A stretch of 41,219 nt of DNA from IMG/VR virus record IMGVR_UViG_3300030110_003847, positions 601 to 41,819 of that record; one strand, written 5' to 3'. The first letter of the stretch is position 1; each line of letters begins with the position of its first letter. Origin of the DNA: a virus. Of this stretch, positions 1 to 41,219 are shown piece by piece. A model generated the notes under the pieces. It had not been told where the DNA came from, made no database searches, and saw only the letters and a list, made by a program, of their open reading frames with translations. Made by a program: the position numbers and the translations under genes.

Positions 1-216
1 ACCTATACACTCATCGAATCTAATTTGAACTGGTGGTATTGGTATATTATATTTGTCCTTTGGTACTGTTTCAATACAATCAACAGGACAGAACGGCACA
101 CATACTTGACAACCTGTACAGTTATCTTCATCTACTACAGCTATTAATTTTGGTTTTTTCTTTTTGTGATTTATTTTTGTGGTGGGGTCTGGAACTGATT
201 TGTAATGGTCATACAT
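1..216 (-). CDS. 2[4Fe-4S] ferredoxin, N-terminal part (runs off left edge)
   Basis: The frame is open from an ATG at 216 to the window edge, giving 72 residues with no stop, so the gene is partial. Residues 33-44 read CTGCQVCVPFCP, the classic CX2CX2CX3CP binding pattern for a 4Fe-4S cluster. A second cluster starts at the edge (DECIG, C70). Residues 1-24 are a basic, lysine-rich leader (KKKKPK). Bacterial ferredoxins of this type are small cytoplasmic electron carriers. The start overlaps the stop of the upstream gene as TAATG, so it belongs to the same operon. Family assignment is firm; the redox partner is unknown. The radical SAM enzyme at 9895-11427 would need a low-potential electron donor, but that link is only inference. 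Confidence 0.85.
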   Translation of the reverse strand, partial: MYDHYKSVPDPTTKINHKKKKPKLIAVVDEDNCTGCQVCVPFCPVDCIETVPKDKYNIPIPPVQIRFDECIG

Positions 217-500
217 TATGGCTGAAACATATCCCACACGTGTTTAACAAATAACCCTACGAAACCTGTACCTATGATACCTCTCCACTTTGACGTTGAT
301 TGTCTAAATTGTGTATTGAGTTTAGTTTCTGCCCATAACCCTTGATGTGGATTGAATAAATTGTCTTTAATGAATTTTAAATCGGTTCTGTTCTTCATAT
401 GTTCAGCTTCATTGTGAATTTTTATTTCATTGATGGTATTCTTTATAGTATCTATTTTCTCGTGTATTAAGTCGAATTCTTTTCTATCTGATTGATTCAT
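216..500 (-). CDS. Small membrane protein with coiled-coil N-terminus
   Basis: This 94-residue protein has a charged, probably helical N-terminal half (residues 5-40, heptad-like I/L spacing) and one hydrophobic segment near residues 74-90 (GIIGTGFVGLFV), ending in an aromatic tail. A good ribosome-binding site, AAGGAA, lies about 8 nt before the ATG at 500. Its start overlaps the end of the 48-residue gene upstream, and its stop overlaps the ferredoxin start. I do not recognise the family. Topology is compatible with a small phage holin-like or membrane accessory protein, but nothing in the sequence proves that. Confidence 0.7.
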   Translation of the reverse strand: MNQSDRKEFDLIHEKIDTIKNTINEIKIHNEAEHMKNRTDLKFIKDNLFNPHQGLWAETKLNTQFRQSTSKWRGIIGTGFVGLFVKHVWDMFQP

Positions 501-630
501 TTATTATTTCCTTACGTATCTTAGTAACCACATCCAATATAGGATTACTAAGATTGTTAATACCAATTCTGTCATATGTGTCATAAACCACGAAGGAATC
601 GTTGGTCGTTACTATATAAATATTACTCAT
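484..630 (-). CDS. Short hypothetical protein (48 aa)
   Basis: A 48-residue frame fills the otherwise empty gap between the HNH-like gene and the membrane-protein gene. It starts MSNIYIVTTNDSFVVYDTYD and ends in a basic helix (VVTKIRKEIINESIR). The ATG at 630 (an alternative lies one codon upstream at 633) is preceded by AAAAGG, and the frame overlaps the stop of the upstream gene. Its end overlaps the next start by 17 nt. Position, spacing and ribosome-binding site support a real gene. No function is recognised. Confidence 0.55.
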   Translation of the reverse strand: MSNIYIVTTNDSFVVYDTYDRIGINNLSNPILDVVTKIRKEIINESIR

Positions 631-1201
631 CATCCTTTTCCACCCACACTTCTTCTAATTTTTTGCGTAATAATGTGGTATTTTTAGGTGTGGTTAACAT
701 TTTGCCTGTTGGCTTCATTATATAGAAACAATTATAACATAGTAGATGTAAGTTATCTAACGAATGATTTTTAGAATCACCATCGAGGAAACATATTAGA
801 TACGGGCCTCTCATATCTTTTTCTCTATAGTCATCATAACCACAATTGGAACACTCTTGTTTTAGATAACCATCTCTTACTATTCTTTCTTGTAATTTCC
901 AATGTGGATAGTTAGGGTGTTTACCATCAAATAAATCTTGTATCTTTACTCCCCATCCTGTATTACCTTTTGATGTGATACCAACACCCGCTTGATTTTT
1001 ATTTTGTTCAAATAAGTCATACATTTTTGCGTACTTCTTAAATGTATTATATGCGATACCAAGATGACGAGCAGCAGCTTTAATTGACATTGTACTACGT
1101 ATTGCCCACTCTATTCTACTCTTTGGAATTGGTTTACTACGAAATGGATTCTTTTTCTTTGGTCTGTTTTCGTAATCAAACAAATCATTTAAATCAGACA
1201 T
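623..1201 (-). CDS. Helix-turn-helix protein with degenerate HNH/zinc domain
   Basis: The 192-residue protein has a basic N-terminus and a helix-turn-helix-like segment at about 36-60 (SIKAAARHLGIAYNTFKKYA). A C-terminal HNH-type zinc module at about 117-160 has CSNC and CYNC cysteine pairs around FLDGDSKNHSLDNL. In active HNH nucleases the metal-binding site has a His pair before the Asp and a His after the last CxxC. Here those positions read CF and FY, so cleavage activity is doubtful and a DNA-binding role is more likely. The start overlaps the preceding stop as TAATG. Proteins of this layout are, to my knowledge, common in marine T4-like phages. Confidence 0.7.
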   Translation of the reverse strand: MSDLNDLFDYENRPKKKNPFRSKPIPKSRIEWAIRSTMSIKAAARHLGIAYNTFKKYAKMYDLFEQNKNQAGVGITSKGNTGWGVKIQDLFDGKHPNYPHWKLQERIVRDGYLKQECSNCGYDDYREKDMRGPYLICFLDGDSKNHSLDNLHLLCYNCFYIMKPTGKMLTTPKNTTLLRKKLEEVWVEKDDE

Positions 1202-1425
1202 TAAGATTTTCCTGTTGATTTAACATTTCTTCTTTGTTTACGAGGTGGTGGTTTTCTTGAAACTCTTTTTAATAACTCGTCTTTTAATAATTTTCTTTGT
1301 GTTCTTAAATCGTGAATTTCCGAGTACAAATCCCCAACCTTTCTAGCACTCAAAAGTGCCATAGTCATTACTCCACCCATACTACCAATAAAAATTCCTA
1401 TTGTAAATAATACCCATTCATTCAT
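1201..1425 (-). CDS. Small single-pass membrane protein
   Basis: The 74-residue protein has an N-terminal hydrophobic segment at residues 4-27 containing GxxxG-type spacing (GIFIGSMGG). A helical charged region and a very basic C-terminal tail (RKPPPRKQRRN) follow. By the positive-inside rule the tail is cytoplasmic. A strong ribosome-binding site, TAGGAGAAAG, precedes the ATG. I do not recognise the family; small membrane proteins of this kind are frequent in the early regions of T4-like phages. Confidence 0.7.
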   Translation of the reverse strand: MNEWVLFTIGIFIGSMGGVMTMALLSARKVGDLYSEIHDLRTQRKLLKDELLKRVSRKPPPRKQRRNVKSTGKS

Positions 1426-1434
1426 AACTTTCTC

Positions 1435-1668
1435 CTAAAAATCATCTAATTTAGTGGTTTCACCTCTCCACCACTCTACTTTACCGATTGGTTTTAATTC
1501 TTTTGTATATTCTTTTACTATAAACAACTTATTAAAAGTTTCACCATCTAAATTCTTTCTTAATCTAAAATATGTATGCGCTTCTTCATAAATATCAGTT
1601 TGTAAACTCACCGTATCTACTGCCTCTGTTTCATCACTATTAACCGTAAAAAGTTGCCAAGTACTCAT
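1435..1668 (-). CDS. Hypothetical phage protein (77 aa)
   Basis: A 77-residue soluble acidic protein with no signal peptide or membrane segment. The middle (EEAHTYFRLRKNLDGETFNK) is probably helical and the C-terminal part has strand-like KLFIVKEY. AGGAGAG about 7 nt upstream of the ATG at 1668 is a strong ribosome-binding site. It lies between the lipoprotein and the small membrane protein in one operon with gaps of 9-16 nt. Function is unknown. Confidence 0.65.
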   Translation of the reverse strand: MSTWQLFTVNSDETEAVDTVSLQTDIYEEAHTYFRLRKNLDGETFNKLFIVKEYTKELKPIGKVEWWRGETTKLDDF

Positions 1669-1684
1669 ATACTCTCTCCTGTTA

Positions 1685-2197
1685 TTAATTTAAAATAATA
1701 TAAAAATCTTTACTTCCATCATACCAACGGGCTGTTAATTTCATAGTGTCTCCTACCATACTTTTTACTGGAGCTATCATATTATTTATTTCACCGTTAC
1801 TATTACTATAACTAATCATATTTGACGTAGCTACTTCCATACCACTAAACTGTGTTAAGTATGTGGTATCGTATGCGACATACATTCCCTCATCATTAAA
1901 ATTTCTTTTTACGACATAACCTAACGTATCACCAATATACCAATATAAATTACTTTTCCACTCAACCCAAAAGTTTTCTACACCAAATCCTTCATCTCGT
2001 ATTGAGCCTGTAACCTTGTGAAGTGTTTGCCAATTATCCCTATCCAATGTTAGGTGATGATATCCTCTACCATCTTCTTTTAATCTTAAATCAAATGATA
2101 ACTCGTGGTGGGTACTATTGTCCTCACACGATATTAATAAAAAACTAAGTATTATTCCTACTATTAAATTGTTTTTTATTTTGCTGTGACTTTTCAT
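1685..2197 (-). CDS. Predicted phage-encoded lipoprotein
   Basis: The 170-residue protein begins with a basic n-region (MKSHSKIKNN), a hydrophobic stretch (residues 11-22) and the lipobox LISC with the acceptor Cys at 24. Glu follows the Cys, so the +2 rule for inner-membrane retention (Asp) does not apply and an outer-membrane destination is plausible. The mature part is about 147 residues, strand-rich, Trp- and Tyr-rich, and has no other membrane segment. AAGGAA lies 6 nt before the ATG. It is the second gene after the promoter at 2333-2362, so it is probably made early. Phage lipoproteins such as T5 Llp block superinfection at the receptor; that role here is inference only. Confidence 0.75.
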   Translation of the reverse strand: MKSHSKIKNNLIVGIILSFLLISCEDNSTHHELSFDLRLKEDGRGYHHLTLDRDNWQTLHKVTGSIRDEGFGVENFWVEWKSNLYWYIGDTLGYVVKRNFNDEGMYVAYDTTYLTQFSGMEVATSNMISYSNSNGEINNMIAPVKSMVGDTMKLTARWYDGSKDFYIILN

Positions 2198-2312
2198 TTT
2201 GTTCCTTTTTGTTTTTGTTTTTAATTTTATGATTTATTTTATTGCGAATCATTTCATTTTGAGTATTGTCTTCAACTTCATCCCAATCCTCCCAATTATG
2301 AATCCTCGGCAT
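2145..2312 (-). CDS. Short basic hypothetical protein (55 aa)
   Basis: A 55-residue frame starts MPRIHNWEDWDEVED and then becomes rich in Lys, Asn and Gln. It has a consensus ribosome-binding site, AAGGAGAA, 5 nt before the ATG at 2312. It is the first gene downstream of the promoter at 2333-2362 and overlaps the start of the lipoprotein gene by 53 nt in another frame. Small proteins with a Trp/Asp-rich start and a basic tail are frequent in marine T4-like phages. Function is unknown. Confidence 0.6.
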   Translation of the reverse strand: MPRIHNWEDWDEVEDNTQNEMIRNKINHKIKNKNKKEQNEKSQQNKKQFNSRNNT

Positions 2313-2332
2313 TTATATTCTCCTTATGTCTA

Positions 2333-2362
2333 AATATAATACTAAAAGCGTATACAAGTCAA
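2333..2362 (-). promoter_or_regulatory. Sigma70-like (probably early) promoter
   Basis: On the minus strand the -35 box TTGACT (2362-2357) and the -10 box TATATT (2338-2333) are 18 nt apart; TTATAT with 17 nt is an alternative. The -35 box overlaps the stop of the upstream gene. The same architecture with nearly identical sequence occurs at 37086-37115. The shared block runs AATAAAAAGC, then (after GC here only) TTGACTTGTATACG and TTTTA. The promoter would drive the 55-aa gene, the lipoprotein and the small genes to the left. Duplication of the element makes chance unlikely. Confidence 0.7.
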
Positions 2363-2601
2363 GCGCTTTTTATTTTCCATTTTTCTAATTTATCTAAAAA
2401 TTTAGTAATAGTATATTGTTTTTTTTGTTCGTCAACAATCTGTAAAGATTCTAATAGCTCTGGCTTTTGATTTATTATTCTATTTAATATCATAAAACCA
2501 ACTGACGGGTAAAACGTTTCAAAACTTTCTTCTCCTAAAACATTTGTTTCATATATGGAATCCTTTTCAGAATCACCACTCAGTAATAAGTAGTATGTCA
2601 T
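2359..2601 (-). CDS. Conserved small phage protein (80 aa)
   Basis: The 80-residue protein starts MTYYLLLSGDSEKDSIYETNVLGEES in strand-like fashion and ends in helices (TKFLDKLEKWKIK). I recall related 80-90 residue proteins with the same SGDxEKD and ETNVLGEESF elements in marine cyanophage-type genomes; none has a known function as far as I know. No strong ribosome-binding site is visible before the ATG at 2601. It is the last gene after the sugar island and before the next promoter, which begins inside its stop codon. Confidence 0.6.
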   Translation of the reverse strand: MTYYLLLSGDSEKDSIYETNVLGEESFETFYPSVGFMILNRIINQKPELLESLQIVDEQKKQYTITKFLDKLEKWKIKSA

Positions 2602-2618
2602 ATTACAAAAACTTATTT

Positions 2619-2996
2619 TTAATTATCATTTTGAGAATCACCTTTCATAACTCTATATGAATCTGAATCTTCGTGATGTGTAGATACTTCAAATATTCTA
2701 CCATCTGTTAATGCTTCTATTTGATGTGGTTGTCCTGGTCTTTGTCTTACAACATCACCATTTGATATTATGGTCTCATCCATCTCTGCAGTTTCTGTAT
2801 CTATCCATCTATATATAAACTCACCGTGTTCTACATACCAAGTCTCATCCTTTTTCATATGATAATGCATAGAAAATTTACAACCTTTGTTGAATACTAA
2901 AACTTTACCACAATAGTTTTCATTATTTTCTATGATTATTTCTTGACCCCAACCTTTGGGAACGCAACATCCAATTGTAACTTCTGATTTTATCAT
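2619..2996 (-). CDS. Cupin-fold protein, sugar isomerase-like
   Basis: This 125-residue single-domain cupin carries the metal-ligand pattern of type II mannose-6-phosphate isomerase-like cupins: HYH at about 44-46, a Glu in DETWYVEHGE, and PHQI near 90. It opens with KGWGQE, the same W-G-x-E start seen in the second cupin of this window (20338-20814). Its start overlaps the stop of the epimerase gene upstream as ATGA. A role in isomerising or binding a sugar phosphate or nucleotide sugar is likely. The exact reaction cannot be read from sequence. Confidence 0.65.
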   Translation of the reverse strand: MIKSEVTIGCCVPKGWGQEIIIENNENYCGKVLVFNKGCKFSMHYHMKKDETWYVEHGEFIYRWIDTETAEMDETIISNGDVVRQRPGQPHQIEALTDGRIFEVSTHHEDSDSYRVMKGDSQNDN

Positions 2997-3853
2997 AATA
3001 TACTTTTAATGTAATCCGTGACATCTTTTGTTGGATTCCAACCTAAGTATTTTTTAGCGTTGTTATCTTTACATAAAGTTTCTCTCATCTCACCATTTCT
3101 ACTATCTATATACTCTCTTGGATAATCACCAAAAACATCTGCTATTTCATTAATAGAATAATTTTTACCTCTACCAAGTTCATATTCTGTATGTAAAGTA
3201 TTTATGTTATCTGCAGCTTTAATTAATCCATCTACAATATCTTCTACGTGAGTAAAATCTCTTCTTTGTTTGCCATCATCTGTAATTGTTAATGGTTTAT
3301 TATTTTTATATTGATTTTCAAATATACCAACGACAGTACAATAATCACCCTCTGTAAGTTGATGTGGGCCGTATACATTATAAAATCTACAAATAGTAGT
3401 TCTAACCTGATATACCAATGAATACATCCTACACAACTCTTCACCCTGCCACTTTGTAAAGGTATATGGATTCGTATAGTTTCCACCGTGTGTTGAAGAT
3501 GAACCAGCATAAATTACTGGTATTCTCTTCTCAGTTTTCATAGTTCTAACCCACTCTAGTATGTTCATCGTAGCCAGAACATTATTTTCAAATGTGCTAG
3601 CTGGATACTCAAATGATGGTTGTATTCTTGGGAGTGCTGATAAATGAAATACTACGTCAGGATTTTCCATAAAATAGTCGAAATTAACACAATCTCTTAT
3701 ATCCGCATTAAAATATTCACAACCCTCTTGTTCATTTTCTTTTTTACCTGTATGATAGTTGTCAAGAGAAACCACTTTGTAACCATCTTTTAACAATCTT
3801 TTTATTAGGTTAGTACCAACAAAACCAGCACCACCAGTAACTAATGCTTTCAT
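2993..3853 (-). CDS. NAD-dependent sugar epimerase/dehydratase (extended SDR)
   Basis: The 286-residue protein has the Rossmann motif TGGAGFVG at residues 6-13, the active-site Ser region YAGSSSTHGG and the YxxxK catalytic pair in YTFTK. The C-terminal KYLGWNPTKD is typical of UDP-glucose 4-epimerase and related NDP-sugar SDRs. The length is slightly short for the family (about 310). The usual SSxxYG has become SSSTHGG. It probably converts a nucleotide sugar used by the island. The start overlaps the glycosyltransferase stop as ATGA. The substrate is not determinable; GalE-like 4-epimerisation is the default reading. Confidence 0.8.
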   Translation of the reverse strand: MKALVTGGAGFVGTNLIKRLLKDGYKVVSLDNYHTGKKENEQEGCEYFNADIRDCVNFDYFMENPDVVFHLSALPRIQPSFEYPASTFENNVLATMNILEWVRTMKTEKRIPVIYAGSSSTHGGNYTNPYTFTKWQGEELCRMYSLVYQVRTTICRFYNVYGPHQLTEGDYCTVVGIFENQYKNNKPLTITDDGKQRRDFTHVEDIVDGLIKAADNINTLHTEYELGRGKNYSINEIADVFGDYPREYIDSRNGEMRETLCKDNNAKKYLGWNPTKDVTDYIKSIL

Positions 3854-5580
3854 ACTTTTATTAAATCCTTTTCATAAGTTTTTAATGAATTAATGTTAAA
3901 TTTAAATATCTCTAACTCCATTTCACCAACCTCACCACTTTCTTTAAGTATTGACGATAACTCTACTAATATTTGAAAATTACTTGAATTTAACAATTTA
4001 ACATCAAATTCAATTACAATATCATTATTTGGTTTGTTTTGATGTGAATGTTTGATTCTATCTGATAAATTAAATTCAGTATCTTTTTGTTCGTGTTTTA
4101 CATATGATTCTATAACACCCGTGTATTCTATATAAATTGTAGAACACCAAGGCTCTAACTCTTTCAATAAATTATAATCACAGTTCTTTACAACAAAACC
4201 AATATCATATTTCGGTGGTATAATCGGATACATCATTTCATCGTGTTTAACCATATGACCCCACTTACGAATAAAGTTTCTTGTGCTACGTAAGTTTTGT
4301 TCTAACCACTCTGATGATTCTCTGCCTTTCATAAATACTTGTCCAGCTGGATTACGTAATGCTCCATCTTTGAATCTTGAACCTCTACAAGTCATATGAT
4401 ATACAAAACCTTTCCAAGTTTGAACTAAATCATAACCATTCAATACAAATCTATTGAATATGTCTGAATCTTCTTTTGATTGTGGTGCATATAGTGGGTC
4501 GTGTCCATTTATCTCTTGGAAATCTTTTTTATATATAGCCCACGGAGCAAATATACCTTTTGTTGGTTTTGCACCTGTATCTGTAGTATTTAAAAATTCA
4601 AATAGTTCTTGTTCTTTAAATTCTTCAGGTTCTATTCCAAAGTCTCTTAATATCTTTTCTGGCCCATCAGGATGTAGTGGTGGTTCGATTCTTGTTGCGG
4701 ATACCACAGTGCCAGGTTTTATTAATTTAAGTATCTCCGTATCCATATAAGGACAAGCATACATATCGGCGTGATATATCATCACGATATCATTTGTAGC
4801 GTAGTCATTTACAAGAGTATCATAAAGTATTGTGTGACCTAACCTATTAGGCCCTTCGTTTCTATGTATCTTAACATTTGGGTCTTTTTCTGCTATCTCA
4901 TTCATCCACTCCCACGTTCCGTCATCTGAATAATCATCTGCCCAACATATCTCGTGATGTGAACCTAAATTCTTTCTGATACTATCATAAGACCATTTGA
5001 GGTATTTTAAATTGTTTCTACTAGGTTGAATAAAACTTATCGTTTTCATATTCTCTTTCCATATTTTTTCCAAATCTTCAAAATAAAAATCTGGTTTGAC
5101 TTTAGCGTTGTGTTTATCTATCTGAAATAGTTCTTCTATGGGATATACACTTTCTAAATCAATTAAACTTATTTTTCCGTCTTTTGTTTTTATTATATTT
5201 ATTGGAACTAAATCATAAAAAAACATTTCCTTTACAATCGTGGCATCTATTACCTTTTTATAAAATTCTTTTGGTATTGAATCAAAATCAAATTCTGATG
5301 TTGATAGTTGTTGTCCACTTTCAGTAATGTAACCAATTATATCATCACCATCTACTATTAATGACTTTAATGCTGGTGCTAATCCATCAAAAAAACCACA
5401 CTCATATGCATCAATAAAGTTTTGTCTTCTACAATACTCCATATCAAATACCTTATAAAAACTATCTTTATCTCGTAGTATTTTTCTACCGTGATTTATA
5501 CCATCAACCCACCTTCCAGCTTTATCTAATATAACCTCAAGTGAATTTAAATCTATATCTTGTATATTGATTCTTTTCAT
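3850..5580 (-). CDS. Kinase-like domain fused to family 2 glycosyltransferase
   Basis: The ATG at 5580 is chosen because it gives an ATGA overlap with the upstream stop, as elsewhere in the operon; an ATG 15 nt earlier is possible. The product is 576 residues. Residues 1-175 look like a small kinase/APH fold, with a catalytic-loop-like YDLVPINI (122-129) and a metal-binding LIDLE (139-143). From about 181 a GT-A family 2 domain follows: ISFIQPSRN, then DDYSDDGTW (215-223) and a DxD-like YHADMY. The last 100 residues are unassigned. It would transfer a sugar and perhaps phosphorylate the glycan. Domain calls rest on motifs only. Confidence 0.7.
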   Translation of the reverse strand: MKRINIQDIDLNSLEVILDKAGRWVDGINHGRKILRDKDSFYKVFDMEYCRRQNFIDAYECGFFDGLAPALKSLIVDGDDIIGYITESGQQLSTSEFDFDSIPKEFYKKVIDATIVKEMFFYDLVPINIIKTKDGKISLIDLESVYPIEELFQIDKHNAKVKPDFYFEDLEKIWKENMKTISFIQPSRNNLKYLKWSYDSIRKNLGSHHEICWADDYSDDGTWEWMNEIAEKDPNVKIHRNEGPNRLGHTILYDTLVNDYATNDIVMIYHADMYACPYMDTEILKLIKPGTVVSATRIEPPLHPDGPEKILRDFGIEPEEFKEQELFEFLNTTDTGAKPTKGIFAPWAIYKKDFQEINGHDPLYAPQSKEDSDIFNRFVLNGYDLVQTWKGFVYHMTCRGSRFKDGALRNPAGQVFMKGRESSEWLEQNLRSTRNFIRKWGHMVKHDEMMYPIIPPKYDIGFVVKNCDYNLLKELEPWCSTIYIEYTGVIESYVKHEQKDTEFNLSDRIKHSHQNKPNNDIVIEFDVKLLNSSNFQILVELSSILKESGEVGEMELEIFKFNINSLKTYEKDLIKV

Positions 5581-6347
5581 AAGTTTGCTTTCCATCCAAG
5601 TTTTTGTTCTTTTATAGTATCATACTGAACTATTAAATCTTTTTTAGGTATTGCGAATTTATAGTCTGGAAATCTAAAAGGCCCATTTTCAAAATCCCAA
5701 TATCCCTCAAAGAAATTACCAACGTGTCTATATCTTATTGGTATATCGTGTTCACAGTCTTCACCTTTTTCTAAAAACTCTTCAAATCTAAATTTAAACC
5801 AATCTGTTTTTTGAACTCCCTCTGGTGTTATTCTTTTGTAAGGTGAATATTTTCCACTATGAAAATAAACATATTCACCCACACCATAACCATCTGATGG
5901 ATACTTATCCCAATAATTCTTTACAATGGACGCACCAAGTTCTAACTCTCCACTAACATATGGTTCTTTATTGTATTTGTCCATTTTATTTATTAATAAA
6001 AAATCAACTTCGTGTTTTACCAATGCTTCGTCAACAACATTTTGCCATTCGTCTTTAGTTAATAAAAACTGTTGGTCTTCATTTATGTTAACTGAATATG
6101 GTGTTGTTACCTCATTTAATAACGACAACATTGTTGCTGCCCAATCTTTTTCAAGATTATTATAGAAGTTTAATTTTGGTATATATTTTTTATAAAGAGA
6201 ATGTACTTCATCTAAATTAACTTCATCATTAAAATTAACAAAAAATTCATAATCACCCCAAATATCACCAACTATTGGTAAGTTGTCCTCAAGTATTTTT
6301 AGTCTCTCTGGAATAGTGCATATAAAATTTTGAACAACACTAATCAT
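5577..6347 (-). CDS. Glycosyltransferase-like protein, paralogue of the gene at 14041
   Basis: The 256-residue protein shares a clear set of motifs in the same order with the 284-residue protein at 14041-14895: FFVN, then a Y-K-x(1-2)-I segment, FYNNLEKDWAAT, LLNEVTTPYSV and an ED-x-x-F element. The ED pair could be the metal-binding acidic motif of a GT-A fold, but this is inference. Nothing marks it as secreted. It ends with ATGA overlap to the kinase-glycosyltransferase fusion and starts directly after the upstream TAA. I do not recognise a named family; a surface-glycan transferase is the best guess. Confidence 0.55.
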   Translation of the reverse strand: MISVVQNFICTIPERLKILEDNLPIVGDIWGDYEFFVNFNDEVNLDEVHSLYKKYIPKLNFYNNLEKDWAATMLSLLNEVTTPYSVNINEDQQFLLTKDEWQNVVDEALVKHEVDFLLINKMDKYNKEPYVSGELELGASIVKNYWDKYPSDGYGVGEYVYFHSGKYSPYKRITPEGVQKTDWFKFRFEEFLEKGEDCEHDIPIRYRHVGNFFEGYWDFENGPFRFPDYKFAIPKKDLIVQYDTIKEQKLGWKANL

Positions 6348-6749
6348 TTACCAACTGACTTCCCAATCTTTAAATTCAGCAGCTATACAATCTATCTTAT
6401 AATCTTTTCTACCACCAACTACTTCCATAATCTTATTTGAAGCTGTTTGTCTTATTCCATTGATACCGTGAGTAAGATGAAGATTACCATCCTTATCACC
6501 ATTTCTAACTTTTGTTTCATTGTACCAAATGTGAGCATTCATTTGAGAAAGAACAATAATCGCTCTAATAACCTCTCCTGTTATTTCATCTCTATGTTCT
6601 TCTAATATTGAATCAATATCGTGAATCATATCCTTAATTTCTTTAGCGTAATTATCTTTATTCTCAGCTATAAATATTTCTTTTAACTGATGTATACTAA
6701 GTCTATCTATTAGTTCACCTAATGTTGGTAACCATTTTCTTTCACTCAT
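6348..6749 (-). CDS. Conserved glycan-cluster protein of unknown function
   Basis: The 133-residue, mainly helical protein opens LPTLGELIDRLSIHQLKEIFIAE. It contains the segments IWYNETKVRNG and LTHGINGIRQTASNKIM and ends DCIAAEF. I have seen similar proteins beside sugar-nucleotide genes in bacteria and marine phages, always without a defined role. It is coupled to the RmlC-like gene upstream by ATGA and abuts the next gene. It may be an accessory to the dehydratase and epimerase steps next to it, but that rests on position alone. Confidence 0.55.
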   Translation of the reverse strand: MSERKWLPTLGELIDRLSIHQLKEIFIAENKDNYAKEIKDMIHDIDSILEEHRDEITGEVIRAIIVLSQMNAHIWYNETKVRNGDKDGNLHLTHGINGIRQTASNKIMEVVGGRKDYKIDCIAAEFKDWEVSW

Positions 6750-7222
6750 TTGTCTCTCCCATATAATATTGGATTGTTATGTGGCCATTCAAAATTCCAT
6801 TCAGGGTCATCCCATTTAATAACGAACTGATTAGGAACATCATTGTAATCTCCATCAAAAGCTAACTTATAATGAAAAGTACACTCATCACTTAAAACAA
6901 AATACGATCCTGCACATCCTGGAGGTGTCAATATTTGTTTTCTATTTTCTGCAGATAATATAAAAGAATCCCAAGTTTTATATGTAGGTGAGTCTTTTCT
7001 ATTATCAGCTAATACGTAATAAAACTTACCATATACACAACTAATTAATTTGTGTGTTTTATCATCTCCGTGTAAACCTCTCAAAACATTTTTTTGAGAA
7101 TGTGCAAATTTATCTAATCTCCAATTCAAATCAGGATAATCCTCTTTTTTCCAATTGGTATAGATATCCCCTCTGAAATCCTCGTGTCTATCAGGTTGAA
7201 ATGTCAATACATCTTTAATCAT
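6746..7222 (-). CDS. RmlC-like NDP-4-keto-6-deoxysugar 3,5-epimerase
   Basis: The ATG at 7222 is preferred: it has GGAGAG 9 nt upstream and overlaps the previous stop as ATGA. The 158-residue product has RmlC landmarks: HEDFRGDIYTNW (12-23 region), VLRGLHGD with the catalytic His, KDSPTY, and LTPPGCAGSYFVLSD. The usual GFAHGF is GCAGSYF here, so one conserved His is missing, which leaves catalysis or substrate range open. It sits directly beside a GDP-mannose dehydratase-like SDR, so a keto-sugar produced there is the likely substrate. Confidence 0.75.
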   Translation of the reverse strand: MIKDVLTFQPDRHEDFRGDIYTNWKKEDYPDLNWRLDKFAHSQKNVLRGLHGDDKTHKLISCVYGKFYYVLADNRKDSPTYKTWDSFILSAENRKQILTPPGCAGSYFVLSDECTFHYKLAFDGDYNDVPNQFVIKWDDPEWNFEWPHNNPILYGRDK

Positions 7223-8184
7223 AGTATCTCTCTCCAATAATTTAATAAATCTTCACAAATATGTATTAAATCCTTTTTTGGCTCCCAACCAAAATGTTTT
7301 TTAAACTTATCTGTGCTTGGTATTTGTAAAGTTATGTCTGTGGGTCTAACTCTATCAGAATCTAATAACGGCTTTAAGTTAAGTAACGGTGACAATGACA
7401 ATAACGTGTCTAATGTATCTCCTACCGTACAAGTGTAATTACCACCGATATTATATATCTCTCCAAACCTATCACTTTCAGAACATATCCAATATGCTCT
7501 TATTGCATCTTCTATGTGATTGTATGTTCTAACTGATTCTAAATTTCCGTGTCTGATAAAACCATCACCATTTCCCTTTTCATTTTGTACAATTTGATGT
7601 GCAAATGAAGAAAGTGCAAACTGTTTACCTCTTCTTGCTCCCTCGTGTGAAAACATACGAGTGATTATAATTTTCATATCATATGCATTATGATAATATT
7701 GTGACATCAAATCGTGTCCTACTTTTGATATTGAGTATGGATTAGCAGGTCTGATTGGATTATCTTCTTTGATTGGTATCTCATCTTCTTTTGGCATACC
7801 ATAAACCTCAGATGAAGAAATACTGACTATAACAGGATTGTAATCTGAATTCTTTATTGATTCTAATAAATGAGTAGTACCAATAACATTAGTCTGTAAA
7901 GTAATAACTGGTGTTTTAAAGCTAACTTCTGGAAAACTCTGTGCTGCAAAATGAAACACTTTGTCTGGTTTTGAAATTTGGATAGCTCTTTCAACTGATA
8001 GTCCATCAAGTAAATCACAATCCACAAACTCAAATCTTTTGTCATCAATGTGGTCTACGTTCTTAGTATCTTCCATCCACCTTTTAGTAGCGAATATTTT
8101 TACATCGGTTTCGTGTTTTAAAATGTAGTCAATCATATGACTACCAACAAAACCAGTGCCACCTGTTATTAGAATATTATTCAT
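7219..8184 (-). CDS. GDP-mannose 4,6-dehydratase-like SDR
   Basis: The 321-residue protein has GGTGFVGSH (8-16), SSSEVYG with the catalytic Ser/Glu environment of 4,6-dehydratases, NPYSISK (YxxxK) and a C-terminal RPTDI...KFKKHFGWEPKK segment typical of the GMD/Rmd group. It probably makes, or reduces, a GDP-4-keto-6-deoxy sugar. The next gene is an RmlC-like 3,5-epimerase, as in 6-deoxyheptose and fucose-type pathways. It overlaps the transketolase gene upstream by 8 nt. Dehydratase versus reductase cannot be decided by motif inspection. Confidence 0.8.
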   Translation of the reverse strand: MNNILITGGTGFVGSHMIDYILKHETDVKIFATKRWMEDTKNVDHIDDKRFEFVDCDLLDGLSVERAIQISKPDKVFHFAAQSFPEVSFKTPVITLQTNVIGTTHLLESIKNSDYNPVIVSISSSEVYGMPKEDEIPIKEDNPIRPANPYSISKVGHDLMSQYYHNAYDMKIIITRMFSHEGARRGKQFALSSFAHQIVQNEKGNGDGFIRHGNLESVRTYNHIEDAIRAYWICSESDRFGEIYNIGGNYTCTVGDTLDTLLSLSPLLNLKPLLDSDRVRPTDITLQIPSTDKFKKHFGWEPKKDLIHICEDLLNYWREIL

Positions 8185-9127
8185 TTCTAAATTTAAGCAC
8201 TTTATCGTAAATTGAATCTACTGATAATCCATTATTATCTAAGTGGTAATCTCTATCTCCATTTTCAAAAATATATCTTTCAGGTAATCCTATTCGTAGT
8301 AAAGGTTTTTGCACATTATTATCTGACATTCCCTCTAATACAGCGGAACCAAATCCTCCTGATAAAGTTTGTTCTTCTACTGTGATAACTTTATCGTATT
8401 GTTTGAATACTTCCTTCATTTTAACTATAGGATTAGGTTTTATCTTTGACATATTGTACAATGAAACTTCCATATTATTTTTAAGAAATTTATCTTGTAC
8501 ATCAAGACATCTACCTAACATATACCCATACGATATTATAGATATTTTAGTTTCTTCTTTTCTCATTGGATTACCAAAAAGACCACCCTTAACCATAGAA
8601 TATCCTACTCCGTTAGGTGTTTTCATTTCATCGAATCGAGAATCATATTTTCTCTCAAGTCTAATATATCTTAGTTTTTGATTTTCATACGATTCTTTAA
8701 CTAACTCTTTAACGTGTGTTGAACTAGCTGGACAGTCTATTTCAACGTTTAACAAAGACCTCATATAAGCTATATCTTCATTTGTTTCGTGTGCTGGCCC
8801 TGCTGGTGCGTATCCTAAAGCTACTCCGTTAGACAATATTGTAATTGGATTATTTGGCATAGAACAAGAATATCTTATTTGTTCAAAACATCTTGCTGAC
8901 CAAGCTGCCATAAAATAAACATATACTTTTTTACCAGCAGCTGATAACCCAGCAGCTAAGTTAATACTATGTTGTTCTGAAATACCAGTCCAAATAAATT
9001 GTTCAGGTAATTCTTCTCTCCAACTATCTAATGCAGATGCTCCCATATCAACACTAATTAATATAACATCTTTATCTTTTTTTGCAATTTCAAATAATTC
9101 TGAAATAAATGTATCTCTTTGTGTCAC
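8177..9127 (-). CDS. Transketolase C-terminal half (pair A)
   Basis: The 316-residue protein covers the pyrimidine-binding and C-terminal domains of transketolase. GISEQHSINLAAGL carries the Glu that activates thiamine diphosphate, and SGGFGSAVLE lies in the C-terminal domain. The start is GTG at 9127, with GGAGAA upstream and a GTGA overlap with the N-terminal half. Split transketolases work as alpha2-beta2 complexes that move two-carbon ketol units. Its partner is the gene just upstream (9124-9891). It differs strongly from the second C-terminal half at 16463-17398, so this is not a recent duplication. Confidence 0.85.
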   Translation of the reverse strand: MTQRDTFISELFEIAKKDKDVILISVDMGASALDSWREELPEQFIWTGISEQHSINLAAGLSAAGKKVYVYFMAAWSARCFEQIRYSCSMPNNPITILSNGVALGYAPAGPAHETNEDIAYMRSLLNVEIDCPASSTHVKELVKESYENQKLRYIRLERKYDSRFDEMKTPNGVGYSMVKGGLFGNPMRKEETKISIISYGYMLGRCLDVQDKFLKNNMEVSLYNMSKIKPNPIVKMKEVFKQYDKVITVEEQTLSGGFGSAVLEGMSDNNVQKPLLRIGLPERYIFENGDRDYHLDNNGLSVDSIYDKVLKFRNE

Positions 9128-9891
9128 GATAAATTCTCCAATCCAATTTTAATATCTTCTTCACTTGATGGAACTATAGTGTGATATTCCCACTTGCCTT
9201 CCATATAACTAACTCCCTTACCCTTTGTTGTTTTAGCAATTACAACTTGTGGTGATTGATTTGAAAATACACTCCTTAAGCTATCATAATCGTGTCCATC
9301 AATCTCTGCTACATCATTAACGAATGACTGAAACTTATCGTGTAAAGGTTCTAACTTTAACATCTTCTCAGTTTCACCAATAGTTCCAAGTCCGTTTCTA
9401 TCAATTATAATTCGTAAATTTGATAAATTATGATGTGAAATATACATAAGACTTTCCCAAACTGAACCTTCGTATAACTCAGCATCACCCATTATGATAT
9501 ATATATTTTTATCTGGTTGAGCTTGTGCTAATCCACTAGCGTATCCTATACCATTACCTAAAGAACCACCAACAAAATGACAGCCTGGAATTGTCCAATC
9601 GGAGTGTAATCTTAAAATACCACCAGGTCTACAATACTTTTCTAACTCATCTTTAGGAAAATAACCTAAATCTGCTAATATTGGATAAATAGATGGTGAA
9701 CCGTGTGCCTTACCAAACATCACTATATCTTTTTCGTGATTAAAATCGGTTTTATCATCATAAAATAAGGATACCAATACATCAACGGGTGACAGAGAAC
9801 TGTGTAAATGTCCTATACCATCTCTTGTCTTAAACTCAAAAACAGTTTTCCTAACTGATTTTGCTATTTTTTGTAATTCACTATTGTTCAT
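9124..9891 (-). CDS. Transketolase N-terminal half (pair A)
   Basis: The 255-residue protein is the thiamine-diphosphate pyrophosphate-binding half of transketolase: GHLHSSLSPVDVL, KAHGSPSIYP, LGNGIGYASGLA and the metal-binding stretch GDAELYEGSVWE ending in IIDRNGLG. In pair B the equivalent is GDGEMQEGQVWE, so the third position of the usual GDG is Ala here. That suggests different kinetics or substrate, not loss of binding. GGAGAA precedes the ATG. It follows the radical SAM gene by 3 nt. Confidence 0.85.
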   Translation of the reverse strand: MNNSELQKIAKSVRKTVFEFKTRDGIGHLHSSLSPVDVLVSLFYDDKTDFNHEKDIVMFGKAHGSPSIYPILADLGYFPKDELEKYCRPGGILRLHSDWTIPGCHFVGGSLGNGIGYASGLAQAQPDKNIYIIMGDAELYEGSVWESLMYISHHNLSNLRIIIDRNGLGTIGETEKMLKLEPLHDKFQSFVNDVAEIDGHDYDSLRSVFSNQSPQVVIAKTTKGKGVSYMEGKWEYHTIVPSSEEDIKIGLENLS

Positions 9892-9894
9892 AAT

Positions 9895-11427
9895 TTAATT
9901 CTCCAATATTTTTCTTTTTAATTTTATTTTAGTATTTTCTAAAATATTATTAACTGCTATTTCACCATAAGTTTCTCTAACTTTATTTAAAAATGGTTCG
10001 TATGTATGATATTTTAGATAGGCTTCATCTCTGAACTTCAAGATTTGTTCAGGTGTTAATTCATCAGTAGGTAATGGTTGTGTTGTGTAGGCGTGAAATG
10101 AATAACCAGCATAATCTTCAGGTAATTTGAATCCTCTATCCACTGCGTCTTTATATAACTGACTACCTGGTAGTGGCATAGCTGCGTATGCATTCCAAGC
10201 TATTGTACATAACTCGTAACTAAGTTGTAATGTTTTTTCCATCGTTTCCATAGTATCAGTAGGTAAACCAAACATATAGTTAGCTATAATACCTATATCA
10301 GCCTCGTGAATTTGATTTACAACCTCAACAATATTAACATCTTCAAACTTTCCTTTTGATATTTCTAATCTAACATTTCTGTCTGCACTTTCAATACCAA
10401 GACATAACCATTTAATACCAGCCTTTCTTAGATTTTTTAATATACCTGGTCTTCTGATAGTATCTACTCTTGAATAAGCCCATATTCTTAGATTATCTTT
10501 TTTATTTCTTTCAGCTAATAAATCAACTAAAGGTATATAGTATTTAGGATTTAATAAAAACATCTCATCAGCTATTCTGATAGTCTCTACACCCATTTCT
10601 ATTAGTTTATCAAACTCTTTGATAATAAATTCAGGTGACCAAAACCTCATTTTATTATAGTTTCCAGCCACACCTATTTCTTCATTGTCATCTCTGTTTA
10701 ATATGTTAATCATACAAAACTCACATTGAAATACACAACCCAATGAGGTGTATAATGCAGCATAAGGTGTTCTCTTATCGTGGTCATACTCTCCGTGCCA
10801 CATTGGTGAACGATATAAATCAAAAGGTGTCTCTTTATATGGTAGTAAATCCCAAGCGTAACCAGGTAAATCTAAATCCATTCTATCATTAGGAACTATT
10901 TTTTCAGGCTGAGTTAGATGTGGTTTACCATCTTTTATAAAACCTATACCATTTATGGTTTCTAATTGTTTTTTATCCGTTAAGTCTTTTAACTTTAAGA
11001 TATTCCACAATGAATAAACACCTTCATTTGTAAAAATTATATCGATGTTTGGTTCTTCACTTAAAACTTTATATGGTAATGCCTGAACGTGAGAACCAAC
11101 AAATGATACTGGTATATCTACACCACTTTCTTTTATTAAGTTAGCTAACTTAACTGCACCACTCATTTGAGTAGTTCCTGAATTAACATTTTCACCATAA
11201 ACACATACTGATATTAATCTTGGGTTTAGTGTTTTAATTCGTTCTACTGCATCTTTACGTGAGATACCCTCTGCTAGAATATCTAATATACCAACTTTGT
11301 ATCCTTGTGATCTACAAGATTGTGAAAGCAATAACGCCCAATAAGGTGTTCCTATACCAGCGTAATCAGTTGATAATCCCTGATAAACCTCTTCTGAACT
11401 TCCTGGATTTATAAATAAAATATCCAT
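9895..11427 (-). CDS. B12-binding-domain radical SAM enzyme
   Basis: ATG at 11427 is taken as start (a TTG lies one codon earlier); length 510 aa. Residues 1-145 resemble the N-terminal cobalamin-binding-like domain of this class (DILFINPG, VGSHVQALP), without an obvious DxHxxG ligand motif. CVFQCEFC (C231, C235, C238) is the CX3CX2C site for the 4Fe-4S cluster that cleaves S-adenosylmethionine. IESADRNVR and FGLPTDT are typical downstream motifs. Such enzymes do radical methylations or rearrangements on inert carbons; the substrate here is presumably a sugar. The start overlaps the stop of a tiny upstream frame as TGATG and follows a hairpin, so expression may be regulated. Confidence 0.85.
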   Translation of the reverse strand: MDILFINPGSSEEVYQGLSTDYAGIGTPYWALLLSQSCRSQGYKVGILDILAEGISRKDAVERIKTLNPRLISVCVYGENVNSGTTQMSGAVKLANLIKESGVDIPVSFVGSHVQALPYKVLSEEPNIDIIFTNEGVYSLWNILKLKDLTDKKQLETINGIGFIKDGKPHLTQPEKIVPNDRMDLDLPGYAWDLLPYKETPFDLYRSPMWHGEYDHDKRTPYAALYTSLGCVFQCEFCMINILNRDDNEEIGVAGNYNKMRFWSPEFIIKEFDKLIEMGVETIRIADEMFLLNPKYYIPLVDLLAERNKKDNLRIWAYSRVDTIRRPGILKNLRKAGIKWLCLGIESADRNVRLEISKGKFEDVNIVEVVNQIHEADIGIIANYMFGLPTDTMETMEKTLQLSYELCTIAWNAYAAMPLPGSQLYKDAVDRGFKLPEDYAGYSFHAYTTQPLPTDELTPEQILKFRDEAYLKYHTYEPFLNKVRETYGEIAVNNILENTKIKLKRKILEN

Positions 11428-11450
11428 CAAATAACTTCTTTAGTAACCAT
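11427..11450 (-). CDS. Possible 7-codon leader peptide coupled to the radical SAM gene
   Basis: An ATG at 11450 lies exactly 9 nt after GGAGGA, a near-perfect ribosome-binding site, and opens a seven-residue frame, MVTKEVI. Its TGA shares one base with the ATG of the radical SAM gene (TGATG). That gene has no good binding site of its own, so reinitiation after this leader is an attractive reading. The GGAGGA is in the right arm of the hairpin at 11460-11478, so folding would mask it. It could equally be chance next to a terminator. Confidence 0.3.
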   Translation of the reverse strand: MVTKEVI

Positions 11451-11478
11451 AAAAAAAAATCCTCCAATTAATGGAGGA
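11451..11478 (-). terminator. Rho-independent terminator or ribosome-site-masking hairpin
   Basis: On the minus strand TCCTCCA and TGGAGGA pair perfectly (7 bp) around a five-base loop and are followed by nine T residues (11459-11451). This is a textbook intrinsic terminator at the end of the long right-hand operon. The second arm is also a Shine-Dalgarno sequence, placed 9 nt before an ATG, so the same hairpin could control translation. The stem is short, so termination may be partial. Confidence 0.7.
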
Positions 11479-11619
11479 CACTCTATTTAAAAGTGCCCCC
11501 GTTTATAGTCTAACTGTGGTTGGTTGGGTCTTTGGTACATAATCAAATGTCCTCTGTTTACCACTTTGACTTCTCTTATTAATATATATCAACAAAAAAT
11601 AAAAAAACTTATTATTTTT
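11479..11619 (-). other. Intergenic leader, possible short RNA with 17-codon frame
   Basis: Together with the hairpin this is the only sizeable gene-free stretch (189 nt in all). On the minus strand it begins with a T-rich run and TTGATATATATTAATA, which might hold a promoter. It then has AGAGGA 9 nt before an ATG at 11540 opening a 17-residue frame (MYQRPNQPQLDYKRGHF, ending at 11487), and finishes in the hairpin. It might encode a small peptide or be a terminated short RNA or leader. Evidence is weak for each part. Confidence 0.25.
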
Positions 11620-12381
11620 TTAAAACCGAGTGCCTCTCGGATATCTATTTAATCTTTTTAACTTATCAACACCTGGAAAATCATCACCTTTATATTCACA
11701 ATCATCAAATACAGCTCTTATTATTTCTGTATTTCCATTTCCCTTTTCTGACTCTTGAAATTTGTCTATCATATAGACATCAATATTATTTTTTGTTGGC
11801 CACATATATAAATCACTATGTGGTGTTCCACGACCCAAGTCTTTCCAATGTTCGTGAAAACTATTAATTATATCCATATTTTTAGATGAGGAAAAGTACC
11901 AATAATCTAAAATTGTAGGTTTTTGTGGATTGGGTGGATTACTTTTAGCTATATACATAGCGTTAGGGTCTTCCATAACTTCATTAAAAACTAAATCTTC
12001 AAAAAATCCCACATCAAATCTCGAAGACATCACCACATCATATGTAAAATCATTTTCTTTTTCATATTCTTTTTTTAATTCTGTTACTTGTTTTGTACTA
12101 TACCATCTACTTTCTATAAAATTACCACGCATAATTTCATTATCAAACTGAATTTGTTCTTGAAACTTACTTTTCTTAGGCTGATATAATTCTGTGAGTT
12201 GTTTTTCGTATTGAGTATCCCAACAATGAATAAAAACATCAACTGTATCATTTACATCAAAAATATGTTTTTTAAAAAAGTGATGACCTATTCTGAAGTC
12301 TACATCACCACTCCATTCATATCCTTGTTTATTAGTGTAAAACTTACCAACTACACCACTCAACAAAAAAGCAGCTCTCAT
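11620..12381 (-). CDS. Putative glycosyltransferase of unknown family
   Basis: The 253-residue protein starts with a Rossmann-like strand (MRAAFLLSG), contains DVFIHCWDT at about 48-56 and VVMSSRFDVGFFED in the middle, and ends with a basic tail (KRLNRYPRG). These elements match a loosely defined group of surface-glycan proteins that I believe are GT-A-type transferases, with the RFD acting as a DxD equivalent. No membrane segment is seen. The ATG at 12381 overlaps the carbamoyltransferase stop as TAATG. It is the last gene before the hairpin at 11451-11478. Confidence 0.5.
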   Translation of the reverse strand: MRAAFLLSGVVGKFYTNKQGYEWSGDVDFRIGHHFFKKHIFDVNDTVDVFIHCWDTQYEKQLTELYQPKKSKFQEQIQFDNEIMRGNFIESRWYSTKQVTELKKEYEKENDFTYDVVMSSRFDVGFFEDLVFNEVMEDPNAMYIAKSNPPNPQKPTILDYWYFSSSKNMDIINSFHEHWKDLGRGTPHSDLYMWPTKNNIDVYMIDKFQESEKGNGNTEIIRAVFDDCEYKGDDFPGVDKLKRLNRYPRGTRF

Positions 12382-14036
12382 TATATTTTTCTCTTTTTAT
12401 TAACTAAAATTCCAGCTTCATAAAAATATAAATAATCTATATTTGTTCCTAAGAAACAGTTAATAGCGTGTTCAGGTGTTTCAACAATAGGTTCTCTGTC
12501 ATTAAAACTTGTATTTAACACGATTGGTACACCTGTTTTATCTTCGAACTTTTTGATAAAATTATAGTACCACTCGTTATCATTTTTTGTAACTGTTTGT
12601 AATCTAGCTGTACCATTTAGATGAACAACTGCTGGAACTTTATCTTTAACTTCATCTTTCCATTTAATAACTGTTGTCATATAAGGACTATCAACATCCT
12701 TTTCAAACCAATCACCAACACTATCTCTTAGAATTGATGGTGCAAATGGTCTAAACCATTGTCTATGTTTTACTTTTTCATTTATTTTATCTTTCATATT
12801 AGGACTTCTTGGGTCACATAAAATACTTCTATTACCAAGAGCTCTACGTCCTGACTCTGAACCACCACCAAATACTGAAATTATATTTTGTTCCATTAAC
12901 AAGTCCACAACATTTTCATCATCTGTGTCTCTAAAGTCTATTTTACTATCATTTTCTTTTATAACATCTAAAACATCTTTTTTATCATAAGGACTACCTA
13001 AATAAGGCGTACAGTTATCTTCCCATTTAACACGTGGATTTCTCAGAACTTGATGATAAACATATTGTGCAGAACCAATTGCTAATCCACCATCATAAGG
13101 AACAGGACAAATATATATTTGTTCTACATTTGGATACCAATCATACATCTTACCAACCATAACTGAATTTAATACCACACCACCAGACATACAAATATGT
13201 TTTGGATTATACTCTTCAATATATGGTGTCATTATTTTTTTACAAACTTCTTCAGTTGCCTTTTGAATACCTGCTGCTACATCAAAAGCATCTTGTTCAC
13301 TTCTTTTAGCTATTGGTTTATACTTAGCAATATTATTTTGTGTATGTGCTGACGGCCCACCACCACCAGCTAAGAATGCATCATAAAAATCTTTCCAATA
13401 CTTACTTGGGTCACCTGGTGCTGCCATCGCCATAACAGTTCCTGCGGCTAATCCGTGTGGATGACCTGATGAAAGACCAAATATCTCTCTTGTGTATATT
13501 CGCCACGGAGAACCAATTGTTAGTTCTTGCATCGGTATTCTTTTTATAGGTTCAATATCTAAATCTTTACCATTCCAAAAAGTAAACGATGTTGAAAAGT
13601 AATTAGAGTCACCTTGTCGTTTAGAATCATTTTCAAAATCTTTCCAATCTACTTTATCAGTACCACTACCATCAATAGTTATAATTAATGCTTCATCAAA
13701 ATTACTTGAGAAAAATGCATTAGCTGCGTGAGATTGGTGATGACCAATGGCATATAGTTTACCATCATTTTTATTTATAACGTCTTTCATCTTAGCATCA
13801 TATTCTTCCTCATTAACTGGAAACTTTTGATGTCTAGTATTTAAATTACCATAACAAAATGTTTTTAAGTCATCAAAGAAATCATCTGGTAATCTTTCAA
13901 AAGCCATTTTTAAACCATCTCCATATGGTTCTTTCTCTCTAATAAATCTTTCTAACTCCTCGTGTATGACAGGTACGCCATTATCTAACACACAATATGC
14001 TACATCGTGTCCACTTTGAAAGCCAAGTATTTTCAT
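12381..14036 (-). CDS. NodU/CmcH-family O-carbamoyltransferase
   Basis: The ATG at 14036 is preferred over the in-frame ATG at 14057: AAGGA lies about 8 nt upstream and the protein then starts MKILGFQSGHD like its family. At 551 residues it is full length. HHQSHAANAF (about 99-108) and IDGSG (121-125) belong to the Kae1-like ATP/metal domain. The C-terminal YrdC-like part carries RALGNRSIL, DPR and KHRQWFRPFAPSIL. These enzymes, such as NodU, CmcH and TobZ, transfer a carbamoyl group from carbamoyl phosphate to a sugar hydroxyl. In this island it probably decorates the nucleotide sugar or the finished glycan. Confidence 0.9.
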   Translation of the reverse strand: MKILGFQSGHDVAYCVLDNGVPVIHEELERFIREKEPYGDGLKMAFERLPDDFFDDLKTFCYGNLNTRHQKFPVNEEEYDAKMKDVINKNDGKLYAIGHHQSHAANAFFSSNFDEALIITIDGSGTDKVDWKDFENDSKRQGDSNYFSTSFTFWNGKDLDIEPIKRIPMQELTIGSPWRIYTREIFGLSSGHPHGLAAGTVMAMAAPGDPSKYWKDFYDAFLAGGGGPSAHTQNNIAKYKPIAKRSEQDAFDVAAGIQKATEEVCKKIMTPYIEEYNPKHICMSGGVVLNSVMVGKMYDWYPNVEQIYICPVPYDGGLAIGSAQYVYHQVLRNPRVKWEDNCTPYLGSPYDKKDVLDVIKENDSKIDFRDTDDENVVDLLMEQNIISVFGGGSESGRRALGNRSILCDPRSPNMKDKINEKVKHRQWFRPFAPSILRDSVGDWFEKDVDSPYMTTVIKWKDEVKDKVPAVVHLNGTARLQTVTKNDNEWYYNFIKKFEDKTGVPIVLNTSFNDREPIVETPEHAINCFLGTNIDYLYFYEAGILVNKKRKI

Positions 14037-14040
14037 ATTA

Positions 14041-14895
14041 TCATCCTTTTCTAACATCTATATTTAATATTTCTTCAGGAGTTTCTGCGATAGTTCCATA
14101 TGATTGTCCTGGAGTTTCATCTGAAACCACTAACTCTCTTTTAGGAACTGCACATAACAAATCTCCACATTGTCTAAGTCCATTATTACCATCATCTGAA
14201 TAATAGTCCTCAAAATACTTTGAAGTGTTTTGTTCAAAATATTTGTTTGGTGAATTTGGTTTTAGTTTATACACATTAACCATTTCTTCAAGTTTTTCAA
14301 TTAATAGTTCTCTTTTATATACTGCGTCAGCTGAAAAACTGGTAATCTTGATAGGAGAGTCTTTAGCTTCAAATAAAAATAGTTCTTTTTCACTATCTCT
14401 ATATTTTTTCTCACACATATATCCGTGAACTCTAGTCGGACTCATTAACTCTTCAACTGTTTTATATCTTGTGCCTACTGTCAAATGGTCTAATTTACCT
14501 ATTGGCATATAAGAAACATCATTATCTATAATATCTTGCATAACTCTTTCAAACTCTTCTCTACTTGTCTCGTGAAACATTCTATCCTCTGTAGCTAACA
14601 TAACATAAGGTGTTTTAGATTCATTCACAAGTGCTAAAATAGTAGCTGTCCAATTAAAATCTGGCCCATCAAGATTATTATAAAGATTTATATTTTTTAT
14701 GTGTTTATTATATGTCTCTTTTATTTCATCTAAAAAAGTCGTGGTTTTATAATTTACAAAGAAATCACAATCATTAAAAACACTACCAAATGATGGTATC
14801 CCCTTGTAGGATTTTTGATGTTCTAATCTTTGCCTACCTCGTTCATCATCAAATAAAATATGACATTGTACTACACTAAGATATTTTTCAAGCAT
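14041..14895 (-). CDS. Glycosyltransferase-like protein, paralogue of the gene at 5577
   Basis: The 284-residue protein shares ordered motifs with the product of 5577-6347: CDFFVNYKT, INLYNNLDG, WTATILALVNESKTPYVM and ATEDRMF. The two differ in length and most other positions, so the duplication is old or they were acquired separately. It is soluble with no signal peptide. The start overlaps the GatZ-like gene by 8 nt. I know no experimental function; a GT-A-type transferase is inferred from fold-like pattern and context. Confidence 0.55.
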   Translation of the reverse strand: MLEKYLSVVQCHILFDDERGRQRLEHQKSYKGIPSFGSVFNDCDFFVNYKTTTFLDEIKETYNKHIKNINLYNNLDGPDFNWTATILALVNESKTPYVMLATEDRMFHETSREEFERVMQDIIDNDVSYMPIGKLDHLTVGTRYKTVEELMSPTRVHGYMCEKKYRDSEKELFLFEAKDSPIKITSFSADAVYKRELLIEKLEEMVNVYKLKPNSPNKYFEQNTSKYFEDYYSDDGNNGLRQCGDLLCAVPKRELVVSDETPGQSYGTIAETPEEILNIDVRKG

Positions 14896-15844
14896 TTGTA
14901 ATCTCTAATAGTCTATCTGTAATACTTTTTTTAATTTTATCATCAATATTTGGTGCGATGGATTTAAACTCTTCATCAGAAAAAACATAGTGTCCACAAA
15001 TTTTAATTAATTCTTTTTTATTATTTTCAGGTACAAAATCTTTACTAACCCATTTTACCCATCTTTTTGAATCATAACAAATTTTATAGTAGTCTTCTAT
15101 GTCATCACCCATTTCTTCTAAGTAACATAATGTTTCCAACTGACCAAATTGTGGTGCAATATTTATTGCATCCATCCCCAAATCAAATCTTAATTTATAT
15201 TCGTCAACAGATAAATAATCACCATTATGTTCTTTACTCTTTTTACCAAACTTATTACAAACTTTAATCATATCAGAGAATCTTTTTTCACCAAATTCAC
15301 AGGTATTTTTAGAATTACCTAAGTCTAACCCAACGCCAGATTGTACAACTGCATAAACTATGTTTTCAAATATATTTGGATTTAATTTTTTCTCTAATAG
15401 TGATAATAACTTTTCTAATTCATCAACTTCAAATCTTCTTATAGATTCTTCTGTGCCAACTTCGAATTTAACTTTTTTATTACCAACCTCATCATAGATA
15501 AAATTCATACAATCAATAGTGTTTTGCAATCCTAAATCAAAATCTTGATATGCTTTCCAGGGGTCAACGTGAATAATATCAAAATAGTTTGCGTCAAATA
15601 AAAATGAAGTTAATCCACCATCTTGTTTATTACCTTGACTTTCACCGCCGTGGTCTCTTTGTATCACAACTCTATTATTTACATACTCAGAAAATTGTTT
15701 AGTTGTCCAATTATTTACATAACCACCATCATAATCAACTTGTCTTCTTGATGGTATAAAACCAACGATTGGATTATCTAATTCTATAACAGAATCAACA
15801 ACATTCTTACTCATAGGCCCTATGTAAAATTTTATATCACTCAT
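14888..15844 (-). CDS. GatZ/KbaZ-like TIM-barrel aldolase-fold protein
   Basis: The 318-residue protein aligns by eye with E. coli GatZ, a tagatose-bisphosphate aldolase subunit. SRRQVDYDGGYVNNWTT matches the SNQVNQFGGYTGMT region; RDHGG matches GDHLG; IHVDPW matches IHLDAS; KFEVGTEE matches YVIGTEV; VVQSGVGLDLGN matches VVQPGVEFDHSN; KEHNGDY matches EAHSTDY. It is shorter than GatZ (about 420). An aldol addition or cleavage on a phosphorylated keto-sugar is suggested. GatZ itself needs GatY for activity, and no GatY-like partner is visible, so it may act alone or on another substrate. The start has ATGA overlap with the AroE-like gene. Confidence 0.6.
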   Translation of the reverse strand: MSDIKFYIGPMSKNVVDSVIELDNPIVGFIPSRRQVDYDGGYVNNWTTKQFSEYVNNRVVIQRDHGGESQGNKQDGGLTSFLFDANYFDIIHVDPWKAYQDFDLGLQNTIDCMNFIYDEVGNKKVKFEVGTEESIRRFEVDELEKLLSLLEKKLNPNIFENIVYAVVQSGVGLDLGNSKNTCEFGEKRFSDMIKVCNKFGKKSKEHNGDYLSVDEYKLRFDLGMDAINIAPQFGQLETLCYLEEMGDDIEDYYKICYDSKRWVKWVSKDFVPENNKKELIKICGHYVFSDEEFKSIAPNIDDKIKKSITDRLLEITNA

Positions 15845-16482
15845 AAAGGAAACTCCAATCCTGTGTAAAGTTTAAATTGATGAGAAGCTTGTATACTAGC
15901 AAGTTCTCTACCTGTTTTAGTTGTTACTATACAATCTATAAATTGACTCGTATTAACTATTATATTTTCTACTGGAGTACAATTATAAACTATAACATTT
16001 GTGCCAATACTTGATATAATATCCCAATTTTCTCTAGTCACCAAAGTATAATCATAACCTAATGACTTAGCTGCCTGTTGAACAGCTTTGGAATAACCAC
16101 CATTTCCTAAAATATATAAATCCAATCCTAAACTATTATCTAAAAAAGTTCTAGCAGCTAAATAATCTGTATTATATGCAGTTAATACACCATTATCATT
16201 AAGAACAGTATTTGCAGCTCCTATTTGTTTTACATCATCATCACACTTATCAACAAAGTCTAACACTTGTGTTTTGTAAGGCATCGTAATAGCAAAACCT
16301 TTTATATTTAAAGTTTTTACTGCGTTTACGGCTTCCTCTATGTTACTTACTGAAAATGATTTATATATTTTATTTAAACCATAATAGTAAAAGGAAGTGT
16401 TCATCATCTGACAACCAGTATTACCAGCTGTTTCAGCAAATGAACAATATATTTCTGTATCTTTATTTATCCATTGATTCAC
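15841..16482 (-). CDS. Shikimate dehydrogenase (AroE)-like oxidoreductase
   Basis: GTG at 16482 is the start, with GAGGA 7 nt upstream, and overlaps the transketolase gene by 20 nt. The 213-residue product has AroE hallmarks: FAITMPYKTQVLDFVD (lysine of the substrate site), GAANTVL, AYNTD, and a glycine-rich nucleotide loop LGNGGYSKA. It is about 60 residues shorter than typical AroE (270), mostly at the C-terminus. In a glycan cluster it more likely reduces a keto-sugar or cyclitol than dehydroshikimate. This substrate is inference. Confidence 0.75.
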   Translation of the reverse strand: MNQWINKDTEIYCSFAETAGNTGCQMMNTSFYYYGLNKIYKSFSVSNIEEAVNAVKTLNIKGFAITMPYKTQVLDFVDKCDDDVKQIGAANTVLNDNGVLTAYNTDYLAARTFLDNSLGLDLYILGNGGYSKAVQQAAKSLGYDYTLVTRENWDIISSIGTNVIVYNCTPVENIIVNTSQFIDCIVTTKTGRELASIQASHQFKLYTGLEFPL

Positions 16483-17398
16483 TTAAAATCCTCTTTGCTA
16501 GTTGTCCAGCACTCAAACCATATTTTTCATATAAATCTTTGGGTGGTGCTGATTCAGGAAATACGTCATTCAATCCAATTCTTACAAGTTTCTTAGGACA
16601 CTCATCAGTCAATACCTCTGATACTGCTGAACCTAATCCTCCAACTATTGAATGGTCTTCAATCGTAAATAAGTATTTACTTTGTTTAGCAGATTCAATA
16701 ATAATTTTCCTGTCTATTGGTTTTATTGTTGGTAAGTTTACAACCCTAACATTATGTGATGAATTGTTTTGTATTAAATTACTAGCTTCAACTACATCAC
16801 CTAAAATACAGCCTGTAGAAAATAAAGTTATGTCATACATAGCGTGTGTTTGTTTTACAATTTGTCCTTTACCAAACTCAAAAGGAATTTCAATGTCTTC
16901 TACTGGTTGTCTACCCAATCTTAAATAATGCGGTGAGTCTAAGTCTGTTTTACACAAGTATTCTATAACTTTTATAGCTTCAGAGTAAGATGCTGGATTT
17001 AATATTTTCATATTTGGTAGAGCTCTCATAATACTAACGTCTTCCAATGCCATTTGAGTCACACCATCTTTACCAATAGCCATACCAACGTGAGTTCCAA
17101 CCAAAACAACAGGACGATTAGAATAAGCTAAACTACATCTTATTTGGTCATATCTACCTGTTAAAAAAGAACCAAATGAAGCTAAGAATACTTTGTAACC
17201 ATACTCTGATATACCTGAAGCGACTCCAATCATATTTGATTCTGCTATACCCATTTGAAAAAACCTGTCTGAATGAGATTCTTTAAAACTAGCTATCTTA
17301 GTGGCTTTACCTAAGTCTGCATCTAATGCGACTATGTTATCGTACTTATCACCCATTACTGGAAAGTGATTTCCAAACGCATCTCTTGTAGCTTTCAT
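16463..17398 (-). CDS. Transketolase C-terminal half (pair B)
   Basis: The 311-residue protein contains GIAESNMIGVASGI with the catalytic Glu, FLTGRYDQIRCSLAY, and GGLGSAVSEVL in the C-terminal domain. It pairs with the N-terminal half upstream; one base separates the TAA from the ATG, and TTAGGAG is the ribosome-binding site. In pair B, next to the GmhA-type isomerase, the obvious product would be sedoheptulose 7-phosphate, but the true acceptor is unproven. It also resembles the C-terminal domain of 1-deoxyxylulose-5-phosphate synthase, which the split organisation argues against. Confidence 0.85.
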   Translation of the reverse strand: MKATRDAFGNHFPVMGDKYDNIVALDADLGKATKIASFKESHSDRFFQMGIAESNMIGVASGISEYGYKVFLASFGSFLTGRYDQIRCSLAYSNRPVVLVGTHVGMAIGKDGVTQMALEDVSIMRALPNMKILNPASYSEAIKVIEYLCKTDLDSPHYLRLGRQPVEDIEIPFEFGKGQIVKQTHAMYDITLFSTGCILGDVVEASNLIQNNSSHNVRVVNLPTIKPIDRKIIIESAKQSKYLFTIEDHSIVGGLGSAVSEVLTDECPKKLVRIGLNDVFPESAPPKDLYEKYGLSAGQLAKRILSESMDK

Positions 17399-17399
17399 A

Positions 17400-18164
17400 T
17401 TAAACTCCTAACTCTTTCATTGCAATTTCATACTCACTATCGGTAGGAACTTTACAATGCCAACTTGGGTCTTCCATAAAAGAAACTCCCTTACCTTTAA
17501 TGGTATCTAATATTATACAAACTGGATTATTATTAATATTTTTAAGTTCATCAGATATTTTTTTCATATCGTGGCCATCAATAACTCTTGTATCCCAACC
17601 AAAAGAAGATATTCTTTCTTGTAAGTTTTCATACATAATACTAAAATCTTCTGAGTATCCATCATTTTGTGCCTTGTTCCAATCAATAATACAAATTAGA
17701 TTTGTTTCTTTAGTTTTTGGATAATACATCAAAGATTCCCAAACTTGACCTTCTTGCATTTCACCATCACCCATCACACAAAATACACTACCCTCTTCGT
17801 TTCTTAGTTTCTTACCAAGTGAATGTCCAATTGCAATACTTAGTCCTTGTCCTAATGAACCTGTTGTAGCATCTAATATAGGTAGTCTTTCTTTATCAGG
17901 ATGTCCTTGTAATGGTGAATCTATCTCTCTAAATAAATCTAACTCTTCATCTGTTATTTCACCCATTTCGTGTAATGCTGCATATATGATGGGAACTGCG
18001 TGTCCTTTAGATAAAATTAACTTGTCTCTACCACCCATTTCATATTCTTCATATAATACACTTGTTAATTCAGCCATAGAAAAACAACCACCAATATGTC
18101 CTGATTGTTTTGCTCTGACCATATCTATAACTTTTTTTCTTAATACATTAGGATTAATTTTCAT
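17400..18164 (-). CDS. Transketolase N-terminal half (pair B)
   Basis: The 254-residue protein has SGHIGGCFSMAEL, LSKGHAVPIIYAAL, TGSLGQGLSIAIG, and the thiamine-diphosphate motif GDGEMQEGQVWESLMY followed by IIDWNKAQ. All expected residues of the cofactor-binding half are present. AGGAGAAAG precedes the ATG. It overlaps the GmhA-type gene by 11 nt, so isomerase and transketolase are coupled. Sequence divergence from pair A (9124-9891) is large. Confidence 0.9.
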   Translation of the reverse strand: MKINPNVLRKKVIDMVRAKQSGHIGGCFSMAELTSVLYEEYEMGGRDKLILSKGHAVPIIYAALHEMGEITDEELDLFREIDSPLQGHPDKERLPILDATTGSLGQGLSIAIGHSLGKKLRNEEGSVFCVMGDGEMQEGQVWESLMYYPKTKETNLICIIDWNKAQNDGYSEDFSIMYENLQERISSFGWDTRVIDGHDMKKISDELKNINNNPVCIILDTIKGKGVSFMEDPSWHCKVPTDSEYEIAMKELGV

Positions 18165-18786
18165 TGTGCACTTTCTCCTTTAATAACCCAACTGAGATGT
18201 GTGTTATCTTTGATAGTATATCTTCGAAGTGAAAATTATTATTATTACCTCCTGTTTGTCCAGGAAATTCTGATGTTCCTTCAAGTGATATAGTTAAATC
18301 TGCAAAATCATTACAGTTATTTACAGGATTTCTTGTAACTAATATAGTTTTCATTCCCTTTTCTTTAGCAACTCTAAACGCTTCTAATACATTTTTTGAA
18401 TTACCTGAACCAGACATACCAAAAACCACATCACCTTTAACACCTTGATATTTTAATTGTTCACTAAATATAAATCTAAAACCTAAATCATTACCAACAC
18501 CAGTTATTGTCGCTTGGTCACTACATAAACTAACACATTTAAAATTGTTTCGTGGAATTGTTTGAGCACCTTTGTCCTCTGATACGAATGGATGCATATT
18601 CATATCTACCACTAAGTTCTGCACTGAAGCTACGTTACCACCATTACCACAGGCAAATACTGTTTGTTCGTTCTCATAAGCTTCAAACATCATATCCACA
18701 AACTCTACAATTTTATCCGTTGGGATAGTGTGGAATACATTAGAAGATTCTGTTTTATATAACTCTATGAGTTTTTGTTTATCCAT
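18154..18786 (-). CDS. GmhA-type sedoheptulose-7-phosphate isomerase (SIS domain)
   Basis: The 210-residue SIS protein has GNGGN (47-51), the GmhA signature CSDQATITGVGNDLGF (88-103), the phosphate loop SGSGNSKNV (125-133) and an N-rich C-terminal active-site strand (NNNNFHFEDI). The family converts sedoheptulose 7-phosphate to D-glycero-manno-heptose 7-phosphate, the first step to ADP- or GDP-heptose. The neighbours fit: transketolase on one side, a nucleotidyltransferase-kinase fusion and a HAD phosphatase on the other. It overlaps the fusion gene by 8 nt. Confidence 0.85.
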   Translation of the reverse strand: MDKQKLIELYKTESSNVFHTIPTDKIVEFVDMMFEAYENEQTVFACGNGGNVASVQNLVVDMNMHPFVSEDKGAQTIPRNNFKCVSLCSDQATITGVGNDLGFRFIFSEQLKYQGVKGDVVFGMSGSGNSKNVLEAFRVAKEKGMKTILVTRNPVNNCNDFADLTISLEGTSEFPGQTGGNNNNFHFEDILSKITHISVGLLKEKVHNEN

Positions 18787-20338
18787 TATTATTTTCCTTA
18801 TTTAAAAACTTTGCTAATAAATACTTACCATATAAAAATAAAAAATTACCATATCTACCTTCTTTAAAATTATCATATAATGTACAGGTATTAAAATACT
18901 GAAGTATCCCCAACAACTCTACATTGTTCCAATCATATTTATTTTTATTACAAAAATCTTGAAAAGTATTCATAAAATATACTAAATTACTCTTAGCGTA
19001 AAAGTTAAAGTTTGCAATATTTCCACTAATAGTATAATCAAACATATCCTTTAACATACTCTGGCCATTAATCATAGTTGCGTGATACATTTTTGCTAAA
19101 TCATAATAAACATCACCTATCTCTAAACTGTCACCAAAACGTTGTCTCCAATCAATCAATACAAATTTATTATTGTCCTCATCATATAATATGTTTTCTG
19201 GTTGCCAATCACCGTGAAAATAAGATGGTATGACGTTATCATAAAATCTATTCCAATCTATTTTATCTAACATAACATCTATTGGTTCTACGTCAATTCC
19301 ATTTATTCTAATAATTTTATCTAAACTATCTTGTGACAACTTACTAATTCTACTTAAAGTTTTTTCTTCATACATTTTAACACAATCTTGTATAAGAAGC
19401 TTCTTATCAGTATCTTGTTTTACAAATAAATTTGTTTGACAATGGTCTAAAAACTGAGTGATTATTGATTCATCAGTAATGTTTGAAAGTAATTGGCCAT
19501 TTATGTATTCATATGAGTACATATTATCATTTAATTGAGTTACCTTTGGACAATTACCGTTTAAGTATTTAGTTCTTTTAACTCTTAAATCAACAATATC
19601 TTTATTATTAAAATACTTTACAACTTTACCATTATCTATGAATAAAACCTCATCACTTTTATTAGCTACAACTTCATTTGGAAAGTCTTTTCTAACTTCT
19701 TCATAAGATTTATTATTTCCAGTATCATACCATTTTAATTCTAATAATTTAATATGACCCATTCCACTAAATCCGTGAGTGACTTGATATTCATCTTTTA
19801 TTATTTTATGTTCTTCTAATGATTTAAAGTAATCTTCATAATCGTATATTCCTGCCATTCCAATAAATGCTGTATCACCTGTTCCATAGTATAATTTATT
19901 TAAATACTTACTACCATCCACTAAACAATAGTTTATAGATTCCTCTAAATTTACAGAGGAAACACCCATCCAATTTTCATTTACATTCATTAAATCAATA
20001 TCATCACCTATTATAGTATCTACTGAAGTAAATATAAATGGTTCTTGTAAATGTGATTTACAACACAATAAACTATAACCAGGGCCTGAACCAACACCAT
20101 CGTAATTATCAACATCTACATAAGTAATGTTTCTATCACTATGTACTTCGTCAACATAACTTTTTATTTGTTCAGATTTATAACCAACCGCTATAACTAT
20201 TTCAACATCTTTATCGAACTTTTCAATTATATGTGATATTGTTGGTTTGTTTTCTATAGGAAGTAATGCTTTATGTAAACCATCAACATTATTATTTCTA
20301 GTTCCCCTTCCAGCAGAAAATATACAAAGTTTATTCAT
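18779..20338 (-). CDS. Sugar nucleotidyltransferase-kinase fusion
   Basis: This is a 519-residue two-domain protein. Residues 1-225 are a nucleotidyltransferase: FSAGRGTR (7-14), KALLPIENKP (23-32), a metal-binding Asp in TSVDT (104-108) and HGFSGMGHIK near 188. From about 230 an APH/choline-kinase-like domain follows, with HGDWQPENIL (375-384) as catalytic loop and LIDWRQRFG (394-402) in place of DFG. Together they could phosphorylate and NDP-activate a sugar, which is what a heptose 7-phosphate route needs. In known GDP-heptose pathways the kinase is a GHMP enzyme, so this would be a different solution. The start overlaps the cupin stop as TAATG. Confidence 0.75.
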   Translation of the reverse strand: MNKLCIFSAGRGTRNNNVDGLHKALLPIENKPTISHIIEKFDKDVEIVIAVGYKSEQIKSYVDEVHSDRNITYVDVDNYDGVGSGPGYSLLCCKSHLQEPFIFTSVDTIIGDDIDLMNVNENWMGVSSVNLEESINYCLVDGSKYLNKLYYGTGDTAFIGMAGIYDYEDYFKSLEEHKIIKDEYQVTHGFSGMGHIKLLELKWYDTGNNKSYEEVRKDFPNEVVANKSDEVLFIDNGKVVKYFNNKDIVDLRVKRTKYLNGNCPKVTQLNDNMYSYEYINGQLLSNITDESIITQFLDHCQTNLFVKQDTDKKLLIQDCVKMYEEKTLSRISKLSQDSLDKIIRINGIDVEPIDVMLDKIDWNRFYDNVIPSYFHGDWQPENILYDEDNNKFVLIDWRQRFGDSLEIGDVYYDLAKMYHATMINGQSMLKDMFDYTISGNIANFNFYAKSNLVYFMNTFQDFCNKNKYDWNNVELLGILQYFNTCTLYDNFKEGRYGNFLFLYGKYLLAKFLNKENNNG

Positions 20339-20814
20339 TAATTACCTTCGTGTTCACCAGCTATTTTACCACTACCTCTATCACTATCATCTTCAAATCT
20401 GATGCAGTCATTTAAATGGGCTGTTGAACACTCTAACATAGTTAAATCTTTAGTAGCAATTACTCTATGTTTAGTTTTCAATGGAACACAAAAACCAGTT
20501 CCAGGTTTATACTTTCTCGATTCCATCTCACCATCTGCATTTTGTAATAGAACTTCAGCTTCACCTTCAATTACATAATTAGTTTCAACTTTCTTTTCGT
20601 GCCATTGTAAACTACTTTGATTTCCAGCTTTTATGTGAATTAGTTTATAAGCATAATGTTCATTAAGTTCTAACCAAAGTTCGTGGCCCCACGGCTTTTC
20701 AACTCTGTAAGAACTAATATCTAATCGATGAGATTTATTCTCATCAATTTTATCTTTATACTCTTCAAGGGCTTCTCTTACCCAATCGTCTTTTATGTGG
20801 TCATATTTTGACAT
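20338..20814 (-). CDS. Cupin, type II mannose-6-phosphate isomerase-like
   Basis: ATG at 20814 is preferred (GGAG 6 nt upstream), giving 158 residues. The protein has EKPWGHELW, then LQWHEKKVETNYVIEGEAEV with metal-ligand His and Glu, and GTGFCVPLKTKHRV with the last His. This is the C-terminal cupin domain of ManC-type enzymes standing alone. It is translated together with the HAD gene (overlap) and the nucleotidyltransferase fusion, so it probably isomerises or epimerises the sugar phosphate that is activated there. It is distinct from the other cupin at 2619-2996. Confidence 0.75.
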   Translation of the reverse strand: MSKYDHIKDDWVREALEEYKDKIDENKSHRLDISSYRVEKPWGHELWLELNEHYAYKLIHIKAGNQSSLQWHEKKVETNYVIEGEAEVLLQNADGEMESRKYKPGTGFCVPLKTKHRVIATKDLTMLECSTAHLNDCIRFEDDSDRGSGKIAGEHEGN

Positions 20815-21172
20815 CACTTACTCCTTTATCTCTTTTTAAATTAATTGCTATTGCAGTATCGCCTTCTCTATCTGGCTTTAAATCATTAATTAGAACTCGT
20901 GTTCCACCCCCGATGCCCATTATAAGTTTATCATATAGTACACCAGCTTTTCTCAATTGTTTTTCAGTAGATTTTCTCAAACCTTCTTTTCTGCCAGTAG
21001 TTAATATAATCATATGACCTAACTTATCCCACTCCCATAATTTTTTTAATGTGCCTGGTAATGGTGTCATAACACTATCGAAATCATAATCACCGTTCTT
21101 GGTGTTTGTATATGGATATTCACATAGTGTTCCATCTATATCACAGAATATTGTTTTTGGTTTATTATTCAT
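20801..21172 (-). CDS. HAD-superfamily phosphatase
   Basis: The 123-residue minimal HAD protein has DIDGTL with nucleophile and acid Asp at 11 and 13, TTGRKE (58-63) as motif II, and INDLKP with the motif III/IV Asp at 97. There is almost no cap domain, as in GmhB, KdsC and capsule-phosphatase types. It probably removes a phosphate from a sugar phosphate before activation. AAAGGG lies before the ATG at 21172; the 52-nt AT-rich gap upstream is one of the few spaces in this operon and could hold a weak promoter. Confidence 0.75.
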   Translation of the reverse strand: MNNKPKTIFCDIDGTLCEYPYTNTKNGDYDFDSVMTPLPGTLKKLWEWDKLGHMIILTTGRKEGLRKSTEKQLRKAGVLYDKLIMGIGGGTRVLINDLKPDREGDTAIAINLKRDKGVSDVKI

Positions 21173-21224
21173 AACTTATAGAACCCTTTAATATATATAT
21201 TATGCATTTTAGTTAAAACTTAAT

Positions 21225-22154
21225 TTATTTTATAGAATCAAAAATCTTGTGTGTATGTTCTAAAAATCTTTTCTCTGAATAGTATTTTTCATAGTTTTTT
21301 TGTGTGTCTACCATACATTCATCATAAAATGTTTTATCTTTTAATTTACGAGCTATCTTTTTAGCTCCGACTACATCACCAAGTTCGACAGTTGTTTTTG
21401 GATGTAATATTTTTTGTGTATTAGAATTAGAATATGCTATACAAGGTATTCCGTGAAAGCTACAATTTAAATTAAACGTTCCTGCGGCTGCAGTTCCTAA
21501 CTGTACACCAACATTATACTGACTTAATACATTTATCCACTCACTCCAATACATCCAATCTAAATGTTTAAATAAACCCTTTTCTTCTGGTTTCATTCTA
21601 CCAGTAGTTATAGATGTTATATCATCTGTTATCTCTAATGCCACTTGATATGAATCGAATCCACCATAATCTCTAACCCAATTACCACCGATAATGACAC
21701 CATCACCCCACTCATTTCTTGGTCTAATATTATCTGTAATCATAACTGTAGGTAATAACTCAGTTCTTACATTTGTTATTCCATTATAGTATTTTAAATC
21801 TATATCATTGTGACAGAATATTAAATCCATCTCAGCAATAAAATTAAAATACCAAATTTGTTCTGCGATATCACTATCTTGCCAGTAATTATAGTAACTT
21901 TCTTGCATTACAGTTACTTTTTTACAAACTCTTTTATACTCATTTAATAAGGGAACATTAATCAATGGTTTTCTTTTTTTAGGTACTATCATTACACCAA
22001 CATCGTAAGTATTTGATGGTACTGAACCAAGCTTGGGTATTGGATGGTGAGTCGCACCAAGTGCACAAACCCACGCCACATCCGTTCTCATATTTGGATG
22101 ATTACGTGGTACTTTACCCTCATAACCTGCCTCTGAAAAAAATCCTATTTTCAT
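21225..22154 (-). CDS. Putative GT-B-like glycosyltransferase
   Basis: The 309-residue protein starts MKIGFFSEAGYEG and has a middle segment IIGGNWVRDYGG. Its C-terminal region, LGTAAAGTFNLNCSFHGIPCIAYSN, resembles the donor-sugar site of GT-B enzymes, where a small-residue loop precedes the family motif. A helical tail follows. The usual E-x7-E motif is not clear. It is coupled by ATGA to the PIG-L gene upstream. Transferase assignment comes from pattern and context, not a firm family match. Confidence 0.5.
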   Translation of the reverse strand: MKIGFFSEAGYEGKVPRNHPNMRTDVAWVCALGATHHPIPKLGSVPSNTYDVGVMIVPKKRKPLINVPLLNEYKRVCKKVTVMQESYYNYWQDSDIAEQIWYFNFIAEMDLIFCHNDIDLKYYNGITNVRTELLPTVMITDNIRPRNEWGDGVIIGGNWVRDYGGFDSYQVALEITDDITSITTGRMKPEEKGLFKHLDWMYWSEWINVLSQYNVGVQLGTAAAGTFNLNCSFHGIPCIAYSNSNTQKILHPKTTVELGDVVGAKKIARKLKDKTFYDECMVDTQKNYEKYYSEKRFLEHTHKIFDSIK

Positions 22155-22771
22155 ATCTGAAAACTCTCTACTATCCTATATGACTCAACGATACTCAAAC
22201 CTTTTTTATGACATTGAAAATTGTGATGAAAACTATCAACAGTGCTGTCACTAAAATAAGGTGCTTTTTGTTGTGTTGTAAATAATTTTAAAACATCTTT
22301 TTTCTTTTTGTATGATTCTTCTGATAAACTAACGAAGTAGTTTGGTATCCAATGATTTAAAGTGCTTGGAGTCCTATACTCTATTAATGTTATTGGACTT
22401 CTTCTACACAATGGAGGCCCTAAGTTGTTGACTATTTGATGTTCAAAATGACTATCTAAACTTGGTGTGGTTATTATTGTATCTGCTCCGTTCATATTCT
22501 GTTCTACAAAATTTACCATTGCATCTTGATGTTTACTTTTTACAAAACCAGTATCTAATATACCTGATACGTTATCGTATCTAGCCCATATATTTTCGTT
22601 TTCTGAATTTCTTTTGTCACCAGTAGTTTCATCAAAATCACCACCATTGCTTAAAACAATTATAAAAAATTGTGTTTCATTACACTCTTCAAAAGTGCCT
22701 GACATACCATATTCGACATCATCAGGATGTGCACCTAAACAAACAACTTTATTTTTATTTAAAAATTTCAT
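22151..22771 (-). CDS. PIG-L/LmbE-family N-deacetylase
   Basis: The 206-residue protein has the zinc motif AHPDDVEYG at 14-22 and a downstream SLDSHFEHQ segment that supplies another metal-binding His. PIG-L proteins deacetylate N-acetylated sugars such as GlcNAc linked to carriers or lipids. In this operon it lies next to a hexapeptide acyltransferase, so the pair could remove one acyl group and add another. Both junctions are ATGA overlaps. The family is clear; the substrate is unknown. Confidence 0.85.
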   Translation of the reverse strand: MKFLNKNKVVCLGAHPDDVEYGMSGTFEECNETQFFIIVLSNGGDFDETTGDKRNSENENIWARYDNVSGILDTGFVKSKHQDAMVNFVEQNMNGADTIITTPSLDSHFEHQIVNNLGPPLCRRSPITLIEYRTPSTLNHWIPNYFVSLSEESYKKKKDVLKLFTTQQKAPYFSDSTVDSFHHNFQCHKKGLSIVESYRIVESFQI

Positions 22772-23601
22772 ATTGACCTAAACAATTCACCTGTATAAAT
22801 TTTGATACCTCTTCTTCTCATATAATCTCGTAAGTCTTCAGAAACATTGTTATTATAACCTTCGATTTTTCGTTCATCCATATAATAAATAGTTTGATGT
22901 TTGCCTTGATTCAAATATATTTTTCCATCTTCGTATTTAGTTAGAACATCTTTTATCTTTTTCATATCGTGTAATTTATACCAACCATCTATGATTTCTA
23001 ATACAATATTTTTCTTTTCATCTTCAGTTAATTTTTTAGGATACACGTTTTCTTTTATTACTTTACACGGTGAACCAGCTGCAAAACATCCATCTGGTAA
23101 ACTTCTATTAATAATTGAATTAATTCCTATGACTACGTTATCACCAATAATCACGTGAGGTAATACAACACTTCTTGCAGGTAACCAAACATTACTACCA
23201 ATCTTAACTGGCCCAAAATCGGCTGGAAATCCTTGTAGAACATCTAACCAAGCTCCGTGTGTCCAAATCATAACATCACCACCAATACCTGTATCGTCAC
23301 CTATCTCTACCTCTTCAGATGGATTGATTACCGTTCCCTCAAATATACCAACGTGTTTACCAATCTTAACTCTTGAGTTAGGGCCGTAACAACCACCTCT
23401 ACCAACTTCACATCTTTCTGTCATATAAAAATATTCACCAGCTTCAAATGACGTACAATTTATTTTAATATTTTTTGTTAATACAGAATTATCACCAATA
23501 TGTATTTTTTCTGGACAACGTATTTCTACACCATCACCTATGATTACATTTTTACCAATTTGTATATCATTACTCTCTATTATAGCATTTTTACTTATCA
23601 T
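22768..23601 (-). CDS. Left-handed beta-helix acyltransferase
   Basis: The 277-residue protein begins with several imperfect hexapeptide repeats ([I/V]-G-x-x-x-x), for example IQIGKNVIIGDGVEI, and later VKIGSNVWLPARSVVLPHVIIGDNVVIG. The HGAW stretch near 115 is in the place of the active-site His of such enzymes. A C-terminal 75-residue helical and strand extension (MDERKIEGYNNNV) is not part of the helix. These enzymes acetylate or otherwise acylate sugars from acyl-CoA. It starts directly after the TAA of the AsnB-like gene. Confidence 0.8.
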   Translation of the reverse strand: MISKNAIIESNDIQIGKNVIIGDGVEIRCPEKIHIGDNSVLTKNIKINCTSFEAGEYFYMTERCEVGRGGCYGPNSRVKIGKHVGIFEGTVINPSEEVEIGDDTGIGGDVMIWTHGAWLDVLQGFPADFGPVKIGSNVWLPARSVVLPHVIIGDNVVIGINSIINRSLPDGCFAAGSPCKVIKENVYPKKLTEDEKKNIVLEIIDGWYKLHDMKKIKDVLTKYEDGKIYLNQGKHQTIYYMDERKIEGYNNNVSEDLRDYMRRRGIKIYTGELFRSI

Positions 23602-24954
23602 TTAAAAACCTTTTTTCTCTCCCCTTGAAAATGGAAAATTATTCTTAACAAAATAATTATCAAGCACAGACTTGTAATTACTATTTTTTAACTTGGGTGA
23701 TAACCACAAAAACTCTTGTACCAAATCTTTATCTAAAAATGGATACCTAGCTTCAATTCCGTGTAGTCCAGCAACATACTCCTCTTTAGCGATGTATGAT
23801 TCCATAGAACTGTAATAAAAACTTGGCCAAGGAAATATAGTAGATAAATCATCAGGAAACAAACCACCAAAATTACTATGTTGTGTCTTCTTCACACCAC
23901 CAAATCCATAATCTGAAAATATTTCATCTGCTCCCATACCTGTTAGATACAATCTATTACCATCTTTTTTGGCTGTATCACATACTAAGGACATCCAAGA
24001 CGCTGCCTTGTCGTCTATAAGTCTTCTGTCATACTCGTTGTAGTCACTATTGGAACAGCATATAGTATAATTAAATTGTTCAGTTCCACCCTTTAAAAAA
24101 TTTCTATGTCGTATTCTCGTGTCTTCATCTTTAAAAAAACTTTGACAACTACTGTTTGTAGAACTTGATATTAAATTTTGTCTACTCTCTATGATAGATG
24201 TATTTTCGTGAACTATAACAGGTGTTAAAACACTATATGCCTTAAATGGTATATTTTGATTTAATAATTCACAACTAATTGCACCACTATCATATCCTGA
24301 ACTTAAACCTATGAAAACATTTTGTGTAGTATCTGTTGTTCTTTTGTGAATAGAGTTTTTAAAAGATTCATTCCAATCATCAAATGAATTTTTGTGTTGA
24401 TTTAAATCAAACTCACATATGGTAAACTCATTAATTAATTTTGAGTCTGATATCTTAAAAACCATTGCAGTATTCGGTTTTGCTTTTTTTATTTCATTGT
24501 GGTTAACCTTTTCCAATGGTGTTCTGTACGTTGAACATCCAAAATCACCATCACAATTTGAATAAAATAATGGTTTTGTCTTAAACGGGTCTGTAGCCAT
24601 CAATATTAAATCAGAATTAAAATCTAATAAAAGTATTGCATATTCACCATCTAATTTTTTTACAAAATCTACTCCATACTCCTTATACAAATCTATAATA
24701 CAATATCCATCACTTTTATAATCACCAAATTCTTTGTAGTTATAAATTTCACCATTGTAAAGACAAACGATACCATCATCAACAAATGGTTGTGGTGTAA
24801 CCTCACCTGTCATACTTAACAAATTATGTAAGAATGTAAAGTTATTACTTTCATCTTCTATTATAGTGGTATCATCAGGCCCTCTAAACTTTAGATACTT
24901 ATTGACATCATCATAATCTGGTATGTCTTTGTTCGTACATAATATACTACACAT
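23602..24954 (-). CDS. Asparagine synthase-like glutamine amidotransferase
   Basis: The 450-residue protein has the class II amidotransferase start MCSILC (Cys2 nucleophile after Met removal), RGPDD (24-28) and LYNGEIYNY (65-73). The ATP-pyrophosphatase loop is SSGYDS (218-223) in place of the common SGGLDS, and GMGADEIFSDY follows later. It is shorter than E. coli AsnB (554). In O-antigen and capsule clusters such enzymes amidate uronic acids using glutamine. That role is more likely here than making asparagine. AAGGA precedes the ATG, and there is an 8-nt overlap with the gene upstream. Confidence 0.85.
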   Translation of the reverse strand: MCSILCTNKDIPDYDDVNKYLKFRGPDDTTIIEDESNNFTFLHNLLSMTGEVTPQPFVDDGIVCLYNGEIYNYKEFGDYKSDGYCIIDLYKEYGVDFVKKLDGEYAILLLDFNSDLILMATDPFKTKPLFYSNCDGDFGCSTYRTPLEKVNHNEIKKAKPNTAMVFKISDSKLINEFTICEFDLNQHKNSFDDWNESFKNSIHKRTTDTTQNVFIGLSSGYDSGAISCELLNQNIPFKAYSVLTPVIVHENTSIIESRQNLISSSTNSSCQSFFKDEDTRIRHRNFLKGGTEQFNYTICCSNSDYNEYDRRLIDDKAASWMSLVCDTAKKDGNRLYLTGMGADEIFSDYGFGGVKKTQHSNFGGLFPDDLSTIFPWPSFYYSSMESYIAKEEYVAGLHGIEARYPFLDKDLVQEFLWLSPKLKNSNYKSVLDNYFVKNNFPFSRGEKKGF

Positions 24955-25714
24955 ACAATTCCTTATAAGTTCTTTCTATCCAATAATTAGAATCTCTTCC
25001 CATCTGATTTTGTGGTATCGCATTAAAGTGATATATCCACCCATTTTTTAAAAAGTGTAATTCATCTGACCACCATTGTTGTTGGTGATAATATAATAAA
25101 TTTTTTCTTGATAAATCTTGTAAGTTATAACAACCAGGTAAAATAGTCATTTCAAGATTTTGTTCTTCTCTATAAAAATTAATACAAGTTTGGTCACAAG
25201 AGTTCCACTTACCAAATACTTGTAATAACTCAGCTGAATTAGAATTATACCATTCAATTAAACCATCTAAATATTCTTTATGTGATTCATTAAATATTTG
25301 TAATCCACCATTAATATATTTCCAAGTATCAAATTTATTTTTATTAAAAAACTTTACTCCATATTGAGATATACTTTTATTTACCCACTCATAATCACCA
25401 TCATTCATAACCGCACTATATTTACCATTTGTTTCTTCAAATAAATTAGGACAATCTGGATGAACTACAGTATCTGCATCAGCTATCAAAACTTGATTGT
25501 ACTTAACATTATCATTCTCTAAAAGTTTTAAAGCATAATATCTTTGCCAAACTATTGGTACTTGACTAATTGGTGTTAATAATTCTTCGAGTAAAATTAA
25601 CTGTGCATTATTATTTTTACAAAAATGTTTCCAACTATCTATGGAATACTCGTATGATTTATTTCTACCATTACCTAAATCTATACTTGGTATAAAAACT
25701 ATATTCTTACTCAT
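24947..25714 (-). CDS. GT-A-type glycosyltransferase-like protein
   Basis: ATG at 25714 is taken as start because the upstream alternative is TTG; length 255 aa. The protein has IPSIDLG, a YALKLLEN segment, and LIADADTVVHPDCPNLF, a DxD motif at the end of a strand as in nucleotide-sugar transferases with a GT-A fold. INGGLQIFN and WNSCDQTCINFY follow, typical positions for acceptor and base. It overlaps the large fusion gene upstream by 8 nt. The sugar donor is unknown. Confidence 0.65.
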   Translation of the reverse strand: MSKNIVFIPSIDLGNGRNKSYEYSIDSWKHFCKNNNAQLILLEELLTPISQVPIVWQRYYALKLLENDNVKYNQVLIADADTVVHPDCPNLFEETNGKYSAVMNDGDYEWVNKSISQYGVKFFNKNKFDTWKYINGGLQIFNESHKEYLDGLIEWYNSNSAELLQVFGKWNSCDQTCINFYREEQNLEMTILPGCYNLQDLSRKNLLYYHQQQWWSDELHFLKNGWIYHFNAIPQNQMGRDSNYWIERTYKELYV

Positions 25715-27395
25715 TAATATACTCAATTCCCCATTGTTCTAAAGATAACTTATTGAATGGATATCCCATATAGTTTCTCATTTGAAAAAATGTTCGTATA
25801 CCATTCCAATCTGATTTATCCCTATCAGTATGTTTATTTTTTCTACTAAAATAAAATCTTGGCTCTAAAAAATTGTAACCATTTACTGTAAAGCTATAAT
25901 TTTTAATTAAATCATCATCACCTTGTGCGTCAAATATTCTAAACTTACCTCTATTCTCTGCAAATATTTCTACATTATTTAGTGTAATCATATCTTTTGT
26001 TTCATTAAATAATTGTTTTCTAGCTTCTGAAGATATGATTATATCAATATCATCGTTCTGTCTAATATCCATCAAGGCTAATATACCAGATTGACAAATT
26101 GTAAACTCTCCTGCTGGTATTTGTATATCAGAAATACATTTTACATTTTCAATCAATGGTTTAACTCTATGTCTACCATCGTGTTTTCTTGGGTTATTAT
26201 ATATATCATCTTTTTTCATATAAAAAGGTAAATATTCTTTACCACTAATTAGTCTACCAATCATAGCACACGCTCTATGATAACTGTGTTTTATAAAACC
26301 ATTATCAAATTCAACAGGATTATTTTTTAAAAATATTTCTAATTCTTCATCACTCATCAATTCTAAACTAGAATAATATTCTTCGGTCATCTTATCCCAA
26401 CCTAATTCGTGATGACTCGCGACATTCTTTCTAAACTCTGCAGTCATAGAATTAAAATACTGCCAATTTTTAGGGTTCAATGTATTTCGAATTGATTGTA
26501 AATTATCACCAGTAGAGAAAAAGGTGTACACATCCTCAACACTTCTTAATGTTTCATTTTGAGTTATTATTTCTTTTCCTCCACCACCACCAGCAAATTT
26601 CATATTTAAAAAATATTCTAAACTAATTGGTTGATATTCAATATAACTATTTCTTTTTTCTTTACGCTTAATCTGTCTCCACTTTTTCATATATAAAAAA
26701 TATGGATTATCATCTATGTCTTCTTGTATGTAATTAAATTTAAGATTATGTTTCCAAGACACATAGTTAAAACTTATCTGGTCTCTTCTACTACCATACT
26801 TCATTTCTTCCCACCAAGCGTCTGAATTTTTTATTACATCAGATTCATTATGTCTTCTAAATACAACTGTAGTTCTAGCTAAACCGTTATTTTCAGGATA
26901 ACCATCTTTTCTGTATCTATCTACTTGAGCGTGTATAATATCCATATTATCTTTGTATTGTTTTTTAGGACTATTATCTCCTAACCATTGTATAAATTTA
27001 GCTTCCTCATATACACACTTTCTCACATTTAAATCACCAGATACAGTTCTTCCACACAACTCGTGATTTAATATAGCTAAGTTACTATCTTTTAATGAAC
27101 TCTCAACTAAATGGTCTATATCTTTTGTAATCTTTACCTCAATATCTACCCATACACTTATTTCATATTCACTCAAATATATATGAGGTTTTAATTTATA
27201 TCTTTTAGCATTTCTGGCACCATCATCATATAATGGTTTGACTAATTTTACTTGCCAAAAATCTGATTTAAAAGTCTCATCATCAGTAAAACAAACGAAG
27301 TCATAACCATCTAACACCACATCTGGTTTATGTAAGTGATAATTATTTTCTTCTGTTTTACCAAATACCGAAGTATAAATTACTTTTTTATTCAC
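25707..27395 (-). CDS. DUF616/TOD1-like glycosyltransferase fused to a nucleotidyltransferase-like domain
   Basis: GTG at 27395 is the start; 562 aa. Residues 1-245 match the DUF616 (TOD1/MUCI70) pattern: IYTSVFGKTE, DFVCFTDDE, RNAKRYKLKPH (61-71), VWVDIEV with a DxE-like pair, and ARTTVVFRRHN. Residues from about 330 form a second unit: HSYHRACAMIGRL, YLPFYM, QSGILALMDIRQNDDIDIII, then FLEPRFYFSRK. The acidic NDDIDI cluster looks like the metal site of a nucleotidyltransferase or LicD fold, which would allow phospho-transfer. A glycine run (GGGGG near 275) marks the linker. The second domain assignment is tentative. Confidence 0.6.
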   Translation of the reverse strand: MNKKVIYTSVFGKTEENNYHLHKPDVVLDGYDFVCFTDDETFKSDFWQVKLVKPLYDDGARNAKRYKLKPHIYLSEYEISVWVDIEVKITKDIDHLVESSLKDSNLAILNHELCGRTVSGDLNVRKCVYEEAKFIQWLGDNSPKKQYKDNMDIIHAQVDRYRKDGYPENNGLARTTVVFRRHNESDVIKNSDAWWEEMKYGSRRDQISFNYVSWKHNLKFNYIQEDIDDNPYFLYMKKWRQIKRKEKRNSYIEYQPISLEYFLNMKFAGGGGGKEIITQNETLRSVEDVYTFFSTGDNLQSIRNTLNPKNWQYFNSMTAEFRKNVASHHELGWDKMTEEYYSSLELMSDEELEIFLKNNPVEFDNGFIKHSYHRACAMIGRLISGKEYLPFYMKKDDIYNNPRKHDGRHRVKPLIENVKCISDIQIPAGEFTICQSGILALMDIRQNDDIDIIISSEARKQLFNETKDMITLNNVEIFAENRGKFRIFDAQGDDDLIKNYSFTVNGYNFLEPRFYFSRKNKHTDRDKSDWNGIRTFFQMRNYMGYPFNKLSLEQWGIEYINE

Positions 27396-28104
27396 CTAAT
27401 AACTCTTTTAGTTTTTGTGTATTTAATCTTAAACTTGGAGCGATACCTTTACCACTACCCTTATCTATTTCTTGATATTGAGATACAAAATCATATACCG
27501 TTTTATTATCATCAGCTAAATTTATAACACCAATTTCATCTTTAAGTTTTAATATCAATGGTGCTATATCTTTATGAGTTATTGAATTTCTATAAACATC
27601 AGTAAATGCAACACTATGTCTAAATGGTATATCACAAAGAGCACACCTCAATATCAATGAGTCTGATACTAATTGAGTTACACATTCTCCACCTAATTTT
27701 GACCAACCATAATTATTAGATGGTTTTAGTGGTGTATCTTCCGTATGACTTAATGGCATATAGTTATATTCACGACTTGGATAAACAAAGTCTGTAGATA
27801 TATAAATAAATTTAATTCCATACTTATGACAAGTTCTAGCCACATTAGCAGTTCCAACAATATTAACAGACAAACTTTCTATTGGATTGGTATCATTAAT
27901 CTCCATTGGTTTTGTTAAAGCTGCAGAATGAATAAGATATTTTGGTTTATCTGGAGTCATCATATACTTTTTAATAACATCTGATACCACATACTCGTCT
28001 GTTATATCCATAGTTTTTTTTGATAAAGAAACTATTGATGTTTCATCAGTAGATAATTTAACTAACTCTTTTGCTAGTGTTCCATTTCCAGTAACTAATA
28101 TCAT
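27388..28104 (-). CDS. RmlD-like NDP-4-keto-sugar reductase (SDR)
   Basis: The 238-residue protein has an N-terminal nucleotide-binding loop (VTGNGTLAKEL), STDFVYP (103-109) and YGWSKLGGE (132-140), the RmlD-type active site with Ser/Thr and YxxxK. It is shorter than RmlD (about 290), lacking part of the C-terminal substrate domain. It probably reduces the 4-keto group of an NDP-deoxysugar. The adjacent C-methyltransferase acts on such keto-sugars, so the two fit in one route. The start has ATGA overlap with the methyltransferase. Confidence 0.75.
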   Translation of the reverse strand: MILVTGNGTLAKELVKLSTDETSIVSLSKKTMDITDEYVVSDVIKKYMMTPDKPKYLIHSAALTKPMEINDTNPIESLSVNIVGTANVARTCHKYGIKFIYISTDFVYPSREYNYMPLSHTEDTPLKPSNNYGWSKLGGECVTQLVSDSLILRCALCDIPFRHSVAFTDVYRNSITHKDIAPLILKLKDEIGVINLADDNKTVYDFVSQYQEIDKGSGKGIAPSLRLNTQKLKELLGE

Positions 28105-29276
28105 TTTATTATTTCAACCTTTGGAATGTGAGTTATGAACTTTCCACCATTTTTAATATACTCACTCTCTTTGTTTAAAACTTCTTTTCTATAGTTCCAA
28201 GCACCTAAATAAAAGTAATCTATATCTTTAACTTTGTTTGGTGTATAAGCTTTTATCTGAACACCTGTATTAGGTATCCACTTATTATTTTTTAATGGTG
28301 TAGTATCTAAAACATAATCAATATGATTATTATTTAAACCACACATATTCATCACATTTGTAAACTTAGCAGTCGCACCATAACCAACTATAGTTTTTCC
28401 ACTTTTTTTTATGTCTTCTAACATACTTTTTATATTTACCATATTACTTTTCATAATATCCATAACACCACATAAATTACTATAATCATCAATGCCAAAT
28501 CTCATCTCATTATCTAAGTATTTATTTTGAACTTTATTAGAATGATTAGCATTCTCTTTACAAATAAAAAACCTATAAGTTCCACCGTGAACAGGATACA
28601 TTTCTAAATCAAATACCCTCATACCAAGTTTTTCTACGATATTTTTTACAGATACATAAGAAAAGTAAGATTGATGTTCGTGATAAAATTGGTCAAATGC
28701 ATTATATTTTAAAACCTCTAAAAAAGATGGAGTTTCTAATACAAATACACCATCGTCACTCAAACTATCCCTAATTAAATTTAAGGTTTCTTCTAAATTC
28801 TGAACGTGAGAAACTGTATTAGCAGAAAAAATTAAATCAATATCTCCATAATCTGAAGATACAGTCTCTTGTGTTGATTTATCCCAATACATTGGATAAG
28901 TATTAATTCCCATATCATTTGTTAACTCTGCAAAATTTTCACAAGGTTCGACTGCGACTGATTCATCACTTGGGAAGTGCTTAATAAAAATACCACTATT
29001 AGAACCTATTTCTAAAGTTAAGTTTGGATTAAATCTTTTTTGTAAAGACAATGCTGCCTGTTCAAAATGATTCAACATTGTTATAGACCTTGATGAATCA
29101 TAAACATACGTAGAGTTAAACATTTTTTCAGAGTCTACATTGTTATCAACTAAAACGAGTTTAGTTTCATCATCAAAAACAACTTTTAAATCATATAAGT
29201 TTGGTTTATTATTTTTATTTGGTAATAAATCATTTGATAAAGCTACTTTTTTAAATTCTATTAAGTCCTTATACAT
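28101..29276 (-). CDS. NDP-hexose C-methyltransferase-like protein
   Basis: The 391-residue protein has the SAM-binding loop LEIGSNSG (88-95), the active-site FYHEHQSYFS (197-206) and the C-terminal domain signature GYGATAKFTNV (298-308) with GAWNYRKEV. This is the TylCIII/NovU family that methylates carbon of 4-keto-NDP-sugars. Members normally start with a zinc-binding domain with four Cys. Here the first 60 residues have no Cys at all, so that domain is lost or replaced. The start overlaps the heptosyltransferase-like gene by 8 nt. Confidence 0.8.
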   Translation of the reverse strand: MYKDLIEFKKVALSNDLLPNKNNKPNLYDLKVVFDDETKLVLVDNNVDSEKMFNSTYVYDSSRSITMLNHFEQAALSLQKRFNPNLTLEIGSNSGIFIKHFPSDESVAVEPCENFAELTNDMGINTYPMYWDKSTQETVSSDYGDIDLIFSANTVSHVQNLEETLNLIRDSLSDDGVFVLETPSFLEVLKYNAFDQFYHEHQSYFSYVSVKNIVEKLGMRVFDLEMYPVHGGTYRFFICKENANHSNKVQNKYLDNEMRFGIDDYSNLCGVMDIMKSNMVNIKSMLEDIKKSGKTIVGYGATAKFTNVMNMCGLNNNHIDYVLDTTPLKNNKWIPNTGVQIKAYTPNKVKDIDYFYLGAWNYRKEVLNKESEYIKNGGKFITHIPKVEIIK

Positions 29277-30195
29277 TAGTTAAAACTTCCTTATAATTTT
29301 CATTATTAATATAATACTCTGCCTCAATTAAATTTTGATTTAGTGGAAAAACTCTTTGAATTTGAAAAACATTTGAGTATCTTGAAACACAATCTAAAAA
29401 TCCACAATGTGTTCCAATATTTAATTTTGCTTTACTTCTTATATAAAGTTGTATTCTTGTAGGAACATTTCTTAAATCAAAACCTTTATTAAATTTAATT
29501 GGTAATTCATTTGGTTTTTTATAAGTCCAATAAAAAAATGGTAAATCACCACATTGTTCCAATAACAGATTCATTAATTTTTTATTACTCTCTTCATCGT
29601 ACCTACCACCAGTGCTTTCAAATCTATTAGTAATTAACAATCCACCAAACTCTTTACCCTTTGTAAAGTCTTTTATAATATCATCACCTAATTTTATTTC
29701 ATCATCTGAAAAATATAAATCTGGATAATAATCTTCATATTCATTTTCTTTGAATTGCCAAAATTTTAACATTTGTTTGACAAGTGGAATACCTTTTTTA
29801 TCTTTATTATAAATTCTATAATGGTCGTGGAAAACTTCACCAACCATATAATCTTTAAAGCCATCTACATATGGATTGTTATCAAATATGTAATTAACAT
29901 TATTAAATGGGTTATCCCAATTACCCCAATTTTGTTTTTGTTGACCAAACAATGTTTCAAGTAAATTTATAGATGGTACATATACCTTACAATTTGGATA
30001 CTTTTGTTTTAATAACCTTGGCATAGCTGAAATTATTCCCCAATCACCAATACCGTGTGCAGTTCTCATAACCATAAACTCTTGTTGTTCAAGATATTCA
30101 TCTGGTATTCGTAGTCCTTCTGCCTCTTCAAATCCTAATCTTTTAACTTCGTTAATAGGATATAATTTATTATCTACCACTCTCCAAAATATCAT
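29269..30195 (-). CDS. Family 9-like (heptosyltransferase-fold) glycosyltransferase
   Basis: The 308-residue protein starts with a 37-residue preface and then MVMRTAHGIGDWGIISAMPRLL, which resembles the first strand and loop of ADP-heptose transferases (RxxxIGDxxxxTP). Later come TNRFESTGGRYDEES and a C-terminal LNIGTHCGFLDCVSRY, similar to the donor-site GxxSG segment of that family. If the island makes a heptose, this is a candidate to transfer it. The call is by motif only. TAATG overlap with the upstream family 2 transferase. Confidence 0.55.
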   Translation of the reverse strand: MIFWRVVDNKLYPINEVKRLGFEEAEGLRIPDEYLEQQEFMVMRTAHGIGDWGIISAMPRLLKQKYPNCKVYVPSINLLETLFGQQKQNWGNWDNPFNNVNYIFDNNPYVDGFKDYMVGEVFHDHYRIYNKDKKGIPLVKQMLKFWQFKENEYEDYYPDLYFSDDEIKLGDDIIKDFTKGKEFGGLLITNRFESTGGRYDEESNKKLMNLLLEQCGDLPFFYWTYKKPNELPIKFNKGFDLRNVPTRIQLYIRSKAKLNIGTHCGFLDCVSRYSNVFQIQRVFPLNQNLIEAEYYINNENYKEVLTNV

Positions 30196-30857
30196 TATGA
30201 ACCTTTTCTAACCAATAAATCTTTATTAAAATTATCAATATAAAACATATTTTGTTCTTCTTGTTTTTGTATTGTTTTAGGGTGATATAAACTTAATTCT
30301 TCGTGTGGTGGTAAATGTGCATATGTCTTAGAACCAGTTATATATTCGTGAAGTGGTCGTGTCCATCTTATATCTTTGTGGTTTCTAAATACTCTAGCTT
30401 GATAATCAGGATAATTAACCCAACCCTTTTCTGATATTCTCCAACCCCATTTTTGAATGTGTTCTTGAGTCATACCTTCAACTGTATTTACACGTGGTAT
30501 CCAAATCAAATCTACACCATCATTCATTTCTATTATTTGTTTTAGTTGTCCTAATAATGTTTCGTGTGGATATTCATCAGCGTCTATGTGAAATATATAA
30601 TCACCTGTTGAATTTTCTATAACCGAATTTTTCTGTGAAGCAAAATCACCATCAAGTTTTCTCTGATATATCTTCATTGTTTTTAGGTCAGCGTATTGTT
30701 GAGTCCAACTATCTAATACAAATCTAACTTCATCATCTTCACCATCAACACAAATAACTATTTCATCTTTTACATCTGTTTTATGTACGAGAATTTCTAA
30801 TAACCTATTTAACTCATCAGCTTCATTGTGAACTGTGATACCATAACTAATTTCCAA
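30195..30857 (-). CDS. Family 2 glycosyltransferase
   Basis: The start is TTG at 30857: no ATG lies near, the first strand ISYGITVHNEADE requires it, and AGAGG lies 7 nt upstream. The 220-residue GT-A protein has VCVDGEDDE, QKNSVIENSTGDYIFHIDADEYP with the DxD at the strand end, and YPDYQARVFRN with RPLHEYI, as in WaaE/KdtX-type transferases that extend the LPS core. It is cytoplasmic. The non-ATG start may keep its level low. Confidence 0.85.
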   Translation of the reverse strand: MEISYGITVHNEADELNRLLEILVHKTDVKDEIVICVDGEDDEVRFVLDSWTQQYADLKTMKIYQRKLDGDFASQKNSVIENSTGDYIFHIDADEYPHETLLGQLKQIIEMNDGVDLIWIPRVNTVEGMTQEHIQKWGWRISEKGWVNYPDYQARVFRNHKDIRWTRPLHEYITGSKTYAHLPPHEELSLYHPKTIQKQEEQNMFYIDNFNKDLLVRKGS

Positions 30858-31311
30858 CTAATACCTCTACTAATGCTTTTGGTAAAGCTATTGGTTCTAA
30901 GAATACTGCAGATTTTTTAGCTTCCATATAGTCATACGTTCTATATACACTATACTTATTTATATAATTTTTTAATTTATTGTAAACATTTTTTGTAACA
31001 CCACGTGGGCCAGTATTTGGTAAATTTATTCTAAAAATACCATTTTCACCATCAACCACTTGTATATCACCAAATCTTTCTAATAACTGTACAACCATTG
31101 GTTTACTTTTAATAGTTGGTATATTACCACGACTTTCTAACTTTAGGCCATTTAAGTGAAATGTTTTAGTACCATCTTTTCTTTCATAAGGTATTCGTGG
31201 ATTTAATACAAGTAATGTTGTTAATGTACCAGTTGCTTTTTTTCCTTTATATCTAAAAGATATAATATCACCAGCTGTTACTTTTCCCCAAGTATATACT
31301 TGTTTAGTCAT
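30847..31311 (-). CDS. Conserved hypothetical protein, small beta-barrel start
   Basis: The 154-residue basic protein begins with a strand-rich block (GDIISFRYKGKKATGTLTTLL, VLNPRIPYERKDG) that looks like a small barrel. A mixed region with IKSKPMVVQLLERF follows, and a helical C-terminus (YNKLKNYINKY). I recall similar openings in other marine phage proteins but no function. It lies between sugar genes but carries no sugar-enzyme motif, so it may be a phage gene stranded in the island. Confidence 0.5.
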   Translation of the reverse strand: MTKQVYTWGKVTAGDIISFRYKGKKATGTLTTLLVLNPRIPYERKDGTKTFHLNGLKLESRGNIPTIKSKPMVVQLLERFGDIQVVDGENGIFRINLPNTGPRGVTKNVYNKLKNYINKYSVYRTYDYMEAKKSAVFLEPIALPKALVEVLVGN

Positions 31312-31762
31312 CTTGTTTCATATTTCTCGTGATACCCATCTCCTCACAAGCTTTTAGAAATTCATACTGAGAAAAGGTCATTGCGTTTTCAACGTCAAGT
31401 CTTTTATCGTGATTATCATAATTTACTCTTTCATCCTCAGGTATATCAATCACCTTTGCATACTTCCAATTATAACCACCCTCAGAATTTGAACTACTTT
31501 CAGGAAAAATCATACCTAACTCGCCCATATTAATTACTGATGGAAACCATACAATATTTCGCTCTTCATCATTATAAGCTTTATCTTGTACTAATTTAGG
31601 TGATTGTTTTAAATTTTCAATCAATTGTATACTTCCAATTTCATACCTTGAATCACTCATAAATCCACAATTAAAACATAAGTAAGAACTATACTTTTCT
31701 TGTACTTCTTCAAAGCATTGGTCTGTATTATAACATATTGGACAATCTATTACTCTTTCCAT
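31304..31762 (-). CDS. Zinc-ribbon hypothetical protein
   Basis: The 152-residue protein has an N-terminal zinc ribbon formed by CPIC (7-10) and CFNC (29-32). An acidic middle with VWFPSVINMGELGMIFPE and a helical C-terminus (AMTFSQYEFLKACEEMG) follow. It overlaps the next gene by 8 nt. The family recurs in marine phages as far as I recall, without known role. Together with the neighbouring 154-residue gene it interrupts the run of glycosyltransferases. Confidence 0.55.
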   Translation of the reverse strand: MERVIDCPICYNTDQCFEEVQEKYSSYLCFNCGFMSDSRYEIGSIQLIENLKQSPKLVQDKAYNDEERNIVWFPSVINMGELGMIFPESSSNSEGGYNWKYAKVIDIPEDERVNYDNHDKRLDVENAMTFSQYEFLKACEEMGITRNMKQDD

Positions 31763-31763
31763 A

Positions 31764-33092
31764 TCATACTTTCTTTAATTTTGGTAACGTAATTTTAGAT
31801 GGTGTTGTATCACCAACTTTTTTTAATTTAGGTAGTTTTAATTCAACCTCTTTAGGAAATTCAGGTACATACTTATCTAGTATTTTACCTAACTCTCGTG
31901 TCATAGCGTTTAATGAAAACTTAGACTTATTTACTTTACCAAGTTTTTTAGCGTTAAGTGTATACTTTTTGTAACTTGAAAACACACCTTTCATTACTGA
32001 CGATACTGATTGATAATTTACAGTAAACCATTGTGACCCTTGTATATACATTTCTTTAGGAAATGAACTTTTAGGAACATCTACGAGTCCACCAGAAATT
32101 AAATTAGCTAATCCACCTGATAAAAAATCTTTATGACCACTCCAATCAGAAGCTATTATTGGTTTCTCTGATATACTAGCTTCAAGTAGTGGTCTACCAA
32201 ATCCCTCTCCGTGTGTAATATTAACGTGAGCCTTTACTTTAGGGTGATTGTATAATTCATTCATCTCTTCATCAGTAAAGTCGCCGTGTATAAGATAAAT
32301 ATTTGGCAAGTCACCTTTAACTTGTGATTTTATAGCATTTATTTTTTTTAATATGTCTTCTCTATCTAATATTGAGAATCCAGCACCACTTGTTTTCATT
32401 ATGAGACCTGGTTTCTTTTTCTTGTTTTTAAAAGTTTCAAGAAATACTTTTAACATCATACCAGTATCTTTTCTATCTTCACCAATATTACCACTTAACC
32501 AATGTCCTACATATAAAAAATTAAAACTCTCTTCTATATTTTTCATTTCATCAACAAGTTGTTTTGAAAATTCTTTTGTTTTCTTAAAAATATTTGTATC
32601 AGTTCCTTCAAATAAAACTTCTATTGGTTTTTCATATTTTAATTGCCCTTTAACTTGTTGCGTTTTGTCATCTTTTACATCAAAAATACAAGTCTTAAAT
32701 ACGTCACTAACAAAGTTAGATGGAACAATGTTCATATTCATTTTGTTCATACCTTCAATCCACGCTGGTGGCACAACAGAACACTCTAACCCAGCAGTGA
32801 TTCCTATGTTGTATTTAGCGACTGGTTGAAATTCATTTGGAACTAAAATAGAAATAGATATTTCTGGTTGATTAGGTAATTCAGGTTTTTGTAATAATCT
32901 ATCAATAATCATTTTATCATTTGGGTCATCTGCAGTTAAAGCATTCATTGGACAATTACCCCAACGAACACTCCAAATCTTTACATCATATCTATCTAAT
33001 TCTATTAACGATCTAACTATATCTCTACTATGTGCACCATACCCACTTCTTGTCGCAACTGGTGCGGTAACTAAACATACTGGTTTACTCAT
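31764..33092 (-). CDS. GT-B glycosyltransferase, family 4-like
   Basis: The 442-residue protein has an N-terminal strand and loop VTAPVATRSGYGAHS, a linker VLFEGTDTNIFK, VGHWLSGNIGEDRKDT, and the family 4 motif HGEGFGRPLLEASISEKPIIASDW, in which two Glu are spaced by seven residues (E-x7-E). It ends in a duplicated short peptide, LPKLKKV, separated by nine residues and encoded by different codons, possibly an interaction tail. GGAG precedes the ATG. It forms a pair with the next transferase upstream. Donor and acceptor are unknown; the acceptor could be host glycan, virion protein or DNA. Confidence 0.8.
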   Translation of the reverse strand: MSKPVCLVTAPVATRSGYGAHSRDIVRSLIELDRYDVKIWSVRWGNCPMNALTADDPNDKMIIDRLLQKPELPNQPEISISILVPNEFQPVAKYNIGITAGLECSVVPPAWIEGMNKMNMNIVPSNFVSDVFKTCIFDVKDDKTQQVKGQLKYEKPIEVLFEGTDTNIFKKTKEFSKQLVDEMKNIEESFNFLYVGHWLSGNIGEDRKDTGMMLKVFLETFKNKKKKPGLIMKTSGAGFSILDREDILKKINAIKSQVKGDLPNIYLIHGDFTDEEMNELYNHPKVKAHVNITHGEGFGRPLLEASISEKPIIASDWSGHKDFLSGGLANLISGGLVDVPKSSFPKEMYIQGSQWFTVNYQSVSSVMKGVFSSYKKYTLNAKKLGKVNKSKFSLNAMTRELGKILDKYVPEFPKEVELKLPKLKKVGDTTPSKITLPKLKKV

Positions 33093-33100
33093 TATAACTC

Positions 33101-34519
33101 CTACGCTTTAAAAATACTATAACGTTTTCTTGGTTTCCAATTATCAAATGCTCTTTCCATATGGTCTATAAAATTTTGAGACATAGCCTTTCCACTCATC
33201 ATACTATCATCACTCATAACAAACTCGTGTCCTTTTTTACCACATTCATCTCTTTCTTCTTTTTCCATATCATACCACTCTTTAATCATATCAGCTGCGT
33301 CATCAAATCTACATCTATCATCAAATATGTAAGGTGTTTGTGGTGAACCTACCAATGCTCTATTTGAAGGCCATACTGGTTTTACCCACTCGCCCCAAGT
33401 CAAATCTACATTGTCTTTCCATTTTCTATCATCGTGCAATGATTTTATTTCTTTATAATCTTCTGAAGTTAAAAGTTCATTTGTATAACCACTTTTATCA
33501 TCATTATGTTTTTTCAAACGAAACCCACATTGGTCTTGTAATCCACCTGTAACATTTACTATGATTGGTGTTCCTGCAATTAAAGACTCACAAGTACCTA
33601 AACCAAATCCTTCGTTAGATGCAATATTTATTGTTACATCTGCCATATTATATAAATAATTTAATTGATTTGGTTCTAACTTTTTATCACTAAAATATAC
33701 TTTACAATCAGGAGCTATGACTCTTGCAACCTCAGGTAAATCAGTTCCATTATCATCAATTGGTTGAGTATGCATTAACAAAGCACATTTATCAGCTTCT
33801 TCTTTAGGTAACATATCACAAAATGTTTTAAATGCTAACACTATATCACCAGGCATTTTTCTTCTTATATTTCTATTGTTATAAAGTAAAATAAACTCAA
33901 CGTTATCATCTGTGAGTTGTTTTCTCATCCCTTGCATTTCTTTATACTCTTTATCAAATACAGATATCGGATAAAAATCTTTGTCATTTACACCGTGTGG
34001 TAAATAAGTAGAATCCCAATTAGTTCTTGGTTTGTTTGTGCAAACATCATCTACAATAGCAACGGTCTGTTTAGAAATATTCATAATCAAATCACAAGAT
34101 TCATAAAACCATTGATTGTAGTTTGGTGCTGGCCAATCATCCCAAATATTATAATAAAATATTGGTATCTCTTGTCGTATCTCGTGTTCCATTTCATACA
34201 ACCAACCCCAAAATCTTGGGTCTGTATAGTGTAAGATTGCATCTGGCTTTTCGTGTGACATCACACTTCTTAAAAGATCAGAAGTTCCATATCCATTAAC
34301 AGGATATATTGTTAAACTAGCATCTTTTACACCTGTTTCCTCAGCACAAGTTTCATTCATATTAACAACTTTTCCAGCTTCAGGATGTTTTATTGCTCCA
34401 CCAATCTGAACCCAATCGTATTTATCTACTGTTCCAAGAACAAATTCCTTAGACATTGTTCCAACACCAGATGACATTCTTAAATCATCTGCGAGTAATA
34501 AAATCTTTTTCTTAGACAT
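33101..34519 (-). CDS. GT-B glycosyltransferase, family 4-like
   Basis: The 472-residue protein starts ILLLADDLRMSSGVGTMS, contains LPHGVNDKDFYP, LLYNNRNIRRKMPGDIV and the donor-site motif NEGFGLGTCESLIAGTPIIVN (E-x7-E again). The C-terminal helix ends with a basic tail (WKPRKRYSIFKA). It is the first gene of the sugar island, 7 nt after the conserved 78-residue phage gene, and has AGAGG before the ATG. It differs well beyond recent duplication from the family 4 enzyme that follows. Confidence 0.8.
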   Translation of the reverse strand: MSKKKILLLADDLRMSSGVGTMSKEFVLGTVDKYDWVQIGGAIKHPEAGKVVNMNETCAEETGVKDASLTIYPVNGYGTSDLLRSVMSHEKPDAILHYTDPRFWGWLYEMEHEIRQEIPIFYYNIWDDWPAPNYNQWFYESCDLIMNISKQTVAIVDDVCTNKPRTNWDSTYLPHGVNDKDFYPISVFDKEYKEMQGMRKQLTDDNVEFILLYNNRNIRRKMPGDIVLAFKTFCDMLPKEEADKCALLMHTQPIDDNGTDLPEVARVIAPDCKVYFSDKKLEPNQLNYLYNMADVTINIASNEGFGLGTCESLIAGTPIIVNVTGGLQDQCGFRLKKHNDDKSGYTNELLTSEDYKEIKSLHDDRKWKDNVDLTWGEWVKPVWPSNRALVGSPQTPYIFDDRCRFDDAADMIKEWYDMEKEERDECGKKGHEFVMSDDSMMSGKAMSQNFIDHMERAFDNWKPRKRYSIFKA

Positions 34520-34526
34520 ATAACCT

Positions 34527-34763
34527 CTAATCGTTTAGTATTTTTTTATCATTTATCGATATATCAAAATAATCTAACATTTCTAATTTGTCGTGATAAC
34601 TTGACATCTTTTCCAACTCACCCTCAATAGTCTCCATTAAATCAGGATGTTCTCCCACTCCAACAGAATTGTTTAGTAAATTTTCTACATTTATACGATG
34701 TTTTTCAACTTGTGCTTTAAAATGTAGTTTACTAGCTTGTAATAAATCATCTCTTAAATTCAT
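34527..34763 (-). CDS. Conserved small helical phage protein
   Basis: The 78-residue protein starts NLRDDLLQASKLHFKAQVEKHRINVENLL and contains VGEHPDLMETIEGELEKMSSYHDKL. It is almost all helix and acidic at the end. I recall near-identical openings in other marine T4-like phages, always unannotated. GGGAG lies upstream, and the start overlaps the previous stop as ATGA. It marks the border between core phage genes and the sugar island. Confidence 0.65.
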   Translation of the reverse strand: MNLRDDLLQASKLHFKAQVEKHRINVENLLNNSVGVGEHPDLMETIEGELEKMSSYHDKLEMLDYFDISINDKKILND

Positions 34764-34951
34764 AACCTACTCCCACTTGGTATTAATTTGTCATAAGATT
34801 GTATTTTTTCTTTAAAATTTGTATCTAAAACATATAAATCCATTGAACGATTTACTAATTTTTGTAGTGTAAACTCATCATCTAATGTATTTGCTTTAAA
34901 ATTCTTATATAACTCTTTCAGTATCTTTACTGATGTTAATTTGTAATTCAT
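34760..34951 (-). CDS. Small protein, possible ribbon-helix-helix type
   Basis: The ATG at 34951 is chosen: AGAGG lies 6 nt upstream, whereas the in-frame ATG 21 nt earlier has no binding site and sits in an AT repeat. The 63-residue product reads MNYKLTSVKILKELYKNFK, then FTLQKLVNRSMDLYV, then a short acidic tail. A strand followed by two helices with TLQKLVNRSM in the second helix is reminiscent of Arc/MetJ-type repressors, but this is a fold guess. A role in phage gene control would fit the small size. Confidence 0.55.
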   Translation of the reverse strand: MNYKLTSVKILKELYKNFKANTLDDEFTLQKLVNRSMDLYVLDTNFKEKIQSYDKLIPSGSRL

Positions 34952-34963
34952 ATAAAACCTCTG

Positions 34964-34977
34964 TATATACATATATA
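34964..34977 (-). promoter_or_regulatory. AT-rich 14-bp element shared with the gp45 leader
   Basis: The 14-mer TATATACATATATA (plus strand) occurs here, 13 nt before the start of the 63-residue gene, and again at 40731-40744, before gp45. It might be a regulator-binding site or the -10 region of a phage-type promoter. In so AT-rich a genome chance is possible. Confidence 0.25.
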
Positions 34978-34985
34978 AATATATA

Positions 34986-35399
34986 CTAATTTAATATTTT
35001 AACTAATTTTTTTTCATTTTTAGCATATTCTACTGTGCTCATTGTACCTCTTGATTCAACTCCATCTGGAATAAATGCTATAACTATATCACTATATTCT
35101 GCAATTTGTTTGTTTCGTTTGAAATAATTTGAAACATAATATGGTTTATTGTATTCGGTTGCTGGATATTTACAATGCATATTCCAAGTATAGTGTGATG
35201 GTGGAAACTCTACGTAATTCATATCAAACTCTAATGCAAACTTTTTAGCAAAACCATCTACACCCTCACGTTGACCACCACTTACTATCTCTACCATATC
35301 ACCGTGTTTTTCTTTTATTTCAAATATTAAATCTTTTATTCTTTTCTTGTTGGTATAAACTCTACTACCAACTATACCCACCTTAATCTTCGTAGTCAT
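34986..35399 (-). CDS. SLOG/DprA-like nucleotide-binding protein (DUF2493-like)
   Basis: The 137-residue protein has VGIVGSR near the start, IVSGGQREGVDGFAKKFALE and a C-terminal SRGTMSTVEYA, with FPPS and RNKQIAEYSDIVIAF between. These are the glycine-rich loops and Asp/Glu positions of the SLOG (YspA/DprA-related) Rossmann fold. Such proteins bind nucleotides or nucleic acid ends and are frequent in phages. The role here is unknown; DNA metabolism fits the neighbours. It overlaps the previous gene by 17 nt. Confidence 0.75.
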   Translation of the reverse strand: MTTKIKVGIVGSRVYTNKKRIKDLIFEIKEKHGDMVEIVSGGQREGVDGFAKKFALEFDMNYVEFPPSHYTWNMHCKYPATEYNKPYYVSNYFKRNKQIAEYSDIVIAFIPDGVESRGTMSTVEYAKNEKKLVKILN

Positions 35400-35805
35400 T
35401 TCTTTTTTGTTTTTTTAATGGTTTTTCTGAAGTGGTAAATTTAGCTACTTCATAAAAATTTTGTAATCCATTCAATATGTTTTGTTTATAGTTGTAAGTA
35501 AATTGGAATCTTTTATTTCTATTATAATCTTCTCCACTTGGCATTATATCAAACCATATAAAATCATTTGGTTTAATTTCAGAACCCTGTTTAACAACAG
35601 TTTTAAAAGATAGTTTATCTTCCCATCTCATTAAAAAATCTTTTAAATCTTTACTGTCTATTTCACCTTCATCAAACCATAAGTATAACATAACTGCTAT
35701 ATGTAACTTATTATGAATATCATCAATTTTCTCCATAACCTTTGATTCAATTTCAGCATTAATAAAATCAGTTAATTTTAATCTGAGACTTAATTTAGTT
35801 GTCAT
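35383..35805 (-). CDS. Hypothetical phage protein (140 aa)
   Basis: The 140-residue protein has a helical first half (IESKVMEKIDDIHNKLHIAVMLYLWF), a DLKDFLMRWEDKL segment, and a strand-rich second half with FIWFDIMPSGEDYNRNKRF. The C-terminus is basic (KPLKKQKRND). AGGAG lies upstream of the ATG, which shares its first base with the nuclease TAA. It may be a partner of the PD-(D/E)XK nuclease just upstream, but I do not recognise the family. Confidence 0.5.
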   Translation of the reverse strand: MTTKLSLRLKLTDFINAEIESKVMEKIDDIHNKLHIAVMLYLWFDEGEIDSKDLKDFLMRWEDKLSFKTVVKQGSEIKPNDFIWFDIMPSGEDYNRNKRFQFTYNYKQNILNGLQNFYEVAKFTTSEKPLKKQKRNDYED

Positions 35806-36668
35806 TATTTAACTCCTGCGTCACAATGTTCTGTTTGATTAAATTCACAAAATCTACAATTCTTTTTAGATGGTTGTTTAATATAATTATGTTCTAAATT
35901 ATATTCTCCGTTAATAAAAGATTCATCTAAAAACTGATTTAAATTATTCATTAACTTATTTATACTTGGTTTACCACTAGCTGGTTGGAATGTCTGAACC
36001 CTACGTTGTGGAAAATCTACCTTTTCATACAACTTACGTTTCACGATAAAGTATTCCACATCAATTTTATCTACTGGAATATCGTGTTGTGCACTATAAA
36101 AATGTTTATACAATAATAGTTGGTCTGTCTTACTCTTATCAGCTTTCATATACTTATTCCAACCCATTGTAGAGGTCTTGATATCTATAATCTTATATCT
36201 ATCTCTAACACTATCGTAGATTATGACATCAATGTACCCAATAAACTTAATCTCATTTGGTAAGTCATAATCAACAGGCACTTCTATACCAACTAACTCA
36301 TAACCTTTTTTACTGAAATACATACCACGTTTCTTTTTAAACCACTCTAATATCAACAATCCGTGATTATAAAATTCTTCCATATCGTGTTGCTCACAAA
36401 ATACTTCACCACCATTTCTTTCCATAATTTGAGTATAGTTTGTTTTCATCCTATGTAACAACATTTTTTCCATAGGAAGAGCATCAGCTGTCTTAATAGT
36501 ATCATTATACATTACTGTAAGATATGTTTGTAATACTTCGTGCATACTTGTACCAAAAAGGGTATGTATGCTATCTGTAAACTCACCCAACTTATCAATG
36601 TAATTAAGTTTCCACTTATATGGACACGTAACCCATTGATTGTATTGACTATAACTTATTCGTTTCAT
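35805..36668 (-). CDS. Cas4/AddB-like PD-(D/E)XK exonuclease with 4Fe-4S site
   Basis: ATG at 36668 is preferred (ATGA overlap with the upstream stop; GGGGA before it), giving 287 residues. RISYSQYNQWVTCPYKW carries Cys15, and the C-terminus has CRFCEFNQTEHC (C271, C274, C282). Together these are the four-Cys iron-sulfur clasp of the Cas4/AddB family. The nuclease site is GIEV (E129), YIDV (D147) and DIK (D162, K164), followed by a QLLLY motif (QxxxY). The enzyme should degrade or resect DNA ends in phage recombination and replication. No CRISPR genes are near. Confidence 0.85.
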   Translation of the reverse strand: MKRISYSQYNQWVTCPYKWKLNYIDKLGEFTDSIHTLFGTSMHEVLQTYLTVMYNDTIKTADALPMEKMLLHRMKTNYTQIMERNGGEVFCEQHDMEEFYNHGLLILEWFKKKRGMYFSKKGYELVGIEVPVDYDLPNEIKFIGYIDVIIYDSVRDRYKIIDIKTSTMGWNKYMKADKSKTDQLLLYKHFYSAQHDIPVDKIDVEYFIVKRKLYEKVDFPQRRVQTFQPASGKPSINKLMNNLNQFLDESFINGEYNLEHNYIKQPSKKNCRFCEFNQTEHCDAGVK

Positions 36669-37060
36669 TTTCCCCACTTATCACGACCAACGATTGTTGC
36701 CATAATTCCGTAATTTGAAACATCAAGATACGCATCTTCTAATGGTTCATCTTTAACTGCTGACTCCCTATCGTTCAGTAATAAAGTTTTTACTCGTTGT
36801 AGTTTATCATTCATACGAAACCATAAACCTGTAAGTGATAACTTTATTTCTTCTGGTGTTTGTAATTGTGTACCAACCGAAATATTACCTGGCCCATAGT
36901 CGTGTTGTTTATGTAAGAACAATTCGTATTGTTCTCGTTGTATTTTTTTGAACTCTTCTGTCATCTCCGGCCACTCACGTTCCATTTTTTCAACTACTGT
37001 CAATTCAGTATCATTTTTAGCATACTTATTTACAGTATTTGAATCTTTTATAACTTCCAT
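36665..37060 (-). CDS. Nucleotide modification-associated domain 1 protein (DUF1599)
   Basis: The 131-residue protein shows the conserved pieces of the Nmad1/DUF1599 family: HKQHDYGPGNIS (50-61), FRMNDKLQR (81-89), and DEPLEDAYLDVSNYGI (104-119). The family is found in phages next to DNA base-modification or nucleotide-pool genes; the reaction is not established to my knowledge. It is the first gene after the promoter at 37086-37115, with AGGAA before the ATG, so it is likely expressed early. A Mom-like gene lies 2 kb upstream. Confidence 0.75.
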   Translation of the reverse strand: MEVIKDSNTVNKYAKNDTELTVVEKMEREWPEMTEEFKKIQREQYELFLHKQHDYGPGNISVGTQLQTPEEIKLSLTGLWFRMNDKLQRVKTLLLNDRESAVKDEPLEDAYLDVSNYGIMATIVGRDKWGK

Positions 37061-37085
37061 ATTATATTCCTAATTTACATACCTG

Positions 37086-37115
37086 AATATACGAATAAAA
37101 TCGTATACAAGTCAA
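37086..37115 (-). promoter_or_regulatory. Sigma70-like (probably early) promoter, twin of the one at 2333
   Basis: On the minus strand TTGACT (37115-37110), an 18-nt spacer and TATATT (37091-37086) lie in the 60-nt gap between the gp62-like gene and the Nmad1-type gene. The sequence around the -35 box (AATAAAAAGC before it, TTGACTTGTATACG, then TTTTA) matches the promoter at 2333-2362 except for a GC insertion. It would drive the Nmad1, nuclease and following genes, possibly through into the sugar island. Confidence 0.7.
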
Positions 37116-37120
37116 GCTTT

Positions 37121-37639
37121 TTATTCATTTCCTGCTTGATACATACCTGTACTACCAAGTACATTTAAACCAAGAGCTTCTATTTCTTTGGGGTCTACTC
37201 CCCATTTTGTACAGATTTCTCCTAATTCTAACATACCACCCTCAGTAAGCATATACATTTCAATTGCATCATACGCTTCTCTTTTGTTAACATCCATATG
37301 TTTTGCAACAACGTCAATTAACCATTTTGGATAATTCATATTATTCTTTCCCTTTGTATATTTTAACCATTGATTGCCTTTTGGTAAAATATTTGTGTAT
37401 AGTTTATACAACTCTTTAGGCTTCAAGTTATATTTTTGTAATTCATTTACTAATTCAACCCACTCCATCTTCATAGATAAGAATCTGTGAGTCATAAAGT
37501 TAGACCAAGACTTTTTATCTTCGTCTGATATTTCTTCCCAATAATTAGGACTTTGAACCGCTGTTATCTGTTTGATGTGGTCGAATAGACTCTTCTTTTT
37601 TACCAAAGATTTTTTCGTATTTCTTTTCCCACTCTTCAT
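37121..37639 (-). CDS. Clamp loader small subunit, gp62-like
   Basis: The 172-residue helical protein reads SLFDHIKQITAVQSPNYW, then NFMTHRFLSMKMEWVELVNEL, then LPKGNQWLKY and YPKWLIDVVAKHM. These Trp- and Lys-rich helices match gp62-type clamp-loader small subunits of marine T4-like phages, which join gp44 to form the loader that opens gp45. Its place in the gp45-gp44-gp62 gene set supports the call. The ATG at 37639 lies 95 nt inside the 57-residue gene upstream in another frame and has only a weak binding site. A TTG at 37606 is an alternative. Confidence 0.75.
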   Translation of the reverse strand: MKSGKRNTKKSLVKKKSLFDHIKQITAVQSPNYWEEISDEDKKSWSNFMTHRFLSMKMEWVELVNELQKYNLKPKELYKLYTNILPKGNQWLKYTKGKNNMNYPKWLIDVVAKHMDVNKREAYDAIEMYMLTEGGMLELGEICTKWGVDPKEIEALGLNVLGSTGMYQAGNE

Positions 37640-37718
37640 AACTTATACCAACTCTCGGTGAATCCCCTTTTCCAGCAGAGGATTTGTTATTAAATATTGT
37701 TTTTCTTTTCTCACTCAT
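37545..37718 (-). CDS. Conserved small phage protein (57 aa) overlapping gp62
   Basis: A 57-residue frame begins MSEKRKTIFNN, has the conserved-looking centre SAGKGDSPRVGISYEEW and continues EKKYEKIFGKK. I recall GKGD-x-PR with a following Y-x(4-6)-Y-x-x-IFGK pattern as a very common, unexplained small protein of T4-like phages. It starts by ATGA overlap with the zinc-ribbon gene and overlaps the gp62-like frame by 95 nt, so a short stretch of DNA codes for two proteins. Confidence 0.7.
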   Translation of the reverse strand: MSEKRKTIFNNKSSAGKGDSPRVGISYEEWEKKYEKIFGKKEESIRPHQTDNSGSKS

Positions 37719-38002
37719 ATGTCCAAACGAGGAAAACCAGTTGACTTTGTTTCTTCTTCTAAACCTGAACCCTCTAAGAATCCTTCAGCTACTTTACCAC
37801 AATTTCCACAACTATATACTTGAACAGGAACTAAAGCTTCTTGACCATTTGGTGAAACTATAGCGGACAACTTTTTCAAGATGAACGATGTTATAAATAA
37901 ATAGTTATTACAATCACTACATTTAATAGTGTCTGCTTGTTTTAAATCAACTTGTACTTGTCGTTTTGGTTTTTTAATATTTCCCTTTGGATGCATACTC
38001 AT
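37715..38002 (-). CDS. Zinc-ribbon phage protein
   Basis: The 95-residue protein has CSDC (28-31) and CGNC (65-68), a two-knuckle zinc ribbon separated by a strand-turn-strand with VSPNGQEALVPVQVYS. Similar small zinc proteins sit near the clamp loader in marine T4-like phages as far as I recall. It could bind DNA or a replication protein. Both junctions are ATGA overlaps. Confidence 0.65.
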   Translation of the reverse strand: MSMHPKGNIKKPKRQVQVDLKQADTIKCSDCNNYLFITSFILKKLSAIVSPNGQEALVPVQVYSCGNCGKVAEGFLEGSGLEEETKSTGFPRLDI

Positions 38003-38313
38003 TTTTGCAAGTCCTTATTAATATCTTCTAATTCCATTTTTAGTTTACGTAACTCTTCTTGAACTGTTTTAGGCATCTTTTTCTTTTCATACCTATCTTC
38101 AAGTTTCCAAATACGTTCTTGTAGAGCATTAGCTCTATCTTTTAGAATTTTTACGTCAAGTCTCTTTTCAACTTTTTGAACTTTCTGTTCTACTTTTTTT
38201 ACTTGTTGGTCTTTAGCGTATCGGTTATCTACCGTGAATGCTGTACCAACTAATGTGGTTAGTGCGATTAAAAAACCTACAATGGTTTTAAATCCAGTAC
38301 TATCTAATTTCAT
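37999..38313 (-). CDS. Small membrane-anchored coiled-coil protein
   Basis: The 104-residue protein has one hydrophobic segment at residues 9-28 (FKTIVGFLIALTTLVGTAF), followed by a highly charged helix (about 35-102) with heptad spacing, for example VEQKVQKVEKRLDVKIL. This is a bitopic membrane protein with a long coiled coil. It sits between gp44 and the zinc protein. The shape resembles phage spanins or membrane tethers, but the location in the replication module makes lysis doubtful. GGAG precedes the ATG. Confidence 0.65.
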   Translation of the reverse strand: MKLDSTGFKTIVGFLIALTTLVGTAFTVDNRYAKDQQVKKVEQKVQKVEKRLDVKILKDRANALQERIWKLEDRYEKKKMPKTVQEELRKLKMELEDINKDLQK

Positions 38314-39224
38314 TTTATAACTCCTAATAGTTCTATTAACATAGCCATTACATTTATTTCTTTATCAACTACCTGACTATCCGATAGTTCATATCTTGCA
38401 ATAATTAAAATACATTCTGCTACGTGACCTTTACCATAACCATCTACCTCATCATATAATAAACGAAACAAGTCAGCATAGTCTGTAATCTTATTGTCTG
38501 ACAATAATTGTCTGATTTGATTGAATGCGTTTTTTTTATTTTGTGTTTCTAAAATCTTTAATAATTTTAATTTATAATCATTCTGTATAATACTTGATGT
38601 ATCTAATTTAAGTTTACCCTTAACCACGTTTCTTTGAGCTGAGTTTATCACTCTACGAATATCAGGATAACCACTCTCTACTAATACTTTGATATCTTCA
38701 GGACTATCTATTACATTTTCTTGTAATAGAATGTTATGAAGGTGTTTTGCAACTTCAGTTTTAGATGGTGGAATAATCTGAAATGATTGACATCTACTTT
38801 GTATTGGGTCAATAATTCTCTCTACATAATTACAAGTCAAGATAAACCTACAATGTTTACTAAAGGTTTCCATAAGGTTACGTAAAGCTGCTTGTGCGTT
38901 AGGTGTAATATAATCACACTCATCTAAGATAATCACTTTCATATCCTTGAAACCAATTGTAGATGCAAAATTTTTAACTTTAGTTCTAACAGTATCTACA
39001 TTGTTTTCATCACTTGCATTTATATATAGATAATCACATTCTATATTATTAACCAATAGTTTTGCGAGGGTTGTCTTACCTGTGCCAGCCTTTCCAAATA
39101 ATAAAAGATGTGGTAAGTCTCCACTCTCCAAATACACAGATACTTTACTTTTTAAATGTTCATTTCCAATGTAAGTATCTAACGTGGTTGGCCGATATTT
39201 TTCTACCCAAAGAGTATTACTCAT
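38310..39224 (-). CDS. 44: Clamp loader ATPase large subunit, gp44
   Basis: The 304-residue AAA+ protein has Walker A GKAGTGKTT (44-52), Walker B VIILDECD (97-104), sensor 1 FILTCNY (127-133) and the arginine-finger SRC (143-145), as in T4 gp44 and RFC small subunits. It loads the gp45 ring onto primed DNA using ATP. Length matches T4 gp44 (319). AAGGA precedes the ATG, which overlaps the Mom-like gene by 8 nt. It is adjacent to gp45 but separated from it by that gene, which is not so in T4. Confidence 0.95.
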   Translation of the reverse strand: MSNTLWVEKYRPTTLDTYIGNEHLKSKVSVYLESGDLPHLLLFGKAGTGKTTLAKLLVNNIECDYLYINASDENNVDTVRTKVKNFASTIGFKDMKVIILDECDYITPNAQAALRNLMETFSKHCRFILTCNYVERIIDPIQSRCQSFQIIPPSKTEVAKHLHNILLQENVIDSPEDIKVLVESGYPDIRRVINSAQRNVVKGKLKLDTSSIIQNDYKLKLLKILETQNKKNAFNQIRQLLSDNKITDYADLFRLLYDEVDGYGKGHVAECILIIARYELSDSQVVDKEINVMAMLIELLGVIK

Positions 39225-39990
39225 AAAATCCTTTTTGTTCTACTTTAAATTCTTCTATTTCTAATTGACTTGAACTAACTTTTGGATAAGTTAGTTTTGG
39301 ATGTTTTAATGTATTAATAAATAGTTTGTTTTCTTTCTTACTACCAATAAAATATACGTATCTATGTTTTTCAGGTTCTCGCATTCTCCAAAAAGTATCA
39401 CCAATCGCTTTCTTTAACTTCTCAATGTTATGACTACCAAATCTTGAAAATACAGTTCTACTATGTATCCACGAATAAGGTTCTTTTGTTAGAGACACAG
39501 AATAGTTTGGCATCAAATTTAAACCCTCTCCTTGATAAATCCAATTAGTAGCTTGATAAATACCACCAGCGTGTCTTTGTGCTGGGTCTGCATATGATAT
39601 TAAAACTTTTATATCTTTTGCATTTTCTTTTAACCACTTAAATGATTGTGATATTGAATATGATTCTATATTCTTACCATAACCATCGTGAATAAAAAGC
39701 CTTGTTAGTTCTAAAATATTGTCCGTGTCTAATATAGACTCATCTTTAAAAATAGAACCAACAACACTTCTACCGACTGGATAACCATATGACATACAAC
39801 CTATAAGTTGTTCATCTACATCATCAAAAAACTTGTGTTGTTTTCCTGTCTGATAAAATATACCTAATGCATATCTACAAGATGAAAATGAATGACTATA
39901 ATGATATTTCTTTATTATCTTTTTAGCTAAAGATTTTGGTATCTCTCTTAGAGAAACTTTTGAAGTATCACAAGTTTCAATCTTGTTCAC
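39217..39990 (-). CDS. Mom-like GNAT-fold DNA-modification protein
   Basis: GTG at 39990 is the likely start (TTG at 39999 is possible); about 257 aa. The acetyltransferase-like core has LIGCMSYGYP, ELTRLFI (94-100), and the signature SYADPAQRHAGGIYQATNW (132-150), followed by IYQG. This is close to the conserved SDP...G-IYQA-N region of Mom-family proteins. A C-terminal HRYVYFIGSKKENK element recurs in phage members. Mu Mom modifies adenine in DNA and thereby blocks restriction. Whether this protein modifies DNA is not known. It lies between gp45 and gp44, overlapping both, so it is expressed with the replisome. Confidence 0.7.
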   Translation of the reverse strand: MNKIETCDTSKVSLREIPKSLAKKIIKKYHYSHSFSSCRYALGIFYQTGKQHKFFDDVDEQLIGCMSYGYPVGRSVVGSIFKDESILDTDNILELTRLFIHDGYGKNIESYSISQSFKWLKENAKDIKVLISYADPAQRHAGGIYQATNWIYQGEGLNLMPNYSVSLTKEPYSWIHSRTVFSRFGSHNIEKLKKAIGDTFWRMREPEKHRYVYFIGSKKENKLFINTLKHPKLTYPKVSSSQLEIEEFKVEQKGFYE

Positions 39991-40702
39991 TCGTTCCAAC
40001 TAACCAATATGTTGATGTGAAATCGTCTACTTTGAAATTAATTTTAGCTAAACCTTGACTACTAATTTCTAAGGTAGCACTTTCACATTCTTTATTAGCA
40101 CTTAATACTTCTTTAAATAAGTTTGCATTAAAAGACACATTCTCAATATCAGAAACTTTTGGTGTTGTTACTGGTATTGTAACTCTATTAGTATTAATTG
40201 TAGCGTAACCAATAACTAATTTTGTATCAGTACCATCTGTTATTACTGTAAAGTTATCAGCTTCACTCAATGCAGATTTACCAGAGATAAATTTACTGAT
40301 AAATTGTGGTGTAACATCAATACTTAATTCAAATTCAGGTATTGTTTTCATCTGTGGTGGTTCATTAATAACCGATGTATCACTTAACATATAATTTACA
40401 GCCGATGACCTATCAGTTAATTTTAGTGAAATTGCTTTTTCACCAGATTTAGTTAACGACACACTTACATCATCATCCATAACCGTTAACAACTTTAATA
40501 ATTGTTCTGTATTATAGACACCGATATCAGAATCTTCAAAATTCCATTTGTCCATTGTTAAGTCACCCAACAAAGTTTTATCACCTGATATAAACCTCGT
40601 AGATAACTCTTGTGAACTTGAATTACTATTTAGAACAACAGAATTAACTGTACCGTTTAAGTAGTATTTATTAATGAAACGAACTAGCTTTTGCTTATTC
40701 AT
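39977..40702 (-). CDS. 45: Sliding clamp, gp45
   Basis: The 241-residue protein matches T4 gp45 in length (228) and pattern: an N-terminal LVRFINKYYLNGTV helix-strand and MDKWNFEDSDIGVYNTEQLLKLL, close to the IYDLNGFLGILSLV region. The middle has IDVTPQFISKFISGKSAL, and the C-terminal FTSTYWLVG matches the HANYVVAL strand. It forms a trimeric ring on DNA that holds polymerase and, in T4, activates late transcription. AGGAGAA precedes the ATG. The nearest neighbours, gp43 and gp44, support the call. Confidence 0.9.
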   Translation of the reverse strand: MNKQKLVRFINKYYLNGTVNSVVLNSNSSSQELSTRFISGDKTLLGDLTMDKWNFEDSDIGVYNTEQLLKLLTVMDDDVSVSLTKSGEKAISLKLTDRSSAVNYMLSDTSVINEPPQMKTIPEFELSIDVTPQFISKFISGKSALSEADNFTVITDGTDTKLVIGYATINTNRVTIPVTTPKVSDIENVSFNANLFKEVLSANKECESATLEISSQGLAKINFKVDDFTSTYWLVGTSEQD

Positions 40703-40718
40703 TATAACATTCTCCTAT

Positions 40719-40744
40719 TATTTATAACCATATATACATATATA
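40719..40744 (-). promoter_or_regulatory. AT-rich gp45 leader with T4-late-like TATAAATA
   Basis: The 61-nt gap before gp45 holds TATAAATA on the minus strand (40726-40719), identical to the T4 late promoter core, and the 14-mer TATATACATATATA (40731-40744, plus strand) also found at 34964-34977. Transcription from the TATAAATA would start inside the ribosome-binding site, so use as a late promoter for gp45 is doubtful. Confidence 0.25.
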
Positions 40745-40763
40745 TAAGTTTGTTTTCTCAAAA

Positions 40764-41219
40764 TCAAAAAAATCTTTCTATAGTTTTAGAGGCATCTGTT
40801 GGTTCATCCCAATTAAGTGCCTGATAAAACATCATAATTTTTTTATGTAAAGCTTGTTTATATAACTTACTGGGATTTATAAACTGTCTTATAAAATCTA
40901 ATATCTCTGGTGGGTCTTCGTAACCTTTATAAGCTATTGTTTGTAATCCAATTGGATTTGGTTTTAAATAAACCCACATAATCTTTTCACCATCAAATAT
41001 TTGTGAATATCTTTTTGAAACTTTTAAATGTTTAAGTAAGTCATTATAAAATATAGCTGACTTAACGTGAACGGGTGTTCCTAACTTATACGAAGTAAAT
41101 AAGTTTCCATCTACAATACCATATTTTTTTATACCCTTTACACTCGTTGGTATTGCAATTTTATTAAAATCCATAAGTTTCATACTGTTTTTAAAATTAA
41201 TAATGAATTTATCTAATTT
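40764..41219 (-). CDS. 43: DNA polymerase gp43, C-terminal end (runs off right edge)
   Basis: The frame is open to the right edge, giving 151 C-terminal residues; the internal ATG at 41183 is not the true start. The segment matches the thumb of T4 family B polymerase: IAIPTSVKGIKKYG, GTPVHVKSAIFYNDLL (T4 CPFHIRGILTYNRAI), GEKIMWVYLKPNPIG (GEKVYVLPLREGNPFG), and the tail TIERFF, where T4 has its clamp-binding peptide SLFDMFDF. A C-terminal Phe-rich peptide that binds gp45 fits its immediate neighbour. The polymerase active site lies outside the window. Confidence 0.9.
   Translation of the reverse strand, partial: KLDKFIINFKNSMKLMDFNKIAIPTSVKGIKKYGIVDGNLFTSYKLGTPVHVKSAIFYNDLLKHLKVSKRYSQIFDGEKIMWVYLKPNPIGLQTIAYKGYEDPPEILDFIRQFINPSKLYKQALHKKIMMFYQALNWDEPTDASKTIERFF

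Follow-up and report, generated by a model that had tools for sequence, protein, structure and literature searches.

A host-type 2[4Fe-4S] ferredoxin carried by T4-like phages that very probably infect Marinimicrobia

The stretch of DNA analyzed here (the window; 41,219 bases) corresponds to positions 601 to 41,819 of contig C1 of a 41,819-base virus record (G000), with 600 bases of the record preceding it. It opens with the first two thirds of a small gene on the minus strand, which the initial annotation had read as a phage-encoded, bacterial-type 2[4Fe-4S] ferredoxin; Pfam 4Fe-4S models, the cluster motifs, and the viral nature of the record all bear out that reading (Table 1). The translation of this part, MYDHYKSVP...DEDNCTGCQVCVPFCPVDCIETVPKDKYNIPIPPVQIRFDECIG, is open at the window edge, and the last 102 bases of the gene lie outside the window, at record positions 499-600, of which 591-600 are N. 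Extending the contig leftwards, as had been proposed, completed the gene. In the gene direction, the first ten of the 600 added bases are Ns, after which the frame runs on unchanged to a stop, giving a gene at record positions 499-816 (minus strand) with both start and stop in view, whose 105 aa end in ...EVYDYEIS. The product is therefore a small free-standing ferredoxin, not the domain of a larger protein that the initial annotation had named as the contrary outcome. The start assigned to position 216 also fits, because its ATG overlaps the stop codon of the ORF upstream (TAATG).

Table 1. Features of the window discussed in the text (window coordinates)
Feature	Position	Strand	Remarks
Ferredoxin gene, 5' two thirds	1..216	-	ATG at 216; Pfam Fer4_21/Fer4 above cut-off
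Small ORF, 94 aa	216..500	-	directly upstream of the ferredoxin gene
HNH endonuclease-like gene	623..1201	-	PHROG 14736, E 2.6e-12
Split transketolase-like gene pair	8177-9891		inside a long sugar-nucleotide/glycosyltransferase island; 8177-9127 has NCBIfam matches to transketolase/dxs
B12-binding radical-SAM protein	9895-11430		nearest NCBIfam models HpnJ and BchE, far below their cut-offs
Split transketolase-like gene pair	16463-18164		inside the same island
Small clamp-loader subunit (gp62-like), phage hallmark	37121..37639	-	PHROG 225, E 5.2e-13
T4-like clamp loader gp44, phage hallmark	38310..39224	-	PHROG 168, E 1.1e-84
Mom-like DNA modification gene	39217-39999		between clamp and clamp-loader genes; PF25680 E 1.8e-45, PHROG 1384
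T4-like sliding clamp (gp45)	39977..40702	-	PHROG 223, E 6.6e-12
T4-like DNA polymerase (gp43), C-terminal end	40764..41219	-	runs off the window; PHROGs 1918/262

The first cluster motif is intact in the record (CxxCxxCxxxCPxxC). The second reads CIG, ten Ns, and (N)GT-AKVC; two of its cysteines are masked by the Ns at record positions 591-600, and the reading frame stays open across the gap and allows the expected cysteines. Relatives have CQIC, CQLC, CQVC, or CSIC at the gap position with the spacing unchanged, all 16 viral relatives from IMG/VR carry CxxCxxCxxxC at motif 2, and none of the eight ligand cysteines varies across 30 viral and cellular sequences. Chance is excluded because 37 columns are invariant across 15 viral sequences. 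The Pfam models Fer4_21 (40.6 bits; cut-off 35), Fer4 (28.8; cut-off 21.1), and Fer4_7 (29.6; cut-off 27) scored above their cut-offs, as did Fer4_2, and models of the plant-type [2Fe-2S] ferredoxin (PetF) gave no match to the window protein, which matched 4Fe-4S models only. By these motifs and matches, the window protein is a bacterial-type 2[4Fe-4S] ferredoxin, predicted to hold two clusters at low potential; the family acts as a low-potential shuttle of single electrons. An Alvin-type (Chromatium) ferredoxin, which is recognized by extra residues within the second cluster motif, was ruled out by the plain motif 2 of the relatives.

An AlphaFold2 model of the protein of a sister phage (L003) has a strand and helix order that fits a duplicated beta-alpha-beta arrangement, at low model quality (mean pLDDT 61, pTM 0.47). 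No PHROG matched the ferredoxin, and a tblastn search of the INPHARED phages with the window ferredoxin gave no match; the same collection returned a single weak partial match to an L014-type ferredoxin query. Short N runs within open frames occur at G000:591-600, L134:17171-17881, and L136:3900-4229. The frame continues in each case seen, which suggests that the gaps are of correct length and not arbitrary scaffold gaps.

The surroundings of the gene are those of a phage. The HNH endonuclease-like gene also lies upstream of the ferredoxin in the sister phages L003 and L004, a conserved phage gene order, and the family of the small ORF at 216..500 also precedes the ferredoxin in L004. The order is shared by the window phage, L003, and L004: in all three, the ferredoxin follows the same HNH-like gene and precedes the same small ORF, so it was probably present in their common ancestor. 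The window gp44 is 92-94% identical to that of G001 and G002, the nearest ferredoxin-carrying phages. Together with G004, G005, and G009, these phages form one T4-like lineage (mutual identity 61-94% for gp44 and 62-89% for gp43), and G010 stands apart as a T4-like phage only distantly related to them (gp44 37-39%). Both gp43 and gp44 are present in G001, G002, G004, G005, G009, and G010; G004 also has a gp23 capsid gene and G005 a terminase. A DNA search of phages with window positions 1-12000 gave no match, and no tRNAs were found in the window.

In IMG/VR, another 16 viral loci encode relatives of the ferredoxin over its full length (61-90% identical), and scanning the species genomes of bacteria and archaea yielded 80 cellular relatives, mostly from Candidatus Marinimicrobia / Neomarinimicrobiota (SAR406). 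Percent identities in the cellular scan were measured against the sister copy L003, with 88% the best. The nearest cellular ferredoxins are those of Marinimicrobia (e.g., L019 and L020), and the likeness extends over the whole length: L019 is 81% identical to the window copy (84 of 100 readable positions), identity to the viral sisters L003/L004 reaches 88%, and both cluster motifs and the stretch between them are the same. The viral copy differs in beginning about six residues later and in sitting among phage genes, and the viral sisters are slightly less acidic.

We built a ferredoxin tree of 97 sequences, 17 of them viral, from an alignment whose 111 columns leave the inner forks uncertain. 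L003 and L004 group with the window copy in a starred clade (support 99/97), which is nested in a starred set of 22 rows (98/96), the cellular members of which are nearly all Marinimicrobia. Such a tree had been suggested as a way to reveal the donor lineage and hence the host, and it points to Marinimicrobia. The cellular sequence L034, from a bin labelled Flavobacteriaceae, groups with Marinimicrobia ferredoxins in the tree; L034, L043, and L047 are labelled Flavobacteriaceae or Patescibacteria yet carry this ferredoxin, and may be misbinned or mislabelled.

The 17 viral rows are spread over six places in the tree, and no fewer than five changes are required by the starred branches alone. 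AU tests rejected a single clade both for the viral rows as a whole (p = 3.1e-5) and for those of Marinimicrobia type (p = 8.9e-4). Joining the window group with the L008/L018 group was not rejected (p = 0.145), and these two could still stem from a single capture. Because most cellular copies sit in recurring cellular surroundings, several captures by phages from different host clades are the simplest reading of the tree. We noted one cellular copy with virus-like surroundings, on a Neomarinimicrobiota contig (strain T3L19; L027:4736-5315). It groups with viral copies L005-L007, its upstream small ORF belongs to the same family as in the viruses, and the genome has another copy of the ferredoxin (L049); the L027 copy is possibly what remains of a phage, or else a locus from which phages took the gene. 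In the distant phage group L014-L017 the ferredoxins resemble those of Poribacteria (64-69% identity, with a similar stretch at the C-terminus), which were considered as donor, but we claim no donor for this group because the tree leaves a Poribacteria origin undecided.

A second gene bears on the host. A TonB-dependent receptor of 924 residues is encoded by the sister phage G014 (L134:8043-10817) and also by G001 (L130) and G002 (L131), and Marinimicrobia genomes contain genes 58-68% identical to it. In all three phage records the receptor gene directly follows a class II ribonucleotide reductase (RNR) gene, and in G014 it directly precedes the ferredoxin. Known phages gave distant matches only (about 30% or less), and a phage-borne TonB-dependent receptor of such a kind seems unusual. 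Because two unrelated host-derived genes agree, the ferredoxin and the sisters' receptor, the host is very probably a member of the Marinimicrobia (SAR406).

We consider it probable that the gene is an intact, selected auxiliary metabolic gene (AMG) of T4-like phages, derived from a Marinimicrobia host, that sustains the flow of 2-oxoacid-derived electrons during infection. The phage-made ferredoxin would accept low-potential electrons from host 2-oxoacid:ferredoxin oxidoreductases, at the 2-oxoglutarate step of the TCA cycle and, in some lineages, from pyruvate oxidation. It would then supply with them both a complex I that uses ferredoxin or flavodoxin and reductive biosynthesis, and in this way keep energy and reducing power from running down after the takeover of host protein synthesis.

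Several observations on the host side favor a carrier placed between 2-oxoacid oxidation and complex I or biosynthesis. First, PorB/KorB matches were found in 17 of 17 host-type genomes; they are strong in most, and mostly just under the NCBIfam cut-off. Second, in all three Marinimicrobia KorAB-type loci that we read, an alpha-beta pair is followed by what appears from its sequence to be a fumarase-like gene, which points to a role in the TCA cycle. Third, a cellular locus from a genome labelled Patescibacteria (L043) has the order KorB, another ferredoxin, this ferredoxin, NuoB, NuoI. Finally, a comparative genomics study reports that most Marinimicrobia have a complex I that lacks the NADH-reductase subunits, for which it proposes a donor such as flavodoxin, and that PFORs occur mainly in mesopelagic groups (PMC6143742). 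At most Marinimicrobia loci, the ferredoxin is not beside KorAB or Nuo genes and instead adjoins an ApbC/Mrp-like gene and another ferredoxin, or cytochrome oxidase genes, so the assignment of partners draws on a few loci (L043 and L047) and on what is generally known of ferredoxins.

The best of the alternatives, itself unlikely, is that the ferredoxin feeds phage dNTP synthesis, either through thioredoxin to a class II (B12-dependent) RNR or through NADPH to ThyX. The sister phage G001 encodes a class II RNR (TIGR02505, 372.6 bits against a cut-off of 340), RNR-family matches also occur in G002, G010, G011, G013, and G014, ThyX is found in G001, G011, and G013, and a spirochaete locus (L089) has a pyridine-nucleotide-disulphide oxidoreductase near the ferredoxin gene. 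However, neither RNR nor ThyX turned up in every ferredoxin carrier, many of whose records are fragments, and ferredoxin:thioredoxin reductase (PF02943) matched in none of 17 host-type genomes. This last result makes a direct route from ferredoxin to thioredoxin unlikely, and we have demoted it; an indirect route through NADPH may still serve the phage RNR.

It is also doubtful that the ferredoxin supplies electrons or clusters to phage Fe-S proteins, such as a radical-SAM enzyme or a Cas4-like nuclease, or helps in Fe-S cluster assembly. The window does encode both a B12-binding radical-SAM protein and a PD-(D/E)XK nuclease, and the initial annotation had offered service to an iron-sulfur enzyme, such as the radical-SAM protein or the Cas4-like nuclease, as one purpose of the ferredoxin. 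For the radical-SAM protein that proposal did not hold up well: a Radical_SAM match occurs in only one of 15 ferredoxin-carrying viral records, with none in the other 14 (many of them fragments), which makes service to the radical-SAM enzyme unlikely. As for cluster assembly, the group L014-L017 has its ferredoxin beside Rieske, glutaredoxin-like, ErpA-like, and NfuA-like genes; such assembly genes were found in this group only, and neither the window phage nor its sisters yielded any. A cluster-supply role may therefore apply to that group. Its Fe-S genes follow the ferredoxin at L014:8001-10375, L015:7992-8927, L016:969-2881, and L017:7992-9856, a possible iron-sulfur supply block made up of Rieske (L014), glutaredoxin-like (L015 and L016), and ErpA-like and NfuA-like (NifU domain) genes. 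Near the ferredoxin of the viral record L016 there is also an ammonium transporter gene (L016:3321-4574; PF00909, 392 bits).

T4-like phages commonly hold host-derived genes, and the window is rich in sugar-nucleotide genes, which would be in keeping with a neutral gene picked up by chance. For the window copy against its two viral sisters, however, dN is 0.036 and dS about 1.1, and dN/dS is about 0.02-0.09 across the other measurable viral pairs, ratios being given for those pairs with an estimable dS. Such low values between viral copies indicate purifying selection, i.e., a gene that was kept working. These ratios, the invariant cysteines, and the five or more separate changes on the tree make it very improbable that a neutral host gene was carried along by chance; as judged from the tree and the ratios, this is repeated capture of a functional gene. 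Least credible of all is an error of assembly or classification that made host DNA pass for virus: several other carrier records are short and had no hallmark match in our searches (G003, G012, G013, and G014), but the window record itself carries gp43, gp44, and gp45 homologues, hallmark genes recur in the other carriers described above, and the gene order around the ferredoxin is common to independent viral contigs and unlike that of host loci.

The preferred reading remains an AMG that probably sustains host electron flow. At the level of sequence, the evidence comprises an intact gene, both cluster motifs (the second via relatives), viral context, host-type descent, purifying selection, and several independent captures. 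Three features expected of an AMG are found: phage hallmark genes on the record, descent from a host metabolic gene (the copy is nested among Marinimicrobia ferredoxins), and function preserved by selection; expression in infection, with an effect on host metabolism, would be predicted.

Phage-borne electron carriers of other kinds offer comparisons. Cyanophage PetF is a phage-borne plant-type [2Fe-2S] ferredoxin; it resembles the present protein as a soluble ferredoxin for host electron transfer and differs in fold, in cluster type, and in its photosynthetic electron source. Closer is the 4Fe-4S ferredoxin of Lake Baikal Nitrospirota viruses (population VP_99), reported to be 86% identical to that of the host, and another virus population from the lake has parts of a 2-oxoglutarate:ferredoxin oxidoreductase (PMC7678222). 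By its published description, the Nitrospirota virus protein is likewise phage-borne, host-derived, and of the 4Fe-4S type, whereas its host is an autotroph of another phylum living in fresh water. The flavodoxin that Bacillus phage 0305phi8-36 is described as carrying is also a small phage-borne electron carrier, but a flavin protein of unrelated fold (PMC9405906). Fe-S related genes, with ferredoxin-type domains noted, are described in viruses of the eastern tropical North Pacific oxygen minimum zone, in the part of the account available to us with no specific protein, host, or phylogeny given (PMC8940887). Our literature search, of incomplete coverage, returned no paper describing a ferredoxin AMG in Marinimicrobia phages. 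Phages with a host-like 4Fe-4S ferredoxin have thus been described before; what is added here is its repeated capture and the assignment of a host.

Marinimicrobia, largely uncultivated, occur widely in dark and low-oxygen ocean waters, and to our knowledge little is known of their viruses. They have been named among newly added viral hosts (PMC4533152). Through the ferredoxin and the TonB-dependent receptor, a clade of T4-like phages can now be assigned to a probable host. Repeated capture suggests that keeping host electron flow running matters in infection, and that ferredoxin-linked electron transfer is a node of host metabolism worth controlling outside photosynthesis as well; such control could be tested with a small soluble protein. 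More tentatively, ferredoxin may be a recurrent target of phages in Marinimicrobia: since the TCA cycle there would depend on a 2-oxoacid oxidoreductase that needs ferredoxin, each phage lineage may re-capture the copy of its own host clade. If so, a viral ferredoxin would both mark the host clade and redirect electrons of its central carbon metabolism.
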